This document shows, piece by piece, positions 1-64,000 of a stretch of 64,000 nt of DNA (position 1 is the stretch's first letter; the number at the start of each line of letters is the position of its first letter). Below the pieces are notes generated by a model. It had not been told where the DNA came from and searched no databases. It saw nothing but the letters and a program-made list of their open reading frames with translations. Made by a program: the position numbers and the translations under genes. Source of the DNA: Chloroflexota bacterium (GTDB lineage Bacteria; Chloroflexota; Anaerolineae; Anaerolineales; Villigracilaceae). The stretch covers positions 558,001 to 622,000 of the forward strand of contig JACRBN010000026.1 in the NCBI GenBank assembly GCA_016213105.1, written 5' to 3'.

Positions 1-659
1 GTGGCGATGACTTTCATGTCGCCCCCCAGTTCGGCGCGGAAGCGGGCCACCATGCCCTCGACCATGCTGACGTAGCCGAACAGCAGCCCCGACTGCATGG
101 CGTGGACCGTGTTGCGGCCGATGACCGAGGGCGGGCGCTGTAGGTCGATGCGCGGTAGTTTGGCGGCGTGAGTGTAGAGCGCCTCGGCCGCCAGGTTGAC
201 GCCCGCGGTGATGGCGCCGCCCAGGTAGTCGCCTTCACGCGTGATGGCATTGAAAGTGGTGGCGGTGCCGAAATCCACCACGCAGGCCGGGCCGCCGTAG
301 AGTTTCATCACGGCCACGGCATCGCACACGCGGTCGGCGCCGACGGCGCGCGGATCCTCGTAGCGGATCTTGACGCCCGTCTTGATACCCGCATCCACGA
401 CCAGCGGCTCCTGGCGCAGATATTCACGGCAGGCCTGCACCACACGCATGGTCAGCGGCGGCACGACCGAGGCCAGCGAGATGCCCGTCAGGTCTTTGAT
501 GGAACGTCCCGCATTCTCGAGCAAGCCGAGGAATTGCAGGCCATACTCATCGGGCATGCGGGTGTGATCCGTGGCCAGCCGCCAGTGACGGACGAGCTGG
601 TCGCCTTCGTACAGGCCAAGGGTCAGGTTGGTGTTGCCAACGTCGATGGTGAGTAACAT
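1..659 (-). CDS. coaX: Type III pantothenate kinase, partial (C-terminus outside window)
   Basis: Cytoplasmic kinase that phosphorylates pantothenate in the first step of coenzyme A synthesis. Reading from ATG at 659, the N-terminus contains the DVGNTN nucleotide-binding motif of the ASKHA-fold type III enzymes. Further in are the GADR motif and the VDFGTATTF segment, both family signatures. About 219 codons are visible against a usual length near 255, so only the last 30-40 residues run off the left edge. The start is set by the MLLTIDVGNTN beginning, which matches the family. No partner gene is visible. I am confident of the family; only the truncation limits the entry. Confidence 0.93.
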   Translation of the reverse strand, partial: MLLTIDVGNTNLTLGLYEGDQLVRHWRLATDHTRMPDEYGLQFLGLLENAGRSIKDLTGISLASVVPPLTMRVVQACREYLRQEPLVVDAGIKTGVKIRYEDPRAVGADRVCDAVAVMKLYGGPACVVDFGTATTFNAITREGDYLGGAITAGVNLAAEALYTHAAKLPRIDLQRPPSVIGRNTVHAMQSGLLFGYVSMVEGMVARFRAELGGDMKVIA

Positions 660-719
660 GCGTGTATTATAACGCCCCGCTTGCGAGTGGACTTGCGGCT
701 TAAGGGTTTCTTATCTAAT

Positions 720-808
720 GATGACAAGGTTCACCGCAGAGGCGCAAAGGTCGCAGAGTTTTTTAGAATTTCTCTGCGCTCTCAGCGGCTCTGCGGTTTT
801 ATTTCACG
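720..808. repeat. Intergenic repeat-like sequence with CCGCAGAG / CTCTGCGG ends
   Basis: The 360-base gap between coaX and the next lipoprotein has no complete gene. Its right part is the out-of-frame tail of that lipoprotein (878 onward). The left part carries an imperfect inverted arrangement of CCGCAGAG and CTCTGCGG around an A/T-rich centre. This resembles the short dispersed palindromic repeats elsewhere in the window. No function is claimed. Confidence 0.35.
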
Positions 809-877
809 GCTTCGATAATTTCGGTCGCCAAAACAAAATAACCAACCTGACATATGAATAATTGTAGGTTATCCTTT

Positions 878-1036
878 TTACCAATCCCAATCACGAACAT
901 CAACGCCAAACTCATAATCCCTTGGCGTTGGGTCGCCTGGAAGCAACTTCAGCTTTATTTTTTCATCTATGATAGCGCGAATCTGACACTCTGTTATTGC
1001 TTGATTTACCTGTTCGAGGCTTAATCTTCCATAGCC
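878..1036 (-). other. Out-of-frame C-terminal continuation of the lipoprotein
   Basis: In the frame shifted by one base at the T7 run, the sequence reads GYGRLSLEQVNQAITECQ and then an Ile/Lys/Asp-rich stretch. It ends in RDYEFGVDVRDWDW with TAA at 878-880. The composition is protein-like and there is no internal stop. A single extra T in the homopolymer would join it to the upstream frame. It is either a real frameshift (pseudogene or phase variation) or a sequencing or assembly error. Confidence 0.6.
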
Positions 1037-1521
1037 AAAAAAATTCTGCTTTTTTGTTGCGGGTGAAATGAGCCTAGAAAAACATTATATCCATCCCATT
1101 TGACTCCAATGTAATTATAGGAAAATTCAATGACTGCACCCGAAGGCAAAAGGTAAGCATCATTATCTACAATAAAAGCCACACTAGTATCAAGATCGCC
1201 AAAATATTCTGTGTCAGGACAGTTTGCTATGATCCGATATGAATGCTTTCCTGGTGCCCAATAATTTTCTTCAAAATCATATTGGAATAATATTGACCAA
1301 CCGAACTCAGGAACTGACGTTGGAGTTAATGTGTCTGGCAAAATGGTTAAAGTTGGAGATGGTGTTTTTGTAAAAAATGGTGTCGGGATGTCTGATAGTG
1401 TTTGTGATGGGATAGATGTTTGTGTTGGCGAAGGAACAGCCGTCACTGCAACACAGCCCGAAGCAAAGATAGCAATGATTGCCAGACAGAATGCCAGAAC
1501 TGGACGAGAAAATTTGTGCAT
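1021..1521 (-). CDS. Lipoprotein of unknown function, probably truncated by a frameshift
   Basis: The start is ATG at 1521, preceded by GGAGG six bases upstream; the longer frame to 1554 has no such site. The 166-residue product has a hydrophobic leader ending in a lipobox (FASGC, Cys about residue 23). A Thr/Ser/Pro-rich stalk follows to about residue 75, then an acidic globular part with several Tyr and Trp. It would be anchored in the membrane and face outward. The frame ends shortly after a T7 homopolymer, and the +1 frame continues as protein-like sequence for about 50 codons (see the adjacent entry). The annotated end is therefore probably not the original one. I do not recognise the family. 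Confidence 0.7.
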   Translation of the reverse strand: MHKFSRPVLAFCLAIIAIFASGCVAVTAVPSPTQTSIPSQTLSDIPTPFFTKTPSPTLTILPDTLTPTSVPEFGWSILFQYDFEENYWAPGKHSYRIIANCPDTEYFGDLDTSVAFIVDNDAYLLPSGAVIEFSYNYIGVKWDGYNVFLGSFHPQQKSRIFLAMED

Positions 1522-1562
1522 GTTTTCCTCCAGAATATCAATGTCCAAACTCATGAGAAAGT

Positions 1563-1616
1563 TTCAGGTTATAGGTTCATTTTAAACCTTCAACCTGGAA
1601 CCTTCAACCTTTGACC
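1563..1616. repeat. Short tandem AACCTTCAACCT-type repeat
   Basis: The stretch contains repeated variants of AACCTTCAACCT and GGAACC. It resembles the GAACGTTGGACG-type repeat found inside metH at about 5093-5137. It is intergenic here, just upstream of the lipoprotein start. Confidence 0.4.
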
Positions 1617-1621
1617 CTCTC

Positions 1622-1738
1622 AATGATTTGGGTGTGTTTCAAATGAGTTGAAAGCATCCTTGAGAAAGTCAAATTTCAGGCGTTTTTCGCCCATCATAAA
1701 GGTAGTTTCAACTGAAATGAAACACACCCCAATGATTT
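1622..1738. mobile_element. MITE-like element, about 101 bp, with 8-bp target duplication
   Basis: Two inverted arms of about 24 bp (1630-1653 and 1706-1729) begin with GGGTGTGTTTCA and differ at only a few positions. They are flanked on both sides by the same direct octamer AATGATTT (1622-1629 and 1731-1738). The interior of about 50 bp encodes nothing. Terminal inverted repeats plus a target-site duplication indicate a non-autonomous transposable element. No matching transposase is in the window; the RAYT at 3.6-4.3 kb uses a different type of end. Confidence 0.72.
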
Positions 1739-1817
1739 CCGCCACCAGATCAAAGCGATTGAACTGCGGCATGATGTAAATCCCATTTGCCCAACTCTTG
1801 AGGCTTAATAGTTTCTT

Positions 1818-3623
1818 CTACGGCTGCTTGATGACCGTCAACACCGCGCCATTGCGCGTGATCGCGTGCATGATCTGCGCCTCAGGGTAGGAGGTCTGAT
1901 CCAGGTTGTAGCGGCTGGTCGAGACGATGTAATCGTAATGCTCCGCGCGCACGTCTTCGTAGGCCGAATACAGCTTGATGTCGGGGCGCAGGTAGAGCAT
2001 CAGATGTGCGGGGCCGTCGACCCAAATCACGGCATTCGTCGGCGCATTCTCGTTCAACCACTCCGACGCCTCGCGATAGGATGTGCCCCAGTAGTCCAGT
2101 TCAAATTTACGCAGCGCGCCTTGTTCCCCGCCGATGAAGCGGTTGTAATAAATGTACTCGTACGGGTGCAGGCGGATGCCATCCACCACGCCTGGCAGGA
2201 TGCACAGGACGATCAGCGCGATTTGCAGCGCGGGCCGCTTGACCTTTTCGAATGCAACGCCTGCCATCCAAAAGACAGGCGGCAGGATGAAGATCACCTG
2301 GCGGAAGTTGTCGTACAGCGGCGAACGCGCGGCGATGAATCCCAGCGCGGGGAGGATGAACCAGATGAGGGTCAGGAGGAGCAGGTCGCGTTTTTCCTTC
2401 GCCCCGATGATCGTCACCGTCAAACCGACGAAGAACAAGGCCCAGACGGGTTCCGTCAACTGGATGCCCAGCAGCACGGGCAGATACGAACGCGGAAGTT
2501 CAGTCGAGGCGTAGAGCGCGCCGTTGAAGAGTACCTGTCCCTGCCAGGGATATTTCGCCATCACCTCGATGCTCTCGACCAAATGCCCAATTGGATTCGG
2601 CCACAGGTACGGCCAGGTCGTATACATGGCGGCCAGGGCGATGAATGCGTAAATTACCAAAGGCAAAATAGCTTGCTTGCCTTTATTGCGTAAAGCGTAC
2701 AGTGCAACGAGTAATCCCGCCAGCGGCCCGAGGACGCGGATGCAAATGGTTAATCCAAGCAGAATGGCGGCGGGAGCGATGGTGAGTAGAAAGCGGAAAG
2801 TGGAGGGGAGGAGTTTGCGATAGAGAAGAATGATGAGGAAAGAAGAAAGAAGAACGAAGGCGGCGCGGATTTGGATGAACAGGACGAAGAATTTCTGAAT
2901 GTAAATTTGCGGATCGGCGGTGTGAATGTCCGAGGCGATGCGCGCAATGAGGTTCGGCTCGCCTGCCGCCGCAGCCTGGACGAGGTTCGTCAGCAGCGCG
3001 TGGAAGGCGTCCGTGGCGACGATGAGTCCGATGACGGAGGCCAGCCACAGAGCGGTGACGATGAGCAGAGTCCGCTTGGGGCGGGGGGAGAGTCCGCTTG
3101 GCGGGAGCGGTTCAAGCGAGTCGAAGAGTCTCAATCCGAAATATAAGGAAAGAAGAAAGAAGGAAAGAAAGGGAATATCCTTCGGGCTGATGAAGGCGTG
3201 GCCGACGAAGAGCGGCTGCGTGGCGAAGAGCAGCGTTGCACCGATGGCCGCAATCGGACTGAGCCAGCGTTTGCCCAACTCATGAAAAGCCCAGATGCCC
3301 GCCAGGAAGGTGAAGAAATACAACAGATGGCGCAGGTCGGAGATGCTCCAGCCGAGGATGGGCTGCAGCGCGCGCGCGCCGAGCGCAACCGCCATCACAT
3401 AGGCAGGGCCATAATTATCGTAGGTGTTGCCCGTCAGCGGAATTGTCCCCGTGGTGGGCCAGGTCGTGTACGCCTCGAGCGCGCTGTCGGCGTACTTGTA
3501 GAACTTGAGCTCATCCCACGATTCCCCGAACCGGCGTGTGATGAGAAGGCCGAGGAGGGCGATTGCAATGAAAATGTAGGGCGAGATAGTATCTCGCCCT
3601 ACGCGTGGGCGTTTAGAAATCAT
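1818..3623 (-). CDS. Polytopic GT39/PMT-type glycosyltransferase
   Basis: The 601-residue membrane protein has about a dozen hydrophobic helices. Its first extracytoplasmic loop carries ESWDE, the acidic pair typical of GT39/GT-C transferases that use polyprenyl-linked sugars. A soluble C-terminal part of about 100 residues follows the last helix. It probably adds a sugar to a protein or lipid on the outer face of the membrane; donor and acceptor are unknown. I use ATG 3623, which overlaps the RAYT stop by 11 bases; earlier TTG/ATG starts (3662, 3659) lie deeper inside RAYT. Residues VGRDTISPY near the N-terminus are encoded by a 27-nt palindrome, so the N-terminus was probably remodelled by repeat insertion. 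Confidence 0.8.
   Translation of the reverse strand: MISKRPRVGRDTISPYIFIAIALLGLLITRRFGESWDELKFYKYADSALEAYTTWPTTGTIPLTGNTYDNYGPAYVMAVALGARALQPILGWSISDLRHLLYFFTFLAGIWAFHELGKRWLSPIAAIGATLLFATQPLFVGHAFISPKDIPFLSFFLLSLYFGLRLFDSLEPLPPSGLSPRPKRTLLIVTALWLASVIGLIVATDAFHALLTNLVQAAAAGEPNLIARIASDIHTADPQIYIQKFFVLFIQIRAAFVLLSSFLIILLYRKLLPSTFRFLLTIAPAAILLGLTICIRVLGPLAGLLVALYALRNKGKQAILPLVIYAFIALAAMYTTWPYLWPNPIGHLVESIEVMAKYPWQGQVLFNGALYASTELPRSYLPVLLGIQLTEPVWALFFVGLTVTIIGAKEKRDLLLLTLIWFILPALGFIAARSPLYDNFRQVIFILPPVFWMAGVAFEKVKRPALQIALIVLCILPGVVDGIRLHPYEYIYYNRFIGGEQGALRKFELDYWGTSYREASEWLNENAPTNAVIWVDGPAHLMLYLRPDIKLYSAYEDVRAEHYDYIVSTSRYNLDQTSYPEAQIMHAITRNGAVLTVIKQP
3576..3602. repeat. 27-nt perfect REP-like palindrome (left flank of RAYT)
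   Basis: Arms of 13 bases around a central G read GTAGGGCGAGATA and its complement. It lies inside the glycosyltransferase frame and encodes VGRDTISPY. The core GAGATA-N-TATCTC is shared with 4266-4292 and 26593-26619. Confidence 0.9.
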
Positions 3624-4257
3624 ATTTGCAATACGTCCATTTCCATTTCGTCCAATCATCAACCAAGCCTGCCTTGACTGGATTGTAAATCACATATTTG
3701 ATAATGCGCTCCAGTTCGGCTTCGTCACGGGCAAAATGGTCATAACTTTCATGCTGCCAGAATGCACCAGTCCTGCCAAGGGCGGCATTTGCCAGTTTGG
3801 CAGAATTGCGCTTGATATTATGCATTATCTTCGTAATGCTGTAATCTGTCGATTCTGTACTTGCAAATCGCGTCAAAACGGCATGAACATGATTGGGCAT
3901 AATGCAATATGCCAATATTTCGAACCATTCATCATCGTGATAGCGAATCGAATTGGCAACGATTTCAGCAATACGATCTTCTTTGAGATAAAAAGGGCCT
4001 AACAAACTTTTGTGAAGTGCGTCATCCCATTTACCAAACAACTTGCGTTGTTCGATATCTTTTATTCGATATCTTTCATCCCGATTATCAATCACGGCCA
4101 GCATTCTCTCGCTTTCCTCCGCCTCATTTTTTAGTGCATCCATCACTTCGTCTGGCAGGCTCCCTGCCAGACGAAAATTGACGAGGAAGGTCGCTCCCCG
4201 AGGCTGGATGTGTGGGAGATGCCTGTGGTAATACTCGCGGTAATCGAGGTTTTTCAT
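3613..4257 (-). CDS. REP-associated tyrosine transposase (RAYT, Y1/TnpA_REP family)
   Basis: The 214-residue protein belongs to the single-strand-specific Y1 transposases that process REP palindromes. The HUH metal-binding motif is visible in IMPNHVHAVL, about residue 115. The C-terminal signature is the SYDHFARDEAELE segment followed by YNPVKAGLV, which contains the catalytic tyrosine region. The length fits the family. Perfect 27-nt palindromes lie 8-10 bases beyond each end of the gene, the arrangement expected for a RAYT with its own REPs. It appears intact, so it may still act on the related palindromes in this genome. Confidence 0.9.
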   Translation of the reverse strand: MKNLDYREYYHRHLPHIQPRGATFLVNFRLAGSLPDEVMDALKNEAEESERMLAVIDNRDERYRIKDIEQRKLFGKWDDALHKSLLGPFYLKEDRIAEIVANSIRYHDDEWFEILAYCIMPNHVHAVLTRFASTESTDYSITKIMHNIKRNSAKLANAALGRTGAFWQHESYDHFARDEAELERIIKYVIYNPVKAGLVDDWTKWKWTYCKYDF

Positions 4258-4265
4258 GGTTCTCT

Positions 4266-4292
4266 GTAGAGCGAGATACTATCTCGCTCTAC
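4266..4292. repeat. 27-nt perfect REP-like palindrome (right flank of RAYT), supplies metH stop
   Basis: Arms of 13 bases around a central C read GTAGAGCGAGATA and its complement. Read on the minus strand, its GTAG arm provides the TAG stop of metH at 4289-4291. Confidence 0.9.
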
Positions 4293-7200
4293 CTCATCAA
4301 CTGCTCGACCCTGCTCTCGCCCACACTGTAATACCTGGCATCCTTGTGATGGACGAGGATCGCGGCGGTGGACTGCTCAGGCATCAACTGATACGCAGTT
4401 GTGAGACTCATGCCGAGTTCCTTTTCGGCGGGCAGCAGCTCGAAGACTTTCTGGTGATCTTCGAGTTCGGGAATGGCGGGATAGCCCCACGAGTAGCGTT
4501 TGCCCTGCTCTTCGCCGAGTCCCAGTTCGCGGCGGATGTGGTTGTGCAAATAGTCGGCGGTGGCTTCGGCGGTTTGGACGGCGAGTCCGTGGGCAAAGTA
4601 GGCTTCGGTGTAATCGTTGGCGGCTTGCATCTTCTCGAAGCGTTCGGTGGCTTCGAGGCCGACGGTCACGACCTGGAAGGCGACCACGTCCAGCTTGCCC
4701 GATTCGACTGAGGCGAAGTAATCGGACAGCGCGAGATGATCGTCATACGGCTGGCGCGGGAAGTGGAAGCGGGTCATCTCTTCGGGGGAGGCGGTGGTGA
4801 CGGTCTCAGGGTTGTAGATGACCAGGTCATCGCCGTCCGCCTGGCAGGGGAAGAACCCGTAGACGGCCTGCGGTTTGAGCCAGCCATCCTTGAGCGCCTC
4901 CTTCGTCATTTTTTGCAGGCGCGCGTCGAACTCTTTCTTTAACTTGTCCCACTCCGCGCCGTGCGTGTTTTTCGCGCCCCATGAGAGGCGATACAACTCG
5001 TTGATGTTGAGGTGCTTGAGCACCATTTCGAGCGGCATGTCCTTGACGACGCGCGGGCCCCATTTGGCGGGATGCGTGATCGGCTCGGGCGTGATCGTTG
5101 AACGTTGAACGTTGGACGCTGGACGTTCGACGCTTTTCGAGGCGCGGCCCATTTCCATATCCGCTTCCCTGTGGACTTGTTCCATCAGCGCGGGCTTGCG
5201 CTCGGGGTCGATGAGTCTGTCCATCGTTTCGAGACCCTCGAACGCATCCTTGCAATAGAAGACGCCAGGCTCGTAGGCGTTGCCATCTTCCGCAAAGAGG
5301 ATGCGGCGGCCAAAGCGGCGGTTGATGGCCGCGCCGCCCACCAGGATGGGGATTTGATGCCCGCGGCGGTGCATCTCGTTGACGATCAGCGGCATCTGCT
5401 TGGACGTGGACACCAGCAGCGCGGAGAGTCCGATGGCGGTGGCGTTGGCTTCCACGGCTTTGGTGATGATCGTCTCCGCGGGGACTTGCTTGCCGAGGTC
5501 GATCACGGTGTAGCCGTTGTTGGCGAGGATCGTCTTGACCAGGTTCTTGCCAATGTCGTGCACGTCGCCATAAACCGTTGCAATGACGACTGTCCCCTTG
5601 GTCACGCCTTCCACTTTCTCAAGATAATTCTCAAGGTGGTTGACGGTCTTCTTCATGACCTCAGCGGATTGCAGCACGAAGGGCAGGATCAACTCGCCCG
5701 CGCCGAATTTGTCGCCGACTTCCTTCATGGCGGGAAGCAGGACGTTGTTGAGGGTGTGGACGGCGATTTCATGCCTGGTCGGGGCAGGGCTTGTCCCTGC
5801 CCCTGGGGTAGACACGGGCTGGGCGGACACGAGACCCGCCCTTACGATGATCTCATCGATATCCGCTTCCACGCCTTCCTTGTGACGGTGGACGATGCTC
5901 CAGTGCAGGCGCTGTTCGGGGGTCATGCCTTCGGTCGGGTCGACGAGCGACGACTCGCTGGTCGGCGTGACATTTTCGTAATATTCGATGTAACGCTGCA
6001 GCGCATCCTTGCGGCGATTGAAGAGCAGGTCTTCAGCCATTTCCTTTTCTTCGGCGGAGATGTCGGCGTAGGCGGTGACGTGGGCGGGATTGATGATGGC
6101 CATGTCCATGCCTGCCTGGACGCAGTGATACAGCATGATCGAGTTCAGCACGGGACGCGCATGTTGGGCCAGGCCAAAGGACAGGTTGCTGACGCCCAGC
6201 GAGGCCATCACGCCAGGCAAGTGCTGTTTGATCAAGCGGATGCCTTCGATAGTCTCGATGGCCGAGTCGACGAATTCCTCGTCGCCTGTGGCCAGGGTGA
6301 AGGTCAACGCATCGTAGACCAAATCTTCGGGCTTGAGTCCGTGATCGTTGACGGCGATGTCGTAGATGCGTTTGGCGACTTCGAGTTTGCGCTCGCGTGT
6401 CTTGGCCATGCCCTGCTCGTCAATCGTCAGAACGATGACCGCGGCATTGTGTTCCTTGGCCAATTTGAATATCTTGTCAGCCTTCTCGCGGCCCGACTCG
6501 AGATGCGTCGAGTTGATCAGGCAGCGCCCAGGCGCGGTCTTGAGCGCGACTTCGAGCACGTCCAGTTCGGTGGTGTCGATCACGAGCGGAACGTCTACAC
6601 CCATTTCGAGTTTCTTGACCACCTTGCGCATCAGCTCGACTTCGTCGGGGCGTTCGGTGACGGCGCAGGAGATGTCGAGCGCGTGCGCGCCGAACTCCAC
6701 CTGTTCGCGGGCCACTTCGAGGATGCCGTCATAGTCCTCTTCGAGCAGCAGACGCTTGAACTTGCGCGAGCCTTGTGCGTTGCAGCGTTCGCCGAGCAGG
6801 GTGGGCGGGGGATCCTGTCGCATGGAAATGGCCGACATGGCGGAGGCAAGCTGGGGCGTCGACTGGGATGGGCGTTTCGTCCCAGGGTGTGAATCCAGTT
6901 TCTCGACCAGGCGGCGCAGGTGCTCGGGCGTCGTCCCGCAGCATCCGCCCACGACCGAGATGTTGTATTTGGTCACGAACTCGAACAGGTCGTTCGCGAA
7001 TGGTTCAGGCTCCAGCGGATAAACGGCCTGGCCGTCGACGTTGAGCGGCAGCCCCGCGTTGGGGATGCACGAGACGGGTAGCGTGGAATTTTCGCCGAGG
7101 ATGCGGATGGGCTCGCGCATGTGTTCAGGGCCTGTGGAGCAGTTCAGGCCGATGACATCGATGCCCATGCCTTCGAGAATGGCCAGCGCGGCGTTGACGT

Positions 7201-7894
7201 CGGTGCCGAGCAACATGCGGCCTGTCGTGTCGAGCGTGACCTGGGCCTGGATCGGCAGCGACTGGCCCGTCTCGTCGAAGGCTTTGTGGATGCCTGTGAT
7301 GACAGCTTTGACTTCGAGGATGTCCTGCGAGGTCTCGATCAGCAGCAAATCCACGCCGCCGCGGATGAGGCCGACGGCCTGCTCGCGGAAGGTGTCGGCC
7401 AGCTCGTCGAAGCTGACGTTGGACAGCTCGGGGTCATTGGCGGAGGGCAGCTTGCCCGAGGGGCCGATGGAGCCAGCGACGAAACGGGGTTGGGGTTGTC
7501 GGGGCGACCCTTGTGGTCGCCCTTCTGGGACAGGGACAAGCCCTGTCCTTACGGAATACTCGTCAGCAACCTTTCGCGCCAGTCTCGCGGCAGTCTCGTT
7601 GAGTTCGAGCACGCGATCCTGCAGGCCGTATTCCTTCATCGTGATGCGGTTGGAGCGGAAGGTGTCCGTTTCGAGCACGTCCACGCCGACTTCGAGGAAG
7701 GAGCGGTGGACTTTTTCCACGGCTTCGGGATACGAGATGACGAGATAGTCGTTGCATCCGTTGTATTGCTCGCCGCCGAAATGCTGGGCGGTCAGGTTTT
7801 GCAGTTGCAGGCTGGTGCCCATCGCGCCATCGAAGACGAGCACTTTCTTTGCGAGGGCGTCAAGGTAGCGGCGGTTGGTGTAGGTTCTTTTCAT
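4289..7894 (-). CDS. metH: Cobalamin-dependent methionine synthase
   Basis: The enzyme transfers a methyl group from methyltetrahydrofolate to homocysteine through cobalamin. Start ATG 7894 has TAGGAG six bases upstream; the product is 1201 residues. Domains in order: homocysteine-binding domain with zinc ligands in GLNCSTG and GGCCGTTPEHL (residues 1-310); pterin-binding domain starting ERCNAQGSRKFKRLL (about 345-620); cobalamin domain with GDVHDIGKN, where His is the cobalt ligand (about 775); and a complete SAM-reactivation domain with RYSWGYPAIPELEDH near the end. All four modules are present, so it should be self-reactivating. It is the last gene behind the SAM riboswitch at 9.2 kb, 26 bases after the glycosylase. 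Palindromic repeats have inserted in frame at residues about 113-131 and 683-704, and another repeat encodes about 918-934; all fall in linkers or loops. Confidence 0.97.
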   Translation of the reverse strand: MKRTYTNRRYLDALAKKVLVFDGAMGTSLQLQNLTAQHFGGEQYNGCNDYLVISYPEAVEKVHRSFLEVGVDVLETDTFRSNRITMKEYGLQDRVLELNETAARLARKVADEYSVRTGLVPVPEGRPQGSPRQPQPRFVAGSIGPSGKLPSANDPELSNVSFDELADTFREQAVGLIRGGVDLLLIETSQDILEVKAVITGIHKAFDETGQSLPIQAQVTLDTTGRMLLGTDVNAALAILEGMGIDVIGLNCSTGPEHMREPIRILGENSTLPVSCIPNAGLPLNVDGQAVYPLEPEPFANDLFEFVTKYNISVVGGCCGTTPEHLRRLVEKLDSHPGTKRPSQSTPQLASAMSAISMRQDPPPTLLGERCNAQGSRKFKRLLLEEDYDGILEVAREQVEFGAHALDISCAVTERPDEVELMRKVVKKLEMGVDVPLVIDTTELDVLEVALKTAPGRCLINSTHLESGREKADKIFKLAKEHNAAVIVLTIDEQGMAKTRERKLEVAKRIYDIAVNDHGLKPEDLVYDALTFTLATGDEEFVDSAIETIEGIRLIKQHLPGVMASLGVSNLSFGLAQHARPVLNSIMLYHCVQAGMDMAIINPAHVTAYADISAEEKEMAEDLLFNRRKDALQRYIEYYENVTPTSESSLVDPTEGMTPEQRLHWSIVHRHKEGVEADIDEIIVRAGLVSAQPVSTPGAGTSPAPTRHEIAVHTLNNVLLPAMKEVGDKFGAGELILPFVLQSAEVMKKTVNHLENYLEKVEGVTKGTVVIATVYGDVHDIGKNLVKTILANNGYTVIDLGKQVPAETIITKAVEANATAIGLSALLVSTSKQMPLIVNEMHRRGHQIPILVGGAAINRRFGRRILFAEDGNAYEPGVFYCKDAFEGLETMDRLIDPERKPALMEQVHREADMEMGRASKSVERPASNVQRSTITPEPITHPAKWGPRVVKDMPLEMVLKHLNINELYRLSWGAKNTHGAEWDKLKKEFDARLQKMTKEALKDGWLKPQAVYGFFPCQADGDDLVIYNPETVTTASPEEMTRFHFPRQPYDDHLALSDYFASVESGKLDVVAFQVVTVGLEATERFEKMQAANDYTEAYFAHGLAVQTAEATADYLHNHIRRELGLGEEQGKRYSWGYPAIPELEDHQKVFELLPAEKELGMSLTTAYQLMPEQSTAAILVHHKDARYYSVGESRVEQLMR
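5093..5137. repeat. GAACGTTGGACG-type direct repeat inside metH
   Basis: Variants of GAACGTTG, GTTGGACGCTGGACG and GTTCGACG follow one another and are read in frame as SVERPASNVQRSTI between the cobalamin and activation domains. Other MetH proteins have a variable linker here, so the insert is likely tolerated. Confidence 0.6.
5781..5841. repeat. Two adjacent palindromes inserted in frame in metH
   Basis: The first hairpin is GGGGCAGGG/CCCTGCCCC with a CTTGT loop (5781-5803). The second is GGGCGG/CCGCCC (5821-5841). Together they encode a Gly/Pro/Ala/Thr-rich stretch of MetH between the pterin and cobalamin domains. Confidence 0.75.
7502..7548. repeat. Two adjacent palindromes inserted in frame near the metH 5' end
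   Basis: Hairpins GGGCGACC/GGTCGCCC (7502-7522) and GGACAGGG/CCCTGTCC (7528-7548) both have five-base loops. They encode the VPVPEGRPQGSPR stretch inside the homocysteine domain, just before the conserved FVAGSIGP. Confidence 0.78.
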
Positions 7895-7920
7895 AAGGCT
7901 CCTAAGTTTTAGCCACGGAT

Positions 7921-8712
7921 TTACGCGGATTTTTTTGAATAGTGATTGCAAAAAAATCTTGCTTCACACAGTTGACATGATGGATTAATTTCTGAACAGA
8001 TGCCGCGTTCAATGCCAAATTCTTTTGATTGAACTTGCCCAAAGGCTACAAAAACGATATCAATGTAGCGAATAGGATGACCTGTCGTCTCAGCTATTTT
8101 TCTGCCTTGAATAATGGCTTGAAGGTATTGTTCCCTGGAATTGATAAGTCCCAATCTCTCAAAAATTCGGCAAATCACTCTATCAGGTTTCAAAACAGGA
8201 AAACCAATATCAGTAAGAAAATGATATACGGTAATTTTCCCTAAACCTGAAAATCTATCTTCCAGTTCTTCTGTTAATAGGAAAAGATTCTCAAAAGATT
8301 GGCGAGCGTTAAAGCCGTCGATATAGTTTTGAATAGAACCATGTTCTTGGAGAATGGATTGGAAAACCTTGGCATTTTCTACACATGATTCTATTTTTCT
8401 GCGATTTCGAATCATTCCTTTGTCTGCAAGAATACCTTTGATTTCTTTCTCGCCATATTTAGCAATCAGTTCGTAATTTTGAAAGTGTTTATGGATAGTA
8501 TTGATTTTTGCAGTAACTGTAGCCGCACGGAAACCTGAATAAAAAATAACATCGACAAGGACGCGGTAATAATCGCTATTTGAAAAACTCTTTCCTTCAA
8601 TTTGCTTAAACCAGTTTAAATTTGCCTGAATTGATTCGACTGCAAGGTGCTTTGATCCCTCACTAATCAGAGACGTTTCGATGGCATCAAAAATCTTCTT
8701 GTAATCTTTCAT
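7921..8712 (-). CDS. HhH-GPD DNA glycosylase with a 4Fe-4S cluster motif
   Basis: The 263-residue base-excision repair enzyme is related to both 3-methyladenine glycosylase I and endonuclease III. The helix-hairpin-helix region with the GLGKITVYHFL segment is followed by KPDRVICRI, whose Asp is the expected catalytic residue. The C-terminus carries the Cys pattern C-x6-C-x2-C-x5-C typical of the endonuclease III cluster. The N-terminal half (YYRVLVDVIFYSGFRAAT) looks more like 3-methyladenine glycosylase families. It is clearly richer in A+T than metH on one side and the genes beyond, suggesting transfer. It overlaps the upstream DUF5946 gene by 26 bases (ATG 8712; GTG 8727 is possible) and shares the riboswitch transcript. 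Its last codons and stop lie in a dispersed repeat (about 7911-7938). The substrate is uncertain. Confidence 0.82.
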   Translation of the reverse strand: MKDYKKIFDAIETSLISEGSKHLAVESIQANLNWFKQIEGKSFSNSDYYRVLVDVIFYSGFRAATVTAKINTIHKHFQNYELIAKYGEKEIKGILADKGMIRNRRKIESCVENAKVFQSILQEHGSIQNYIDGFNARQSFENLFLLTEELEDRFSGLGKITVYHFLTDIGFPVLKPDRVICRIFERLGLINSREQYLQAIIQGRKIAETTGHPIRYIDIVFVAFGQVQSKEFGIERGICSEINPSCQLCEARFFCNHYSKKSA

Positions 8713-9124
8713 GTTTTTCTTTTTCACTTTCTTCTAGCACGGATCTCGCCCACGCGGTCACGTCTGCGCAATACTCCTCGACGTTCTCCGCGCGGACATC
8801 CAGAATCGTCTTTGTCCATGTGGATTTTTGGATGATGCGCTGACCATCCCGCGATTTGATTTTGAAGGTACGCTTGCCGCTGTCGACCAGATCCCTGTTC
8901 TGCTTTCGAATGAAGGCGGGCGGTTTATTGTCCACGAGGAATTCTCTCAATAACTCTCGCTCATGCAGCCAGCCTTCACGGGTCAACTGGCTGGAGTGTT
9001 GCAGCATGTACGCGCTCACGGTCAGGTGGTGGATGGCGCCGTAGCCTGCATCGGTAAACTCCAGCGCGAGGAATTCGTCGAAGCGGGAGCGGCAATTCAC
9101 GGCGCCACATTCGGGACAAATCAT
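8687..9124 (-). CDS. DUF5946 family protein
   Basis: The 145-residue protein starts with MICPECGAVNC, a likely metal-binding Cys cluster. FDEFLALEFTDAGYGAIHH and TVSAYMLQH follow, segments I associate with DUF5946. No catalytic function is known for the family. It is the first gene after the SAM riboswitch terminator, with its ATG 13 bases beyond the end of the T-run. The next gene overlaps its 3' end. Its position makes it a candidate for a methionine- or SAM-related role, or a passenger in the metH operon. Confidence 0.7.
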   Translation of the reverse strand: MICPECGAVNCRSRFDEFLALEFTDAGYGAIHHLTVSAYMLQHSSQLTREGWLHERELLREFLVDNKPPAFIRKQNRDLVDSGKRTFKIKSRDGQRIIQKSTWTKTILDVRAENVEEYCADVTAWARSVLEESEKEKHERLQEDF

Positions 9125-9136
9125 CTCACAGCCTCA

Positions 9137-9165
9137 CAATAAAAACGCCTCTCAAGGGAGAGGCG
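9137..9165 (-). terminator. Intrinsic terminator of the SAM riboswitch expression platform
   Basis: On the minus strand the stem CGCCTCTC/GAGAGGCG (9146-9165) with a four-base loop is followed by TTTTTATTG. It sits between the aptamer and the first gene, as expected for transcriptional control. Confidence 0.9.
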
Positions 9166-9187
9166 ACACGCACAGTGCATATCATCT

Positions 9188-9286
9188 CTCATCTCCCGGA
9201 CAATCGTCCGCCGAAATTGGCACCGTGTTCGCTGGGAACGGTTGCCGAGGCTTCAAAGGGTCGGTCCCTCAGCCTCTCTGGATGAG
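9188..9286 (-). ncRNA. SAM-I (S-box) riboswitch aptamer
   Basis: Read on the minus strand, the element starts CTCATCCAGAGAGGCTGAGG, continues with GGGACCGACCCTTTGAAGCC, then CGGCAACC and GGTGCCAATT. It closes with GATGAG pairing to CTCATC. These are the conserved P1, GAGGGA, GAA and GGTGCCA blocks of the S-box. SAM binding should favour the terminator at 9137-9165 and shut off DUF5946, the glycosylase and metH. The element lies about 1.3 kb upstream of metH. Confidence 0.95.
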
Positions 9287-9307
9287 TCTTCCGTAAAGTA
9301 TTTGCGT

Positions 9308-9336
9308 TTTATATCATGGCAGGGTAGGAATGTCAA
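9308..9336 (-). promoter_or_regulatory. Sigma70-type promoter of the SAM riboswitch operon
   Basis: On the minus strand TTGACA (9336-9331) and TATAAA (9313-9308) are separated by 17 bases. The start point would fall just before the aptamer. Confidence 0.82.
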
Positions 9337-9443
9337 ACCAGCCATCCGCAGCAGGGCTGACTTCCCGTGACTTCAATTTTTCCCGGGATGGTTTTGTTGT
9401 ATACTTGCATTAAGGATTTCTTTATTCGTTAACGAGAAACGCC

Positions 9444-10421
9444 ATGAGAAACGTGGAACCCTTGCGCGCCTTCGACCAGATCAAGCTGTTGGCGGATTCC
9501 CGCCGCATGGAGATTCTGCGTCTGCTCATGGCCTCCTCCGCCACCCTCACCCAACTCGCGCGGATCCTCGGCCAGTCCCCGGCCTGGGTCAGGCATCACA
9601 TCCTGGCGCTCGAGTCCGCGGATTTGATCGAGCTGGCCGAAACCCGCACCACGGGCAAGGTCACGGAAAAATTCTATCGCGCCAAAGCCAGCGCCCTGCT
9701 CCTGCAGGAAGTCATCCTGCCCAAAAGCAAAAGGCCCGCCGTCATCTTTTCGGGCAGCCATGACCTGGCGCTGGAGGGTATCGCCGAGCGCCTGGCAAAG
9801 CACGTCACCCTGCTCAGCCTGCCGGTCGGCTCGCTGGACGGGCTGGTCAACCTGCGCCAGGGATTGTGCCAGATCTCCGGTGCGCACATCCTGGACGAGA
9901 GCGGCGAGTACAACACGCCCACCGTCCGCCACCTCTTCCCCGACCGCGACATGGACGTCATCACCCTGGCCTACCGTACCCAGGGTTTGATGCTGGCGGG
10001 GGGCAATCCCAAAGGAATAAAAAGTATTGCCGACCTGCCGCGCCCGGGCGTGTGCTTTGTCAATCGCAATGCAGGCTCGGGCACCCGCCTGTGGCTGGAT
10101 GCGGAGCTGCGCAGGCGCGGCATCCCCGCCGAAACGATTCAAGGCTATGAGACCGCCGTCAAGACCCACAGCGAGGCCGCCGCGTTGATCGAAACGGGCA
10201 GTGCGGATGTTTCGCTTGGTTTGCAGGCGGCCGCCCATCAGCACGGACTCGACTTCATCCCGCTCTTCGAAGAACGCTACGATCTCGTCCTGCCGCGCGA
10301 GCAGGAAAAACCGCTGCATCCCCTGCTCGATTACCTTCAAACGCTGGCCTTTCGTCAATCCTTATCGGTGCTGACAGGCTATAACCCAACCCATACTGGT
10401 GAGCAAATCCTTGTCCATTAA
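9444..10421 (+). CDS. ArsR-like HTH regulator with a periplasmic-binding-like sensor domain
   Basis: Residues 1-95 form a winged helix (LADSRRMEILRLLMAS, then LARILGQSPAWVRHHI). Residues about 110-325 resemble the PBP-like domain (PF12727 type) found in molybdate-responsive proteins; NRNAGSGTRLWLDAELRRRG is its most typical segment. The soluble one-component regulator would sense an oxyanion or molybdopterin-related ligand in the cytoplasm. It is the first gene of the Mo/W cluster on the same strand, 53 bases before the first lipoprotein, so local regulation is likely. TATACT at 9410-9415 is a possible -10. A short GC hairpin (10428-10447) without a T-run lies after it. Confidence 0.8.
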   Translation: MRNVEPLRAFDQIKLLADSRRMEILRLLMASSATLTQLARILGQSPAWVRHHILALESADLIELAETRTTGKVTEKFYRAKASALLLQEVILPKSKRPAVIFSGSHDLALEGIAERLAKHVTLLSLPVGSLDGLVNLRQGLCQISGAHILDESGEYNTPTVRHLFPDRDMDVITLAYRTQGLMLAGGNPKGIKSIADLPRPGVCFVNRNAGSGTRLWLDAELRRRGIPAETIQGYETAVKTHSEAAALIETGSADVSLGLQAAAHQHGLDFIPLFEERYDLVLPREQEKPLHPLLDYLQTLAFRQSLSVLTGYNPTHTGEQILVH

Positions 10422-10474
10422 AGAATAACGGACGGAGCCCCGTCCGTACCCAAACACCATCAAGGAGTTTTTCC

Positions 10475-11947
10475 ATGAAACTGCATATTCGTTTGATTCT
10501 GAGCGGCCTGCTCTTGGTCGCTCTGGCCCTTGGTTTCGCCGCCTGCGCCCCCCAGACGGAACCTGCGCCCACGCCGACCTCCGCCCCTGTCGCAACGGAA
10601 GTCCAGGCCACCGAAGCGCCCGCTGAAGTCGTCCTGGAGTTCGTCGGCGCGGCGGAGACGAAGTCCTTCACCCTGGCCGACTTGCAGGCCCTGCCCGTCA
10701 CCGAAGGGTTCGCGGGCACCAAGAGCAGCACGGGCAAGATCACCCCGCCCGTTACGTTCAAGGGCGTGTCCCTGAAAGACCTGGCCGCCGCGGCCGGCGG
10801 CCTGGATGCGGACAGCGGCTTTAACCTGGTCGCCAAGGATGGCTACGGCATCACCTTCTCGCTCGACCAGATCGATAACGGCACCTTTACAGCCTATGAT
10901 CCCGCCACGGGCGACGAGCTCAAGAACCCCGTCGAGCTGACCGCCATGCTGGCCTACGAAGTGGACGGCCAGCCGCTGAACGTGGAACAGGACGGTTACC
11001 TGCGCCTGGTCATCGTCAGCGCCGAGCCGACCCAGGTCACCGACGGTCACTGGTCGGTCAAATGGGTCACCACGGTCGAGACCAAGTCCATGGTCGAGGA
11101 ATGGAACCTGCAAGCCGAAGGCGCCATCTCCGAGAGCATCGACCGCGCCAGCGTGGAATCCTGCGGCGCGCCGCAGTGCCACGGCACCAGTTGGACGGAC
11201 GACAAGGCCCAGGAATGGGTGGGCGTTCCGCTCTGGCTGTTCGTCGGCACGGTGGATGACGAGATCGCGCACGAAGGCCCCGCCTTCAACGACGCTCTGG
11301 CCGACGGCGGCTACAGCGTGGATGTGATCGCGGCCGACGGCTACACCGTCACCTTCGACGCCGCGCGCGTCAAACGCAACGACAACATCCTGGTGGCCTT
11401 CAAGGTCAACAACAATCCGCTCGACGAGAAATACTTCCCGCTGCGCCTGGTTGGCTCGGATTTGCAGAAGAACGAGATGGCTGGACAGATCGCCACCATC
11501 AAGGTGCTGGTCGAAGCCATCGCCGCGACTGAACCCGCTGCCACCGAACCTGCCGCCACCGAGCCCGCGGTTGGCCCCGTGACTGAGGCCGATGCCACGC
11601 TGAGAATCGAAGGCGCCGTCAACCAGCCGGTCTTCCTGAACGAAGCCGCCCTGCGCGCGCTGGAAGTGGTCAAGATCAACGCGCCGAACGCCAAGGGCGT
11701 GGCCGCCGATTTCGAAGGTGTGCGCCTGAGCACCCTGCTCGAACTGGCAGGCGTCAAGGACAGCGCCACCACCGTGCGCTTCACCGCTTCGGATGGCTAT
11801 TACTCCGAGGTCAAGCTGGCCGACTTGAAAGCCTGCACCGACTGCCTGCTGGGCTTCACCAATACGCTTGAAAAATTCAAGCTGGTGATGCCAGGCATGA
11901 CCAGCGATGTCTGGGTCAAGGACATCATCAAGATCACGGTTCGTTAG
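10475..11947 (+). CDS. Lipoprotein with three molybdopterin-oxidoreductase-like domains
   Basis: The start is ATG 10475 with AGGAG upstream. The 490-residue product has a lipoprotein signal (LGFAAC, Cys 25) and a Pro/Thr/Ala stalk. Three copies follow of a fold resembling the sulfite-oxidase-type molybdopterin domain, at about 55-200, 205-350 and 385-490. Each has a SFTLADLQALP-like strand and helix; the third is FLNEAALRALE. The middle copy carries SCGAPQCHG, the position where the enzyme family has its Mo-ligand Cys; the other two lack it. It is exported, so catalysis with a cytoplasmically loaded cofactor is doubtful. It may instead bind oxyanion or cofactor for the neighbouring transporters. 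Function is inferred from context only. Confidence 0.7.
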   Translation: MKLHIRLILSGLLLVALALGFAACAPQTEPAPTPTSAPVATEVQATEAPAEVVLEFVGAAETKSFTLADLQALPVTEGFAGTKSSTGKITPPVTFKGVSLKDLAAAAGGLDADSGFNLVAKDGYGITFSLDQIDNGTFTAYDPATGDELKNPVELTAMLAYEVDGQPLNVEQDGYLRLVIVSAEPTQVTDGHWSVKWVTTVETKSMVEEWNLQAEGAISESIDRASVESCGAPQCHGTSWTDDKAQEWVGVPLWLFVGTVDDEIAHEGPAFNDALADGGYSVDVIAADGYTVTFDAARVKRNDNILVAFKVNNNPLDEKYFPLRLVGSDLQKNEMAGQIATIKVLVEAIAATEPAATEPAATEPAVGPVTEADATLRIEGAVNQPVFLNEAALRALEVVKINAPNAKGVAADFEGVRLSTLLELAGVKDSATTVRFTASDGYYSEVKLADLKACTDCLLGFTNTLEKFKLVMPGMTSDVWVKDIIKITVR

Positions 11948-12037
11948 TATCCCGACAAGTTAAACCTGTAGGGCAAATTGCCAATTTTGCCGGGCGCAAT
12001 TTAGCAAATTGCGCTACACCTTCATCTGGTAACGGCA
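11948..12037. repeat. Composite palindromic repeat, copy A
   Basis: It starts with CGACAAGTTAAA, followed by a GGCAAATTG/CAATTTTGCC palindrome, a GCGCAATTTAG/CAAATTGCGC palindrome and CTTCATCTGGTAACGGCA. Copies B (30391-30480) and C (51287-51371) have the same order; a partial copy is at 36996-37021. Confidence 0.88.
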
Positions 12038-12057
12038 TTGAAAACCGAAAAGAGAAC

Positions 12058-12085
12058 GGGGTGGGATGCAAATCCCACCCTTTTC
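12058..12085 (+). terminator. Terminator-like hairpin before wtpA
   Basis: GGGTGGGAT/ATCCCACCC with a four-base loop is followed by TTTT. It probably separates the first lipoprotein from the wtpA unit. Confidence 0.6.
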
Positions 12086-12147
12086 GAACATCAAAAAAAT
12101 GGCGCGGAATGGCATTCCGCGATCAACGGTTAGTTTGAAAGAAATTT

Positions 12148-13218
12148 ATGTCCTCGAAATTATTCCGCTTGTTCATTATTTTCTCGCTCGGGCTGGGACT
12201 CGGCTCCTGTAACGGGCAGCAACCGTCAGCGGAGAAAACTCCGCTGGTGGTGTTCGCCGCTGGGAGTCTGATCCTCCCGTTCGCGCACATCGAAGAAGCC
12301 TTCGAGGCGCGTTATCCCAACATCGACGTGCAGGCCGAGTATCACGGCAGCATCCAGGTCATGCGGCACGTAACCGAGTTGCGGGAAGAGATCGACGTGG
12401 TGGCGACCGCCGACGCCGCGCTGATCCCGATGTTGATGTATGCCAACAACGTGCCCGAGACGGGCCAGCCCTACGCGGACTGGTATATCAGTTTCGCGAG
12501 CAATCACCTGGCGCTGGCCTACTCGCCCGAAAGCAAATACGCGGACGAGATCAACGCCTCCAACTGGATGGAAGTGCTGGCGCGGCCTGACGTGAAGGTC
12601 GGTTTCTCCGATCCGCGCTTCGACGCCTCGGGCTATCGCACGCTGATGGCCTTCGCGTTGACCGAGATCGCCGAGGGCCGCTACGATCGCTTTGGCCCGA
12701 TGTTCGATGGACAGTTCACGTATCCGATCACGATCTTCCGCGACGACGACCTGACCACCGTCACTGTGCCAGAGATTTTGGAGACCAAGTCAGGTTCGCA
12801 TATCTTCCTGCGCGGCGCGAGCATTCAGTTGATCGCCCTGCTCGAATCGGGCGACCTGGATTATGCCTTCGAGTACGAGAGCGTCATCCAGCAGCATGGA
12901 CTTAAGTTGCTGTCCCTGCCGACCGAGGTCAACCTGGGTGATGCCTCCTCTGCGGATTTTTACAGGCAGGTGCAGGTCAACCTGGACTTCCAGCGCTTCG
13001 CCTCGCTCAAGCCGCAGTTCCGCGGCGAGCGCATCGGCTATGGCATCACCATCCCGTCCAACGCGCCACACGCGGATGAGGCCGCCCTGTTCATTGCATT
13101 CCTGCTTTCGCCTGAAGGCCGCGCTTTGATGGAAGCCGATCATCATCCGCTGTTCGAGATATTCATCGCGGACGGCCTTCCGAATCTGCCCACGGATTTG
13201 CAGGCCTTGTGTGAATAA
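12148..13218 (+). CDS. wtpA: Molybdate/tungstate ABC transporter substrate-binding lipoprotein
   Basis: The 356-residue protein has a short signal with the lipobox LGLGSC, then LVVFAAGSLILPF, the opening strand and oxyanion-binding loop of the Mod/Wtp/Tup class II binding proteins. YHGSIQVMRHV supplies the second ligand loop, and the GFSDPRFDASGYRT segment is characteristic of WtpA. It should capture molybdate or tungstate outside the membrane for the WtpB permease next to it. Whether it prefers W or Mo cannot be read from the sequence. No dedicated ATPase gene follows wtpB. Confidence 0.88.
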   Translation: MSSKLFRLFIIFSLGLGLGSCNGQQPSAEKTPLVVFAAGSLILPFAHIEEAFEARYPNIDVQAEYHGSIQVMRHVTELREEIDVVATADAALIPMLMYANNVPETGQPYADWYISFASNHLALAYSPESKYADEINASNWMEVLARPDVKVGFSDPRFDASGYRTLMAFALTEIAEGRYDRFGPMFDGQFTYPITIFRDDDLTTVTVPEILETKSGSHIFLRGASIQLIALLESGDLDYAFEYESVIQQHGLKLLSLPTEVNLGDASSADFYRQVQVNLDFQRFASLKPQFRGERIGYGITIPSNAPHADEAALFIAFLLSPEGRALMEADHHPLFEIFIADGLPNLPTDLQALCE

Positions 13219-13230
13219 TGATAAGCGCAT

Positions 13231-13341
13231 GTCGTTGCGAGCGAGCGCTCTTCAGCGAGCGAAGCAACCTCATGATGAGGTACAGGGGATTGCTTCGGGC
13301 GCCTGCCCTGAGTTTTTCGAAGGGATCGCCCTCGCAATGAC
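13231..13341. repeat. MITE-like repeat with GTCGTTGCGAG / CTCGCAATGAC ends
   Basis: The 111-bp segment between wtpA and wtpB has inverted termini GTCGTTGCGAG and CTCGCAATGAC and internal GAAGCAACCTC-type blocks. A shorter relative with the same ends lies at 14606-14681. I see no clear target duplication. Confidence 0.65.
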
Positions 13342-13347
13342 GTCTGA

Positions 13348-14133
13348 ATGAATCATCGCAATCAGCTCTTTAACTTTGCATTTTCCTTCCTGGGCGGGCT
13401 GCTCCTGCTGTTCATCCTCGCGCCGCTGGGCATGACCCTGCTGGGCACGACGCCCGCGCAATTCTGGCAGTCGCTAACTGACGCGGAAGTGCTGCGTTCC
13501 ATCGGGCTGACCTTCCTGGCGGCGGGCATCGCCACCGCGCTGGCCCTGGTCACGGGCGTGCCGCTGGCTTACCTGCTGGCGCGCCGCAAATTCCGCGGCA
13601 AGGGATTGATCGAGGCGGTCGTCAACCTGCCCGTGATCATTCCGCACACGGCGGCGGGCGTGGCGCTCCTGCTCGTGCTGGGACGACATGGCCTGTTTGG
13701 CCGCTGGCTGGCTCCGCTCGGGCTGACCTTCACCGACAACGTTGCGGGCATCGTGGCGGGCATGTTGTTTGTCAGTCTGCCCTTTCTGGTCAACATGAGC
13801 CGCGAGTCCTTCGCGCTGGTGGACGAGGAACTGGAGCGCGTGGCCCTGGCCGATGGCGCCAGCCTGGCCCAGGCCTTTCTGCTGGTCACCCTGCCGCTGG
13901 CCTGGCGCGGCGTGATGGCGGGCGCGGTGATGATGTGGGCGCGCGGCATCAGCGAGTTCGGTGCGGTCGTCATCCTGGCCTATCACCCCAAGATCGTGCC
14001 CGTGCTGGTCTACGAACGCCTGCAGGGATTTGGCCTCTCCGCGGCCCAGCCTGTGGCGGCCCTGCTGATCCTGATCGCGATCCTGACCCTCCTGGTGGTG
14101 CGGGTCGCGTTGGATGCAAAACAAATCGATTGA
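13348..14133 (+). CDS. wtpB: Molybdate/tungstate ABC transporter permease
   Basis: The 261-residue membrane protein has about six helices. It carries the ABC-permease EAA loop in the segment DEELERVALADGASLAQAF followed by VTLPLAW, which contacts the ATPase. It forms the channel for the WtpA-delivered oxyanion. The start ATG 13348 falls seven bases after the MITE-like repeat, so the native ribosome site may have been altered by that insertion. The nearest ATPase on the strand is tupC, 3.5 kb downstream, which may serve both permeases. Confidence 0.86.
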   Translation: MNHRNQLFNFAFSFLGGLLLLFILAPLGMTLLGTTPAQFWQSLTDAEVLRSIGLTFLAAGIATALALVTGVPLAYLLARRKFRGKGLIEAVVNLPVIIPHTAAGVALLLVLGRHGLFGRWLAPLGLTFTDNVAGIVAGMLFVSLPFLVNMSRESFALVDEELERVALADGASLAQAFLLVTLPLAWRGVMAGAVMMWARGISEFGAVVILAYHPKIVPVLVYERLQGFGLSAAQPVAALLILIAILTLLVVRVALDAKQID

Positions 14134-14145
14134 AAAGGAAATTTT

Positions 14146-14604
14146 ATGAAACGAAATATCTCCGTGCTGATGTTGATCCTCCTCGCCCTGACCCTGGCCG
14201 CCTGCGCCCCTGCGGCCACCCAGCCCGCCGCTGACGGGCCCAAGACGCCCCAGGCCCTCCAGCCCACGGCGATTTCGGGCGCGCTCTTCCAGGTGATCCT
14301 GCCCGACGGCTCCAGTGTCGGCATCACGCTCGACCAGCTCAAATCCCTGCCGCTGGCGCAATTGACCGTGGACGGCAAGACCGAGGAAGGCCCGAAACTG
14401 ATGGACATCCTGACCCTGGCGGGCGTGACCGATTTCAGCGAAGTCTCGCTGACAGGTTCCAGCGCTCCCGTCACGCTGACGCGCGAACAGGTGGACGACA
14501 ACACCATCCTTGACTTCAATAATCACGGCACGCTGAAACTATCCACCACCTACGTCCCCAAAGCGGACTGGACGAAGGACATCAGCACGATCACTGTTAA
14601 ATGA
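14146..14604 (+). CDS. Small lipoprotein with one molybdopterin-oxidoreductase-like domain
   Basis: The 152-residue product has a lipobox (LTLAAC, Cys 21) and a short Ala/Pro stalk. One domain follows, similar to the third repeat of the 490-residue lipoprotein: GITLDQLKSLPLAQL, then GPKLMDILTLAGV and a C-terminal WTKDISTITVK. No Cys is present at the Mo-ligand position. It starts 12 bases after wtpB with AAGGA upstream, so it is co-transcribed and probably assists the same transport system at the cell surface. No enzyme activity is inferred. Confidence 0.68.
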   Translation: MKRNISVLMLILLALTLAACAPAATQPAADGPKTPQALQPTAISGALFQVILPDGSSVGITLDQLKSLPLAQLTVDGKTEEGPKLMDILTLAGVTDFSEVSLTGSSAPVTLTREQVDDNTILDFNNHGTLKLSTTYVPKADWTKDISTITVK

Positions 14605-14605
14605 C

Positions 14606-14681
14606 GTCGTTGCGACCTTCGGGAAGCAACCTCCCAATAACCTGAGATTGCTTCGCGGCAACGAACGCCGCTCGCAATGAC
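14606..14681. repeat. MITE-like repeat with GTCGTTGCGA / TCGCAATGAC ends
   Basis: The 76-bp element has the same termini as 13231-13341 and shares the GAAGCAACCTC and GATTGCTTCG blocks. It fills the gap between the small lipoprotein and the GIDDTD gene. Confidence 0.62.
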
Positions 14682-14692
14682 ATGAGGTAATT

Positions 14693-15415
14693 ATGAAATA
14701 CCTGATTGGCATCGATGATACGGACAATCTCGAAAGCCGCGGCACGGGACATCGCGTCCGCCAGCTCGCGGATTGGCTGGCCGAAAATCACCTGGCCGCG
14801 CCGCTGGGAATCACGCGCCATCAGTTGTTGGTGGATCCGCAGATTCCCTACACGTCCCACAACAGTTCCGCCTGCCTGCGCGCGGAGTCGGATGCGCCCG
14901 CGGAGTTGTGGCAGGCCTGCCGCGAGTTCCTGCTACGCGAGAGCGCGGAAGGCTCGGATGCGGGCCTGTGCCTCGCGCCGTGGGATTCGGTCAACGAGTG
15001 CCTCGTCTCGTTTGCCCGCCGCGCCAAGATCACCGTGCTGACCATGCTCGAAGCGGAGCAGACCGCCTTCGATAACGGCATCCAACTCGAAGGGCTGACG
15101 GGCACGCGTGGCGGCATCATCGGCGCGTTGGCGGGAGTCGGCCTGCATCGGCAGGGGAACGATGGCCGCTACCTTTGGCTGCCTGGCTTGCGCGAATTGC
15201 GCGGCAAACTGCCCGTCTCCGAAATCTGCGCGCTCGGTCATGTGGAGCGTGTCTGCACGTTGAGCCACACCAACCTGCACCCCAAAACGGTTGTCGACGT
15301 CGGCGAATGGATTCGCCCCATTCCGCGCGACGGTTTAGCCACCCTGTATGTTGAGGAGAAAAATCATGAATGGTACTGCCTCTCTAAGGAACACATCAAG
15401 AGCCTTTCCAACTGA
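14693..15415 (+). CDS. GIDDTD-motif protein related to the TiaS-type N-terminal domain
   Basis: The 240-residue cytoplasmic protein begins MKYLIGIDDTDNLESRGTG, the acidic nucleotide-binding motif known from archaeal tRNA(Ile2) agmatinylcytidine synthetase (TiaS). HNSSACLRAE and GTRGGIIGALAGVGL, a probable phosphate-binding region, follow. It is about half the length of TiaS and lacks the zinc-ribbon and OB-fold part, so tRNA modification is unlikely to be its role. It lies within the Mo/W cluster, and its 3' end overlaps the next gene by 50 bases, so the two are translationally coupled. An ATP-dependent step in cofactor or metal handling is possible. Confidence 0.65.
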   Translation: MKYLIGIDDTDNLESRGTGHRVRQLADWLAENHLAAPLGITRHQLLVDPQIPYTSHNSSACLRAESDAPAELWQACREFLLRESAEGSDAGLCLAPWDSVNECLVSFARRAKITVLTMLEAEQTAFDNGIQLEGLTGTRGGIIGALAGVGLHRQGNDGRYLWLPGLRELRGKLPVSEICALGHVERVCTLSHTNLHPKTVVDVGEWIRPIPRDGLATLYVEEKNHEWYCLSKEHIKSLSN

Positions 15416-15941
15416 GTGGACGCTTCCCTGGTGGGAAGCCCTGCTCCTGATGGGCAGCGGCGTGTTGGCGGTGATCCTGCACCGCAGTTTCGACGCCTCG
15501 CTCAGCCTGCCTGGTCACCACGGCATCGAGTGGATGGCGCTGATGGTCATCGGACGCCTGTCCTCGCGTTATCGCGGCGCGGGCACGCTGACCAGCGTCG
15601 GCGCCGCGCTGGCGTCCACCATCCCCATGTGGCGCGGCGGCGACCCGTTCACCCCGCTGCTGTACATGCTGCCCGGCCCCGTCATGGATCTGGCCTTCCG
15701 CTACCTGCCACGCTACGCCGACAAGGTCTGGTTCCTGATGTTCGTGGCGGGCATGGCGCACATGACCAAACCCGTGACGCGCCTCATCATCAACCTGACC
15801 ACGGGCTGGCCGTTCGGCTCGTTCCGTTTTGGCATCGCCTATCCCGTGCTGGGTCACTTTTTCTATGGTGCAATCGGCGGCTTGCTCGGCGCCCTGGTCA
15901 TTCTGGGCATGCGCAAACTGTCTGATAAAAACAAACCTTAA
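15366..15941 (+). CDS. Small polytopic membrane protein in the Mo/W cluster
   Basis: The 191-residue protein (ATG 15366 with GAGGAG upstream; the earlier start at 15348 lacks this site) has about five or six hydrophobic segments with short loops. Length and topology recall S-components of energy-coupling-factor transporters, but I see no diagnostic motif. It overlaps the GIDDTD gene and precedes tupA by 12 bases. Both facts argue for a role in the same oxyanion or cofactor process. I do not recognise the family. Confidence 0.62.
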   Translation: MNGTASLRNTSRAFPTEWTLPWWEALLLMGSGVLAVILHRSFDASLSLPGHHGIEWMALMVIGRLSSRYRGAGTLTSVGAALASTIPMWRGGDPFTPLLYMLPGPVMDLAFRYLPRYADKVWFLMFVAGMAHMTKPVTRLIINLTTGWPFGSFRFGIAYPVLGHFFYGAIGGLLGALVILGMRKLSDKNKP

Positions 15942-15953
15942 AGGATTGGATGT

Positions 15954-16892
15954 ATGAAACTCAAACCGTTCCACCAGCTCACCACCCTGATCGTCCTGCT
16001 GTCCCTGGCGCTTTCCGCCTGTGGGACAACCGCCCCGACGGCTGCTCCCGCCACCGAAGCGCCCGTCGCCACGGAAGCGCCGACCGAGGCTCCCACCGAA
16101 GCGCCCGCTCCCGCCGCGCCCGCCAACCCGAACCTAATCCTGGCAACCACCACCAGCACACAGGACTCGGGCCTGCTCGACGTGCTGATTCCGCTCTTCG
16201 AAGCGCAGACCGGCTACAAGGTCCAGACCGTGGCCGTGGGCACAGGCGAAGCGCTCAAGATGGGCGAGGAAGGCAACGCCGACGTTCTGCTCGTGCATGC
16301 GCCCTCCTCCGAGGTCACCTTCATGGATGGCGGCTTCGGCCAGGATCGCTTCCTGGTCATGCACAACGACTACATCATCGTCGGCCCCGCCGCCGATCCC
16401 GCGGGCATCAAGAGCCTTGGCCCCAAGGACGCTTTCGTGGCAATCTATAACGCTGGCGTTTCCTTTGTGACCCGCGGCGACGACTCGGGCACGCACAAGA
16501 AGGAACTTAGCTTCTGGACGAAGGCCGAGCTCGATCCCGCCGGCCAGGCCTGGTACATCGAGACCGGCCAGGGCATGGGCGCCTCGCTGACCGTGGCTTC
16601 CGAGAAGGGCGCCTACATCCTGACTGACCGCGCCACCTACCTCGCCAACAAGGACAACCTGCAACTCGAAATTCTGCTCGAAGGCAACAACTCTTTGCTG
16701 AACGTCTACCACGTCATCACGGTCAACTCAACCAAGTGGCCCAAGGTTAACTATGACGGCGCAATCGCCTTCGCCAAATTCATGACCGACCCCGCCACCC
16801 AGGCCGTGATCGCCGAGTTCGGCATGGACAAGTTCGGCCAGCCGCTCTTCTACCCCGACGCCGACAAGACCGATGCGGATTTAGGATTATAG
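15954..16892 (+). CDS. tupA: Tungstate ABC transporter substrate-binding lipoprotein
   Basis: The 312-residue protein has a lipoprotein leader (LALSAC) and a Pro/Ala/Glu stalk to about residue 55. The TupA signature LATTTSTQDSGLLD forms the oxyanion-binding loop. VGTGEALKMGEEGNADVLL and FVTRGDDSGTHKKE are further conserved ligand segments. It should bind tungstate outside the cell with high affinity and deliver it to TupB. It differs clearly from wtpA in the same cluster, so two systems for similar anions coexist. Confidence 0.92.
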   Translation: MKLKPFHQLTTLIVLLSLALSACGTTAPTAAPATEAPVATEAPTEAPTEAPAPAAPANPNLILATTTSTQDSGLLDVLIPLFEAQTGYKVQTVAVGTGEALKMGEEGNADVLLVHAPSSEVTFMDGGFGQDRFLVMHNDYIIVGPAADPAGIKSLGPKDAFVAIYNAGVSFVTRGDDSGTHKKELSFWTKAELDPAGQAWYIETGQGMGASLTVASEKGAYILTDRATYLANKDNLQLEILLEGNNSLLNVYHVITVNSTKWPKVNYDGAIAFAKFMTDPATQAVIAEFGMDKFGQPLFYPDADKTDADLGL

Positions 16893-16966
16893 GTACACGT
16901 AGATAAGGAAACACGGAAACAGGCGGGCAGGTTGACACGCCGCTTGCCTGCCTGTTTTCCTTCCCC

Positions 16967-17608
16967 ATGACTGACCTCCTCCCCATCACCCTGCTCTCCC
17001 TGCAAGTCTCCATCCTGGCGACGCTGATCAGCCTGCTGATCGGTCTGCCGCTGGGGACGATGCTTGCGCTGGGTAAATTCCCCGGGCGCTCGTTTTTATT
17101 GAGCCTGATCAACACGGGCATGGCCCTGCCGCCCGTGGTGGTGGGATTGTTCGTGGCCATGTCGCTCTGGCGTTCGGGTCCGCTGGGGGATTTGCGCCTG
17201 ATCTACACCCCCGCCGCCATCATCATCGCGCAGACGATTATCGCCGCGCCCGTGGTGACAGGGCTGACCGCCGCCGCGCTGCAGCAGCTCAATCCGCGCC
17301 TGCGCTTGCAGCTTTACGGGCTGGGCGCGTCGCGCGTGCAGATGGTGCTGTCCCTGTGGCGCGAGGCGCGCCTGCCCCTGCTGGCCGCGCTGATGGCAGG
17401 CTTCGGCTCGGTCATCTCGGAGGTCGGCGCTTCGATGATGGTGGGCGGCAATATCAAAGGCCAGACGCGCGTGCTGACCACCGCCATCGTGTTGGAAACC
17501 GGCAAGGGCGAGTTCGAGCGTGCCATCGCCCTGAGCATCTTCCTGCTGACCATCACCTTCCTGGTCAACTGGGCGCTGACGGTCATCCAGCAGCGAGGCC
17601 GTCCGTGA
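16967..17608 (+). CDS. tupB: Tungstate ABC transporter permease
   Basis: The 213-residue membrane protein with about five helices contains the coupling loop YGLGASRVQMVLSLWREARLP. Together with TupA and TupC it forms a tungstate importer. It begins 74 bases after tupA. Its stop codon overlaps the GTG start of tupC (GTGA at 17605-17608), which couples translation of permease and ATPase. Confidence 0.92.
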   Translation: MTDLLPITLLSLQVSILATLISLLIGLPLGTMLALGKFPGRSFLLSLINTGMALPPVVVGLFVAMSLWRSGPLGDLRLIYTPAAIIIAQTIIAAPVVTGLTAAALQQLNPRLRLQLYGLGASRVQMVLSLWREARLPLLAALMAGFGSVISEVGASMMVGGNIKGQTRVLTTAIVLETGKGEFERAIALSIFLLTITFLVNWALTVIQQRGRP

Positions 17609-18324
17609 CCGCCCTGATCGAAGTCCGCGACCTGCTCGTCCGCCGCGAAAAGCAGACCGTGTTGGAGATCGCGCACCTGTCGGTCGAAGCGGGCGAGGTG
17701 CTGGCCGTGGTCGGCCCGAACGGCGCGGGCAAGAGCACGCTCTTCCTCACGCTGGCGCGCCTGCTCAAGCACGAGCGCGGCGTGATCCGCTTCTTCAATG
17801 GACACGAATCCATTTCCACGCTGGAGTATCGCCGCCGCATCGCGTTGGTCTTGCAGGAGCCGCTGCTGCTGGATGCCAGCGTCCGCGAGAACGCCGCCAT
17901 CGGCTTGAGGTTTCGGGGGACGCCCAAAGCGGAGGCCGACCGCCGCGTCGCTCACTGGCTGGAACGGCTGGGTGTGGCGCACTTGGCGGAACGCTCCGCG
18001 CGGAAGCTCTCGGGCGGGGAATCCCAACGCGTGAGCCTGGCCCGCGCCTTTGTCCTGGAGCCTGAGCTGCTCCTGCTCGACGAGCCCTTTACCGCCCTCG
18101 ACTCTCCCACCCGCGCCCGCCTGCTGGAGGACCTCAAGGCCGTGCTGGGTGAGACGGGCACCACCACCATCTTCATCACGCACGACCTGCGCGAAGCCGA
18201 AAAGCTCGGCACGCGCATGGCTGTCATGCTCAAGGGACGTGTCCACCAGGTGGGCAAACCGCGCGAAGTCTTCGCCCATCCCGCCGACTCGCAGGTGGCG
18301 GAATTTTTGGGAATGCAGATGTAG
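17605..18324 (+). CDS. tupC: Tungstate ABC transporter ATP-binding protein
   Basis: The 239-residue ABC ATPase starts with GTG at 17605, overlapping the tupB stop; a longer open frame upstream only reads through tupB out of frame. Walker A is GPNGAGKST, the signature is LSGGESQRVSLARA, Walker B is LLLLDEPF and the H-loop is ITHD. It energises TupB. It is the only ATPase in the Mo/W cluster, so it probably also powers WtpB. There is no C-terminal Mop-type oxyanion-sensing domain, consistent with control by the separate regulator at 9.4 kb. Confidence 0.92.
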   Translation: MTALIEVRDLLVRREKQTVLEIAHLSVEAGEVLAVVGPNGAGKSTLFLTLARLLKHERGVIRFFNGHESISTLEYRRRIALVLQEPLLLDASVRENAAIGLRFRGTPKAEADRRVAHWLERLGVAHLAERSARKLSGGESQRVSLARAFVLEPELLLLDEPFTALDSPTRARLLEDLKAVLGETGTTTIFITHDLREAEKLGTRMAVMLKGRVHQVGKPREVFAHPADSQVAEFLGMQM

Positions 18325-18355
18325 GTCACGCCTGTGGCGCGATTCATGGAGGAGA

Positions 18356-18428
18356 TATACCCAGCGCGGTCACAAATTGCGCTTTTTTAGAGCGGGGAAG
18401 GCACAATTTATGACCGTGGGTATTATAT
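18356..18428. repeat. Long imperfect inverted repeat after tupC
   Basis: The arms CGGTCACAAATTGCGC and GCACAATTTATGACCG, with flanking ATACCC and GGGTAT, pair over about 25 positions with a few mismatches; the interior is T- and A-rich. It may be the tupC terminator or an operator for the cupin gene, since TATAAT-like bases lie at its right edge. Confidence 0.55.
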
Positions 18429-18469
18429 AATCGCTAAAATTTTCGTTTTCCCTGCCAAAGGAGCATCCC

Positions 18470-18805
18470 ATGCAAGCCTTCGAAGTATCCCAACTCATAT
18501 CCAGGCAAGCTGCCGGTGACAGGCTGTACCTCGAATTCCTCAAAGTCCCCGACCTGAGCATGGGACTGTACGCGCTGTCCGCCGGCGGCATGGACCCGCA
18601 GTCCGCGCACACGGAGGACGAGGTTTATTACGTGGTTGGCGGGCGGGCCAGGATCAAGGTCGCGGACGAAGACCGCGCCGTGCAGGCTGGCTCGATCATC
18701 TACGTGCCGAAGCACGTGGAGCACCGCTTCCACTCGGTGGAGGAGGAACTGCGGGTGATCGTCTTCTTCGCGCCGGCGGAATATTCGAATTCGAAAAGCG
18801 GGTAG
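18470..18805 (+). CDS. Cupin-domain protein
   Basis: The 111-residue single-domain cupin has motif 1 in HTEDEVYYVVGG and motif 2 in IYVPKHVEHRFHS, giving His/Glu/His metal ligands inside a beta-barrel. Such small cupins bind a metal and a small molecule; the substrate cannot be deduced. It has a GGAG-type site before ATG 18470 and no obvious operon partner. The neighbour on the right is on the other strand. Confidence 0.8.
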   Translation: MQAFEVSQLISRQAAGDRLYLEFLKVPDLSMGLYALSAGGMDPQSAHTEDEVYYVVGGRARIKVADEDRAVQAGSIIYVPKHVEHRFHSVEEELRVIVFFAPAEYSNSKSG

Positions 18806-18973
18806 ATCCAGGCGGCCGAACATCCCCCAGTCAGACAATCCCCCGGCCTGCGCGCCGAATGCTTCAGACCTCCTCCTCGAAAAAGTCGCCCGTCCCCGCG
18901 CCGGTCGGCAGAGCCTCGGGTTGGCAGCTCCTGTAGACCTGGGCCTGCAATGACTGTCGGGCGAGTGCATGGT

Positions 18974-19750
18974 TTACTGCGGAGGCTGTGAACCGAAACG
19001 GGTTTTGGGATGGATGAACAGGTAATAGACCGCCAGCGCGCCGCTGTAGAGCAGGACCGCTACGTACACGCCCAGGTTGAGCAGTTGCTCGGGTTGAACG
19101 GTCTGGAACATTTTCAGGAAAGGGACGATCAGGACCAGGTCATAGGCCAGGAAGCTGAGCAGTTGTCCCATGGCATTGTGCCAGCGCGGACGGAGCAGCC
19201 CGTATAGGAAGTAGAAGGCATCCCCCAGGAAGATGCAGCCGAAGATGACGGAGGTATCGGGGTTCAACGCCCAGGGGAAGATCGGCGTCCTGAAGATCAA
19301 CGCTCCGCCCGCCAGGAGCAGGGAGACGATGAAAATGCCGAAGGAGATGCGCACGGGCATCGGCGTGGGACGCGGATCGCCCAGGGGCAGCCGTCGGCTC
19401 CACAGGAAGGCGCCTCCGCTGGCCAGTGCCATGAGCAGGGCCGCGATCCCAAAGGGGAGCAGGTTCGGGCGGCCCTGTGCGGCAAGTCGAAAAAAGTAAA
19501 CGGAGGTGGTCGCGGCGATGACCAGGATGTTCAGCGCGCCCGCGGGGAGCGCCCCCAATTCTCCCGTGGCGCCGATCCAGAACGCGGCGGCGCTGACGGC
19601 GGCCAGGATGGAGCCGACGAACAAATGCGACAGCGGGCCATCGGCCCAGGGCCACAGGCTGAGCGCCAGCGGGACTTCAAAGATAAAGCCGATTGCCAGC
19701 GCCATGATGACCAGGCCGCCGATGAGAGTCGAACTGCGAATAAGGCTCAT
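18974..19750 (-). CDS. Polytopic membrane protein of unknown function
   Basis: The 258-residue protein has about eight hydrophobic helices and short loops (first helix LIGGLVIMALAIGFIFEV) and a short basic tail. No catalytic or transport motif is visible. It is monocistronic as far as can be seen; the gaps on both sides hold no gene. Confidence 0.7.
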   Translation of the reverse strand: MSLIRSSTLIGGLVIMALAIGFIFEVPLALSLWPWADGPLSHLFVGSILAAVSAAAFWIGATGELGALPAGALNILVIAATTSVYFFRLAAQGRPNLLPFGIAALLMALASGGAFLWSRRLPLGDPRPTPMPVRISFGIFIVSLLLAGGALIFRTPIFPWALNPDTSVIFGCIFLGDAFYFLYGLLRPRWHNAMGQLLSFLAYDLVLIVPFLKMFQTVQPEQLLNLGVYVAVLLYSGALAVYYLFIHPKTRFGSQPPQ

Positions 19751-19895
19751 GGGATTCTCCTACCATTAAGTTTGATTTGTAATGATAACCCCCCGTCACT
19801 CGTTCCGCTTCGCGCTGCCAGGTATTGGGGTCGGGAACCGAACAGGCAGGCTGTAAAACAGATCCTGTCCTGTTCACGATCCAGCCCTGGGAGTC

Positions 19896-20447
19896 TTACA
19901 ACTCCTTCAGGATCTCATCCTTCTTCGCTTGATAATCCTCCGCGCTGATCAGGTCTGCGTCGTACAGCTTCCTGAGCTTCACCAGCTTTTCCTCCAGCGT
20001 CCCATCGACGGGAGCAGGCTCGGGCTGTGGGTCCGAGGGGAAACGCACGGGGTGGGCGGCGCGGGCCGCCAGGCGTCTCTGGTTGTATTCCTCCTCCTGC
20101 TGATTGCGCGCCAGTTTGGCGCGGACGGCCAGCCCAACCAGGATGACGAACGGAAGGATGCTGTAGATCAGCCCCGCCGTGAACTGCACCCAGCCCGTCC
20201 GCTCCACCTTGTTGCCCGCTGCGGTGACGCAAAAGGCCTGGATCGTCCAGCTGGTCTCGCCGGGTCTGTAATGGCTGACGTACTGCTTCACTTCCATTTC
20301 CTGGTCGCCGCACACGAAGGGACGCGCCACCTGGTTCATCTGCGGGAACAGGCTGCCCAGGCCGATGGCAAAGACGATAAACCCGCAAAAGAAACTGATG
20401 GCGAACAGGACGAGGGCAAGCACGACATTCTCTTTTATCTTTTTCAT
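19896..20447 (-). CDS. Two-helix membrane protein with a C-terminal SHOCT domain
   Basis: Of 183 residues, two hydrophobic segments (about 10-35 and 88-105) bracket an outer loop with two Cys. The last 35 residues (EEKLVKLRKLYDADLISAEDYQAKK...) are a SHOCT short C-terminal domain, an oligomerisation or interaction module with a characteristic LISAEEY-type turn. Function is unknown. The stretch to the next gene (20448-20935) holds only repeats. Confidence 0.78.
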   Translation of the reverse strand: MKKIKENVVLALVLFAISFFCGFIVFAIGLGSLFPQMNQVARPFVCGDQEMEVKQYVSHYRPGETSWTIQAFCVTAAGNKVERTGWVQFTAGLIYSILPFVILVGLAVRAKLARNQQEEEYNQRRLAARAAHPVRFPSDPQPEPAPVDGTLEEKLVKLRKLYDADLISAEDYQAKKDEILKEL

Positions 20448-20525
20448 TTTCAGGCCTCGGAACGGAGTTTTGTGCGGGAAGTATAGCGCCCCCTGCGCCG
20501 CGTCGTATGGTTAACTGGTACTAAA

Positions 20526-20560
20526 AGACTTCGGAAATCTTTTGGAGATTTCCGAAGTCT
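20526..20560. repeat. 15-bp perfect hairpin, TTCCGAAGTCT family
   Basis: AGACTTCGGAAATCT and its complement enclose TTTGG. Related GACTTCCGAAGTC arms occur at about 39360-39430. Confidence 0.7.
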
Positions 20561-20579
20561 GGCGTTCTACGGACCCATC

Positions 20580-20830
20580 TCGCGGAGGGGGCAAATACGA
20601 TAAGTCAACCGCTGTGTATGCACCCCAAGTTTGGGAACACTACGGTGTACCGCTTCTTTCCTGTTCGTTCGCGAACCTGGCCCCCACCCTGCCTCCCCTC
20701 GCGGAGCATCCCCGAAGTGAAACGGAGGGGGCAAATACGACGAGGTAAAGGCAGTATGCGGATTCAAAGTTTCAATCGTCGTATTTGGGGGAGGTGCCGA
20801 AGGCGGAGGGGGTTGATTTCCACGCCGATT
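20580..20830. repeat. Gene-free stretch with inverted GGCAAATACGA blocks
   Basis: The 488-base gap left of the nuclease gene has no plausible coding sequence. GGAGGGGGCAAATACGA occurs twice in direct orientation, and a complement of it (TCGTCGTATTTGGGGGAGG) lies further right. It looks like remnants of repeated or mobile DNA at the edge of the island. Confidence 0.45.
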
Positions 20831-20935
20831 AGATCGCCAATCAGGGAGATGTCCCAGACGCGGCGCGGATAAGACATGTCAGGTCTCACACATCTAGCGA
20901 GTACTTTTCTGTTAAATTCAACTGTTCGTTAGAAT

Positions 20936-21700
20936 TCACGACTTATGTTTGGCTAAATGTGGAGGCAATAATATTTCTTCCCAATTCTCGGCAAACTCCA
21001 AATTTATTCCCGTCGAAGCTTCAACTTCACGTATCTTTGACTCTAGTATTTTAGCAAAGCTAATACCCTTGCTAATATTTACCAAATCTTCATGGTCAAC
21101 AACGACTACATACTTACTGGTTTTTGCATGGAACAAAGCTTGAGTAGCACGAGAGTCGCTCAATGCCCTTTTTTTCTTTCCCTTTACTGGAAATCCCGTT
21201 GCTGGAGTATGAGAAATAAAAACCCCCAAGTGTGCTAAATCCTGAAATTTATTTTGAAGAATTCCACAAAGTCTTGAAAATTGCTGGTCAGTAATAGGAT
21301 CTTCTTGATTTTTACATTCGACCACAATAGTACGACCAGATATAGGTAAATGCAGATAGTGCATCAGATAAATCCAGGCATTAGACTCTCCATCAACAAC
21401 TAAGTCATGTTGCGGGGCATAAGATTGGTAACTGCGAGTGTTTCCAACTCCTTCAAAACATTGGAAGAGAAGATATGCGATTTCTTCAAGTAAATCCCCT
21501 GGACTTTCTTCTTTCAACCCAGAACACCAATCAAAATAATCTTTTAGCCGGGTATTTAATTTAGATGAATGCTGAAATACTAGTTGCGCCCAACCTTGCG
21601 CCTCAAGTATTTCTGTCCTTGCTTTGCCGTCCACTTCTCTTAGCATTGCAAAAGCATTAACCACAACTTTTTCAATTTCTTCTCTGCTTTTAGGCGCCAT
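20936..21700 (-). CDS. PD-(D/E)XK nuclease-like protein, third gene of an unknown operon
   Basis: The 254-residue soluble protein has HDLVVDGES followed after about 20 residues by IVVECKNQED. That is the Asp and the E-x-K pair of the PD-(D/E)XK restriction-endonuclease fold. The HDLVV and ECKNQ spacing suggests an intact active site. An N-terminal helical region of about 80 residues precedes it. It starts three bases after the small middle gene, so it is in one operon with it and the SAP-domain gene. The A+T content is higher than in the surrounding genes. I infer a DNA-cleaving effector of a defence system; the family was not recognised by name. Confidence 0.68.
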   Translation of the reverse strand: MAPKSREEIEKVVVNAFAMLREVDGKARTEILEAQGWAQLVFQHSSKLNTRLKDYFDWCSGLKEESPGDLLEEIAYLLFQCFEGVGNTRSYQSYAPQHDLVVDGESNAWIYLMHYLHLPISGRTIVVECKNQEDPITDQQFSRLCGILQNKFQDLAHLGVFISHTPATGFPVKGKKKRALSDSRATQALFHAKTSKYVVVVDHEDLVNISKGISFAKILESKIREVEASTGINLEFAENWEEILLPPHLAKHKS

Positions 21701-21703
21701 AAT

Positions 21704-22072
21704 TTACACCATTTCAAACGTAACATCTTTGTTAACTACGAATTCAAAATCATATAATAATTCAAAATCGTCTTCAATATATTCTTCGCAAATTTGGCAA
21801 AAAGTGTCATTTGCTTTTGGCAATCCATTCTTCAACGGATGTCTTGCAAAATAGAAATCTTGGTGCTTTGAGTGATAAACCAATGTAAATCCATTAGAAA
21901 GGTTCTTGTCATATAAGAAAATTAATAGTGCCATTGCTTCTTCAAGGCGACATCCAATTGCCGCGGCTACTACATGCGGCATTAGCTGTCGGTTCACTGC
22001 CACCAATTGGTTAAGCCGTGCCGTCTGTTGCTTATTAAATAAGGCCAGGTTGGATAGGTTGACTACTGACAT
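21704..22072 (-). CDS. Small winged-helix/zinc protein, second gene of an unknown operon
   Basis: The 122-residue product reads from ATG 22072, overlapping the upstream gene by 38 bases; TTG 22090 is possible and neither has a clear ribosome site. Residues about 15-60 (HVVAAAIGCRLEEAMALLIFL) have the helical pattern of a winged helix. A CQIC pair near residue 95, with a His-Pro upstream, suggests a metal site. It could be the regulatory or bridging subunit between the SAP-domain protein and the nuclease. I do not recognise it. Confidence 0.6.
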   Translation of the reverse strand: MSVVNLSNLALFNKQQTARLNQLVAVNRQLMPHVVAAAIGCRLEEAMALLIFLYDKNLSNGFTLVYHSKHQDFYFARHPLKNGLPKANDTFCQICEEYIEDDFELLYDFEFVVNKDVTFEMV

Positions 22073-23156
22073 TTTTAGGTAGGTTTTCAATCTGCTCGAT
22101 GATGAAAGCTAGTTGATCTTGATCACTTTTCCAACTGGTGTGACAGTTAACGTGTGGAAAAGAATCTGCGCTTGGAAAATTTGGCTTCATGCCAAAATAT
22201 ACGTGCGCTTTAAGCAGCGTTTCCGAATCGTGCTGTAACGAAAACTCATACGATTTCGCACCAAACTGCCGAATGAGCGTCTGCAGAATGCTTTCTTGAA
22301 GATGTCGCTGTCCTACTAGATCTAAAGAAATGCCAAGTTCCCTTGTCACCGAGAGGCTGAGCGTATGTGCCAAATGACTGATTCCTTTTACGTCTATTTC
22401 TACACCATCACTCACGCCAGCTGACCTGGCGTTGAGAGATACACCCCCAGATTCGGCACGTATTCTCAAATCTGTCCATGTGAAGTTGTCATGGCCTCTG
22501 TAATTCTCCCAGAGTTGATGCAATACAAAATCGTGTAAATTCGGCGCATCCAATTTTCCGCCAATGATCTTTTCAAATTCTTCAATGAGATTAGGAACGT
22601 AATTCCAATATGGGAATTGAGAAGCTTGCTTAACATGCTTCTCCTCTGTGGCAAAAGTAAACCCACGCCAATGAAATGATAAAGTTTCGCTTGTTACCTT
22701 GGCAAACATTAGCCATCGAACATATCTTGCAATTGGTTTTGGTGGATCGCCATCCATTTCCCATGTAATAATCAAAGTCGGCCTAATGTACCAAGCTGCA
22801 CTCGAATCATCTGGCAACTGAATTGGACCATACCACCTCTCGTCGCCAGTCGAAAAAACAATTTTCATAGGATCGTTCAGATGGGGAAAGTTTTCAACCT
22901 TGCCCTTTTTAAAGGTGAGCCAGTTTTTGTTTCTTCTTATCAAACCATATAAAACCTCTATTCCACCTTCGTGATTGAATTCCAAAAAACGTTCGATTGA
23001 CCCAATTAAATCAGTTTTTCTTCCAACAGCTGATAGACCAAATGCTTGGCATATATTTTTTATAGTGACAAGATCAAAATCATCCGCAGCAAGAAATTGC
23101 GCAGCAAAAGGTGCACCTTCAATTTCATATCGCAGTACAAAAGAGTTTGTTGCCAT
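22035..23156 (-). CDS. SAP-domain protein, first gene of an unknown operon
   Basis: The 373-residue protein has a SAP-like DNA-binding helix pair at about residues 28-60 (VTIKNICQAFGLSAVGRKTD then LIGSIERFLEF). About 300 residues follow with no recognised fold, rich in Trp, His and acidic residues, with a His-rich C-terminal segment (FPHVNCHTSW). No helicase or ATPase motif is present. It leads a three-gene, A+T-rich operon ending in a PD-(D/E)XK nuclease and sits next to abiE genes, hence the inference of a defence role with this protein as the DNA-recognition part. A terminator-like hairpin lies 26 bases before its start. Confidence 0.6.
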   Translation of the reverse strand: MATNSFVLRYEIEGAPFAAQFLAADDFDLVTIKNICQAFGLSAVGRKTDLIGSIERFLEFNHEGGIEVLYGLIRRNKNWLTFKKGKVENFPHLNDPMKIVFSTGDERWYGPIQLPDDSSAAWYIRPTLIITWEMDGDPPKPIARYVRWLMFAKVTSETLSFHWRGFTFATEEKHVKQASQFPYWNYVPNLIEEFEKIIGGKLDAPNLHDFVLHQLWENYRGHDNFTWTDLRIRAESGGVSLNARSAGVSDGVEIDVKGISHLAHTLSLSVTRELGISLDLVGQRHLQESILQTLIRQFGAKSYEFSLQHDSETLLKAHVYFGMKPNFPSADSFPHVNCHTSWKSDQDQLAFIIEQIENLPKNVSSQPIQPGLI

Positions 23157-23181
23157 TTTCTGCTTTCCCTAATGAAAATAA

Positions 23182-23224
23182 AAAATTAGACCTGATAAAC
23201 GCAGAGTCTATCAGGTCTAATTTT
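23182..23224 (-). terminator. 16-bp perfect hairpin with T-run just upstream of the SAP gene
   Basis: AAAATTAGACCTGATA (23182-23197) and its exact complement (23209-23224) enclose 11 bases. On the minus strand the stem is followed by TTTTTTATTTT, so it can act as an intrinsic terminator 26 bases before the SAP gene ATG. As no minus-strand gene lies immediately upstream, it is more likely an attenuator or operator than an ordinary gene end. Confidence 0.72.
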
Positions 23225-23232
23225 ACATCTAT

Positions 23233-23285
23233 TTACAGTTTCGCGAACCCGCTCACACCTTCGCCGCCGTCACGGGACGCCCCAT
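23233..23285 (-). pseudogene. Decayed copy of the glyA-gcvT 3' end
   Basis: On the minus strand this reads MGRPVTAAKV and, after a one-base deletion, VSGFAKL then TAA. The true GcvT terminus at 24961-25014 reads MDRPATPAKVVSRFPKL. About three quarters of the bases match, in the same orientation. The abiE pair lies exactly between the two copies. Confidence 0.75.
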
Positions 23286-23328
23286 ATTTTACCGCTTATC
23301 ATGTTCCATGCGGTCACTTGAAGCTAAG

Positions 23329-23376
23329 GGAAAATACTTCATATTTATTGTAACTGTAGTATTTTCCTTGTATAAT
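23329..23376 (+). promoter_or_regulatory. abiE promoter with a 10-bp inverted repeat operator
   Basis: TTGTAA (23348-23353) and TATAAT (23371-23376) are 17 bases apart. GGAAAATACT (23329-23338) and AGTATTTTCC (23358-23367) form a perfect inverted repeat, one arm upstream of -35 and one in the spacer. AbiEi proteins are known to autorepress through such repeats. Confidence 0.78.
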
Positions 23377-23395
23377 AAAGGTGGAGAAACCTCCC

Positions 23396-23998
23396 ATGGA
23401 AACTAAACAATTCCAACCTTATGTGAAAATTTTCAAAAAACATGGCGTTTTGCGGCGGCGTGAGGCGATAAAACTCGGCGTGCCGGAATATGTCATCTAT
23501 GAGATGGTCAAAAGCGGCGGGTTGATAAAAGAGGCGCGCGGACTGTATCGGCTGGCGGAGTCCGAGCCATTGAGCAACCCCGACCTTGCGCAAGCCAGTC
23601 TTCTCGTTCCCAAAGGCGTGGTATTCCTGATCTCCGCGCTGTATTTTCATCGGCTGACCACCCAAATTCCGCAATGGGTGTACCTCGCCATTCCGCGCGG
23701 AGCGAAGCCGCCCAAAGTGGAGTATCCGCCCATCAAGGCGTTCGTCAGGTCGGCGAAACAATACTCCGCTGGCGTGGAAGAACACATCCTGGATGGAATC
23801 AAAGTCCGCGTTTACAGCAGGGAAAAAACCGTCGCCGATTGTTTTAAGTACCATAAACAAATCGGGAAAGATGTTGCGCTGGAAGCGCTGAAAGACTATA
23901 TGGCGGGCGCATCCCGCGACGTGAGCGGTTTGATGGAATGCGCCAGAATCAACCGCGTCGAGAAATTCATCCTGCCGTATGTGGAGACCCTGCTATGA
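23396..23998 (+). CDS. abiEi: AbiEi-family antitoxin and autorepressor
   Basis: The 200-residue protein has an N-terminal winged helix (HGVLRRREAIKLGVPEYVIYEM, about residues 15-50) and a C-terminal antitoxin domain typical of AbiEi (VFLISALYFHRLTTQIP, then VYSREKTVADCFKYHKQIG). In type IV toxin-antitoxin systems AbiEi represses the operon and neutralises AbiEii without a stable complex. ATG 23396 is preferred; GTG 23381 is an alternative. Its TGA overlaps the abiEii ATG (23995-23998). GC content is closer to the host than that of the SAP operon. Confidence 0.9.
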   Translation: METKQFQPYVKIFKKHGVLRRREAIKLGVPEYVIYEMVKSGGLIKEARGLYRLAESEPLSNPDLAQASLLVPKGVVFLISALYFHRLTTQIPQWVYLAIPRGAKPPKVEYPPIKAFVRSAKQYSAGVEEHILDGIKVRVYSREKTVADCFKYHKQIGKDVALEALKDYMAGASRDVSGLMECARINRVEKFILPYVETLL

Positions 23999-24891
23999 AA
24001 AACATCCCCGCCTCCATCCACGCGCGTCTTGCCAACGAAGCCCAAAAGACCAGGAAACCCTTCCACGACTTGCTGCAACATTACGGCATGGAGAGGTTTC
24101 TGTATCGCCTATCCAGGACGGAATATGCCGACAGATTTATCCTCAAAGGCGGTTTGATATTTACGGCATGGGAAATAGAGCGGCGCCGCGCGACAAGGGA
24201 TATTGATTTCCTCGGTTCGCTCGAACGGAACGCGGAAACCATCGCCCAAATTCTCCGAACAGCCGTTGCGACTCCTGCGCAAGAAGATGGCCTGTTCTTT
24301 GATGCCAATACAATTCAAGTCACAGAAAGGCTGGTGGATGTCGAGCGTATGGGTATCAGCGCGAATCTGTTGGGGTATTTGGGAAAGGCTGAAATTCCCA
24401 TTCATATTGACATTGGGTTTTCGGATGAAATTCTATCGTCCGCCAAAGAGACGCTTTTCCCCGCATTGTTGAGCGGCATGGAGCGCCCGCTGCTCAAGGG
24501 GTACTCGCCAGAATTTGTGGTTTCGGAAAAACTGCACGCAATGAATAAATATGTCGAAGCGCCGAGCCGTTGGAAAGATTATTACGATGTGTGGTTGATT
24601 TCTGAATACTTCGAAGTCGATGTGCTTTCATTGCGGGAAGCATTCATTACCACGTTCAATAATCGCAGCACGAAATTGCCCAGCGGCCGCCCTGTGTGTT
24701 TGTCCTCCGACTTTGCGCTCAAATATCAAGCAGGCTGGCAAAGTTTCTTGAAGAAAAACGCCTTGAAAACCAACGTGGACAACCTGTCTGCATTGTTGGA
24801 TGAACTCTGGAAGTTTCTGGAAACACCCCTCATAAATCCAGAACTCTCTCCAGATAAAAAATGGTATCCTGCCAGGCGCAAGTGGGAATAA
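23995..24891 (+). CDS. abiEii: AbiEii-family nucleotidyltransferase toxin
   Basis: The 298-residue toxin of the AbiEii/AbiGii family is a DNA-polymerase-beta-like nucleotidyltransferase. Visible motifs are FILKGGLIFTAW followed by RATRDIDFLG (the glycine turn and the catalytic Asp pair), IPIHIDIGFSD, and the C-terminal KDYYDVWLI. In the family it transfers nucleotides to tRNA or another acceptor and halts growth during phage infection. It starts at ATG 23995 inside the abiEi stop; a longer upstream frame is only read-through. All motifs look intact. Confidence 0.9.
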   Translation: MKNIPASIHARLANEAQKTRKPFHDLLQHYGMERFLYRLSRTEYADRFILKGGLIFTAWEIERRRATRDIDFLGSLERNAETIAQILRTAVATPAQEDGLFFDANTIQVTERLVDVERMGISANLLGYLGKAEIPIHIDIGFSDEILSSAKETLFPALLSGMERPLLKGYSPEFVVSEKLHAMNKYVEAPSRWKDYYDVWLISEYFEVDVLSLREAFITTFNNRSTKLPSGRPVCLSSDFALKYQAGWQSFLKKNALKTNVDNLSALLDELWKFLETPLINPELSPDKKWYPARRKWE

Positions 24892-24900
24892 TAAAAGAGG

Positions 24901-24925
24901 GACGGCCTGCCCCCTCAGACCGTCC
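24901..24925. terminator. GC-rich hairpin between abiEii and glyA-gcvT
   Basis: GGGACGG/CCGTCCC with an 11-base loop lies between two convergent genes, followed by the TTACCATTTACC-type repeat. No strong T-run is present on either strand. Confidence 0.45.
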
Positions 24926-24960
24926 CAATTACCATTTACCAATTACCGCTTACCAATTCC

Positions 24961-27900
24961 CTACAACTTCGGGAACCGACTGACCACCTTCGCCGGCGTG
25001 GCGGGACGATCCATCACTCCGCCCTGGTGGATGAAGATGGGCGTATCCACGGCCGTGTAGGCAAAGTCAAGATAGGCCTGGCCTGTCAGGAAGCGTTCGG
25101 CGTCGATGGCGCAGGAGGTGACCCAGCCGATGCGCTCGCCGCTGGCGTTGACCACGGGGTCGCCGTTGTGGGCCATGCGCACGCGCTGATCGTCGAAGCG
25201 GAATCGCACGGTCACGCCCTTGCGCGCCTTCTCGCGCGCCACGTAGGCCTCGCGCCCGATGAACCACGGCTTGTAGGTCTTGACGTAGGAGCCAAACCCG
25301 CCTTCGGCCACGCCCAAATCGCGCGCGCCGAACTTGCCCGAGCCGAGTCCCATCTCGTGACCGTAGAGCGGCAGGCCCGCCTCGGTGCGCAGCGAGTCGC
25401 GCGCGCCCAGGCCGATGGGCTTGACACCGTATTTCTCGCCCGCCTTCATCACCGCCGTCCAAAACTTGGCGGCGCGCTCGGGGTGGACGAACAACTCGAA
25501 GGCCATCTTCTCGCCGGTGTAGCCCGTGCGCGAGACGATCAGGTCGAACCCGCCCACCACGGCATCGCACAATTCGGTGCGTTTGAGCTTCAGGATGCGC
25601 GCCTTGGTCGCATCGTCCACGCCCATCGCCAGCAGGATGTCGCGGCTCTTGGGGCCTTGCAGGGCGATGTCCACCCGCATGGCGGAACCAGCTTTCGGGT
25701 CGCGCAGGTTGCGGATCTCGGCGTTGTAGCCATACGTGCGCGCCCAGGGGCGGGCCGCGTCGATGCAGACCTTGCCATCGCGCACGCTTTCCAGCCAGGT
25801 GCGATCCTTGTCATCGTTCGAGGCGTTGACCACCACCAGGTAATTGTCCCAGCCGCGGCGATAGACCAGCGTATCGTCGATCACGTCCGCCTCGGGGGTC
25901 AGGAAGTGCGTGTACAGGCTCTCGCCGGGCAGCAGTCCGCCGCAGTCGTTGCCGCAGACCGTGTCGAGGAACGAGGCCGCATCCGCGCCGCGCACGTCGT
26001 ACGCGCCCATGTGGCTGACGTCGAACAGACCCGCCGCCTGACGCGTGGCGAGATGTTCCTCCACCACCGACGTGTACCAGACGGGCATCTCCCAGCCCGC
26101 GAACGGGATGAGCTTCGCGCCGCTGGATTTGTGGACTTCGTACAGCGACGTGCGACGCAGCACCTCGGCCGGTTCGACCCATTCGAAGGGCGGCAGCGCC
26201 GCTTTCTTCGACGTGGGCATGGCCCCGATAAAGAAGGGCTTGTCCTCGCTGACAGGTTTTCCCTGGGCGGGCGAAGCGTGCTTCGCCCCTACCTTAATTT
26301 CGCTGACCATGAACGGCCCGGGCAGGCGCTTCGTGCTGAAGTCCTTCGCGCCGTCCAGGTTGAACGACGTGTACCCGTCCGACAGGTCGCGCAGCCATGC
26401 CGCGACAATGTTCGCCTTGGCGGTCGGCACGGCCAGTTGATAGAAGGTATCGTCCACGTTGGTGAGCGTCCCTTTGACCCTGCCCTTGGGCGTGGAAATC
26501 TCGGTGGCCTGACTCGTGCCTGGCTTGAGCGTCGAGAGGTCCGACGAGACGGCGTAATCCAGCATCTGGCGCACGCGGTCGCCGCTCAGTTCGTACGTCG
26601 AGATATTATCTCGACCTACCGATTGATCATCGATGTAATAGAAATGCGGATAGCCGCTCTTCTTGAACTTGAAGTCGATGCCCGCCTTTTCGGCCAGCTT
26701 TCTCACCTTCAGCTTGGCGGCATTCAACACGTTGAAGTCGACCTTGGCGCGGCGCTGTTTGCCCTTGCGGACGGTATCCACCGAATGCGGGGCGCAGGCC
26801 AGCAGCACGTCGGCCATGATGTCGGCCAGCTCGCGGGTCATCTTCTCGGTGAAGCCGCGCTGGGTGATCCACGGCGTGCCCAGGCGGATGCCCGAGGGAT
26901 CCATCGAGTTCTTGTCGCCGGGGATGGTGTTGCGGTTGACCACAACGCCGACGATATCGAGGATGCGCGCGGCCTGGTCGCCGCTCAATTTGGTGCCGTC
27001 CTCGCCCTTAATCGAGGTGGTATCCACGTTGACCAGGTGCGTATCGGTGCCGCCGAACGGCACGCGCAGTCCGCGCTTCGTGAACTGGTCGGCCATGGCG
27101 GCCGCGTTCTTGAGGGTCTGTTCCTGCAACTTCTTGAATTGTTTGGTCTGGGTCAGCTTGAAGGTCAGCGACAGCGCCGCGAAGACGTTGACGTGCGGTC
27201 CGCCCTGTTCACCGGGGAAGACAGCCTTGTCGATCTTCTTGGCGATGGCCGCATCCGTGGTCAGCAGCACCGCGCCGCGCGGCCCGTCAATCGACTTGTG
27301 CGTGGTCGACATGACCACGTGCGCGTACCCGATGGGCGAGGGCACCACACCCGCCGCCACCAGTCCGCCGATGTGCGAGATGTCGGCCAGGAAGTACGCG
27401 CCGACCTCGTCCGCGATCTCGCGGAACTTCTTCCAGTCGGGCACCCACGAGTAGGAGGAATAGCCCGCGATGAGCAGTTTGGGTTTGGCTTCCAGCGCCA
27501 GCGCGCGGATCTTGTCGTAGTCGAGGCGTTCGTTCTTGTCGATGGTGTAATGCACGGCCTTGAACCATTTGCCCGAGCGGTTGACCGACGACCCGTGCGA
27601 GAGGTGCCCGCCGTGCAGCAGGTTGAGTCCCATGACGGTCTCGCCCAGGCCGATCAGCGCCTGATAGACGGCGTTATTGGCGGGCGCACCCGAAAGCGCC
27701 TGCACGTTGACGAAGATCTGGTCGGCGCTGTAGCCGTTGGCGGCGAAGGTTTCGGCGGCGCGGCGGCGGGCCAGGGATTCGACCACGTCCGCGTATTCCA
27801 CGCCCTTGTAGTAGCGCGGGTCGCCGTTGCGGCGGTACTGCGCCAGGCGGGCGGGATAATCGAGGATCTCGTCCTCGCTCATCCAGCGCGTGTCCTCATC

Positions 27901-28086
27901 GGGGTAGCCTTCCGCATAGATGTTCTGGAAGGCGGACGAAAGCGCCTCGCGCACGGCCAGCGGCGCGGTCGACTCGGATGCGATCAGGATCAGCTTGCGC
28001 GCCTGGCGCTCGGCCTCGAGCTGGGTCAATTCGTAGACGTCGGGATCGAGTTCCTTGAGATTACCGCGGAATAAATAGTCGGGCAT
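24961..28086 (-). CDS. Fused serine hydroxymethyltransferase and glycine cleavage T protein
   Basis: The 1041-residue bifunctional protein starts at ATG 28086 with AGGAGA upstream; the open frame extends further only by chance. Residues 1-480 are SHMT (GlyA): IASESTAPLAVREAL and STTHKSIDGPRGA with the PLP lysine near 263. Residues about 645-1041 are aminomethyltransferase (GcvT): KLIPFAGWEMPVWY, LFDVSHMGAYDV, SRTGYTGEKMAFELF and GLGARDSLRTEAGLPLYGHE. Both use folate one-carbon units and glycine, so fusion would channel methylene-tetrahydrofolate between serine and glycine metabolism. The linker (480-645) contains two in-frame palindromic repeats. No gcvP or gcvH gene is in the window. Confidence 0.93.
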   Translation of the reverse strand: MPDYLFRGNLKELDPDVYELTQLEAERQARKLILIASESTAPLAVREALSSAFQNIYAEGYPDEDTRWMSEDEILDYPARLAQYRRNGDPRYYKGVEYADVVESLARRRAAETFAANGYSADQIFVNVQALSGAPANNAVYQALIGLGETVMGLNLLHGGHLSHGSSVNRSGKWFKAVHYTIDKNERLDYDKIRALALEAKPKLLIAGYSSYSWVPDWKKFREIADEVGAYFLADISHIGGLVAAGVVPSPIGYAHVVMSTTHKSIDGPRGAVLLTTDAAIAKKIDKAVFPGEQGGPHVNVFAALSLTFKLTQTKQFKKLQEQTLKNAAAMADQFTKRGLRVPFGGTDTHLVNVDTTSIKGEDGTKLSGDQAARILDIVGVVVNRNTIPGDKNSMDPSGIRLGTPWITQRGFTEKMTRELADIMADVLLACAPHSVDTVRKGKQRRAKVDFNVLNAAKLKVRKLAEKAGIDFKFKKSGYPHFYYIDDQSVGRDNISTYELSGDRVRQMLDYAVSSDLSTLKPGTSQATEISTPKGRVKGTLTNVDDTFYQLAVPTAKANIVAAWLRDLSDGYTSFNLDGAKDFSTKRLPGPFMVSEIKVGAKHASPAQGKPVSEDKPFFIGAMPTSKKAALPPFEWVEPAEVLRRTSLYEVHKSSGAKLIPFAGWEMPVWYTSVVEEHLATRQAAGLFDVSHMGAYDVRGADAASFLDTVCGNDCGGLLPGESLYTHFLTPEADVIDDTLVYRRGWDNYLVVVNASNDDKDRTWLESVRDGKVCIDAARPWARTYGYNAEIRNLRDPKAGSAMRVDIALQGPKSRDILLAMGVDDATKARILKLKRTELCDAVVGGFDLIVSRTGYTGEKMAFELFVHPERAAKFWTAVMKAGEKYGVKPIGLGARDSLRTEAGLPLYGHEMGLGSGKFGARDLGVAEGGFGSYVKTYKPWFIGREAYVAREKARKGVTVRFRFDDQRVRMAHNGDPVVNASGERIGWVTSCAIDAERFLTGQAYLDFAYTAVDTPIFIHQGGVMDRPATPAKVVSRFPKL
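26269..26288. repeat. Palindrome inserted in the GlyA-GcvT linker
   Basis: GGGCGAAGC and GCTTCGCCC flank GT, followed by CTACC. It encodes VGAKHASPAQG in frame. Confidence 0.75.
26593..26619. repeat. 27-nt REP-like palindrome inserted in the GlyA-GcvT linker
   Basis: The core GTCGAGATA-T-TATCTCGAC matches the RAYT-flanking palindromes in length and centre, with one arm mismatch. It encodes SVGRDNISTY, close to the VGRDTISPY encoded at 3576-3602. Confidence 0.85.
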
Positions 28087-28132
28087 TTTTATATCTCCTG
28101 GTGGGAAATTCATTGATGGGTCTGGCAGTTGA

Positions 28133-28161
28133 ATTGTAGGACGGGAAGGGGGGAGGGTCAA
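28133..28161 (-). promoter_or_regulatory. Promoter of glyA-gcvT
   Basis: On the minus strand TTGACC (28161-28156) and TACAAT (28138-28133) are 17 bases apart, giving a leader of about 40 bases before ATG 28086. The rest of the 371-base gap to the next gene holds nothing recognisable besides a possible plus-strand TATAAT at 28290-28295. Confidence 0.72.
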
Positions 28162-28457
28162 GTGAAAAATAGCATGTAAAACGCATGGCGGAATGAACCG
28201 CGAAGCCTGGATGGGCGGCGGGATCGTGAAATACGAATTTGCGGCCGGCCAGGGACAGACTCCACCCCCGGATGGCGAAACTTCCGCAGTATAATGAATC
28301 AGGAGATTGCAGGACGCGCCAACGGAACGGCAGGTGAACGATGGATTTCGTCCACACAATTTTCCCACAACCAGGTCATAACGCGCTTACATCGCATGCT
28401 TATCATGGGGACAAGGTTGAAGGCGTTTCAACCATCAGAGAAAAAGAGGTTAAAAAA

Positions 28458-29126
28458 ATGAGAAAAAGAATTTCGATTTTGATCGGCGGCTTACTGGCAG
28501 TGTTGATGATCGCCGGAGCCGTGACCGCCTCGGTCGTATACGCGCAGGACGCCACGCCGCCCCCGTCGGACAGCGCCGCTGACACCCGTCCCCCCAAGGG
28601 CGGGCGCGGTCTCAGCCAGGCCGAGCTTGAAGCGGCCGCCAAGGCGCTGAACATGACGACCGATGAACTCTCTTCCGCCCTGGAGGCAGGCAAGACCCTC
28701 GAAGACCTGGCCACCGCCGCCGGCGTGGACATCCAGGTGGTGCAGGACGCGATCAGCGCCGTCCGCGCCGAGGAAATGCGTACCCAGATCGCAGCGGGCG
28801 TGGCCGATGGCAGCATCTCGCAGGAGAAAGCCGACTGGCTGTTGGAAGGCCTCGACAAGGGCTTCCTCGACGATGGACATGGTTTTGGCCTCGGCATTGG
28901 CCCGGGCCGCGGCGGCTCCGATGACGGCATGAGTCACCTGCTCATGAACGATCAAGCCCTCGCCGCCGCTGCCGAAGCCCTCGGCATGAGCACCACCGAT
29001 CTTCAGACTGCCCTCGAAGCCGGGACGTCCCTCGAGTCACTGGCCGAAAAGGCTGGTGTCGAATACGATACCGTGATGAGCGCCATTCGCAGCGCCATGC
29101 CCGAACGCGATGGACGGCACCCCTAA
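28458..29126 (+). CDS. Exported helical-repeat protein
   Basis: The 222-residue protein starts at ATG 28458 with AGAGG upstream. It has a signal peptide or N-terminal anchor (ISILIGGLLAVLMIAGAVTA, cleavage near VYAQD). Two similar repeats, ALNMTTDELSSALEAGKTLE and ALGMSTTDLQTALEAGTSLE, are each followed by an LA-x-AGV helix. A Gly-rich spacer (about 150-170) separates them. Repeats of this kind occur in surface proteins of Gram-positive-like bacteria with unknown roles. A strong terminator follows. Confidence 0.75.
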   Translation: MRKRISILIGGLLAVLMIAGAVTASVVYAQDATPPPSDSAADTRPPKGGRGLSQAELEAAAKALNMTTDELSSALEAGKTLEDLATAAGVDIQVVQDAISAVRAEEMRTQIAAGVADGSISQEKADWLLEGLDKGFLDDGHGFGLGIGPGRGGSDDGMSHLLMNDQALAAAAEALGMSTTDLQTALEAGTSLESLAEKAGVEYDTVMSAIRSAMPERDGRHP

Positions 29127-29198
29127 CCCGACCGATCCAACCACAGACCAGGCAGCCCGTCCCTAAATGAGGGATCTGCTGAAAGGAGATGAATTCAA

Positions 29199-29239
29199 AA
29201 CAGGTGAGACGACTCCTCCGTCTCACCTGTTTGTTTTTT
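29199..29239 (+). terminator. Intrinsic terminator
   Basis: AACAGGTGAGACG and CGTCTCACCTGTT form a 13-bp stem followed by TGTTTTTTT. Confidence 0.92.
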
Positions 29240-29379
29240 TACGTTGCCCGTGCAGGAAAGGCATCGTGCTTGAATCCCGATGTTTCCTTTGCTACAATGA
29301 TTTTGGACTTTACCACGGTATGCGGGCGTTATCGGTAGTGGGTAAGGATTTCGAATCATCGATCCCAAAAGGAGTTCCC

Positions 29380-30357
29380 ATGAACACAGGATTTTCCCCT
29401 GCCCGTGCCCTGGCGTGGATGGCGATTTTGTCCCTGGTATTGGCCGCCTGTTCCGCGCCTGCGCCGACGGCCGACGGCCCGCAGATGCTGCCGCCCACTG
29501 CCACCCAGCCGTCGGTTCAACCTTCGTCCACCCCCGTTCCTCCCACGCCCATCCCGCCCACGCCCACCGAGCTTGTCCCACAGCGTCCGCTCTCCGGGCT
29601 GGCCGCCGATCCGCAGCGGATCGAGTTCCAGGCCTCGGACGGCAGGAAACTGGTGGGCTATTACTACCCATCGAAGTATGCCGACGCGCCGCTCATGATT
29701 CTGATGCACTGGGCAGGCGGCGACTTGTGCGATTGGAGCACCATGTCGCCCTGGCTCCAGAATCGCGCCGACGAGAATCCGCCCCAGATCGAGCGCTGTG
29801 CCGGGTCGGCCGGGGCCAGCCTGGCAGGCATCTTCCCGCCCATGGCAGCGGAGGTTTCGGTGGCGGTCTTTGCCTTCGACTTCCGCAACTACGGCGAGAG
29901 TGAAAAAGGCCCCAGCGCGCGCCGTGATTTGACCCTCGACGCGCTGGCGGCCTTCGAAATCGCAGCCGCCTTCGAAGGGGTGGATGCCAGCCGCATGGCT
30001 GCCATCGGCGCCAGTATCGGCGCGGACGGCGCTCCCGATGGCTGCCTGCTCTACAACCAAAAGGCTGGGGGCGGATGCGTCGGCGCCCTGGCCCTTTCCC
30101 CGGGCAATTATGCGGATATGAACTTCGCCGCCGTGGTGCGCGATCTCGCGCCCGTGCCGGTCTGGTGCCTGGCCGGTGACCAGGACGGGGAATCCGCGCC
30201 GACCTGCAAGAGCGCCAGCGGGGAGCATTACCGTATGCAGGTTTATCCCGACAGCCGCGACCACGGCATGATGTTGTTGACCTCCGACCTCGTCCCGCCG
30301 GCCCTCGACCTGATCCAGGAATTCATGGATCTGGTCTTCGGCGAACCCATGCAGTGA
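29380..30357 (+). CDS. Alpha/beta-hydrolase lipoprotein
   Basis: The 325-residue protein (ATG 29380, AAGGAG upstream) has the lipobox LVLAAC and a Pro/Thr stalk to about residue 70. An alpha/beta-hydrolase follows. FDFRNYGESE is the oxyanion-side strand, GASIGADGA the nucleophile elbow with Ser, and DSRDHGMMLL carries the catalytic His near the C-terminus. Several Cys (DLCDW, IERCAG, DGCLL, GGGCVG, PTCKS) may form disulfides outside the cell. The substrate is unknown; dienelactone-hydrolase-like or esterase activity is plausible. Confidence 0.82.
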   Translation: MNTGFSPARALAWMAILSLVLAACSAPAPTADGPQMLPPTATQPSVQPSSTPVPPTPIPPTPTELVPQRPLSGLAADPQRIEFQASDGRKLVGYYYPSKYADAPLMILMHWAGGDLCDWSTMSPWLQNRADENPPQIERCAGSAGASLAGIFPPMAAEVSVAVFAFDFRNYGESEKGPSARRDLTLDALAAFEIAAAFEGVDASRMAAIGASIGADGAPDGCLLYNQKAGGGCVGALALSPGNYADMNFAAVVRDLAPVPVWCLAGDQDGESAPTCKSASGEHYRMQVYPDSRDHGMMLLTSDLVPPALDLIQEFMDLVFGEPMQ

Positions 30358-30390
30358 GCGCCGCGGGCATGGCTCTTTGATGCGTGCTAG

Positions 30391-30480
30391 TATCTCGACA
30401 AGTTAAAGATGTAGGGCAAATTGCCAATTTGCCAGGCGCAATTTAGCAAATTGCGCTACAACTTCATCTGGCAGCGGTAC
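30391..30480. repeat. Composite palindromic repeat, copy B
   Basis: The order is the same as in copy A: CGACAAGTTAAA, GGCAAATTG/CAATTTGCC, GCGCAATTTAG/CAAATTGCGC, then CTTCATCTGGCAGCGG. The remaining gap to 30764 has CACCACGAAGGGCACAAAG and an inverted partial copy, but no gene. Confidence 0.88.
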
Positions 30481-30764
30481 TAGTTCCCGCTGCCGTTTAA
30501 AAAAAGGAGGTCTCCCGTAATTAACGGGAAATGGCCTCACCACGAAGGGCACAAAGTCTTGCGCTGCGACTGCAAGGAGTATCGAAGCGGCACCAGGGTG
30601 TAAAAATGCCTTGGTTCCTCGCGTTTTTTCCTCACCTGCCCTGCTGTCTCGCACCGTCGTGCTCGCGGCATCCCTGCGGCGGTGGCGGGCGGTGCCAGGG
30701 TTGTGACCGTCGTGCCCTTTGTGTTTGAAAGGGGGGTCCGTTAAAAACGGTAGAGTCCAAAAAA

Positions 30765-30805
30765 GGAAACCAGCAGAGCGGAGGAGGCGCCCTGCTGGTT
30801 TTTTG
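30765..30805. terminator. Bidirectional terminator hairpin
   Basis: AACCAGCAG and CTGCTGGTT enclose a 15-base loop, with T-rich sequence on both strands. It can end the minus-strand lipoprotein transcript from the right. Confidence 0.75.
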
Positions 30806-30858
30806 AATGGATTGTCATCGCTCCGCCGGGAGCTGGCCTGGCGGGTGGACTGGGCCTG

Positions 30859-31962
30859 CTACGGCCGCCCGGGGCGGTTGGGCGCGCCGCCGCCAGGCAG
30901 GTTGGGGCCGCCGCTGGGACGCTGGCCAAGCGAGTGTTCGAAACCGTCCAGGCCGCTACGCGCCTGGGGCATCTGCCCGCGGGCGAACTGGGTGGTGATC
31001 TCGCCGAACTTGGCGCTGAACTGGCTCAGGTCCGGGCCGCCGTTGGCCAGGCCGGGGATCTGTCCGCCGGCCGCGCCGCCAAATTTCTGGAAGCCGGCCT
31101 GGGCGTTCGCGCCGAGCTGGGCCAGGTTCATCAGCTCATCGCGGGAGAGCTTGTTGTCGCCCATGGCCAGCTTGGCCTCGTCGATGAACTGGAAGCCGGT
31201 CTGCAGGGCCGCCAGTTTGTCGGTGGGGATGTTGTTCGGCTGGATCTGCGCCATCTGGTCGAGGCGCGCCTGCTGGTCCGACTGCAGGACGGCAGCCATA
31301 TCCTGCGCCTGGGATTTCAACTCCGCGGCGTTGGACTGGGCCTGCTGGGCTGCGGCGTTGAGCTGATCGATGGTTTCCGTCGCCACTTCCAGGCCCTGCT
31401 GCAGGGTGGTGTTGATCTGCTGGAGCGAGGATTCGATCGAGCTGAGCGTGGTGTTCAACTGGTTCAGTTCATCCTCGATGGTGTTCAATTCCGCGATCAT
31501 CTCGTAGGCCAGGTCCGAGTACAGGTTGTAGTATTCGTCCAGCAGGTCCTCGGCGTATTCCACATAGTAATCGGCGTAGTAGTAATAGTCGTAGACGTAG
31601 GTCACTTCCTCGGTCGTCACGGCGGTGTCGCTGGTGGTATAGGTGACGGCGGCGGTGGTCTGCTCGGTGGCAGCCACGGCCTCGGCCACGGCCTGGTCGA
31701 TCAACGCGGCCAGTTCCTCTTCGGTCATGGAGACGTATTCGACGGCTGGCCCGGGCGTGGGCGTGACGGGCATGGCGGTCAGCGACATGGAATTGACGGT
31801 GGCCTGGGCCAGCGCCGCAGCCTGTTGTGTACCCGCCACGGCGGTGTTGATGGCGGCCGCATCGTCGACGGCGGCGGCGGGGGGCTGCGCACCCATCGTG
31901 CAGGCGCTCAGCAGGCCGACCAGGGTCAGCGCGATCAGGGTGGTTCGAAAGAGTGATTTCAT
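30859..31962 (-). CDS. Lipoprotein with a Tyr/Asp/Glu-rich segment and a coiled coil
   Basis: The 367-residue product starts at ATG 31962 with AGGAG upstream and has the lipobox LLSAC. An Ala/Thr-rich region follows, then an unusual Tyr/Glu/Asp cluster (YVYDYYYYADYYVEYAEDLL, about residues 122-141). A long predicted coiled coil comes next (EDELNQLNTTLSSIESSLQQ onward), then a Gly/Pro/Asn-rich C-terminus. The coiled coil suggests a surface filament or spacer. I know no family. Confidence 0.7.
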   Translation of the reverse strand: MKSLFRTTLIALTLVGLLSACTMGAQPPAAAVDDAAAINTAVAGTQQAAALAQATVNSMSLTAMPVTPTPGPAVEYVSMTEEELAALIDQAVAEAVAATEQTTAAVTYTTSDTAVTTEEVTYVYDYYYYADYYVEYAEDLLDEYYNLYSDLAYEMIAELNTIEDELNQLNTTLSSIESSLQQINTTLQQGLEVATETIDQLNAAAQQAQSNAAELKSQAQDMAAVLQSDQQARLDQMAQIQPNNIPTDKLAALQTGFQFIDEAKLAMGDNKLSRDELMNLAQLGANAQAGFQKFGGAAGGQIPGLANGGPDLSQFSAKFGEITTQFARGQMPQARSGLDGFEHSLGQRPSGGPNLPGGGAPNRPGRP

Positions 31963-32009
31963 GGTTGCTCCTTTGGAATTATATGATTTTGCGAAGGTTT
32001 GAAATGATA

Positions 32010-33329
32010 TTACTTGATGCGCCGTTCGAGCAACAGATGGACGCCGTTGCTGGGGCGCAGGGTGACGCTGGGTTGCGGGCGCGCAGGCTCGGGGCGGATG
32101 GGCAGCACCTGCCAGTTGCGCACGATCAGGGCCAGCACCACCATGGCTTCCGTCCACGCGAAGTGCTCGCCGATGCACACCCGCTCGCCGCCGCCGAAGG
32201 GGAAGAAGGCGTAGCGCGGGATGAGTATCTTTTCGGGTTCGAGCCAGCGCTCGGGGCGGAATTCCTGCGGGTTCTCGTAGAAGCGCGGATCATGGTGCAT
32301 GACCCACTGGCTGGCCAGCACGGTCGCCCCGGCCGGGATCACCTGTCCGCCGATCTCGCAATCCGTCAGCGCCTGGCGGCCGATCGTCCACGCGGGGGGA
32401 CGCATGCGCAGCGTCTCCTTGACCACGGCGCGCGTATAGGGCAGGTTGTTCAGGTCTTCGGGGGAGGGGCTGCGGTCGCCGAGCACGGCGTCCACTTCGG
32501 CTTGTAGTTTGCCCTGCACGTACGGATGATGCGCCAGCATATCCCAGCACCAGGTCAGCAGCAGGGCGGTCGTCTCGTGGCCCGCCAGCAGGAAGGTCAG
32601 GGCGTGGGCGCGCAGTTGTTCCGCGTCGAACGGTTCGCCGCTGTGTTCCTTCAGCAGGTTGATCAGCGCGGTCTTCGCCAGCCTGGATTCGGGGTTGGCG
32701 ATGAGCGCCTCGGTGACCGTGTTCAAGTCGGCGGCGGCGCGTTTGAAGTTCGGGAACCAACTGCGGGCCGAGTCGGGCAGCGGCAGGGCCGCCAGCGGGA
32801 AGAGGCGCATCAGGGTCGCCATCGAGCGGCTGACCCGTTCGGTCGTCCCTTCGGGGGCGCTTCCAAAGAAGGCGCGCAGGGCAATCTCCAGGGTCAGGCG
32901 CATCATGCGTGCAGACATCTCGGCGCGTTCCCCGTTCAGCCAGGAGATGGTTTCGTTAAGGGTGCAAAAGCTCATGACCGCGGTGTATTCCTCCATGCGC
33001 TGACGATGGAAGGCCGGTTGAAGCGCGCGGCGTTGGGCCAGGTGCGCGGGGCCTTCACTGGTCAGCAGACCCTCGCCGAGCAGGATCCTGGCGCGCTGGA
33101 GCGCGGGGCCTTTGACGAAATTCTGGCTCTGCTTCACCAGCACTTGTTCGATGAACTCGGGATGGCTCAACAGGAAGATGTCGCGCCTGCGGATTTTGAC
33201 ATGGGCGATGTCGCCCTGTTCACAGGCCAGGTCGGTGAGCGCATTCAGCGGGTTGCGCAGCGCCTGCCAGAGAAAACCAGCGTTGGAGGTCTTATGGTGG
33301 GTGGGGGTGAGGACGAGGTTCGTTTCCAT
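32010..33329 (-). CDS. Cytochrome P450
   Basis: The 439-residue monooxygenase starts at ATG 33329 with GGAG upstream; the longer frame only runs through a terminator hairpin. I-helix AGHETTA carries the acid-alcohol pair, KETLR is the ExxR motif, and FPFGGGERVCIGE holds the heme-binding Cys at about residue 383. There is no N-terminal membrane helix, so it is soluble. The sequence (RPERWLEP, LTSEGPAHLAQRRALQPAFH) is of the CYP102/CYP110-like, fatty-acid or terpenoid type. No ferredoxin or reductase gene is adjacent, so electron partners are encoded elsewhere. Confidence 0.95.
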   Translation of the reverse strand: METNLVLTPTHHKTSNAGFLWQALRNPLNALTDLACEQGDIAHVKIRRRDIFLLSHPEFIEQVLVKQSQNFVKGPALQRARILLGEGLLTSEGPAHLAQRRALQPAFHRQRMEEYTAVMSFCTLNETISWLNGERAEMSARMMRLTLEIALRAFFGSAPEGTTERVSRSMATLMRLFPLAALPLPDSARSWFPNFKRAAADLNTVTEALIANPESRLAKTALINLLKEHSGEPFDAEQLRAHALTFLLAGHETTALLLTWCWDMLAHHPYVQGKLQAEVDAVLGDRSPSPEDLNNLPYTRAVVKETLRMRPPAWTIGRQALTDCEIGGQVIPAGATVLASQWVMHHDPRFYENPQEFRPERWLEPEKILIPRYAFFPFGGGERVCIGEHFAWTEAMVVLALIVRNWQVLPIRPEPARPQPSVTLRPSNGVHLLLERRIK

Positions 33330-33435
33330 GTCGGTCTCCGTATCGTATGCCCCTAGGATACCTGTGGAAGCCTGCCGCGTCTGCCCGCGCAGGCGGGGAA
33401 TGTATCCCCCTCTTTGGAGGGGACGCCTGTGCTTT

Positions 33436-33488
33436 AAAAAAGACACCGGGCGGATGATAAAGCTCCATGCCGCGGTGTCTTTTATGGT
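33436..33488 (-). terminator. Terminator downstream of ppgK
   Basis: AAAAGACACCG and CGGTGTCTTTT enclose a loop of about 23 bases. On the minus strand the stem is followed by TTTTTT. Confidence 0.7.
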
Positions 33489-33538
33489 GAAATCCAATGA
33501 CTTCGTAAAGTGCCTGCCCATGAGCAATGACGATCAGA

Positions 33539-33566
33539 GAGTCCAAAGTCGGGAGACTTTGGACTC
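33539..33566. repeat. Palindrome GAGTCCAAAGTC
   Basis: Twelve-base arms are separated by GGGA. A similar GGACTCCAACG hairpin is at 39204-39232. Confidence 0.7.
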
Positions 33567-33571
33567 CAATG

Positions 33572-34303
<732 letters not shown>

Positions 34304-34346
34304 GGAAACCTCCGAATTTATTGTGATCCTTTGGGATAAGCAGCGG

Positions 34347-35123
34347 CTATTTCAGCCATTCCTGCAACATCAATTGTACCGAACGTGTCATTTCCTGTGT
34401 GAAATCCGCGTTGAACTTGCGCAGGTAGGTGGCCTGCCCCACGTTGGCCGACCCGTCCGCGTTTCTGCCTTTGGCGCGCAGCCCCTCGCGCTCGGCGAAC
34501 ATTTCCCCGAACTCCTGAGCCTCCAGTCTATGGTAACGATTCTCGAAGACGATGAACTTTTCATCGAAACGGCTGGTAAGTTCCCTGTCCTTTTGCTGTT
34601 GGGTGGGATAGCCGAAGACCAGCAGGCAGATCGGAAAGGCATACTGAGGCAGGTCGAATAATTCCCTGTGGACCTCGTACTGTTCCATGATGTCGCCGAT
34701 GTAACACGAGCCGACCCCGAACGCCTCAGCCGCGATGACCGCATTCTGCGCGGCGATCAACGCGTCGCAGCAGGCCAGGAACAGGTCGCCCTCCGCGGGC
34801 TTGCGCATGGACATATCCTTTTGCGCGCACATCGCCTCGACGCCGCTGGCGAGGAAGTAGTCGTACCAGCGTTGATAGTCTGCCACGAACAACCAGACCA
34901 TTGGCGCGCGCGCAATGAAAGGCTGGTTATCGCAGGAAACCGCCAGCCTGTCCTTGACCTGCTGGTCGGTCACGTCCACGATGGAGTACAGCATCATATT
35001 CCCAGCCGTGGGCGCGCGCAGGGTGGCCTGCAGGATCGCATCCCTGACCTCCGCGCTGATCGGCCTGTCCTCGTAGGCGCGCACCGATTTGCGCTTCATC
35101 AATACATCCATGACTTCGTTCAT
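34347..35123 (-). CDS. Nitroreductase-family flavoprotein
   Basis: The 258-residue FMN-dependent oxidoreductase has the family opening [14 protein letters not shown] and RAPTAGNM, where Arg and Ser/Thr bind the FMN phosphate. The later segment [15 protein letters not shown] follows the usual helix. The C-terminus is longer than in minimal members (about 50 residues, [20 protein letters not shown]), which may shape the active site. The substrate is unknown. Confidence 0.85.
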
Positions 35124-35293
35124 TTCGAAAACTCCCGTGCGGTGAGGTGTGATTCATTTTACAACTTTTATCGGCATCCAGCAGAAAATGGTCTACGCAA
35201 ATTCCAAAGCCAGATCCCGGCCGCGGATCTTCACGGGGCGCAGGGAGCCAATTGCGTCAACGCAAACCTGTCCTGATTATCAAAAAATGGGCC

Positions 35294-35322
35294 TTGAAAT
35301 TACAGAACAATTGTTCTATAAT
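35294..35322 (+). promoter_or_regulatory. Promoter with AGAACAATTGTTCT operator (DUF4287 genes)
   Basis: TTGAAA (35294-35299), 17 bases, TATAAT (35317-35322). A perfect 14-bp palindrome (35304-35317) fills the spacer and ends on the first base of the -10. GAAC-N4-GTTC is the LexA-box pattern of many Gram-positive bacteria. The same geometry occurs at 59583-59611. Confidence 0.8.
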
Positions 35323-35360
35323 TTGGCAGTCCATCCCCCATACACAAAAGGAGCCCACCC

Positions 35361-35579
35361 ATGAATAGTCTGGACACCGCCGTTCAAGTTCAGCTCGAAA
35401 CCATTCAGGCCAAACTCGGCATGCCGCTCGATGAACTGGCTGACATTATCAAGCGCACCAAGTTGACCCGCCACGATGCCATCCGTTCCATGCTTGTGCG
35501 CGAATACGGTCTGGGGTATTATGACGCCAAGGCCATTGTGTCCGCCATCTTCGAGCCTGCGCCCGAGAGGACGGGATAA
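35361..35579 (+). CDS. DUF4287-domain small protein
   Basis: The 72-residue protein (AAAGGAG upstream) consists of one DUF4287 helical domain (VQLETIQAKLGMPLDELADI then LVREYGLGYYDAKAIV). Such domains are often fused to DUF5655, as in the next gene, and no biochemical function is established. It sits about 30 bases downstream of the palindrome-containing promoter, suggesting repressor control, perhaps by LexA. Confidence 0.82.
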   Translation: MNSLDTAVQVQLETIQAKLGMPLDELADIIKRTKLTRHDAIRSMLVREYGLGYYDAKAIVSAIFEPAPERTG

Positions 35580-35683
35580 ACCCCGCATCGCAACCAAACT
35601 GACATCCCCTGTCTCTCTGACCGGGGATGTCAGTGATGAGTCATGATCTTTATCCGTAGTTTACTTTTACCAAGGAGAATCCG

Positions 35684-36253
35684 ATGAGCAGTCTCGAACA
35701 AGCCGTTCAAACCCAACTCGACAACATCCAAAAGAAGACCGGTATGAGCCTGTCCGAACTGGCCGCCCTGGCCCACCAGAGCGGACTGACCAAACATGGC
35801 GAACTGCGCGATATGTTCAAATCGAAGCTTGGGCTTGGGCACGGCGACGCCAACTCGCTGGTGCATGCCATCCTGAAGTCAGATGGCGAACGCGCCGCGG
35901 AAGGCAAGTCCTCGGATGCGGTGCTGGATGAAATCTATACGGGTCCGAAGGCCGCCTTCCGTCCCATCCACGAGCAGTTGATGCAGGCCATTCAGGCCTT
36001 CGGCGAGTTCGAGATCGTGCCGAAGAAGGGCTACGTCAGCCTGCGGCGCAGGAAGCAGTTTGCCATGCTCGGCCCGAAGACCAACACCCGCTTCGAGGTC
36101 GGCCTGAACGCAAAGGATTTTCCCGTGAACGCCCGCCTGCTGGAACAGCCCAAAGGCAGCATGTGCAATTACATCGTCAACCTGACTTCCGCGCAGGAAG
36201 TGGATGCGGACCTGATCGCGTGGATCAAATCCGCCTACGAAGAGGCAGGATAA
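35684..36253 (+). CDS. DUF4287-DUF5655 protein
   Basis: Of 189 residues, 1-70 are DUF4287 (paralogous to the previous gene: TQLDNIQKKTGMSLSELAAL). Residues 85-189 are DUF5655 (VLDEIYTGPKAAFRPIHEQL, then YVSLRRRKQFAMLGPKTNTR). DUF5655 resembles a small DNA- or nucleotide-related fold, but its role is unknown. It probably shares the upstream promoter, although 104 bases with a weak hairpin lie between the two genes. The next gene starts six bases after its stop. Confidence 0.86.
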   Translation: MSSLEQAVQTQLDNIQKKTGMSLSELAALAHQSGLTKHGELRDMFKSKLGLGHGDANSLVHAILKSDGERAAEGKSSDAVLDEIYTGPKAAFRPIHEQLMQAIQAFGEFEIVPKKGYVSLRRRKQFAMLGPKTNTRFEVGLNAKDFPVNARLLEQPKGSMCNYIVNLTSAQEVDADLIAWIKSAYEEAG

Positions 36254-36258
36254 CCCCC

Positions 36259-36732
36259 ATGACTGAATTGATTCCGCCCGAAACCTTTCGCAGCGTCCTG
36301 CTGGATATGCTGGATGAGACCTTCGAGAATCATCACGGCATCTACCTGGACCGGGACACCGGGCTTTTTCGGACGCTGGAAACTGTCTCCGCTCAAGAGG
36401 CCTCCATCCCTGTGGGAGGAAAATGCGCCACGCTGGCTGCCCAGGTGGCGCACGTCATCTTCTATCTTGAGGTGCTCGAACGTTACGTTGTCCATCAAAA
36501 TTCCTCCCCCGTGGATTGGGGCGAGGTCTGGCGCACCGTCAGCGGAGTCACGCCCGATGAGTGGGACGCGCTCAAGGCCGAACTCGAAGCCACCTACCGC
36601 CGCATCTACCAGATGCTCCAGGATAACGAAGTCTGGAACGAAGACTCGCTGGGCGGATCGCTGGCCGTGGTGGTGCATACCGCCTACCACCTGGGCGAAA
36701 TCCGCCAGGCTTTATGTACGCTTAAACCGTAG
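36259..36732 (+). CDS. DinB-like metal-binding protein
   Basis: The 157-residue four-helix protein starts at ATG 36259, six bases after the previous stop. Three His expected for the DinB/YfiT metal site are visible in LAAQVAHVIFYLE and VVHTAYHLGEIRQ. Some members transfer thiols or act in stress responses; the substrate here is unknown. Its TAG stop at 36730-36732 lies in a GTAGCGCAGGATG palindrome-like repeat. Confidence 0.78.
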   Translation: MTELIPPETFRSVLLDMLDETFENHHGIYLDRDTGLFRTLETVSAQEASIPVGGKCATLAAQVAHVIFYLEVLERYVVHQNSSPVDWGEVWRTVSGVTPDEWDALKAELEATYRRIYQMLQDNEVWNEDSLGGSLAVVVHTAYHLGEIRQALCTLKP

Positions 36733-36771
36733 CGCAGGATGAATCTTGCGCCACCCAAGGAGAGATATGTC

Positions 36772-36999
36772 ATGCCCGCTCGACCTCGCTACGAAATGCC
36801 CGACTTTTTCCGCGATGCCCTGAATGAACGCGGATTGATGGAAGAATACCTGGCCCGTCCGCCCTACCAGCAAAACGACTACATCGGCTGGATCAACCGC
36901 ACCCAGCAGGAAGTCACGAAACAAAAACGCCTGAAGCAAATGCTGGATGAACTGGAACGAGGCGGTGTCTACATGAACATGAAGTGGAACGGCCTGTAG
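36772..36999 (+). CDS. Small YdeI/OmpD-associated-type protein
   Basis: The 75-residue product starts at ATG 36772 with AGGAGA upstream; an earlier ATG at 36739 has none. RPPYQQNDYIGWINRTQQE and KRLKQMLDELE resemble the C-terminal helical tail of YdeI/OmpD-associated proteins, here as a stand-alone domain. The function of that tail is not established. The stop TAG is supplied by the following GTAGGGCAAATTG palindrome. Confidence 0.7.
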   Translation: MPARPRYEMPDFFRDALNERGLMEEYLARPPYQQNDYIGWINRTQQEVTKQKRLKQMLDELERGGVYMNMKWNGL

Positions 37000-37021
37000 G
37001 GCAAATTGCCAATTTGCCTAC
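36996..37021. repeat. Partial copy of the GGCAAATTG palindrome
   Basis: It matches the first hairpin of copies A-C and ends in CCTAC without the second hairpin. It provides the stop of the preceding gene. Confidence 0.85.
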
Positions 37022-37027
37022 ATCCCA

Positions 37028-37067
37028 ACGATAAGTCGGCAGTTGAACTGCCGACTTATCGTTTTCT
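37028..37067 (+). terminator. Strong hairpin, terminator-like
   Basis: AACGATAAGTCGGCAGTT and its complement form a stem of about 17 bp followed by TTTC, after the small-protein operon. Confidence 0.75.
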
Positions 37068-37083
37068 ATGGCAAAATAGCTCC

Positions 37084-37743
37084 ATGACCCAATCAGACAT
37101 CCTTCAAAAAACCGCCGATCACGTCAAACGGGAATTCAGCGATGATTCCTCAGGCCACGACTGGTGGCACATCTACCGCGTCTGGAAGAATGCCATCGCC
37201 ATCTGCCAGCGCGAACCCGCCGATGATTACATCGTCCAACTGGCGGCCCTGCTGCACGACCTCGACGATTGGAAGTTCAACCCGGGCGATGACGATACTC
37301 CTGTCCGCGCGAAGACGTGGATGGAGTCGCTGGACGTGGAATCCGCCGTGACCGAACAGGTCTGCGAGATCATCCGTCACGTCTCGTACAAGGGCGCGGG
37401 CGTGGAGAATAAGATGAAGTCGCTCGAAGGCTTCATCGTGCAGGACGCCGACCGCCTGGATGCCATCGGCGCCATCGGTATCGGGCGGGCCTTCGCCTAT
37501 GGCGGCTACAAGGGACGCGCGCTGTATGATCCCGATTCCCCGCCGCGCCTGCACGCCACCTTCGAGGAATACAAGCACAGCCAAAGCGCCACCATCAACC
37601 ACTTCCACGAGAAATTATTTTTACTCAAGGACATGATGAACACGCCCACCGCCAAACGCATCGCGGAAGGACGGCAGCGGGTGATGCTCGATTTCGTCGA
37701 GCGCTTCATGCAGGAGTGGGAGGGGATGGATTTCCCCGAATAA
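37084..37743 (+). CDS. HD-domain phosphohydrolase
   Basis: The 219-residue cytoplasmic protein starts at ATG 37084. HDWWHIYRVW gives the first His, LLHDLDDWKF the HD pair, and VQDADRLDAIGAIG the distal Asp, completing the metal site. It resembles uncharacterised HD proteins of the YedJ/YpgQ type that hydrolyse nucleotides in vitro. The substrate is not determined. It faces a convergent MFS gene with a shared terminator. Confidence 0.86.
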   Translation: MTQSDILQKTADHVKREFSDDSSGHDWWHIYRVWKNAIAICQREPADDYIVQLAALLHDLDDWKFNPGDDDTPVRAKTWMESLDVESAVTEQVCEIIRHVSYKGAGVENKMKSLEGFIVQDADRLDAIGAIGIGRAFAYGGYKGRALYDPDSPPRLHATFEEYKHSQSATINHFHEKLFLLKDMMNTPTAKRIAEGRQRVMLDFVERFMQEWEGMDFPE

Positions 37744-37857
37744 AAAAATGATCCGCCCTGAGCGGAGACGCGATAGCGGCGAAGTCGAAGGGTAGTTGAA
37801 TATGGATGCTTCGACTGCGTTTGGACAAGGAGCATTTCCTCACCCCACCCAAAAAAG

Positions 37858-37898
37858 AAACGAGACGGGCAACTTCAAAATGCCCGTCTCGTTTTTGT
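37858..37898. terminator. Bidirectional terminator
   Basis: GAGACGGGCA and TGCCCGTCTC with a nine-base loop have A-rich sequence on the left and GTTTTTG on the right. It serves the convergent HD and MFS genes. Confidence 0.85.
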
Positions 37899-37901
37899 AG
37901 T

Positions 37902-37941
37902 GCGGACTTTAGTCCGCTTCTGCTTGCGGATTCAAATCCGC
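37902..37941. repeat. Two 16-nt palindromes at the MFS 3' end
   Basis: GCGGACTTTAGTCCGC (37902-37917) and GCGGATTCAAATCCGC (37926-37941) are both perfect. The second and part of the first encode the last MFS residues, and the first holds the stop. Confidence 0.8.
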
Positions 37942-39183
37942 GTCTCGCGTTTCCTCCTCCGCCAGGCTGACGCGGTTCGCGCGTCCGATGAGGAACAGCG
38001 CGGGGGTCAGGAGCAGGCCCGAGGTCGAGATGGCGGCGATGACCGAGGCGAAGCGCGCGATGACGGCCACGCCGGGTCCGCCCATCACCTGACCGATGGC
38101 GTCCACCTGTCCGAACATCGAGTGGACGGTGGCGCGCACGTTCGAGTCGAGTTTCTGGTTGACCCAGGCCGTGCGCAGCGGTCCGCCGATGCTGCGTAAT
38201 ACGTCGATGACCAGGCACAGGCCCAGGGTCAGGGCCAGCCAGGGGGAGATGGCGAAGCCGATCATGGCGGCCGAGATCAGGCCCGTCACGATCAACGTGG
38301 CGCGTCCAATTGCCAGCGGGCTGCCTGTATCCACGCGCTTCTCCACGAAGCGGACGGCAACGATGGTGAGCAGGGCGCCTGCCACGCGCAGGACAGCAAA
38401 GAAGGCGACCTGGTTGTTCCCGAAGAACGTGGGAAGATCGAAGGTGTCGATCAGGTGCTTGACCCATAAACGGTCGAAGCCCTCGCTGTACAGGCCGTAG
38501 AACAATCCGACGCCGACGATGTTCATCAGGCGCGGATGCGAACGCACGGCTTGGATGCCTGCCTTGAACGTGTGTCCCATATGCTGCCAGTCGTTGCGGT
38601 CCTCCTTAGGCGCGGGCGTAAAGCCCTTCTCGGGCATGATGACCATCAACGTGACGCCGATCAGGATGACGCAGATCGCGCCGACAATGACCGGCAGGGC
38701 GACGTTCGTGCCGCCGATCAGGGCGGCTGCGCCCATCCCGAACAGGGAGGCGAGCAGGCCAACCTGCGTGGCGCGCAGGAAGATTTTGTTGGCTGGCTCT
38801 TCGCCGATCTCGTCGGTGATCCAGGCCTGGGTGGCGCCGCTGGTGAAGGTGTAGCCCAATCCCCAGATGACCTGCGCCAACAGAATGGGCAGGAAGGCGG
38901 GGAACAGGCCTTCGACCAGGAAGCCGACGCCCATCAGCACATAGCCGATGATGATCGAGAGACGGCGCGAGTACGCATCCGCCACAACGCCGGTGGGCAC
39001 TTCGAACACGAACGCTGAGAGTTCCAGCGTGGTACCGACCAGCACAAGCTGCATGGGGCTGAGTCCCGCCACGGTGGCTTCGTACAACGAAGCAGCCACG
39101 AAGATCATGCCAAAGGAGGCCGAGGCGGCGAACTCGATGAATAAATAGACTTTGCTTGCGTCCAACTTTAAGTTTCGAAACAT
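37909..39183 (-). CDS. Major facilitator superfamily transporter
   Basis: The 424-residue protein has about twelve helices in two halves. The loop between helices 2 and 3 (GVVADAYSRRLSIIIGY) has the D-R-x-x-R pattern of MFS motif A, and a central cytoplasmic loop of about 30 residues (PEKGFTPAPKEDRNDWQHMG) separates the halves. It is probably a drug or metabolite exporter; the substrate is not predictable. The last residues (DADLNPQAEAD) come from palindromic repeats. Confidence 0.88.
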   Translation of the reverse strand: MFRNLKLDASKVYLFIEFAASASFGMIFVAASLYEATVAGLSPMQLVLVGTTLELSAFVFEVPTGVVADAYSRRLSIIIGYVLMGVGFLVEGLFPAFLPILLAQVIWGLGYTFTSGATQAWITDEIGEEPANKIFLRATQVGLLASLFGMGAAALIGGTNVALPVIVGAICVILIGVTLMVIMPEKGFTPAPKEDRNDWQHMGHTFKAGIQAVRSHPRLMNIVGVGLFYGLYSEGFDRLWVKHLIDTFDLPTFFGNNQVAFFAVLRVAGALLTIVAVRFVEKRVDTGSPLAIGRATLIVTGLISAAMIGFAISPWLALTLGLCLVIDVLRSIGGPLRTAWVNQKLDSNVRATVHSMFGQVDAIGQVMGGPGVAVIARFASVIAAISTSGLLLTPALFLIGRANRVSLAEEETRDADLNPQAEAD

Positions 39184-39203
39184 GCTTTACCTTTGCAGAG
39201 TGT

Positions 39204-39232
39204 GGACTCCAACGCGGGAAACGTTGGAGTCC
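39204..39232. repeat. Palindrome GGACTCCAACG
   Basis: Eleven-base arms enclose CGGGAAA. It lies in the gap left of the acetyltransferase transcript end, near a second GACTTCCGAAGTC-type repeat (about 39360-39430). Confidence 0.65.
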
Positions 39233-39433
39233 CAGGGAAGGCCGCCACTCCACGATACCAATAAAATGAACGGCCGCGATCAGGCTGGGATGGATTCTCC
39301 CGTTCGCCGGATGTTATGGGGAAAGAGGATGGTTTTCATGTTGGTCTCCTGTAGAAGAAAAAACTTCGGAAGTCTTTTCAAGGACTTGCCGATTGTGACG
39401 AATCCAAAGAGACTTCCGAAGTCTCTTCGAGAT

Positions 39434-40783
39434 TTACGTGATGCCCAGCACGCTGGATATCTTTCTGGGGAAGAGAATATCGACCAGCGCGCGGTGCGAT
39501 TCGGTATGCCACCAGCAATCGGCATAGGACTGGCGCAGTTCCTGGGTGGAGCGGTAGCCGAAGAGTACCTGCAGGAAGGTCAGCTCGGGGAAGGCGATGT
39601 GGCCCCAGTCTTCGGGGGTGGGCTGCCAGGCTTCCGCGGTTTGCAGCTTTCCCTGCTCGAAGGCCAGCCGCATTCCGTTCCTATAGAAATTGAATTTGAT
39701 CTCGCCGCTGTAGCCAACCGCGATGGAGTTTTCCAGCCGCGCTTCCAATGCGGGCGCGATGCGGCGGATGAAGGCAGGCAGGTCGGGTACGCGCACGTAC
39801 CAGGCATACGGCTTGCGGATTTGAGGCAGGTCGTTGCCCATCAGCGCGTAGACGGGATGGTCCTGTCCGAGCAGCAGGGTGTAGGCCGTGCGCACCTTGC
39901 CCGTCTCGGGGTCGGGCGTTTGGCACAGGCAGTGGATGTGGCGCAGCACGCTGGGGGTCGCCTCCAGCCATGAGACGCCAGGCTTCAACTCGTAACGCAT
40001 CACGAACAGTGCGTCGCGCGAGTTCCAGTTGGGGAGCATCAAGTACCCGACCGGCTCGTGGGTTTCGGCGCGTTCGATGATCTTCCATTTCCTGTGAGAG
40101 ACGCTGTCCACGGAACAGCCATCGAGTTCGTACTGCCACAGGGCCTCGTCGCGCACGGCGTACAACTCACTGCGCGCGGCGGCGTGGTTGTACAACTCCA
40201 TCAGGAACGGAATGTCCGCGGTGACGGCAGGGCGCACGAGGAACGCTTCAGTTTGGCCCTCGGGCAGGTCGGGGATGCCCGCCGCAAAACCGCCGCGGCC
40301 GCCGTCCAGGTCGAGGCCCATCTCGTAACCGAACAGGCGGTAATAGTACGGGATGCCCGTGATGACCTGCACCAGATCGCCGCGCGCGGCGCTCCAGCGA
40401 TGGACTTCCTCCATTTGCAGGCGCACCAATCCGCGATTGCGGAATTCGGGCAGGGTGCCCACCAGTTCGGGGCGGCCGACGCCAAAGGGGATGCCCTCGT
40501 ACGTCCACGTTTGCGGGATCAGGTTCAGCGTGGATACGATGCGGCCCGTGGCGGCTTCGGCCACCACGGAAAAATCGTCGGCGTGGAAGGTGGGGTGGGG
40601 GCGGGTGAGCAGGTCGCGCGTCCATGCGGCGATGCGCAGGTCGGGTTTGTCCCAGCCATCGTCGCTGTGGATGTGTGCGCAGAAATCGGCCAGCGCTTCC
40701 GCGTCGGCGGGCGAGGATCGGCGAAGAATCAGCCCATCCCCGAGATCGCGCAGGATGGGCTGATCGAAAGTAATTTGGTTCAT
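39434..40783 (-). CDS. Eis-like GNAT acetyltransferase
   Basis: Of 449 residues, the N-terminal half is a GNAT domain (VAEAATGRIVSTLNLIPQ, then LVGTLPEFRNRGLVRLQM, the acetyl-CoA pyrophosphate loop). A second, degenerate GNAT-like region follows, and the C-terminal about 100 residues resemble the SCP2-like domain of Eis proteins (VRVPDLPAFIRRIAP). Eis-type enzymes acetylate aminoglycosides or protein lysines. It is separate from the five-GNAT operon further right, but on the same strand. Confidence 0.82.
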   Translation of the reverse strand: MNQITFDQPILRDLGDGLILRRSSPADAEALADFCAHIHSDDGWDKPDLRIAAWTRDLLTRPHPTFHADDFSVVAEAATGRIVSTLNLIPQTWTYEGIPFGVGRPELVGTLPEFRNRGLVRLQMEEVHRWSAARGDLVQVITGIPYYYRLFGYEMGLDLDGGRGGFAAGIPDLPEGQTEAFLVRPAVTADIPFLMELYNHAAARSELYAVRDEALWQYELDGCSVDSVSHRKWKIIERAETHEPVGYLMLPNWNSRDALFVMRYELKPGVSWLEATPSVLRHIHCLCQTPDPETGKVRTAYTLLLGQDHPVYALMGNDLPQIRKPYAWYVRVPDLPAFIRRIAPALEARLENSIAVGYSGEIKFNFYRNGMRLAFEQGKLQTAEAWQPTPEDWGHIAFPELTFLQVLFGYRSTQELRQSYADCWWHTESHRALVDILFPRKISSVLGIT

Positions 40784-40818
40784 GGCTCTCCTGTCAGGCG
40801 CGGCCCGACAGGCGGCGC

Positions 40819-41415
40819 CTATAACATGTTCTTTAATTCGTTCAAGGCAGATTCGTGACCGCGGAAGTGGATGGCCGACATGCCGACCGCCCGCGCGCCC
40901 TCGACATTCTCGATGAAATCATCCACGAAGACCGCCGCCTCGGGCTGGACCCCGGCCTGCTCCAGCGCGAGGAGATAGATGCGCGCCTCGGGCTTGGTCA
41001 CACCCACCTCTGCCGAGATGGTCATGGTGTGGAATGCGTCATCGAATTTGTGTTCGATGATATACGTCCGCAGACCGCTCCAGGCGTTGGAGATGAGGCC
41101 CGTGGTGTAGTACGGCTTGATGGACCGCAGGAAGTTCACCAGGGTCAGGTCGAGCGCATCCCCGCCGAAGAACTCGTCGCGCAGGGCGTTGGCCTCTGTA
41201 AGCGGGCGGCGCAGGCGTTTGGCGACCTCAGCCCAATGCTGTTCCTCGGTGATCTCACCGATGAAGGCTTTGCGGGCCGAGCCGCTGTTGAATACGAGGC
41301 GGTCGAGATCCTCGAATTCCATACCCAGCCGGTCCGCCAGGTGCTGGCGCGGAGCCTGATACTCGGTGAGCAGAATCACGCCACCGAGATCAAAGAAGAC
41401 TGCTTGAATGGGCAT
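40819..41415 (-). CDS. HAD-superfamily phosphatase
   Basis: The 198-residue protein has motif I FFDLGGVI (nucleophile Asp, with the second Asp replaced by Gly as in some HAD-IA members), TGLISNAWSG as motif II, EVGVTKPEARIY with the motif III Lys, and VFVDDFIENVEGA as motif IV. The cap is C1-type. It is likely a small-molecule phosphatase or haloacid-dehalogenase-like enzyme; the missing second Asp makes phosphatase activity less certain. Confidence 0.87.
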   Translation of the reverse strand: MPIQAVFFDLGGVILLTEYQAPRQHLADRLGMEFEDLDRLVFNSGSARKAFIGEITEEQHWAEVAKRLRRPLTEANALRDEFFGGDALDLTLVNFLRSIKPYYTTGLISNAWSGLRTYIIEHKFDDAFHTMTISAEVGVTKPEARIYLLALEQAGVQPEAAVFVDDFIENVEGARAVGMSAIHFRGHESALNELKNML

Positions 41416-41423
41416 GCAGGGAT

Positions 41424-41744
41424 TTAACCCTTGTGGCCTTTTTTCTTATCCAGGGCGGCGCGTTCCTTTTCCTTGGCCTTGCGGGCAGCCAGGCCCTTCA
41501 GCTCGGGTTCAGCGGCGGCTGCGGCTTTCTTGGCAGCTTCCTCGGCAGCCTTTTTGGCGGCTTCTTCGAATGCCAGTTTGGCGGTTTCGAATTCCGCGCG
41601 TTTCGTGCGGTTTTCCTTTTCGCAGTGCGGGCAGGGGACATCCACGAAGCCGAGCTTGGACGCATCCAGGGCTTTGAGGGCGGCATCCACCGCGGCCGCA
41701 TCGAGCTCGTATTCCTTCTTGCAGTTCCAGCAGGTGATTTTCAT
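41424..41744 (-). CDS. Small CXXC zinc-ribbon protein with a Lys/Ala/Glu-rich tail
   Basis: The 106-residue product (ATG 41744, AAGGAG upstream) has ITCWNCKKEY and VPCPHCEKEN, forming one zinc site. A strongly charged helical tail of about 65 residues (AKLAFEEAAKKAAEEAAKKA) follows. The tail resembles nucleic-acid- or ribosome-binding extensions. It is similar in plan to the next gene upstream. No known family is assigned. Confidence 0.75.
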   Translation of the reverse strand: MKITCWNCKKEYELDAAAVDAALKALDASKLGFVDVPCPHCEKENRTKRAEFETAKLAFEEAAKKAAEEAAKKAAAAAEPELKGLAARKAKEKERAALDKKKGHKG

Positions 41745-41811
41745 GATCGATTCTCCTTGATAGAATGTTGAATGACACTCTTTTAGTATATTCGATTTTA
41801 TTCGAAGCGCG

Positions 41812-42114
41812 TTATTTTCTGGAATGTTTCCTGGTTGCATGTTTGGCGGCTGGCGCCTGTTCGGGTTCCGGGGCGTTCTTTTTGACGGGAGCAGGCTCGG
41901 GCGCAGGTTCGGATGCGGCGGCCTCCACGTCAGCCTTCCAGTTCGGGTTGGCCAGTTCCAGCTTTTGGCGCGGAATTTGGGTGACCCGTCGGCAGCGGGG
42001 ACAGTGGGCATCGTAGTGGCTGAGATGCTCCGCCTCCAGCTCTTGCAGGGCCGCCAGCATTTCAGTGCGGCCTATGGCGTAGGGGGTCTGGCAAAAAGAA
42101 CAGCGTAGATTCAT
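41812..42114 (-). CDS. Small CXXC zinc-ribbon protein with a Pro/Ala/Lys tail
   Basis: The 100-residue protein has LRCSFCQTPY and AHCPRCRRVT as the two Cys pairs, separated by a helix, then a Pro/Ala/Glu-rich linker and a basic end (KHATRKHSRK). It shares its architecture with the neighbouring gene, with which it probably forms an operon (67 bases apart). A nucleic-acid-related role is a guess. Confidence 0.75.
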   Translation of the reverse strand: MNLRCSFCQTPYAIGRTEMLAALQELEAEHLSHYDAHCPRCRRVTQIPRQKLELANPNWKADVEAAASEPAPEPAPVKKNAPEPEQAPAAKHATRKHSRK

Positions 42115-42159
42115 GTCGAGCTCCTTTCCCAGGTGCGGTAGTTGGTGGGTTACACGCCG

Positions 42160-42210
42160 TCCCGCAGGCTCCTTTCAAGGCAGGCGCGATGTTCGGAACC
42201 TGCGGGACGA
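42160..42210. repeat. Inverted pair GTCCCGCAGG / CCTGCGGGAC
   Basis: The arms are separated by about 30 bases. A similar pair lies at 62821-62872, indicating a dispersed repeat. Confidence 0.55.
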
Positions 42211-42221
42211 TGGGTGTAGGT

Positions 42222-43259
42222 TCAGGTACTTAAGGATTCTACACTGATTTCCCTGCCGGGGCGAATCTCCTTTTCGTACATATCGGAGGCGTGATGCACG
42301 TGCATGCCCGCGCTTTCGTACAGGCGCAGGGCACCGGTCAGGTTGCTGGCATCCACGTGCAGGCCGGCCTTGCGTTGGCCGCGGCGGTAAATCTCGCCGA
42401 AGCTGTGACGCAGCAGGGCCAGACCCAGTCCGTGTTTGCGCCAGGGACGAAGCACGCCCAGACTGTTGACGTAGCCCATGTCGGGGTCATCGAACGAATG
42501 GAGGCGGCACAGGCAGATGCCCACGATCTCGCTGCCGTCCATGGCGAGGAAGTACAGGCTTGGGTCGAAGCCTTCGTAGTCGATCATGAAGTGTTTGAAG
42601 CGCGCCAGGCCCTGTTCGAAGGGCTGTTCCACGTGGCCGAAATGGTCGCGGAAGGCTTCGTCGTCGGCGCGGTAGAGGGCTTCCAGATCTGCGGCGGTGT
42701 AGGTGCGGACGGTGATGCCCTCGGGCCAGACGGGCGCGGGCGGCGCCTCGTTCAAGTCGATGCGCATCTGATACGAACTGCGGATGTAATGAAAGCCCAT
42801 GGCCTCGAACAATTTTTTCCCGTTTTCATCCTGGCGATAGGATCCCACGCGCGGCGCGACGCGCAGGTCCGCCGGGGTTTCTGCCAGGGTCTGGCGGGCG
42901 CGTTCTTCAGCCCAGTTCAGGAGCCAGACGCCAATATTATGATTCTGATAGTCGGGATCGACGCGGCCCCAGATCCACGGGTGGATGACGGGCTTGGAGG
43001 TGGTCCACACTTCGACGTAGCCGATCATCTGTCCGTTCGGGGCGAAGACCACGCGGATGTCGCGGGCGGGGTCGAAGTTGGGCGAAACCCATTCCTTGCG
43101 AATGTCGTTTGCGTCCACGATGTCGACGTCGCCAATCACTGCGCGCGACCAACGCTGGAACAGCGTCATGGATGCATCCACGTCGTCGAGGGTCGCGCCG
43201 CGGGCGGTAAAGCCTTCGGGCAGGGAAATGGTTTGGATGTCTTGCAAAAGAGCGTTCAT
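42222..43259 (-). CDS. Two-domain GNAT acetyltransferase (fifth gene of array)
   Basis: The 345-residue protein has two GNAT folds: N-terminal (residues about 15-160, with GRVDPDYQNHNIGVWLLNWA) and C-terminal (about 190-335, with VLRPWRKHGLGLALLRHS as a good acetyl-CoA loop). The length and tandem layout are those of mycothiol-synthase-like proteins, but no mycothiol genes are near. It is the last of five consecutive GNAT genes. A 27-nt palindrome at 43283-43309 separates it from the previous gene. The substrate is unknown. Confidence 0.85.
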   Translation of the reverse strand: MNALLQDIQTISLPEGFTARGATLDDVDASMTLFQRWSRAVIGDVDIVDANDIRKEWVSPNFDPARDIRVVFAPNGQMIGYVEVWTTSKPVIHPWIWGRVDPDYQNHNIGVWLLNWAEERARQTLAETPADLRVAPRVGSYRQDENGKKLFEAMGFHYIRSSYQMRIDLNEAPPAPVWPEGITVRTYTAADLEALYRADDEAFRDHFGHVEQPFEQGLARFKHFMIDYEGFDPSLYFLAMDGSEIVGICLCRLHSFDDPDMGYVNSLGVLRPWRKHGLGLALLRHSFGEIYRRGQRKAGLHVDASNLTGALRLYESAGMHVHHASDMYEKEIRPGREISVESLST

Positions 43260-43282
43260 GTTGTTTCCTTTTCAACTAACCT

Positions 43283-43309
43283 GTAGCGCAAGATGCCATC
43301 TTGCGCTAC
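43283..43309. repeat. 27-nt perfect palindrome between GNAT genes
   Basis: The arm GTAGCGCAAGATG with central C and its complement has the same 13-1-13 layout and GTAG/CTAC ends as the RAYT-flanking repeats but a different core. Confidence 0.88.
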
Positions 43310-43315
43310 GCATCA

Positions 43316-44311
43316 TTATTCTTCAACTTCACGGCCAGGGCGGTATTCCTTTTCGTAGATCACGTATTCAGCGGTGATGCTCATGCCGGCTTTCTGGTAC
43401 AGGCGCGTGGCGCCGGTCGGGTTGGATGCGTCCACGCCCAGGCCGATGGTGTTCATGCCGCGCTTTTGGAATTCATGGAAGGATTGCAGCAGCAGGGCCA
43501 TGCCGAGTCCGCGCTTGCGCCAGGGACGGCGCACGCCCAGCGAGCCGACCCAGCCAGCGCCCATGCGGAAGCGGCACAGCGAGTAGCCCGCGATCTGGTC
43601 GCCATCCCAGGCGATGATCCACAGCGAGGGATCGAAATCCTCGTGATTGGTCATGTGAGTCTGCCAGTCGGCATAGGTGCCGGGGGTGTGGCCCCAGTGG
43701 TCGCTGAAGGCTTCCTCGTGGGCTTCGAAGACGGCCTGGTTGTGTTCCGCCAGTACGAACGGACGCACTTCCACGCCCTCGGGCCAGACGGGCGCAGGCG
43801 CCGCCCCGTCGAGTTTGATTTCCATGTGCCACGAGAAGCGGATCGTCTTATAGCCCAGCGCCTCGTGCATCTCGCGCCCAAAGGTGTCGCCGATGGATAG
43901 TCCGTTGCGGATGTACACGCGCAGGTCGGGTTCGGCCAGTTTCATTTCTTCGAGGGCGCGCTCGTCCAGGGCGCGCAACATGGCGGTGCCGATGCCGCGT
44001 CCCAGGTAGTCGGGGTGGACGTAACCGTCGCCGCCGTATTTCGCATGCACGTGTCGGTTGGTGAATTCCTCGTAGCCGACGATCTGTCCGTTGGGAGCCT
44101 CCACGACCCAGGCGTCGGTTTCAAGGGTGAAGTCTTCACTCTTCCATTCGCGGGCCAGCTCCTCGAAGGTGACGGCCACGGTCGGGTCGCCGTCCGCGGT
44201 GCATACGTCGAGGATGAGTTGGGTCACGGCCTCGAGATCGCTCCAGGCGGCGTGACGCAGAATCAGGCTTGAATCGAGCACGGGGGTGCTAAGTTGGTTG
44301 GGGGTGGTCAT
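43316..44311 (-). CDS. Two-domain GNAT acetyltransferase (fourth gene of array)
   Basis: The 331-residue paralog of the next gene has an N-terminal loop GYVHPDYLGRGIGTAMLRAL and a C-terminal loop VRRPWRKRGLGMALLLQS, both complete. It ends six bases left of... its neighbour's palindrome and begins 23 bases inside the third array gene, so translation is coupled. Both acetyl-CoA loops look functional, unlike in many two-domain relatives. The substrate is unknown. Confidence 0.85.
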   Translation of the reverse strand: MTTPNQLSTPVLDSSLILRHAAWSDLEAVTQLILDVCTADGDPTVAVTFEELAREWKSEDFTLETDAWVVEAPNGQIVGYEEFTNRHVHAKYGGDGYVHPDYLGRGIGTAMLRALDERALEEMKLAEPDLRVYIRNGLSIGDTFGREMHEALGYKTIRFSWHMEIKLDGAAPAPVWPEGVEVRPFVLAEHNQAVFEAHEEAFSDHWGHTPGTYADWQTHMTNHEDFDPSLWIIAWDGDQIAGYSLCRFRMGAGWVGSLGVRRPWRKRGLGMALLLQSFHEFQKRGMNTIGLGVDASNPTGATRLYQKAGMSITAEYVIYEKEYRPGREVEE

Positions 44312-44861
44312 GTTGTTTACTCCAATCTTCTTTCAGGATGCCCATGTAGAGCATGTCCCAGCGTTTGCCTTCGCGCAGAAGCCGCTGACGCTGGCGGCCT
44401 TCGTGACGAAAGCCGGCCTTTTCGTAGGAGCGGATCCCACGCTGGTTGTATTCAAAAACGGTCAACGTGACGCGGCGCAGGTTCAGCTCGGTGAAGGCGT
44501 ATTGCAGGATCAACTGCATGGCCTCCGTGCCATAGCCTTTGCCCCAGAAGTCGCGCGGACCGATGCCGATGCCCACGAAAGAATCGCGGACGTTCCACTC
44601 GGTCACATCCAGCACGATGTCGCCGAGCAACTGGTTGTCGGCGGCGCTGCGGATGGTGAACCAATACAGGGTGTCGCCCAGTTCGCCCAGTTCCTTCTCC
44701 AGCCAGGTCTTGGTGGCCTTGACCGAATGCAGGCGCGGCGCGCTGGTGTCGAGCAACCGTTTGTACTCCGAGTCGCGATCCCACTCGGAAAAGTGCTTGC
44801 TCACTTCCTCGGGGTCGACGGCGGACAGGTGAACCAGGTTGCCTTTCAGCAGATCCTTCAT
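44289..44861 (-). CDS. RimJ/RimL-like GNAT acetyltransferase (third gene of array)
   Basis: The 190-residue single-domain enzyme starts at ATG 44861, which overlaps the stop of the second gene (ATGA). IGPRDFWGKGYGTEAMQLIL is the acetyl-CoA loop and LTVFEYNQRGIRSYEKAGF the C-terminal strand of the RimJ/RimL type, which acetylates protein N-termini or small molecules such as antibiotics. It is closely similar in sequence plan to the second array gene. Confidence 0.87.
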   Translation of the reverse strand: MKDLLKGNLVHLSAVDPEEVSKHFSEWDRDSEYKRLLDTSAPRLHSVKATKTWLEKELGELGDTLYWFTIRSAADNQLLGDIVLDVTEWNVRDSFVGIGIGPRDFWGKGYGTEAMQLILQYAFTELNLRRVTLTVFEYNQRGIRSYEKAGFRHEGRQRQRLLREGKRWDMLYMGILKEDWSKQHDHPQPT

Positions 44862-45421
44862 ATCGTATCTCCGTACAGGGCCAGCCACTCTTCGCGCAGG
44901 ATGCCCATCACGTAAGTGTCGGTGTGTCGGCCTTCGCGCCGGGTTTCTCCGCGCACGGTTCCCTCCAGTTTGAAGCCGACCTTCTCGTAGGACCGCAGGG
45001 CGCGCGGATTGTAGGAGTGCAGGGCCAGCGATACGCGCCGCAGGTTGGCTTCTAGGAAGCCGTACTGGACGATCAGGCGCATGGCGTCGGTGCCGTAGCC
45101 CTGGCCCCAGTGCTCGCGTTCCCCGATGACAATGCCGACCCAGGCGTCGCCGTGCTGCCAGTTGAACCACAGGGTGACTTCGCCGATGAACTTATCCTCG
45201 GCCAGGGTGCGGATGGAGAAGCGGACAAATTCCATTGAGTCCTTCTCGGAATCCTTCTCCATCCATTCCTTGTGCTTTTTCTCCGACCACAACTGGGAGG
45301 GGTCACTGTCTGCCAGGCGATGGTATTCAGTGTCCCGTCCCCAGCGGGTGAAGGCTTTGGCGTACTCTTCCGGCGATTCGGTCGCCAGGCGGACGAGCGT
45401 GCCGCGATACAAGTCTTTCAT
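44858..45421 (-). CDS. RimJ/RimL-like GNAT acetyltransferase (second gene of array)
   Basis: The 187-residue enzyme starts at ATG 45421. IGEREHWGQGYGTDAMRLIV and LALHSYNPRALRSYEKVGFK are the usual cofactor and closing motifs. Its N-terminus MKDLYRGTLVRLATESPEE matches MKDLLKGNLVHLSAVDPEE of the next gene, so the two are recent tandem duplicates. It starts four bases after the first array gene ends. Confidence 0.87.
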   Translation of the reverse strand: MKDLYRGTLVRLATESPEEYAKAFTRWGRDTEYHRLADSDPSQLWSEKKHKEWMEKDSEKDSMEFVRFSIRTLAEDKFIGEVTLWFNWQHGDAWVGIVIGEREHWGQGYGTDAMRLIVQYGFLEANLRRVSLALHSYNPRALRSYEKVGFKLEGTVRGETRREGRHTDTYVMGILREEWLALYGDTI

Positions 45422-45425
45422 CGCG

Positions 45426-46016
45426 TTACCCGCCCCGACCACTCGCGGCCAGTTCCTCCCACTCCGAGCGTAACTGCCCGAAGGTGAGCAGGTCCCAGGC
45501 GCGGCCATCGCGCTGCACGGCCTGTCGGCGGCGGACTTCCTCCATGAAGCCGAATTTCTTCAGCAGGGCGATCATGCCCTCGTTGTATTCGGGCACCATG
45601 GCCGAGACGCGGAACAGGTTGAGTTCCCCGAAGGCATAGTGCAGGAGCAAGCCCAGGGTCTGGCTGCCCAGCCCGCGGCGGCGGTCTTCCGCTGCGCCGA
45701 TGCCCAGGCGGATCCAGCCGTTGGCGTTGGTCCAGTCGATCCACTCGACGACGGCCTTGCCGATCAGGCGGTCATCCTCGCGGGCGCGAATGGTGAAGTA
45801 GAACAGGTTCTTGTCCTCTTCCATCTTTTTCTCGATGGATTCGTATCCCTTCTTCACCAGGGCGGGTGAAAGCGGGCGGACGGGTTTCAATTCCATCAGG
45901 CGCATGAAGTCCGAGTCGTGTGTCCACTTGGACTCGATCTCGGGATGCGCTTCGTGGTCGATGGGGCCCAGACGGATATCCTGCGCCTCAAAGAGTTGGG
46001 TTTGTATGTCGAGCAT
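45426..46016 (-). CDS. RimJ/RimL-like GNAT acetyltransferase (first gene of array)
   Basis: The 196-residue enzyme (ATG 46016, GGAGG upstream) has the cofactor loop AEDRRRGLGSQTLGLLLHYA and VPEYNEGMIALLKKFGF near the end. It leads five GNAT genes that overlap or nearly touch. Its ribosome site follows directly on a terminator stem (46032-46069), so expression depends on read-through controlled in the leader. The substrate is unknown; antibiotic or ribosomal-protein acetylation would fit the regulation. Confidence 0.87.
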   Translation of the reverse strand: MLDIQTQLFEAQDIRLGPIDHEAHPEIESKWTHDSDFMRLMELKPVRPLSPALVKKGYESIEKKMEEDKNLFYFTIRAREDDRLIGKAVVEWIDWTNANGWIRLGIGAAEDRRRGLGSQTLGLLLHYAFGELNLFRVSAMVPEYNEGMIALLKKFGFMEEVRRRQAVQRDGRAWDLLTFGQLRSEWEELAASGRGG

Positions 46017-46031
46017 GGTTTCCTCCAGATA

Positions 46032-46069
46032 TTAAAAAAGCGGCCACGGGCTTTGAGGTCCATGACCGC
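46032..46069 (-). terminator. Second leader terminator of the GNAT array
   Basis: On the minus strand GCGGTCATGG and CCGTGGCCGC pair (with G-T pairs) around ten bases, followed by TTTTTTAAT. It ends 16 bases before the first GNAT ATG. Confidence 0.82.
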
Positions 46070-46080
46070 CAGGGAAGGCA

Positions 46081-46117
46081 AACAAAAACGGCCACGGGCT
46101 TGTGCGCTCCGTGGCCG
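46081..46117 (-). terminator. First leader terminator of the GNAT array
   Basis: On the minus strand CGGCCACGG and CCGTGGCCG enclose an 11-base loop, followed by TTTTTGTT. The loop and 3' arm share the CACGGGCTT block with the second terminator, so the pair looks duplicated. Confidence 0.88.
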
Positions 46118-46136
46118 TGAATACACTTCGTGTAAT

Positions 46137-46223
46137 CTAACGACGAGCAGGCGCACTACGACAAGGATCAACGCCGATACCGGCGAGGGAAAGCGTATTG
46201 CTGAAGAACTTGTTGATTACCAT
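46137..46223 (-). CDS. 28-codon leader peptide upstream of the GNAT array
   Basis: ATG 46223 is preceded by AAAGGAG with ten bases between. The peptide begins MVINKFFSNTLSLAGIGV and ends DPCRSAPARR, with TAG at 46137-46139. It lies between a good promoter and two tandem terminators, the position of regulatory leader peptides. The Arg/Ala/Pro-rich end could stall ribosomes in response to a drug or to charged-tRNA shortage. It is too short for ordinary gene calling; coding status rests on the ribosome site and position. Confidence 0.72.
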   Translation of the reverse strand: MVINKFFSNTLSLAGIGVDPCRSAPARR

Positions 46224-46268
46224 TGTGCGTGCGCTCCTTTCATTAGGATGGCTTTTTCAAGCTCGTGA

Positions 46269-46298
46269 AGTTTATCACGCGGGCCGAAAAAGCGTCAA
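46269..46298 (-). promoter_or_regulatory. Promoter of the leader peptide and GNAT array
   Basis: On the minus strand TTGACG (46298-46293) and TAAACT (46274-46269) are 18 bases apart. The transcript would begin about 40 bases before the leader ATG. Confidence 0.7.
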
Positions 46299-46449
46299 GG
46301 ATTTTGGTAAAACGGAAAACGATTTTGCATCCAACGGTCTGCAACTTTAATCCCCCGTTTGCATCAAAGTATGTGGTTCATTCAGGAATGCCCGCAGTCT
46401 CCCAGGACTTGAAAACAATTGCCTATTTTCTAACAAGGAGTTTTTACCC

Positions 46450-46842
46450 ATGGAAATGTTGATCGACTTCCCAGGCGGTTCGCGCGTGGATGCACACTTC
46501 GGCCCCTTTACGGTGGCCACCGACCAGCCGCCGTCCGCCTCGGCCCCCACGCCCTTCGCCGTATTCCTTTCCTCCATCGGCACCTGCGCGGGCATCTATG
46601 TGCTCGGCTTCTGCCGCCAGCGCGGCCTGCCCACCGACGGCATCCGCATCATCCAGCGCATCCACAGCAACCCGTTCAGCGGCATGGTCGAAAAGATCGA
46701 CCTCGAGATCCAGGTCCCGCCCGGGTTCCCGACCAAGTATCACGATGCGCTGATCAAGTCGGCGCAGTTGTGCGCGGTCAAGAAGCACCTCGAAACGCCG
46801 CCCCAGTTCGACATCACCACCAAGGAAGTTGCGGCTGCATAA
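46450..46842 (+). CDS. OsmC-family protein
   Basis: The 130-residue protein has the OsmC/Ohr fold. The two reactive Cys positions are seen in SSIGTCAGIYVLGFCRQRGL (first) and KSAQLCAVKKHLE (second). Family members reduce organic hydroperoxides or act in sulfur transfer. It starts with AAGGAG upstream and is transcribed away from the GNAT array. A terminator follows directly. Confidence 0.88.
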   Translation: MEMLIDFPGGSRVDAHFGPFTVATDQPPSASAPTPFAVFLSSIGTCAGIYVLGFCRQRGLPTDGIRIIQRIHSNPFSGMVEKIDLEIQVPPGFPTKYHDALIKSAQLCAVKKHLETPPQFDITTKEVAAA

Positions 46843-46847
46843 CGCCC

Positions 46848-46879
46848 AATCCCCGAAGCCTGCCTTCGGGGATTTTTTA
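46848..46879. terminator. Terminator after osmC-type gene
   Basis: ATCCCCGAAG and CTTCGGGGAT enclose five bases and are followed by TTTTTT on the plus strand. Confidence 0.88.
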
Positions 46880-47446
46880 TCGGATATGTTTCGCCAGGTA
46901 GGTGCCCAGGTTGCCCGCCGTGGGGGGCATTTTGTACAGGAAGATCAAATTCTGTTCGTCGAAGGCGGTTGGTTCCCAATTCGAAAAATCGAACGAGATG
47001 GTGACGATGCGCGCGCCTGGCTTGAGCTGGGCGGCCAGTTTCTGTTCCAATTTGGGGACGTAATCGGAGGTGAGATAGGCGAAGACGACGTCCGCCTCGG
47101 ACAGGTCCGCCTGGAGGAAATTGCCCATCCTCACCTGGACCCGCGAGCTGACCCCGTTTAAGAGACTGCCTGCCCACGCCCGCAGGGTTTGCACGGGACC
47201 CGCGTCGATGCCGATGGCTTTGGCGTCGAATTCCCTGGCCGCGATGATCAGCACGCGTCCATAGCCCGAGCCCAGGTCATAGAGCGTTTCCCCGGCGCGC
47301 AGGTCGGCCATTTCCAGCGCCTTGCGGATGCGCTCGCGGCTCGTCGGTGTGGACGGCAGTCCGTGGAAATAGGGCACGAGATAATCCAGCAGGTTGTAGA
47401 CGATCCACAGGCTGGCCAGGAGGACAAGAACGAGTTCGAGGGACAT
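46877..47446 (-). CDS. Membrane-anchored class I SAM methyltransferase
   Basis: The 189-residue protein has an N-terminal hydrophobic helix (LVLVLLASLWIVYNLLDYLV) and then a Rossmann methyltransferase. Motif I is LYDLGSGYGRVLI, the following acidic residue sits in AIGIDAGPVQ, and ADVVFAYLTSDYV lies near motif IV. No substrate signature is visible. ATG 47446 is used; a TTG at 47458 is possible. It lies 27 bases after the GT39 gene on the same strand and may share its transcript. Confidence 0.8.
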   Translation of the reverse strand: MSLELVLVLLASLWIVYNLLDYLVPYFHGLPSTPTSRERIRKALEMADLRAGETLYDLGSGYGRVLIIAAREFDAKAIGIDAGPVQTLRAWAGSLLNGVSSRVQVRMGNFLQADLSEADVVFAYLTSDYVPKLEQKLAAQLKPGARIVTISFDFSNWEPTAFDEQNLIFLYKMPPTAGNLGTYLAKHIR

Positions 47447-47473
47447 ATTGACCTGCAATTCCGGGAGGGTGGG

Positions 47474-49315
47474 CTAACGGCAGTCGTACAACGTCAGGTT
47501 TTCAGGCGGGGACGCATCGGGGACCAGGTCACAGTTCTCGATGACCCAGACGGCATAATCGGAATCGTTCGTCGCGTGGTTTTCCACGAGGAAGAAACGC
47601 ACCTGGCCGCCTGCCGCAAGTCGGGCCAGTTCCTCCACGCTGAGGATCGGGTCCAGGCCCGTGAATCCGCCGAAGGCCAACATGGGTTGCTTCGTCAACA
47701 GTTGCAGCGGCGCGGAGATGACTGCATTTTCCGCGCCAGCCAGGAAGGTCTCTCCATTATGCTGTTTTTTCAGGAAGGATGCAACCGTTTCGTACTTGCT
47801 GATCGCGTCACGCTGGCCGCCCCAATGCACCAGGTCGGGGTTGGCGTGGGGCAGGATCACGTCGCCGCCGAACAGGGCGGGAGTCAGCGACCAGTAGAAC
47901 GGGACGAGCAGGAGGGTCAAAAGAACGATGGCGGCGCGGGCGGTGAGGGGAAACCTTGGGTTGGAAAGAGGCAGGAGGAAGGAGAGGAGGGACAGCAGTC
48001 CCAGGATGCCCAGCGGGATGAGCAGCCAGCCTGCCTCACGGTAGTAGCCGAGGAGGAAGACCGTCAGCGCAAAGGTGAGAAAAACGGCGAGGGGCAGCAG
48101 CCACGCGGTGCGTTTGCGCGCGAGAAAATCATCACTCCACGCGGACAGGCCCACAGCGGAGAGCGCGGCGATGGGCGGCGCGAGCATGGCCAGGTAGTAG
48201 CGATGGATCAAGCCGCCGTAGCTGAAAAAAAGGATGGCAGGAATCAGCCAGCCCGCCCACAGGGAATCGAACAGGGCCTCGCGGCCAAGCGGTAATTTCC
48301 ATGAGGTGCGCGCCATCCCGCCGACCAGCGCCAGCAGGGATAACGGCAGCAGCCAGGAGACCTGCCCCGCCATTTGCGGGCTGAACAGGCGCAGCAGGCC
48401 TGCTTCGCCCACCTCGGACGGGCCGCCGTCGGGCCAGGGCTTGACGGAATCCGCTGCGGGCGGCAGAGGGGCTGTTTGCGCGGGGGCAGGCGGGGGGGGG
48501 GCGGGTGTCGAATCCTTTTCGCGGATGCCGAACAGGGCCACGATCTGTCCCAATCGGCGCACGCCGTTGTGGACGGCGACCAGTTCCATCTCGCGGTTGG
48601 TCGAGGTCGAGCCGACATAGGGACGCTGTTCTTCGGGGGTGGAGTCCACGATCAGCGGCCAGGCAAAGGAGAGGCTGAACATGACCAGCATGGCCAGGGA
48701 AAGATGTGCGAGCCTTTTCAGCAATGCGTGCGGCGGCGGCAGGAAGAAGAACAACGCCGGGACGACCAGGTAGGCTTGCAGCATCTTGACGTTGAAGCCG
48801 ATTCCCACCAGCGCGGCGGAGGCCAGCAGCCAGCGCAGTTTTCCGCTTTCGGCGGCTTTGAGCGCGGCCCAGGCCGCCGCCAGGACGATGAAGACGAGCA
48901 GGCCGTCAGGGGTGTTGTTGCGGTCGGTGGCCACGCTGACGGGGGTGACGGCCAGGATCAATGCGGCCAACAAGCCGGCCCGGGCGCCAAAGGTGCGCTG
49001 GACGATCTTGTACAGAACCAGCGTCGAGAGCGCCCCCGCCAGCGCCTGCGGCAGGATCAGGGCCCAGCCGCGGAAACCGAAAATGGAGACGCTCAATGCC
49101 TGAATCCAAAACCCAAGCGGGGGCTTGTCCACGCTCACGAAGCCGGCCGGGTCGAAGGAGGCAAAGAAGAAGTTATGTCCGCTCGTGAGGATGCTTTGCA
49201 CCGTGGCGGCATAGTACAGGTTGCCGAAGTCATCCTGCCCAATGCAGAGGAGACGCAGGAAGACGGCCAGGAGAAAAATGCCTGCCAGCAGGATGTGCGT
49301 TCGCGTGGGGCGCAT
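47474..49315 (-). CDS. ArnT/GT39-like membrane glycosyltransferase
   Basis: The 613-residue protein starts at ATG 49315, five bases after the 203-residue membrane gene. About a dozen helices are present. The first outer loop has IGQDDFGNLYYAATVQSIL and FVSVDKPPLGFWIQAL, the acidic and DKPP signatures of ArnT-like transferases using a lipid-linked sugar. A central loop of about 60 residues is rich in Pro and Ala. The soluble C-terminal part contains ILSVEELARLAAGGQVRFFL. It is a close paralog of the gene at 56962-59049. The acceptor is unknown. Confidence 0.86.
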   Translation of the reverse strand: MRPTRTHILLAGIFLLAVFLRLLCIGQDDFGNLYYAATVQSILTSGHNFFFASFDPAGFVSVDKPPLGFWIQALSVSIFGFRGWALILPQALAGALSTLVLYKIVQRTFGARAGLLAALILAVTPVSVATDRNNTPDGLLVFIVLAAAWAALKAAESGKLRWLLASAALVGIGFNVKMLQAYLVVPALFFFLPPPHALLKRLAHLSLAMLVMFSLSFAWPLIVDSTPEEQRPYVGSTSTNREMELVAVHNGVRRLGQIVALFGIREKDSTPAPPPPAPAQTAPLPPAADSVKPWPDGGPSEVGEAGLLRLFSPQMAGQVSWLLPLSLLALVGGMARTSWKLPLGREALFDSLWAGWLIPAILFFSYGGLIHRYYLAMLAPPIAALSAVGLSAWSDDFLARKRTAWLLPLAVFLTFALTVFLLGYYREAGWLLIPLGILGLLSLLSFLLPLSNPRFPLTARAAIVLLTLLLVPFYWSLTPALFGGDVILPHANPDLVHWGGQRDAISKYETVASFLKKQHNGETFLAGAENAVISAPLQLLTKQPMLAFGGFTGLDPILSVEELARLAAGGQVRFFLVENHATNDSDYAVWVIENCDLVPDASPPENLTLYDCR

Positions 49316-49320
49316 GAAAC

Positions 49321-49932
49321 TCAGGCGCGGTCTGTTTTGAGGGTGAGGAACCAGCGGGCCAGGAAGAAGGCTGCCACCCAGGCCAGCACATTCAAGGCCA
49401 CGAAGAAACCGATGATGATGTAGTTGCCCGAGTTGAAGATCGGCGAGGGCGGCGGGTGCATCACGTTGGAGGCGCTGGCAAAGATGGCGCGCAGGACGAC
49501 AATGTAGGCGATGTTGGCGGCCGAGGTCAGCAGTTTGTTGCCCATGATCCACAGGCCGGCCTGCAGCAGAACACCCACCACGGCAAAGATCATGGCCAGG
49601 CGGAAGCGCGGCTCGGCCAGGAACAGGCCGTTCCAGTTGGTCTGCATGGCCAGCATCGAGAGCGGCAGGTAGCTCACCCAGAAAACGATGCCGGTGAGTC
49701 CCAGCGCCGCCGACCAGTTGTGGAAGACGTCGCGGCGGGTGATGAGTGCGGCCAGCCCGGCCAGCGCCGCGGCGAGGAAGGCGATTTCCGCCGTCAGCAC
49801 CCAGGCGCCGTGCAGGTACACGATGCGCACGTTGGCGCCCAGGGATTGCTCCTCGGGGCCGAACAAGGCCAGCACGGCAATCGCCAATACGCTGACGAAG
49901 AACATAATGAGGGGGGATTTGAATTTTGACAT
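49321..49932 (-). CDS. Six-helix membrane protein, CcmC/CcsA-like
   Basis: The 203-residue protein (ATG 49932) has about six helices. VRIVYLHGAWVLTAEIAFLA and WNGLFLAEPRFRLAMIFAV recall heme-handling cytochrome c assembly proteins of the CcmC type, with a His at the start of one helix. The WWD motif is not visible, so heme binding is uncertain. It precedes the GT39 gene by five bases and is probably co-transcribed with it. Confidence 0.6.
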   Translation of the reverse strand: MSKFKSPLIMFFVSVLAIAVLALFGPEEQSLGANVRIVYLHGAWVLTAEIAFLAAALAGLAALITRRDVFHNWSAALGLTGIVFWVSYLPLSMLAMQTNWNGLFLAEPRFRLAMIFAVVGVLLQAGLWIMGNKLLTSAANIAYIVVLRAIFASASNVMHPPPSPIFNSGNYIIIGFFVALNVLAWVAAFFLARWFLTLKTDRA

Positions 49933-49948
49933 GGCTGGATTGTACCCA

Positions 49949-49993
49949 AAAAAAGGAGCGGTGCGGGAAGTCATCCCGCGCCGCTCCTTTTTT
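49949..49993. terminator. Bidirectional terminator
   Basis: GGAGCGG-T-GCGGGA and its complement enclose AGTCA, with A7 on the left and T6 on the right. It ends the SH3 lipoprotein transcript. Confidence 0.82.
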
Positions 49994-50723
49994 ATGGGAT
50001 GCAGTTGGCCACGAACCGCACCTGGGCAACGAGGTCGTTCGGCGCGAGGATGTGAAGCTGCGCCCAATAGTCGTTAGGCCCGTAGATGACCAGCGACTTT
50101 TGCACCACCTGCGTGCCCGCCTCGGTGAACACCAGCGCCGTTTCGGTTGTGTTCTCGCCCGTGCTGATTTCCCAGCGCCAGTCCACCAGCGTCGGCCCGT
50201 TGGCGCTGACCTCCGCAACGATGAGGGCATACTGCGGGAAATCGTTACAGCCGACCGTGATGCGCGCCGGCTCCGCGCGAATCTCCGCCTTGCTGACCGT
50301 TACGTGGGGCGGCGCTGCCAGGGAGATGGTCTCCACCCGCCCTTCCAGGTCGGTGGCGACGGCCGATACCCAGCAGTAGGCGCCCGGGAAGTTCGGGTTG
50401 TTCAGGTACCACCACATGCCCGTCTCATCCTTGCCCTCGACCTGGGCCGACTGAAACGGCTCCAACCTGTCCACCACCGCGTAATAGATCCCAGGCCCAT
50501 AGCGGCAGTTGACAGGTTGATCCCGCGCAACGACGTATGCAACGGGCGGGCGGGGGGTGCTGGTGGGCGTCTCGGTGGGAGGCGCTGTCGATGTGGCAGA
50601 CGCGGATGGTGTCAAAGCGACGACAGGCGTGGAAGTCGGCGTGGGTGGCCTGTCGGCGGGGGGACGACATCCCGCCAGTCCCAAGGCAAAAGCCAGGACG
50701 GCGATCCAAACACTCGGTCTCAT
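49992..50723 (-). CDS. Lipoprotein with an SH3-like domain
   Basis: The 243-residue product has the lipobox LGLAGC and a Thr/Pro stalk (about 25-60). A bacterial SH3-like domain follows (VNCRYGPGIYYAVVDRLEPF to WWYLNN, about 65-130), and then a beta-rich C-terminal domain with two Cys. SH3 domains of this type often bind cell-wall or surface ligands. It should be exposed outside. No enzymatic motif is seen. Confidence 0.8.
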   Translation of the reverse strand: MRPSVWIAVLAFALGLAGCRPPADRPPTPTSTPVVALTPSASATSTAPPTETPTSTPRPPVAYVVARDQPVNCRYGPGIYYAVVDRLEPFQSAQVEGKDETGMWWYLNNPNFPGAYCWVSAVATDLEGRVETISLAAPPHVTVSKAEIRAEPARITVGCNDFPQYALIVAEVSANGPTLVDWRWEISTGENTTETALVFTEAGTQVVQKSLVIYGPNDYWAQLHILAPNDLVAQVRFVANCIP

Positions 50724-50913
50724 TTTTTCCTCCTCCTGATAACAATAATTTCGGCGTCAAAACGACCTTGTGCAAATCCTATTTTATAACAAACCCGACC
50801 CGCGTGTGTGCCCAAAAACACTTTCCTGCCTGGGGGATTTAACAAACTATCATGAAATCTTGACCAGTTTTTTACAATTCCATGCTATGCTGAACAGCGA
50901 TAAAGGAGCAACC

Positions 50914-51282
50914 ATGAAAAGTATCTGGAAATGGATCCTCGCAATTGTAGTTGTAATGCTCGTGTTGGGCGCGGTGGGAGCCGCGGCCTTCATGTGGCGC
51001 AGTCATGCCTTCGCCTATGCCGATATGCGCACCTGGGACGCTCCCATGCAGCGCGGCAATGACGGCTGGAACGATGACTGGCACAACAGCCCGATGATGG
51101 GACGCGGGTCGTACACCCCCTTCTTCGGCCCGTTCCTCTTTCTCGGTGGACTGGCGAAGCTGGCCTTCTTCGGCGCGCTGTTGTATGGCGCCTACTGGCT
51201 GGGAAAACGCAATGCGCGCGTGGTCATGGATGCCGCGCCGTCCGCCCCCGAACCGGCCCCCAGGGCGGACCCGCCTGCGTAG
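50914..51282 (+). CDS. Small membrane protein with two hydrophobic segments
   Basis: The 122-residue protein starts at ATG 50914 with AAAGGAG upstream; an earlier in-frame start has none. Helices are WILAIVVVMLVLGAVGAAAF (7-26) and FFGPFLFLGGLAKLAFFGAL (about 68-87). A loop between them is rich in Asp, Trp, Met and His (WNDDWHNSPMMGRG). The tail is Pro/Ala-rich. The His/Met loop could bind metal. No family is recognised. Confidence 0.72.
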   Translation: MKSIWKWILAIVVVMLVLGAVGAAAFMWRSHAFAYADMRTWDAPMQRGNDGWNDDWHNSPMMGRGSYTPFFGPFLFLGGLAKLAFFGALLYGAYWLGKRNARVVMDAAPSAPEPAPRADPPA

Positions 51283-51286
51283 CAAC

Positions 51287-51371
51287 TTGATAAGTTAAAT
51301 CGGTAGGGCAAATTGCCAATTTGCCGGGCGCAATGTAGCAAATTGCGCTACAACTTCATCTGGTAACGGCA
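51287..51371. repeat. Composite palindromic repeat, copy C
   Basis: It has the same block order as copies A and B, starting TGATAAGTTAAA and ending CTTCATCTGGTAACGGCA. Confidence 0.88.
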
Positions 51372-51396
51372 CCAGGCCACGTCGGGAAGTCTGACA

Positions 51397-51437
51397 TAAA
51401 ACCCGCCCCGAAAATTGTTTTCGGGGCGGGTGCTTGT
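51397..51437. terminator. Terminator between convergent genes
   Basis: ACCCGCCCCGAAAA and TTTTCGGGGCGGGT enclose TTG, followed by GCTTGTTT on the plus strand and AAAA-complement on the minus strand. Confidence 0.85.
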
Positions 51438-51824
51438 TTATTTGACAACGACCGTGAAGGTTTGGGTTTCTTCAGGGTCGACGGGGTCGTTCGAGGGCGG
51501 ATAATGGCCCAGGGTAATGGTCGTCTCTCCCGCGCCGACCGCCTTGAATGTCCAGATGTCCAGGCCGCCGCCGCCTGCCAGCCCAGGCTCGCTGGTGGAT
51601 TGATACTCGCGGCCGATGAACTCGACCACGGTCCCATCCAGGTCGCCGACGATTTCCCAGTGATACCCTGTGGTGGGATTGGATTCGAGCACGAGGGTGA
51701 ATTCCTTCCCCGCGCCCGCTTCGATGGCGGCTACAGGGTTGGTGGGTTGCAGTTCTGCCTGGCTGCTTGAACAGGCGGTCAACAGAAAAGCAAGGACAAG
51801 TGTTGCATACAGGAATCGTTTCAT
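51438..51824 (-). CDS. Chagasin-like (I42) protease-inhibitor lipoprotein
   Basis: The 128-residue protein has the lipobox FLLTAC and one Ig-like chagasin domain. Loop L4 is NPTTGYHW, the DE-type loop has GLAGGGGLDIW, and the third loop is GHYPPSND. These three loops insert into cysteine-protease active sites in the known family. It would act at the cell surface against host, protist or own proteases. It sits left of another lipoprotein on the same strand, nine bases apart. Confidence 0.86.
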   Translation of the reverse strand: MKRFLYATLVLAFLLTACSSSQAELQPTNPVAAIEAGAGKEFTLVLESNPTTGYHWEIVGDLDGTVVEFIGREYQSTSEPGLAGGGGLDIWTFKAVGAGETTITLGHYPPSNDPVDPEETQTFTVVVK

Positions 51825-51833
51825 TGCGCCTCC

Positions 51834-52424
51834 TTATGAAATCCAGACCATGATCTGTTCCTTCATGATCCACTCACCGTTTTCCTTTTCCAGCAGGTAA
51901 TAATATCCCGCACCCATCAGCGGGCCAACCATCTGGCCGACGTAGATCAAGGCCTGGTCGAGGGTGCGGTTGAAGCCCACGCGCGAGAAAACCTTGTACC
52001 CCGCCACTGAATAATTTTGGTGGAATATGTCCCACCCATCCGATTGATTGAAAATCGTGGATAGTTCATCGCTGCTCAACAGCACGTATTCCGCGCCCAA
52101 ATCCATATCGGGGGAAAGTTGGCCGGGCTGTGCATTGCGATCCATGTAGCTGTCGAGCGTGTCGTTCGAGATGCTCTTCAAACCAGATTTGACGTAATCC
52201 ACTGTCTCTTGCGGGTCATCGGAATTGATGTTCGTGTCAGTATCCTGCAAAATGACCGCAGGCCCCATTGCGTCGTTGACAAAGAAGGCGTAGACGGCCT
52301 GCTCCTCCCTTTCGATGTCGGCGGCGCTGGGTTTGGGCTGGGGCGTGAATAGCCCGCAAGCCGTTTGGGTCAGGGTCAGGACAAGTACGGCGGTCAGGAT
52401 GGTTCGAAACGATTTGTGGGACAT
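51834..52424 (-). CDS. Lipoprotein of unknown function
   Basis: The 196-residue product has a leader ending LTQTACGLF and no stalk, then a mixed alpha/beta domain (EEQAVYAFFVNDAMGPAVIL, YSVAGYKVFSRVGFN, ALIYVGQMVGPLMGAGYYYL). A beta-sandwich or NTF2-like fold is possible. It forms an operon with the chagasin-like gene, suggesting joint surface function. I do not recognise the family. Confidence 0.7.
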   Translation of the reverse strand: MSHKSFRTILTAVLVLTLTQTACGLFTPQPKPSAADIEREEQAVYAFFVNDAMGPAVILQDTDTNINSDDPQETVDYVKSGLKSISNDTLDSYMDRNAQPGQLSPDMDLGAEYVLLSSDELSTIFNQSDGWDIFHQNYSVAGYKVFSRVGFNRTLDQALIYVGQMVGPLMGAGYYYLLEKENGEWIMKEQIMVWIS

Positions 52425-52526
52425 GCGATTCTCCTCGGGATGATTTTTACACCCGATGGACTTTGTCCGTCCATGATTTGTTTCTCGCAGCGCATGGGAC
52501 GTTGGTCATGGTTCCGTTAAATGGGC

Positions 52527-54308
52527 TTATCCCTCGCCCAGGCGCTCCACACGCTTGCGCACCAGCCATAATGGGCCGATGACGCAGGCCAGGCTGACAC
52601 TCCCGCCAACCAGCAGGCCGAGCAGATAACCGTAAACCAGAGGCAGGTGCAGGAAGTTGACCAGCCCCAGCGGCGCGATGAAGAGGAAAAACGAGACGGG
52701 CAGGAAGAGCATGGTGATGATCTGTCCCAGGCAGCCCATGCCGCCCGCGTTGATCTTGCGTGGATCGTCCCATGTGAAGTTGGCGCCCGCCGCGCCGAAG
52801 GCCAGCAGGATGCCCGCCATGCCTGCCTGGCAGAGGAGCATAGCCGCCAGGCCATACAGGAAATCCACAGCTGACATGCCCTGGATGAGCGAAATGCCGA
52901 CCAGGAAGATCAACCCCAGGCCGATGGTGGGCAGGTAGGCCACTAGAAATTTGGCGGCCAGCAGCTGCGAACTGCGCACGGGAGCCACCTTCAACATCCA
53001 GTAGCTTTTGCCTTCCTGCGAGAAGCCCATGCCCGCCAGGCGCGAGAGCAGCGTCCAGCCGACGAAGAGCGACATGCCCACGTTGCCATAGGCCAGCATC
53101 AGGCGCATCGAGTCCATGAACCAGTTCGGCGCCTCGCCGCGCCCGGCGGGGACCTCACCCCCGTTGCTGAACAGGATGAAGCTGTAGATGACACCCATGA
53201 TGAGCGGCGTGATCAACTGCGACAGGTTGCGCAGATCCCGCCACAAGGTGACGAAATCCTTTTGCACGATGCCCAGCACGGGGGCGGATAAGAGTCGGGA
53301 GAGGAACCCCATCGAAGCGGACGATGTTTCCGCCTGGATGGGGCGCGGGGTGCGAAGCGTCTTCTTTTTCGTTGTCACCACCTGCATGCCCGCCCAGCCC
53401 GTGTAATACCAGCGCTCGGCGGTGTTCAGCGAGACCCAAAACACGACCGCGGAGATGCCCAGCGTGAGGACGACCAGCCCGAGACCTTCAGGCCAGCGAC
53501 TCTCGCCGATGGCCACCAGTCCGCGGCCCGCCCAGTTGAGCGGCAGCCAGGGGGTGCTGGCGGCCACCATCACCCCGCTGACCTGCTGGCCCGTGATGTT
53601 GGCGTTATCGCCATAGGCATTGGCTACGTTGCCCATCTGCGAGCAGGTAAAGCCAAAGATCGCGCCGATGAATCCGAGGATCTCGGCGGCGCGGCGCGGC
53701 GGCAGGATGCGCACCACCAGCATGACCAGCAGCGCGGAGATGCCTGCCGCGGCCAGCGCCAGCAATATCATCACCAGGATTACCAGCGGGTAGAAGAGGA
53801 AGTTATAGCCCAGCGCCCAGGCCAGGCCGTAGAGCGTCGGCAGGCCGAAGAGACAGATGAGCGCAAAGTTGGGCAGGATGGCCTGCAATAACTTGGCCAT
53901 GAACACCGCGCGGATCGGCACGGGCGAGGCCAGCAGGAAGTCCATATCGCCCGAGAGGTATAGGGCTTGTAGCAGCACGCCGAAACTGGTCAGCAGGATG
54001 CCCATGAACAGCGCGGTCAACGTCAGGGCGGGGATCATGCGCAGGAAGGGCAGGATGTCCATCTGCACGTATTGGGCCAGGTCGGGCGAGGCCAGGAAAT
54101 CGAGCAGGAATTTGCTCATCATGAACAGGAAAACCGCGAAGCCCAGAACCAGCAGCCAGAGCGCGATCATACCGATTTTGCGGCCGATCTTGGCGTGACG
54201 AAATCCGTTGTAGGTGATGCGCACGCGTAGAATCAGTAATTTCCAGACCGCAGGCAGGATGCGCGGGTCGGGAGCGGGGACGGTGGGGTGGAGCGGGACG
54301 GCGTTCAT
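52527..54308 (-). CDS. ABC-2-type exporter permease, large
   Basis: The 593-residue protein has about 12-14 helices in two halves, with the exporter-like segments SGDMDFLLASPVPIRAVFMA and FSQEGKSYWMLKVAPVRSSQ. These are typical of the putative ABC exporter family with a P-x-R-x motif after a cytoplasmic loop. It starts at ATG 54308, overlapping the ATPase stop (ATGA). It forms a transporter with that ATPase; the cargo is unknown. Eleven-plus helices per subunit suggest that one polypeptide forms the channel. Confidence 0.85.
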   Translation of the reverse strand: MNAVPLHPTVPAPDPRILPAVWKLLILRVRITYNGFRHAKIGRKIGMIALWLLVLGFAVFLFMMSKFLLDFLASPDLAQYVQMDILPFLRMIPALTLTALFMGILLTSFGVLLQALYLSGDMDFLLASPVPIRAVFMAKLLQAILPNFALICLFGLPTLYGLAWALGYNFLFYPLVILVMILLALAAAGISALLVMLVVRILPPRRAAEILGFIGAIFGFTCSQMGNVANAYGDNANITGQQVSGVMVAASTPWLPLNWAGRGLVAIGESRWPEGLGLVVLTLGISAVVFWVSLNTAERWYYTGWAGMQVVTTKKKTLRTPRPIQAETSSASMGFLSRLLSAPVLGIVQKDFVTLWRDLRNLSQLITPLIMGVIYSFILFSNGGEVPAGRGEAPNWFMDSMRLMLAYGNVGMSLFVGWTLLSRLAGMGFSQEGKSYWMLKVAPVRSSQLLAAKFLVAYLPTIGLGLIFLVGISLIQGMSAVDFLYGLAAMLLCQAGMAGILLAFGAAGANFTWDDPRKINAGGMGCLGQIITMLFLPVSFFLFIAPLGLVNFLHLPLVYGYLLGLLVGGSVSLACVIGPLWLVRKRVERLGEG

Positions 54309-55072
54309 TTCAGTATGTCGGCGATCTCGGCCTCTTCCACGCCGCCGGTCAGCCCGAGGAAGATGTCTTCGAGACTGGTCTGGCCGGTTTGGTCGAGGGT
54401 GCGCAATTCGTCCATGGTGCCGACGGCCACGAGCTGGCCCTTGTTGATGATGCCGATACGGTCGCACATGCGCTCGGCGATTTCAAGGATGTGTGTGGAG
54501 AGCATCACCGCCGCACCGCGGTCAGCCATTTGGCGCAGGATGTCCTTGATCAGGCGGGCGGACTTCGGGTCGAGGCCGACGGTCGGCTCGTCGAGCACGA
54601 GCACCTTCGGGTCGTGCATCAGCGCGGCGGCCAGGGAGGCCTTCTGCTGCATGCCGTGGCTGTACGAGTCGACCGTGTCGTCGGCGGCGGCCGTCAGGTC
54701 GAAGGTGCGCAGCAACTCGTCGATTCGGCGGACGGTTTGCTGGCGGTCGAGGTTGTACAGGTCGCCCACGAAGCGCAGCAGTTCGCGTCCGCTCAGTTTG
54801 GCGTACAGGTTTGGGGTGTCGGGCACGTATCCGCTGGAAGCCTTGGCCAGCATGGACTGGGACTGGACATCATATCCCGCCACCTTGACGGTGCCCGAAG
54901 TGGGTTGCAACAGGCCGACGATCATCTTGATGGTGGTCGTCTTGCCCGCTCCGTTCGGGCCGAGGAAGCCGAACACCTCGCCGCCGTATACTTCGAAACT
55001 GACATTGTTCACGGCGACCTTGTCGCCGTAGCGTTTGATCAGGTTGCGCGTTTCGATCAGGGTTTCAGACAT
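54305..55072 (-). CDS. ABC-2-type exporter ATP-binding protein
   Basis: The 255-residue ATPase has Walker A GPNGAGKTT, the signature YSHGMQQKASLAAAL, Walker B KVLVLDEPTVGLD and the H-loop STHI. The SHGMQQK form of the signature is common in the CcmA/DrrA group. It powers the permease encoded downstream, with translational coupling through an ATGA overlap. It probably exports a drug, lipid or peptide. Confidence 0.92.
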   Translation of the reverse strand: MSETLIETRNLIKRYGDKVAVNNVSFEVYGGEVFGFLGPNGAGKTTTIKMIVGLLQPTSGTVKVAGYDVQSQSMLAKASSGYVPDTPNLYAKLSGRELLRFVGDLYNLDRQQTVRRIDELLRTFDLTAAADDTVDSYSHGMQQKASLAAALMHDPKVLVLDEPTVGLDPKSARLIKDILRQMADRGAAVMLSTHILEIAERMCDRIGIINKGQLVAVGTMDELRTLDQTGQTSLEDIFLGLTGGVEEAEIADILK

Positions 55073-55285
55073 GGTTTCTCCTGGGGGAGTTGGTTACGAT
55101 GAATTGCCTTTATTGTATACGCAAGTGGGGGGAATGGGGTGTCGCAAAAGGATGTGAAAAAGAAGGGACGCGGATCGACGCGGAACACGCGGAGTTTTAT
55201 TTCCGCGCTGTCGGCGCTTGTCCGCGTCCTATTCGCTTTTAAAAGCGGGCTCGCCCGCAAATATTCTTACGGGCGAGCGAGTTTC

Positions 55286-55759
55286 TTACTCGGTAATCGG
55301 CAAGTGCAGATCCAGGGTGAAGGGCTGTTCGCCGCCCATTTCGTCCAGCGGGCCGATGTGCTCCTCCAGCCACTGGTGGCGGCCGTGACGGTACTTGCTG
55401 GCTTCCATCCACTTGACGAGTTTCTGCCACGCGGCGGGGATATCGTCTCCCGGGTTCTTCACCTCGATGCGCGTGACCGCATACAGCCCGCCAGGGAACT
55501 CGATGATGCGCGCCTCCCCGTCAGCCTGGAGGCTTTCGTCCACGGTCAGCCACACGTCGTAGCCGTAATTCGGGGAGCCAGGCGTCGGGTCGGGGTTGTT
55601 ATAGCCGAACAGGCGGTACGGTCGGCCGAGCAGGTTGTTCGCCGCCGCCCATTGTTTCATCTTCTCGAACGCCTGGCCCTCAGGCCCATCCCCGAACCCA
55701 TTGACACAGGCCACCCGCATGGCGGGCAATTGCACGATCCGTACTTCGATTTCGCTCAT
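55286..55759 (-). CDS. GyrI-like small-molecule-binding protein
   Basis: The 157-residue protein (ATG 55759) has the GyrI/AraC effector-binding-like fold: VRIVQLPAMRVACVNGFGDG, YNNPDPTPGSPNYGYDVWLT, and GGLYAVTRIEVKNPGDDIPA. Such proteins bind hydrophobic drugs or inhibit gyrase inhibitors. It is transcribed divergently from a WYL-domain regulator, 98 bases away, with a palindrome between. That makes it a likely target of the regulator. Confidence 0.85.
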   Translation of the reverse strand: MSEIEVRIVQLPAMRVACVNGFGDGPEGQAFEKMKQWAAANNLLGRPYRLFGYNNPDPTPGSPNYGYDVWLTVDESLQADGEARIIEFPGGLYAVTRIEVKNPGDDIPAAWQKLVKWMEASKYRHGRHQWLEEHIGPLDEMGGEQPFTLDLHLPITE

Positions 55760-55816
55760 GGTTTCACTCCATTGATTGATCTGTCTTCGAAGACACCCCC
55801 ATCTTAGCACGCAGTA

Positions 55817-55835
55817 CCTGACATCTGATGTCAGG
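55817..55835. promoter_or_regulatory. 19-bp palindromic operator in the divergent GyrI/WYL promoter region
   Basis: CCTGACATC-T-GATGTCAGG is a perfect palindrome between the two divergent genes. TAGAAT at 55845-55850 lies only seven bases before the regulator's ATG, so that transcript would be leaderless or nearly so. Confidence 0.75.
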
Positions 55836-55857
55836 AATTATTGGTAGAATGTAAAAC

Positions 55858-56838
55858 ATGCGCGCCGACCGACTGCTTTCCCTGTTGATGTTATTGCAAA
55901 CCCGCGGAGGAATGTCCGCGCGGGAGCTGGCCGATGAGTTGGAAGTCTCAGAGCGGACAATCTATCGGGACATCACGGCCCTGTCCGCTTCGGGGGTGCC
56001 CGTCTATGCCTCACGCGGACCTGGGGGCGGGGTGCGGCTGGTCGAGGAATATCGCACCACGTTGACGGGGCTGACGCCCGACGAGACGCGCGCCCTGTTC
56101 ACGATGAACATCCCCGCGCCGTTGATCCAACTGGGCATGGACGAAACCTTCAAAGGCGCGCTGCTCAAGCTTTCCGCGTCCCTGCCCGACACCCGCCGCG
56201 CCGACGAGTCGCGCACGCGCCAGCGCATCCTGCTCGATTCGTCCTGGTGGTTCCAGTCGGAGCAGCAAGTGCCCTGCCTGCAAACCATCCAGCAGGCGCT
56301 GTGGGCGGATAGGCGGCTGAAAATCAAAGTCCGCTGGGATTTTTTCAACACGGAATTCGAACAGCAGGCGGAGCCGTACGGGCTGGTCGCCAAGGCCAAC
56401 ATCTGGTACCTGGTCTACGGGCGCGGCGGAAATCCGCACGTGGCGCGCGTCTCGCAGATCGTCGAAGCGGAGATGATCGCCGATGGCTTCATCCGCCCGC
56501 CCGGGTTTGACCTGGCCGCCTTCTGGGAAACCTGGTGTGAGGAGTACGAGTCCCAGCCGCCCTTCATGGCGAAGGTGAGAGTTGCCCCTGCGGTCTTGAA
56601 CCTGCTGGCTGAATATGTTGGGGAGCGCGCCCGTGGAGGGTTGCCCCCATCCCCGCTTCCTGCCGCCGACGGCTGGGTGACGCTCGACCTGCCTTTCGAA
56701 TCCTTTGTCGTGGCGCGCACGCGTCTGCTCGGCCTCGGCCGCGACGTGGAGGTGCTGGAACCTGCGCCGCTGCGCAAAAGCCTGATCGATTTTGCGGAGC
56801 AGGTGGTGGGGTTCTACAAAGAACAAGGGCGGCCATGA
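55858..56838 (+). CDS. DeoR/WYL-type transcriptional regulator
   Basis: Residues 1-55 of 326 form an HTH (RADRLLSLLMLLQTRGGMSA then LADELEVSERTIYRDI). Residues about 140-230 are a WYL domain (ANIWYLVYGRGGNPHVARVS), followed by a WCX-type C-terminal domain (VARTRLLGLGRDVEVLEP). WYL proteins sense small ligands or nucleic-acid damage. The 19-bp palindrome upstream is probably its operator. A TAGAAT -10 ends seven bases before the ATG, implying a leaderless mRNA. Confidence 0.88.
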   Translation: MRADRLLSLLMLLQTRGGMSARELADELEVSERTIYRDITALSASGVPVYASRGPGGGVRLVEEYRTTLTGLTPDETRALFTMNIPAPLIQLGMDETFKGALLKLSASLPDTRRADESRTRQRILLDSSWWFQSEQQVPCLQTIQQALWADRRLKIKVRWDFFNTEFEQQAEPYGLVAKANIWYLVYGRGGNPHVARVSQIVEAEMIADGFIRPPGFDLAAFWETWCEEYESQPPFMAKVRVAPAVLNLLAEYVGERARGGLPPSPLPAADGWVTLDLPFESFVVARTRLLGLGRDVEVLEPAPLRKSLIDFAEQVVGFYKEQGRP

Positions 56839-56853
56839 AGGCCGCCCTTGTTG
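56821..56853. terminator. Terminator after the WYL regulator
   Basis: AACAAGGGCGGCC and GGCCGCCCTTGTT form a 13-bp stem that overlaps the stop codon. Confidence 0.75.
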
Positions 56854-56961
56854 CTTAATGCCTGTCCGTATCACATTCCTCTGCAACTCCTTTGGCAGGC
56901 GCGATGCAAGTCGCGGTCGATTCTGTTCAAGGCATGATCTCATGCCGACCGAAACCGTCGC

Positions 56962-59049
56962 TTACGGCTTGCAATCGTACAAAGCGACCTGACCATTGTC
57001 GGGATTCTGCGGGTTGGCATTGCCGAGATTCAAACCTGTCACCACCGAGCAGGATTTCTGCACCCAGGTCATGATGTCACCCTGCCCTCCGTTCGGGCGG
57101 TTGGATGGCCCGCCGCTCCCGCTGCTCAGCACGAAGCGCACCTCGCCGCGCGCCACGTACTCCGCGAATTCTTCCACGGACAGGATCGGGTCCGATCCGC
57201 TGAAGCCGCCAATGGCCATGGCCGCCCGTCCGGTGCCGATGATGATCGGCGCCACTTCGCTGGCGCGGATTCCCGCCACGATGAAGGTTTCCCCGCTGTC
57301 GTTGGCCTCCAGGAACGCGAGCAGTGCAGGTTTGCCGACCTGCAGCCCGGTTTCGTTCGCGGGTTGACGCGCGGCACCGCCATCCGGCTGTTGGATGTTA
57401 TTGCGCTGGAGCAATTCGGGGCCTGCATAGGGCAGGGCGGTGTCCCGTCCCAGGAGCGGCGTGGCGGACCATAACAGCGGCGCGACCAGCAGGCCGAGCA
57501 TGCCTGCCATGACCAGTTGTCTCGCCGACAGGCGCAGGAAGTTGGGGCGAAAGCGCAGCCAGGTCAGGCCGATGGCTACCAGCCCGCCGATCACCAACGT
57601 CAACACGGCGGCCCAGCCCCCGAACTCGGGCCAATAAGTAAACAGGATGGCGGCCTCGAAGATGGCGCTGCCCGCGATGGACAGCGGCAGAAGCCATCCC
57701 TGCCGACGGCCGGCCGCGAAGTCACGCGTCAGGGCCGTCACTCCGCCCGCCACCAGCGCCGCCACGGCGGGAGCCAGCATTTCAAGATAGTAGCGGTGGA
57801 ACAAGCCCGCATAGCTGAAGAAGACCGCCATGGGGATCAGCCACAAACCCCAGAACAAGGCGAATTGAGTCTCGGGCTTGAGCGGCCACGAAAACCCCTG
57901 GCGCGCGATCAAGGCCAGCATCAATACCAGCGCCAGCGGGAGGAGCCAGGTCACCTGGCCGGCCAGTTGCTGGTTGAACAGGCGCAATAGCCCGGCTGTG
58001 CCCGTTTCGTTTTGCATGCGGCCGCCCTGGGGATTGTCGCCCGCGCCGGGCGGGTTGCCGTCGTTCGGGTTTTGCGGAGGCTGGCCCTGTGCGGGGAAGT
58101 TTCCATCGGCTGGCCGCTGCCCCGCGACTCCGCCCAGGGGTCGGATGCCCTGGTTTGACGGAGGCTGGCCGAGGGGCGGTCGTTCCCCGTCCCCCTGTTG
58201 GGGTGCGGAGGCGCGGGCGTCGGGTCCCTGGTTGGACTGGAGTCCGAACCAGGCGGCGACCTGTCCCATGCGGCTGAGGCCGTTGTGGCCCACGATCAAT
58301 TCGGTGACCGTGTTGTCATCGCTCGAACCGACGTACGGCCGCTGATCCTCGGCAGTGAGATCGACGGCCGCGACCCAGGCAAATGAGACGGCGATCAGCA
58401 CCAGGCTGGCGACGGCCAGGTGGAGGATGCGTCTGGCCCAGGTTGTGCGCGCCGCCAGGAAGTACAGGCCGTAAAAGGCGGGCAGGATCATGTAGGCTTG
58501 CAGCATCTTGATGTTGAAGCCGACCCCGATCAGGGCGGCTCCCAAAACCAGCCACTTGAGCGAACCCTTTTCCACGGCCAGGGTCAGCGCCGCCGCCGAA
58601 AGCAGGAGCACCAGCAGGAGCTGGCCGTCGATGGTGTTGTTGCGGTCGGCCGCCACGGCGATGGGGGTGACGGCCAGGATCAACGCGGCCAGCAGGCCTG
58701 CGTTGGGACCGAAGAAGCGCCGCACGAGCCAGTACAGCACCAGGCAGGCCAGCACGCCCGAGACGATCTGCGGTAGCATCAAGGCCCAGCCCTCGAAGCC
58801 GAACACCGCCGCGCTGGCGGCCTGCACCCAAAATCCGAAGGGCGGCTTGTCCACACTGACGAAGCCGCTGGGATCGAACGAGGAGAAGAAGAAATTCTTC
58901 CAGCTGGTCAGCATGGAGAAGACCGTGGAGGCGTAGTACATGTTGCCGTAGCCCTCCGCGCCGATGTCGTAGACACGGAAGAAGAAGGCCGCGAGCAGCA
59001 CGGCGGCCAGGGAGGTGTAGTGGAGAATGTCCGTCTTGGAGGTTTTCAT
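56962..59049 (-). CDS. ArnT/GT39-like membrane glycosyltransferase with a disordered loop
   Basis: The 695-residue paralog of the gene at 47474-49315 shares GYGNMYYASTVFSMLTSWKN, FVSVDKPPFGFWVQAA and LALVLMLALIARQGFSWPLK. Between residues about 275 and 345 lies a Gln/Pro/Asn/Gly-rich, probably disordered loop. The C-terminal region has a lumenal domain with ILSVEEFAEYVARGEVRFVL, as in the paralog. Sugar donor and acceptor are unknown. Both GT39 proteins share the DPILSVEE segment, pointing to a common substrate type. Confidence 0.88.
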   Translation of the reverse strand: MKTSKTDILHYTSLAAVLLAAFFFRVYDIGAEGYGNMYYASTVFSMLTSWKNFFFSSFDPSGFVSVDKPPFGFWVQAASAAVFGFEGWALMLPQIVSGVLACLVLYWLVRRFFGPNAGLLAALILAVTPIAVAADRNNTIDGQLLLVLLLSAAALTLAVEKGSLKWLVLGAALIGVGFNIKMLQAYMILPAFYGLYFLAARTTWARRILHLAVASLVLIAVSFAWVAAVDLTAEDQRPYVGSSDDNTVTELIVGHNGLSRMGQVAAWFGLQSNQGPDARASAPQQGDGERPPLGQPPSNQGIRPLGGVAGQRPADGNFPAQGQPPQNPNDGNPPGAGDNPQGGRMQNETGTAGLLRLFNQQLAGQVTWLLPLALVLMLALIARQGFSWPLKPETQFALFWGLWLIPMAVFFSYAGLFHRYYLEMLAPAVAALVAGGVTALTRDFAAGRRQGWLLPLSIAGSAIFEAAILFTYWPEFGGWAAVLTLVIGGLVAIGLTWLRFRPNFLRLSARQLVMAGMLGLLVAPLLWSATPLLGRDTALPYAGPELLQRNNIQQPDGGAARQPANETGLQVGKPALLAFLEANDSGETFIVAGIRASEVAPIIIGTGRAAMAIGGFSGSDPILSVEEFAEYVARGEVRFVLSSGSGGPSNRPNGGQGDIMTWVQKSCSVVTGLNLGNANPQNPDNGQVALYDCKP

Positions 59050-59439
59050 GCAAATGCTCCTGCGAAGTGTTTTCAGTTTAATGAAACCACGCGGCAGTTA
59101 GGGAATTTTGTGAAAATTGTAAAAAAATTGTAAACGAGAGCGGCTGGACTGTCACGCAAAATGGATCGAAGTTCCATGGTCTTCTCAAAGTCGCTGGACA
59201 GATCAGCCGATTTGAAACGCGAATAACACCAATAGGCAAATTTCTCGAATTTTCCCGGGCTTATTTGCGTCATTCGCAAATTCGCGTTAAGGTTCGTCCG
59301 ACTTTGAGACAGCCGTGATCGAAGTTCAGACATTACACCGGGCAGTCCTCCCGTCCGTTCGCTTTACGAAATTCCATGATCGAAAAGAGGCAGTGGGTCA
59401 ATATAAGTGATGAATGCGTGGGGCGGGATGGAATCCCGC

Positions 59440-59500
59440 CAAATTATGGGTATGCGGAATGCCAAAGTGCCCTGCAAGGGTATTCCGCACCACATCACGT
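59440..59500. repeat. Palindromes GGCGGGATGGAATCCCGCC and TGCGGAATGCC
   Basis: In a 606-base gene-poor gap (59050-59655) two REP-like hairpins lie next to each other. The left half of the gap has only a non-convincing minus-strand frame (59073-59333). Confidence 0.6.
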
Positions 59501-59582
59501 ACTTGATACCACCATCCGAAAAGAAAATCCGCGGCGAAAAGGGGAGGGTTCGCAGGGTGGTTCACTACCTAAAAATTGCTTC

Positions 59583-59611
59583 TTGACATTTTAGAACAGA
59601 TGTTCTAAAAT
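59583..59611 (+). promoter_or_regulatory. Promoter with AGAACAGATGTTCT operator
   Basis: TTGACA (59583-59588), 17 bases, TAAAAT (59606-59611). The palindrome AGAACA-GA-TGTTCT (59593-59606) has extended arms (TTTT/AAAA) and ends on the first base of the -10, exactly as in the 35.3 kb promoter. It drives the four-helix membrane protein and, perhaps by read-through, radC. Confidence 0.85.
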
Positions 59612-59655
59612 AAGCGCAGTCGTATTGGCATCAGGTTCCAAAAAGGAGATTTCCC

Positions 59656-60390
59656 ATGAACCGCTCTCTCCAAATCAAACTACTCCCGTTCCTGCGCGGA
59701 ACAGCGCTCCAGCGCGGGGCGATCTTTGGCGGCATCCTCTTCGTGGCGCTGATCTCGTTCGAGATATTCAACTTCAGCACCACCCAGTTTGCCCTGCTCG
59801 ACATGCTCGGTGACCTGAAATTCGCGGGCATCCGCTGGGCCACCGTGTTGGCCATCGCATTCTGCGGCATCGACTTTGCGGGCATCGCGCGCATCTTCAC
59901 CCCCGAACAGGGACGCGATGAGCCGGCCGAGGTCTGGTACCTCTTTGGCGCGTGGGTCCTGGCGGCTGGCTTCAACGCCGCGCTCACCTGGTGGGGCGTG
60001 TCGGTCGCGATCCTCAATCACAGTGCGGCTGGCGGGGCGCTGCTCGGTCAGGCCACCATGACCAAGGCCGTGCCGATCATGGTCGCCATCATGGTCTGGA
60101 TGGTGCGCCTGCTGATCATCGGCACCTTCTCTGTGGCCGGGGAACGCCTGTTCACCCTCGACACCAACCGCCCCGCCCAGCGGACTTCGAACCAGACCCA
60201 GCCCATGACTGCCGCGCGCCAGAATAACGTGGTTCCCGCCTCATCCTACGTGCGGCCCGCGCCCAAGCCTGCTCCCGCTTATGGCAGCGGCAACAACAAT
60301 CCCCGCCCGGTGGTCCGCCCCGAGCCGACTTATCACCCCGTGGGCATGAACGCCCAGGGAGGCGGTGAGTCCCATTCCATCAGAAGTTAG
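59656..60390 (+). CDS. Four-helix membrane protein with a disordered C-terminus
   Basis: The 244-residue protein (AAGGAG upstream) has helices at about 23-40, 55-75, 95-118 and 140-165. It has a Pro/Asn/Gly-rich tail of about 70 residues (SSYVRPAPKPAPAYGSGNN). The function is unknown. It is the first gene after the LexA-like palindromic promoter, so damage-responsive induction is possible. The next gene is radC, 176 bases away with a GC hairpin between them. Confidence 0.72.
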   Translation: MNRSLQIKLLPFLRGTALQRGAIFGGILFVALISFEIFNFSTTQFALLDMLGDLKFAGIRWATVLAIAFCGIDFAGIARIFTPEQGRDEPAEVWYLFGAWVLAAGFNAALTWWGVSVAILNHSAAGGALLGQATMTKAVPIMVAIMVWMVRLLIIGTFSVAGERLFTLDTNRPAQRTSNQTQPMTAARQNNVVPASSYVRPAPKPAPAYGSGNNNPRPVVRPEPTYHPVGMNAQGGGESHSIRS

Positions 60391-60411
60391 GCGCACGCCA
60401 CGCCTGAACTC

Positions 60412-60440
60412 TCCTTCCAACCGCTGAGACGCCCGCCCGG
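60412..60440. terminator. GC hairpin between the membrane gene and radC
   Basis: GAGACGCCCG and CGGGCGTCTC enclose two bases. There is no T-run, so termination would be partial. Confidence 0.45.
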
Positions 60441-60565
60441 GCGTCTCATGCGTTAAAGATACACCTGGGGGCAATCGATCTCTGTCGAAAGCCAGGTTCC
60501 CTGTTTGTACAGACTGGAAAAATCTGCGATAAAATCGAGATAATCATTCACCCAAGGGAGGCCCT

Positions 60566-61270
60566 ATGCCCGATTCACCCACCCCCATCTACCGTATCAC
60601 TGACCTGCACGAAACCGAACGCCCGCGCGAGCGGCTGGCTTCGCTGGGACCGCAAGCCCTGAGCAACGCCGAGTTGATCGCCATCCTGTTGCGCGTGGGT
60701 GTGCCGGGCGAAAACGCGGTGCAGGTTGGGCAGCGTCTGCTGCAAAAGTTCGGCGGCCTGGCCGGGTTGCACCGCGCGCCCATCGAAGAGTTGAGAAGTC
60801 AGCACGGCATCGGCGAGGCCAAGGCGGCGCAGGTCAAGGCCGCCATCGAATTGGGCCGCCGCCTGACGCTCGAATCACCCGAGGCGCGCCCCACCATCAA
60901 CAGCCCCGCGGATGCGGCGGCGCTGGTTCAGTATGAGATGGCCGCGCTGGAGCAGGAGCATTTGCGCGTGATCCTGCTCGACACGCGCAATCACGTGCTG
61001 GACACCGTCGAGGTGTATCACGGCTCGGTGAACTCGTCGCAGGTCAAGGTGGGCGAGGTGTTCAAGGCCGCCATCCGCCGCAATGCGCCCGCGCTGATCG
61101 TTGTCCACAACCACCCCAGCGGCGACCCGACTCCCAGTCCCGATGATGTGGCTGTGACGCGCGCCTTCGTCCAGGCGGGCAAACTGCTGGATGTGGACGT
61201 GCTCGATCACCTGGTCATCGGCCAGGGACGCTTTGTTTCCTTGAAGGAACGCGGATTGGGATTTTCCTGA
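60566..61270 (+). CDS. radC: RadC-family DNA-repair-associated JAMM protein
   Basis: The 234-residue protein has an N-terminal helix-hairpin-helix-like region ([20 protein letters not shown]). A JAMM domain follows with the metal motif [14 protein letters not shown], the preceding [17 protein letters not shown] and the C-terminal [19 protein letters not shown]. The catalytic Glu is in the upstream part ([11 protein letters not shown] region). The exact role of RadC is unresolved; it is linked to recombination and natural transformation. It may be weakly co-transcribed from the palindromic promoter. Confidence 0.93.
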
Positions 61271-61282
61271 GCGTGAACGCCG

Positions 61283-61582
61283 TTATCTGCTGCGGTTTAC
61301 GCCGAACATTTTGAATTCCCCCGTGACCGTCTCCCACTCCACCCGCACGTTGTCCACGCGCGAGGCGCGCGGGCCGATCTCGATGCCTTCGATCAGGCGT
61401 TCCACCTTTTCCTGTTCCCCCTCGATTACAGCCTCGACCGTATCATAGCCCACGTTGCGCACCCAGCCCGTCAGCCCGCCGATCTGACGGGCGAAGTATT
61501 CCACGTGCGCGCGGAAGCCCACACCCTGCACCCGTCCCTGTGCCCATACGTGCGCGCGGACGATGTCATTCGTAGAGTTCAT
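61283..61582 (-). CDS. acyP: Acylphosphatase
   Basis: The 99-residue protein has the family signature in VQGVGFRAHVEYFAR (catalytic Arg) and GLTGWVRNVGYDTVEAVIEG (catalytic Asn). It hydrolyses carboxyl-phosphate bonds in acetyl-phosphate-type metabolites. It overlaps the peptidase gene by 17 bases at its start, so translation of the two is coupled. Confidence 0.93.
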   Translation of the reverse strand: MNSTNDIVRAHVWAQGRVQGVGFRAHVEYFARQIGGLTGWVRNVGYDTVEAVIEGEQEKVERLIEGIEIGPRASRVDNVRVEWETVTGEFKMFGVNRSR

Positions 61583-62783
61583 CCTGTTTCCTTTCGCGGA
61601 GCATCTTCAGCGCGCCCCACAACGGAATGGCCAGCGCCATGCCCAGCATGAGCAGATAGGGGGCCAGGTTGCGCAACGCCACGCCGACCACGTTCTGCCC
61701 GAGCACCGACTCGCGCCAGCGCGTATCGAGCTGGGCCAGCGGCACGCCCAGCGCGCGGGTGGCGCCCAGTTCGCAGTCCAGGCCGTCGGCGTAGGCCTTG
61801 ACCAGCGCCGAAACGCCCGTGGTGCTGTACGTATCCCGCAGGTAGCGCACGAAGGATTGGGACTGGGCATAGGCCAGGTAGGCGCGCCCCGCGTCGGATG
61901 GGAACGCATCGCACAGTTCCGTAAAGGGCAGCAGGGAACCTTTCTGGCTGGCGAGCTTCAGGGCGTTGTCGTAGTCGGGCTTGGGGTACCGCTCGGCCAC
62001 GGAGGCCAGTCCCTCGTTCAGCCAAACGGGCATGCGCGCGTACCCGTCTCCCAGCGAGCGGTAGAGCATCACGTGCGCCAGCTCATGCGGGATCTCGGTA
62101 TCCATTTCGATGCCCTGCCCGGGGCTGGGGGCGATGACCACCATCGCCACACCCAGTTTGGGGTTGGCGTGCCCGCCCATCCAGTCGCTGCCGCCGAGAT
62201 ACAGCGTATCTTGCAGCGCCTGCGCATCGGCATAGATGTACACGTTGAGTGGGTCATCCACGTTGATGGGCGTCAACTGGCCGATGCTCCCCAGGCTGGC
62301 GTGCGCCGAATCGAGCGCGGCCTGGCCGAAGGCATCATCGCCCGCATACCAGTGGACAGTGATCGGACCCTGCGCGCTTTGGCGCCAGTCGAAGCGGTTG
62401 TCATCATAGCGGAAGTTGTACACGGAACTGGTGGCCGTATCCCCGTTGGCGAACGTGACCTGGAACCAGAAAATAACGATGGAAAAAGGGGGAAGGATAT
62501 TTTGCGCAGCGTTGTATTGGAAACTGGCGCTGCCGTCGGCGGCCAGCGTCAGCGGTTCGACGCGGGTGATTGGTTCGTGCTCCTCGCGGAAAAGGACCGA
62601 AGCCTGCGAAATCCCCAACGGGGATTGGATGCGCGCCTGGAAGGTGATCTGCTCCCCAAAGTTGTATATCACCTGAACATCGCTGACCTCAAATCCGCCC
62701 TGCGCCCCAGCCTGCTTCGGCGACCCGAAGAGGAGAGCGGCCAGCATGATGATGACCCAACCCGCACGTAAAAGAGGTTTCAT
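61566..62783 (-). CDS. Membrane-anchored gluzincin peptidase (MA-like)
   Basis: The 405-residue protein starts at ATG 62783; the longer frame has no ribosome site. It has a signal sequence (AALLFGSPKQAGAQGG), an Ig-like N-terminal region and a peptidase domain. In the latter, DTEIPHELAHVML is the HExxH zinc motif and WLNEGLASVAERY supplies the third ligand Glu. A C-terminal helix (LAPYLLMLGMALAIPLWGAL) anchors it. It should degrade or process proteins outside the membrane. It overlaps the acylphosphatase gene. Confidence 0.88.
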   Translation of the reverse strand: MKPLLRAGWVIIMLAALLFGSPKQAGAQGGFEVSDVQVIYNFGEQITFQARIQSPLGISQASVLFREEHEPITRVEPLTLAADGSASFQYNAAQNILPPFSIVIFWFQVTFANGDTATSSVYNFRYDDNRFDWRQSAQGPITVHWYAGDDAFGQAALDSAHASLGSIGQLTPINVDDPLNVYIYADAQALQDTLYLGGSDWMGGHANPKLGVAMVVIAPSPGQGIEMDTEIPHELAHVMLYRSLGDGYARMPVWLNEGLASVAERYPKPDYDNALKLASQKGSLLPFTELCDAFPSDAGRAYLAYAQSQSFVRYLRDTYSTTGVSALVKAYADGLDCELGATRALGVPLAQLDTRWRESVLGQNVVGVALRNLAPYLLMLGMALAIPLWGALKMLRERKQDELYE

Positions 62784-62820
62784 GGCGCGCACCGAGGTTT
62801 TCCTTTGCTGGTATTCCGTA

Positions 62821-62872
62821 CGTCCCGCGGGCTGCCCGGACATGTCCGTATGTGGGAACCCTGCGGGACGCT
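62821..62872. repeat. Inverted pair CGTCCCGCGGG / CCCTGCGGGACG
   Basis: The arms are separated by about 29 bases and resemble 42160-42210. Confidence 0.55.
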
Positions 62873-62926
62873 TTGTGCAAGTCGGGTTGTGAGAAACGAA
62901 AGCCGCCTGGCGGGAGCCTTCAGGGA

Positions 62927-63892
62927 TCAGTCAGCTTCCTCGTCTTCAGGGTCGAAGGCCAGCAGGTCGAAGCGTTCGAGGTCTTCGGTGAAATCCAGGT
63001 TTTCGAGAGCCTCTTCGAGGAAATCGATCTGGTCTTCATCTTCGGTGATGTCGAGCAGGCTTTCGATATAGGTGCGCGCATCCTCGCCGCCGATCTGGGA
63101 CAGCGCCCAGATGGCCGCGGTGGTGATGTCATCGTCCTCCTCTTCCTCCAGCAGGCGCAGGATGAGCGGACGGGCCAGGGCCAGTCCCAGTTCGCCCGCC
63201 GCCTGGGCGGCCGCCAGGCGCTCGCGCGGATTCTCGCTCATGAGCATGCTGATAACCTGTTCCTGCCAGCGGTCGTCGCTGGAGCGTCCCATCGCGACCA
63301 GGGCGCTCGCGCGCCATTCGTGGTCGGCGCGGCGGAAGGCAGACTCGATCAGGGTGGTCACCTCGGGCCGCGAGGAAAATCCCAGCGCCTCGACGGCGTG
63401 GCGGCAGACCTGCGCATCCGTCTGGCTGTTGGCCGCGCGCAGCAGGGCCTCCTCGGCCTGGCGGTGCGCCTTGGACGGGATCTCCTCCAGTTCGCCGAGC
63501 ATGACGAAATGCCCGAGCGCGGTGGCGGCCTCGGCGCGGGTGGTCGGGTCCTCGTCGGTTTCGAGCATCCTGACGTAGGCGGGCACCAGCTTGGGGTCGT
63601 CACAGTCGACCAGCAGGCGGATGGCGCTCCTGCGGGTGGACGACTCCGGGTCTTCGAGCAGGGCGCGGGCAAAGTCGTCGTAGGAGACCAGGGTATCCTC
63701 CACAAGGGTGGTTTCCAGGTGTTTCAACAGGGCGCGTTTGCGGGTCGGTTTGACCTTGGGCCAGGCCTCCATCAGGAGGGCCAGCGAGGCGGGATCGATA
63801 TCGGAAAAATATTGCAGGTAGCGGCGGGGGAAATCCTGGCTGTCAAGCAGGGCCTCCACCACGCTTTGGAAGGGGACGTGATGTTCGGTCAT
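62927..63892 (-). CDS. HEAT-repeat protein
   Basis: The 321-residue protein is built of helical HEAT/PBS-lyase-like repeats. They recur as RRSAIRLLVDCDDPKLVPAY, TRAEAATALGHFVMLGEL, VCRHAVEALGFSSRPEVT, WRASALVAMGRSSDDRWQ and TTAAIWALSQIGGEDARTYI. It is acidic and soluble. Such scaffolds bind proteins; the partner is unknown. It starts one base after the stop of the partial upstream gene, so both are in one operon. Confidence 0.85.
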   Translation of the reverse strand: MTEHHVPFQSVVEALLDSQDFPRRYLQYFSDIDPASLALLMEAWPKVKPTRKRALLKHLETTLVEDTLVSYDDFARALLEDPESSTRRSAIRLLVDCDDPKLVPAYVRMLETDEDPTTRAEAATALGHFVMLGELEEIPSKAHRQAEEALLRAANSQTDAQVCRHAVEALGFSSRPEVTTLIESAFRRADHEWRASALVAMGRSSDDRWQEQVISMLMSENPRERLAAAQAAGELGLALARPLILRLLEEEEDDDITTAAIWALSQIGGEDARTYIESLLDITEDEDQIDFLEEALENLDFTEDLERFDLLAFDPEDEEAD

Positions 63893-63893
63893 G

Positions 63894-64000
63894 TTATTTG
63901 GTGATCAGAGCGATGACTTCCTTGCCATTGATGATGAGCATCAGGGCGATCAGCAGCAGCATGGCCACGGCATTGACCCAGTTTTCCTTGTCGCTGGGGA
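63894..64000 (-). CDS. C-terminal end of a membrane protein, partial
   Basis: The last 35 codons of a gene whose 5' part lies outside the window read ENWVNAVAMLLLIALMLIIN then GKEVIALITK. This is one transmembrane helix with a short tail. Only the end is visible, so the family is unknown. Confidence 0.7.
   Translation of the reverse strand, partial: PSDKENWVNAVAMLLLIALMLIINGKEVIALITK

Follow-up and report, generated by a model that had tools for sequence, protein, structure and literature searches.

The locus is probably a reduced form of a composite cluster for acquiring molybdenum and tungsten (Mo/W) or their cofactor, in which oxyanion uptake by ABC transporters is joined to an ECF arm. 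The first arm, two oxyanion ABC importers with PruR/SUOX-fold lipoproteins outside the membrane, is well supported. In the second arm, an S component is associated with a GIDDTD enzyme and a PruR-like lipoprotein of its own; this association is also well supported, and we infer its mechanism. All 10 cluster genes were open frames on the + strand between 9444 and 18324 of the window (the whole 64,000-nucleotide stretch of DNA analysed):

9444..10421, + strand: one-component regulator with ArsR-type HTH and PBP_like ligand domain (PF12727 E 1.6e-62, PF01022 E 1.3e-8)
10475..11947, + strand: large lipoprotein (lip3), 490 aa, predicted to hold three SUOX/PruR-fold domains (three PF00174 stretches, model, lipobox by eye)
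12148..13218, + strand: WtpA, tungstate/molybdate binding protein (TIGR03730, over cut-off)
13348..14133, + strand: WtpB permease, no wtpC after it (NF040839, under cut-off)
14146..14604, + strand: lip1, 152-aa lipoprotein, putative single PruR/SUOX-like domain (alignment A4, profile comparison)
14693..15415, + strand: GIDDTD protein, putative stand-alone relative of the TiaS kinase-like (TCKD) domain (PF22641, PDB profile matches)
15348..15941, + strand: predicted ECF-type S component, six-helix membrane protein (AlphaFold, Foldseek/VIA, PF09819)
15954..16892, + strand: TupA, tungstate binding lipoprotein (NF041772, under cut-off)
16967..17608, + strand: TupB permease (NF038017 over cut-off, NF041773 under)
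17605..18324, + strand: TupC ABC ATPase (PF00005 E 5.8e-32)

For TupC we took the start that overlaps tupB (its longest frame runs from 17356), and the S-component gene began before the GIDDTD gene ended (15348 versus 15415). The regulator, which the earlier note had called PBP-type, did carry a PBP_like domain as well as an ArsR-type HTH. It also matched positions 411-644 of PRK14498, a molybdopterin biosynthesis protein (E 6e-62, under cut-off), and is probably a Mo/W sensor that would regulate the cluster. Scanning 7900-20000 with Rfam yielded a single credible match, a SAM riboswitch on the opposite strand, on the side of metH; two further matches were near E 1.

WtpA scored 291.5 bits against TIGR03730 (cut-off 242.75, over) and 301 against PRK04168 (cut-off 355, under), and the best match of WtpB was NF040839 with 272 bits (cut-off 340, under). 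TupA reached 232.5 bits against NF041772, under a cut-off of 400 that none of the 150 class genomes passed and that excludes every genome drawn. TupB was over the cut-off for the ABC_perm1 subfamily NF038017 (260.6 versus 100) and under that for NF041773 (157.7 versus 320). The gene set agreed with the earlier note, with WtpA-WtpB lacking an ATPase gene and TupA-TupB-TupC complete; no ATPase gene lay next to wtpB at the locus, and TupC was the sole ATPase within the cluster.

The proposal made there that TupC serves two permeases is plausible, as L037 and L053 showed the same wtpA-wtpB-tupA-tupB-tupC arrangement with one ATPase per two permeases. WtpA-WtpB and TupA-TupB would then probably be powered in common by TupC. 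No frame in the window's genome passed the WtpC cut-off, and the control genomes also gave 0/14, so this zero is no proof of absence. An ATPase frame immediately followed wtpB in one genome with no TupA match (G089), and an ABC ATPase on contig C2 of the window's genome, with no recognised permease beside it, could be the partner of WtpB instead of TupC. The binding proteins and permeases resemble those of WtpABC and TupABC, whereas the window cluster has one ATPase for two permeases, several subunits under the family cut-offs, and added SUOX/PruR-fold lipoproteins that are fused to TupA in relatives.

The model of the large lipoprotein had a mean pLDDT of 75.5, with residues 228-235 below 50, and its matches to PruR and to sulfite oxidase-type enzymes were equally good (Z 16.6). 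PruR structure 7kou was superimposed on residues 366-490 (121 aligned, 2.5 A) and 7kp2 on residues 48-206 (134 aligned, 2.6 A). According to a review, PruR is secreted, has a SUOX fold without the Mo-ligating Cys, and binds small pterins (PMC13259868). Domains 1 and 3 of the large lipoprotein likewise showed a SUOX-type fold of ~150 residues in a secreted protein (lipoprotein signal recognised by eye), with no Cys seen at the Mo-ligand place, and in these features they resembled PruR (7kos, 7kom, 7kp2, 7rkb). In contrast to PruR, the window proteins are lipoproteins of up to three domains, are linked to Mo/W transport and, as far as a HMMER sequence alignment shows, lack a match to the Trp that contacts the pterin in PruR.

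A Cys near the Mo-ligand place was found only in domain 2, as CX4CH in a low-confidence region of the model; the third domain carried CxxC. The claim that a Cys (SCGAPQCHG) occupies the metal-ligand site is not supported: the motif reads C-GAPQ-C-H, its pLDDT is below 50, and it varied among relatives, being CX4CH in L037 and L053, CXXCH in L034, and without the first Cys in L028/L035. Domain 2 alone had no match in the PDB. A sulfite-oxidase enzyme was dropped as the default reading because PruR fits equally well and the Cys site is unsupported.

The three sulfite-oxidase-like domains that had been noted in the large protein stood, while the single one in lip1 was less firm. Profile-profile comparison joined lip1 to lip3 domain 3 (E 3.8e-5, probability 71%). 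In the window lip1 had no Pfam match. Nor did Pfam cover the lip1 family: of 23 members, no more than 2 matched any one of five families. In the PDB the lip1 profile found just two weak matches, both to unrelated structures (E 0.6 and 0.7). Judged by sequence, lip1 appears to be the counterpart of the membrane-anchored domain in the ECF operons of relatives.

A PruR/SUOX-like lipoprotein shared the locus with WtpA in 8 of 16 wtpA-bearing loci, the window included, although the lip3 model swept in whole TupA-fused proteins and lipoprotein counts over loci are loose. In other genomes the PruR-like domain was fused to TupA, including 4 of 18 GIDDTD-negative TupA loci, which were hand-picked (11 for frames of at least 400 aa), so the count is no frequency; it was made with the clean profile A6, whose rows include several fused proteins and the window lip1, which match by construction. 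An 854-aa frame in L034 joining lipoprotein and WtpA was not counted as a fusion because of undetermined bases in the sequence.

The occurrence of such fusions in GIDDTD-negative loci, which shows the lipoprotein part to be separable, fits a reading in which the lipoproteins tune the ABC transporters, either as haem proteins or, like PruR, as pterin sensors, with S and GIDDTD as an unrelated passenger. The CX4CH/CXXCH motifs of the large lipoproteins, a 2xCXXCH protein near GIDDTD loci L028/L029/L035 and a weak match to the diheme family NF041762 (61 bits, far under the cut-off of 300) point the same way. However, the C...CH motif is not conserved in L028/L035, and GIDDTD and S accompany Mo/W genes even where Tup/Wtp are missing; we regard this reading as quite unlikely.

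The model of the membrane protein (AlphaFold, pLDDT 88) indicates an ECF S-component fold, which the earlier note had missed. Its best match by Foldseek and VIA was 5edl (Z 15.4, 3.4 A over 165 residues), which we take to be YkoE. ThiT 4tkr followed at Z 11.7 (3.5 A, 157 aligned), the folate S components 7nnt and 4z7f were among the structural matches, and the Ni/Co ECF structures 4m5b and CbiM 5x3x reached Z 9.6 and 8.2. Since unrelated pMMO chains reached Z 11.2, only 5edl stands clear; Z values of helical bundles discriminate poorly, and a family missing from the list of structure matches is not thereby excluded. PF09819 was found in 23 of 31 members of the S family.

Like ECF transporters (5edl/YkoE-type S with PF09819, EcfT and EcfAA), the cluster has a six-helix S component, and in relatives EcfT and a double ATPase are adjacent; it differs from them in the GIDDTD enzyme and PruR-like domain of the operon, in its Mo/W neighbours, and in the lack of motor genes in the window. 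CbiMNQO and NikMNQO, for Co and Ni, likewise combine an ECF motor and an S component with a small extracytoplasmic partner, whereas the partner here is a PruR-like domain and the S fold is nearer to 5edl. No ECF transporter tied to Mo/W was described in the literature searched.

Because EcfT and EcfAA are missing beside the window's S gene, S would either work unaided or rely on a borrowed ECF module, of which the genome has three. The genome holds three EcfT genes with ATPases elsewhere, none adjoining the S gene. Adjacency is not needed where ECF motors are shared; however, by eye each of these modules has its own S-type gene, which we counted against the main reading, as we did the fact that 5edl, the nearest relative by fold, is not a metal transporter.

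The sequence matches suggest that the GIDDTD protein is related to the TiaS kinase domain and occurs as a separate protein; this relationship was not noticed earlier. PF22641 (TiaS_TCKD) was found in 11 of 12 aligned members, and the family profile matched TiaS 3amt/4rvz (E 2e-11) and 3u02 (E 1e-12) in the PDB. The protein was far under the equivalog cut-offs for TiaS (24.6 bits versus 600) and methanogenesis marker 11 (34.9 versus 255.8). It shares the GIDDTD motif and ~150 aligned residues with marker 11 and the TCKD of TiaS (tRNA-Ile2 agmatinylcytidine synthetase), but has 240 aa rather than ~420, RGTG where TiaS has CTTY, and a Mo/W context.

We surveyed the best 80 of 368 GIDDTD relatives plus the window (81 loci), many truncated by contig ends; duplicate records (L035/L028, L054/L031, L098/L032) were each counted once, as named loci. 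Neighbour-family seeds came from GIDDTD-found loci, and counts over the 81 depend on that choice. Among the 80 named loci, 46 had a Tup/Wtp binding protein, MoSto, MoaB or MOSC within 10 kb, and 68 had a partner once an S component or EcfT was also accepted. EcfT was adjacent in 23 of the 81, and 21 of these 23 had the intact five-gene operon GIDDTD, EcfAA, EcfT, anchored SUOX-like domain (lip1) and S component, with EcfAA matching TIGR04520 and EcfT TIGR02454 (both under cut-off). In L037 both arms formed a single run, regulator-lip3-wtpA-wtpB-tupA-tupB-tupC-GIDDTD-EcfAA-EcfT-lip1-S.

Ten of the 80 named loci had S without EcfT; three were scanned, with Mo/W genes near all three. A ModE-type HTH lay near S in L108 and L111 (TIGR00637 E 1e-17 and 3e-20, under cut-off), and AOR, MoeA and FwdB near S in L099. 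No Mo/W gene was recognised by eye near the S-GIDDTD pair in L097, L101, L110 and L114, not all of which were scanned, and 12 of the 81 loci (11 from methanogen lineages) had no counted Mo/W or ECF partner. The ECF operon with Mo/W neighbours occurred in Chloroflexota and Spirochaetes, and a few loci of Planctomycetes and Bacteroidetes had the S-GIDDTD core next to Mo/W genes. The set proposed in the earlier note is Mo/W-linked, with lipoproteins accompanying Tup/Wtp, and is conserved in pieces.

In a draw of 150 class genomes, 13 of them GIDDTD-bearing, all 7 strong S-family matches (E<1e-30) fell in GIDDTD-bearing genomes, at most 6.1 kb from GIDDTD (chance of overlap 6e-9, phylogeny ignored); the query rows were themselves drawn from GIDDTD loci, in part of the same genomes, which favours such copies. 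Weaker matches outside this count occurred in two GIDDTD-lacking genomes (G100 E 8e-12, G134 E 6e-5). MoSto (E<1e-100) was found in 10 genomes, 8 of them GIDDTD-bearing and 6 with it within 0.9 kb (chance 1e-8, phylogeny ignored); weak matches in 58 genomes (best E 3.6e-8) were treated as other kinases and excluded. The sequence search that found these 10 detected no MoSto in the window's genome. TupA was not enriched with GIDDTD (10/13 versus 86/150, p 0.11).

In the composite cluster that we favour, lip1 would most likely capture a compound on which use of the Mo/W cofactor depends, and the S component would import it; once in the cell, the compound would be modified or trapped by GIDDTD, acting as a kinase-like enzyme that uses ATP. 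Two forms of this reading differ in the substrate. It is possible, if tentative, that the ECF arm backs up Tup/Wtp by importing the metal, be it as tungstate, molybdate, a chelate or a thio-form, with the lipoprotein domain as binder of the metal or its chelate. The neighbours are chiefly metal-handling (Tup/Wtp, MoSto, ModE-type HTH), Ni and Co ECF transporters exist (4m5b, CbiM 5x3x), and the CxxC found in all 15 domain-3-type rows of A6 (large lipoproteins, TupA-fused and stand-alone) could hold a thiophilic metal. However, the anchored lip1 of ECF operons lacks CxxC, and the S fold is closer to 5edl and ThiT than to Ni/Co proteins, by Z values that separate helical bundles poorly.

The boldest candidate for the substrate is a pterin, or a Mo/W-pterin. 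It is doubtful that the PruR-like lipoproteins bind a pterin (molybdopterin fragment, tetrahydropterin or metal-charged cofactor), which S imports and GIDDTD phosphorylates, although kinases do trap other ECF-imported vitamins. The likeness of domains 1 and 3 to a pterin binder favours this, as do S components that carry vitamins, folate included (7nnt, 4z7f), and the moaC, moaE, moeA, moaB and MOSC genes near relatives' loci; of the 12 GIDDTD-bearing genomes with MoaC, 5 carry it no more than 4.4 kb from GIDDTD. The review's statement that the route of pterins across the membrane is unknown also counts in favour; its statement that PruR probably cannot accommodate the larger Moco (PMC13259868) speaks against the cofactor, and the unmatched Trp against pterin binding. 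The aromatic residue of DG[YF], present in 13 of 17 A6 rows, is absent from the lip1 of ECF operons. GIDDTD-bearing genomes also make their own molybdopterin (MoaC 12/13, MoaE 9/13; 127/150 and 101/150 overall), so nothing points to dependence on salvage, and salvage in place of Moco synthesis was rejected on this count. We consider it unlikely that the locus is the remnant of a first importer for a pterin-type precursor of the Mo/W cofactor, or for the complete cofactor, with lipoproteins catching, S carrying and GIDDTD phosphorylating or trapping it alongside Tup/Wtp metal uptake.

Recurrence of parts of the gene set beside W/Mo genes in other phyla hints at an unrecognised import step for the metals or the pterin cofactor. 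ModABC, WtpABC and TupABC are the described routes of Mo/W uptake in prokaryotes, and certain Mo/W-using organisms are stated to possess none of the three (PMC6147048). If the composite reading is true, the ECF operon would be a fourth way of transporting Mo/W, or the first one for importing part of the cofactor. It would give testable roles to GIDDTD TiaS-like proteins, to PruR-like lipoproteins outside signalling, and to an S-component family lacking an assigned role. The Mo storage protein of Azotobacter was described in a 2019 paper as being without known homologues (PMC6448029); in our survey, relatives of it were found beside tungstate transporters.

All ten genes of the cluster follow one another in the same direction (+ strand), in a genome of 5.39 Mb on 28 contigs:

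9444-10421, +, regulator
10475-11947, +, three-domain lipoprotein
12148-13218, +, wtpA
13348-14133, +, wtpB
14146-14604, +, one-domain lipoprotein (lip1)
14693-15415, +, GIDDTD
15348-15941, +, membrane protein (S component)
15954-16892, +, tupA
16967-17608, +, tupB
17605-18324, +, tupC

The frames of GIDDTD (a TiaS TCKD-related protein) and the membrane protein overlap, as they also do in relatives' loci L025 and L111, and tupC, if started at 17605, shares four bases with tupB. Directly after tupC, on the same strand, there is a small frame (18470-18805) that looks cupin-like by eye. A SAM riboswitch (88 bits; 9186-9288, - strand) lies upstream of genes leading to a metH-like gene (4289-7951, identity by eye), and a comparable metH-like start was seen on the matching side of the cluster of L037.

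The membrane protein was characterized by profile and by model. In Pfam it matched PF09819 alone (E 0.045), and 23 out of 31 members of its family matched this entry, with a best E of 1.8e-8. The AlphaFold model, built with 31 sequences, reached a mean pLDDT of 88 and contained six principal helical stretches of membrane type. Foldseek placed ECF S components at the top, led by 5edl, which we take to be YkoE (probability 1.00, E 0.011), with ThiT second. VIA comparison gave Z 15.4 for 5edl (3.4 A, 165 residues), 11.7 for ThiT, 11.1 for the S component 3p5n, 9.6 for 4m5b (transition metal transporter) and 9.5 for one chain from a folate ECF transporter. Only 5edl stands clear, because unrelated methane monooxygenase chains reached Z values up to 11.2.

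A GIDDTD profile search of the genome collection returned 368 stretches, and we counted neighbours within 10 kb in the best 80 of these together with the window (81 loci, 52 clusters at 80% identity), many of them cut by contig ends. In this set, an S component was found near GIDDTD in 32 of the 81 loci and the ECF motor subunit EcfT in 23, of which 21 also had the double ATPase EcfAA, lip1 and S. The usual order in Chloroflexota and Spirochaetes was GIDDTD, double ABC ATPase, EcfT, a membrane-anchored lip1-like domain and the S component. Eleven loci, including the window, carried S without EcfT. Within the same distance in these best 80 of 368 plus the window, MoSto was present in 36 of 81 loci, TupA in 34, WtpA in 16, MoaB in four and MOSC in three; at least one of these five occurred in 47 of 81 loci (28 of 52 clusters). 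Twelve of the 81 had none of the five and neither S nor EcfT within 10 kb; 11 of these were from methanogen lineages and one, L052, was a Chloroflexota locus with lip1 only. The 37 methanogen-lineage loci, assigned by record title, showed no S component or EcfT (0/37); 25 of them had MoSto and 24 had TupA or WtpA.

Residues 1-150 of GIDDTD matched the TCKD domain, the kinase-like domain of TiaS, and there was a weak match to methanogenesis marker 11. At 240 residues the protein is shorter than TiaS (about 420), and Mo/W genes are frequent among its neighbours; we therefore infer that it may use ATP to act on a compound related to Mo/W.

Among the 150 class genomes drawn, GIDDTD was present in 13, counting the window's own. 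Its kinase-fold neighbour was identified as a relative of MoSto, the Mo storage protein of Azotobacter (PDB beta subunit, E 7.6e-74), which the accessible text of a 2019 paper describes as having no known homologues (PMC6448029). MoSto matched at E<1e-100 in 10 of the 150 genomes, eight of which had GIDDTD, six of them at a distance of at most 0.9 kb. The S family gave nine matches in the draw. Each of the seven strong ones (E<1e-30) shared a contig with GIDDTD and lay within 6.1 kb of it, and the two weaker ones were in genomes without it. TupA was not enriched with GIDDTD (10 of 13 GIDDTD genomes versus 86 of 150 class genomes, p = 0.11), and it lay within 5.3 kb in five of the 10 GIDDTD genomes having both. 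MoaC lay within 4.4 kb in five of the 12 GIDDTD genomes having MoaC. Locus L029 showed moaC, moaE and moeA consecutively, then moaB, MoSto and GIDDTD, and in the planctomycete locus L099 the S-GIDDTD pair had aldehyde:ferredoxin oxidoreductase and MoeA to one side and formylmethanofuran dehydrogenase subunit B to the other. A ModE-type HTH protein, matching below the cut-off, was near S-GIDDTD in L108 and L111, and no Mo/W gene was recognised by eye in L097, L101, L110 and L114. MoSto relatives beside GIDDTD, often with tungstate transporter genes, were seen in many of the Methanomicrobiales and Chloroflexota loci (L063-L081, L028, L035, L050).

The profile of the large lipoprotein matched sulfite dehydrogenases (E 7e-6) and PruR (7kom, E 6e-4; 7kos, E 5e-3) in the PDB. 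Its model (pLDDT 75.5) had PruR 7kom as the top Foldseek match (TM 0.76 by target). By VIA, residues 366-490 matched PruR 7kou (Z 16.6, 2.5 A, 121 aligned) and residues 48-206 matched PruR 7kp2 (Z 16.6, 2.6 A, 134 aligned), scores tied with those of sulfane and sulfite dehydrogenases (2xts, 16.5; 2c9x, 16.3). According to the accessible text of PMC13259868, PruR belongs to the SUOX type, is secreted and binds small pterins; a Trp replaces the Mo-ligating Cys, a Tyr is conserved, and the site is thought too small for Moco. In the alignment of PruR-like domains, the DG[YF] aromatic was retained in 13 of 17 rows, and CxxC was present in all 15 domain-3-type rows. The cysteine motif of domain 2 was CX4CH in the window, L037 and L053 and CXXCH in L034, and its first Cys was absent in L028 and L035. 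This variation lends no support to the Mo-ligand Cys proposed in the earlier note; domain 2 could carry a c-type haem. Proteins with two CXXCH motifs adjoin PruR-like lipoproteins and TupA in L028 (1676-2923), L029 (17129-18274) and L035 (17113-18360).

Among the 36 TupA frames in named loci, eight were fused to a PruR-like domain (L053 being a short match), which was C-terminal to TupA in seven and N-terminal in L037, and the fusion also occurred in four of 18 picked GIDDTD-negative class genomes (L131, L134, L136, L137). Together with the PruR-fold matches, these fusions therefore lend support to the earlier proposal that an accessory outside the cytoplasm assists in capturing tungstate, to which the pterin-type fold adds a new element. 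Besides the four GIDDTD-negative genomes, TupA-PruR/SUOX-like fusions were noted in L026, L029, L035, L037, L039, L049, L050, L058 and L059. In methanogens, WtpA genes were followed by SUOX-like secreted proteins in L077, L082, L086 and L087, with no wtpB seen adjoining wtpA in L082 and L087.

Wtp and Tup are ordinary parts of the locus; the novelty lies in a recurring module tied to Mo/W, made up of an ECF S component, PruR-like lipoproteins and a TCKD-like enzyme. Among the papers listed on ECF/Mo/W/pterin, TupA/WtpA lipoproteins and methanogenesis marker 11, mostly outside subscription journals, we found no description of the GIDDTD-EcfAA-EcfT-lip1-S operon. The accessible texts on a cobalt ECF transporter (PMC13119186), on Tup/Wtp in tungsten-dependent archaea (PMC9246946) and on a tungsten maturation cluster with tupBCA (PMC13197769) show no ECF arm for Mo/W.

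The WtpC cut-off of 440 bits was reached neither in the window's genome, where the best frame scored 303 bits, nor in any of the 14 control genomes (0/14); TupC scored 203 bits against the WtpC model. Of the five best other candidates, four had a permease-like frame alongside, and for the fifth, on contig C2, comparison recognised no adjoining permease. The one-ATPase arrangement is repeated in L037 and L053, and a genome of the same family, G089, has no TupA match and an ATPase frame directly after wtpB. It is plausible that TupC serves both permeases. The genome has three EcfT genes, on contigs C9, C19 and C28 (CbiM-type), each with an adjoining ATPase and its own S-type gene (S assignments by eye). 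With no motor genes beside it, the window's S component would either borrow one of these modules or work by itself. The module on C9 (L118) adjoins apparent corrinoid methyltransferase and activator genes.
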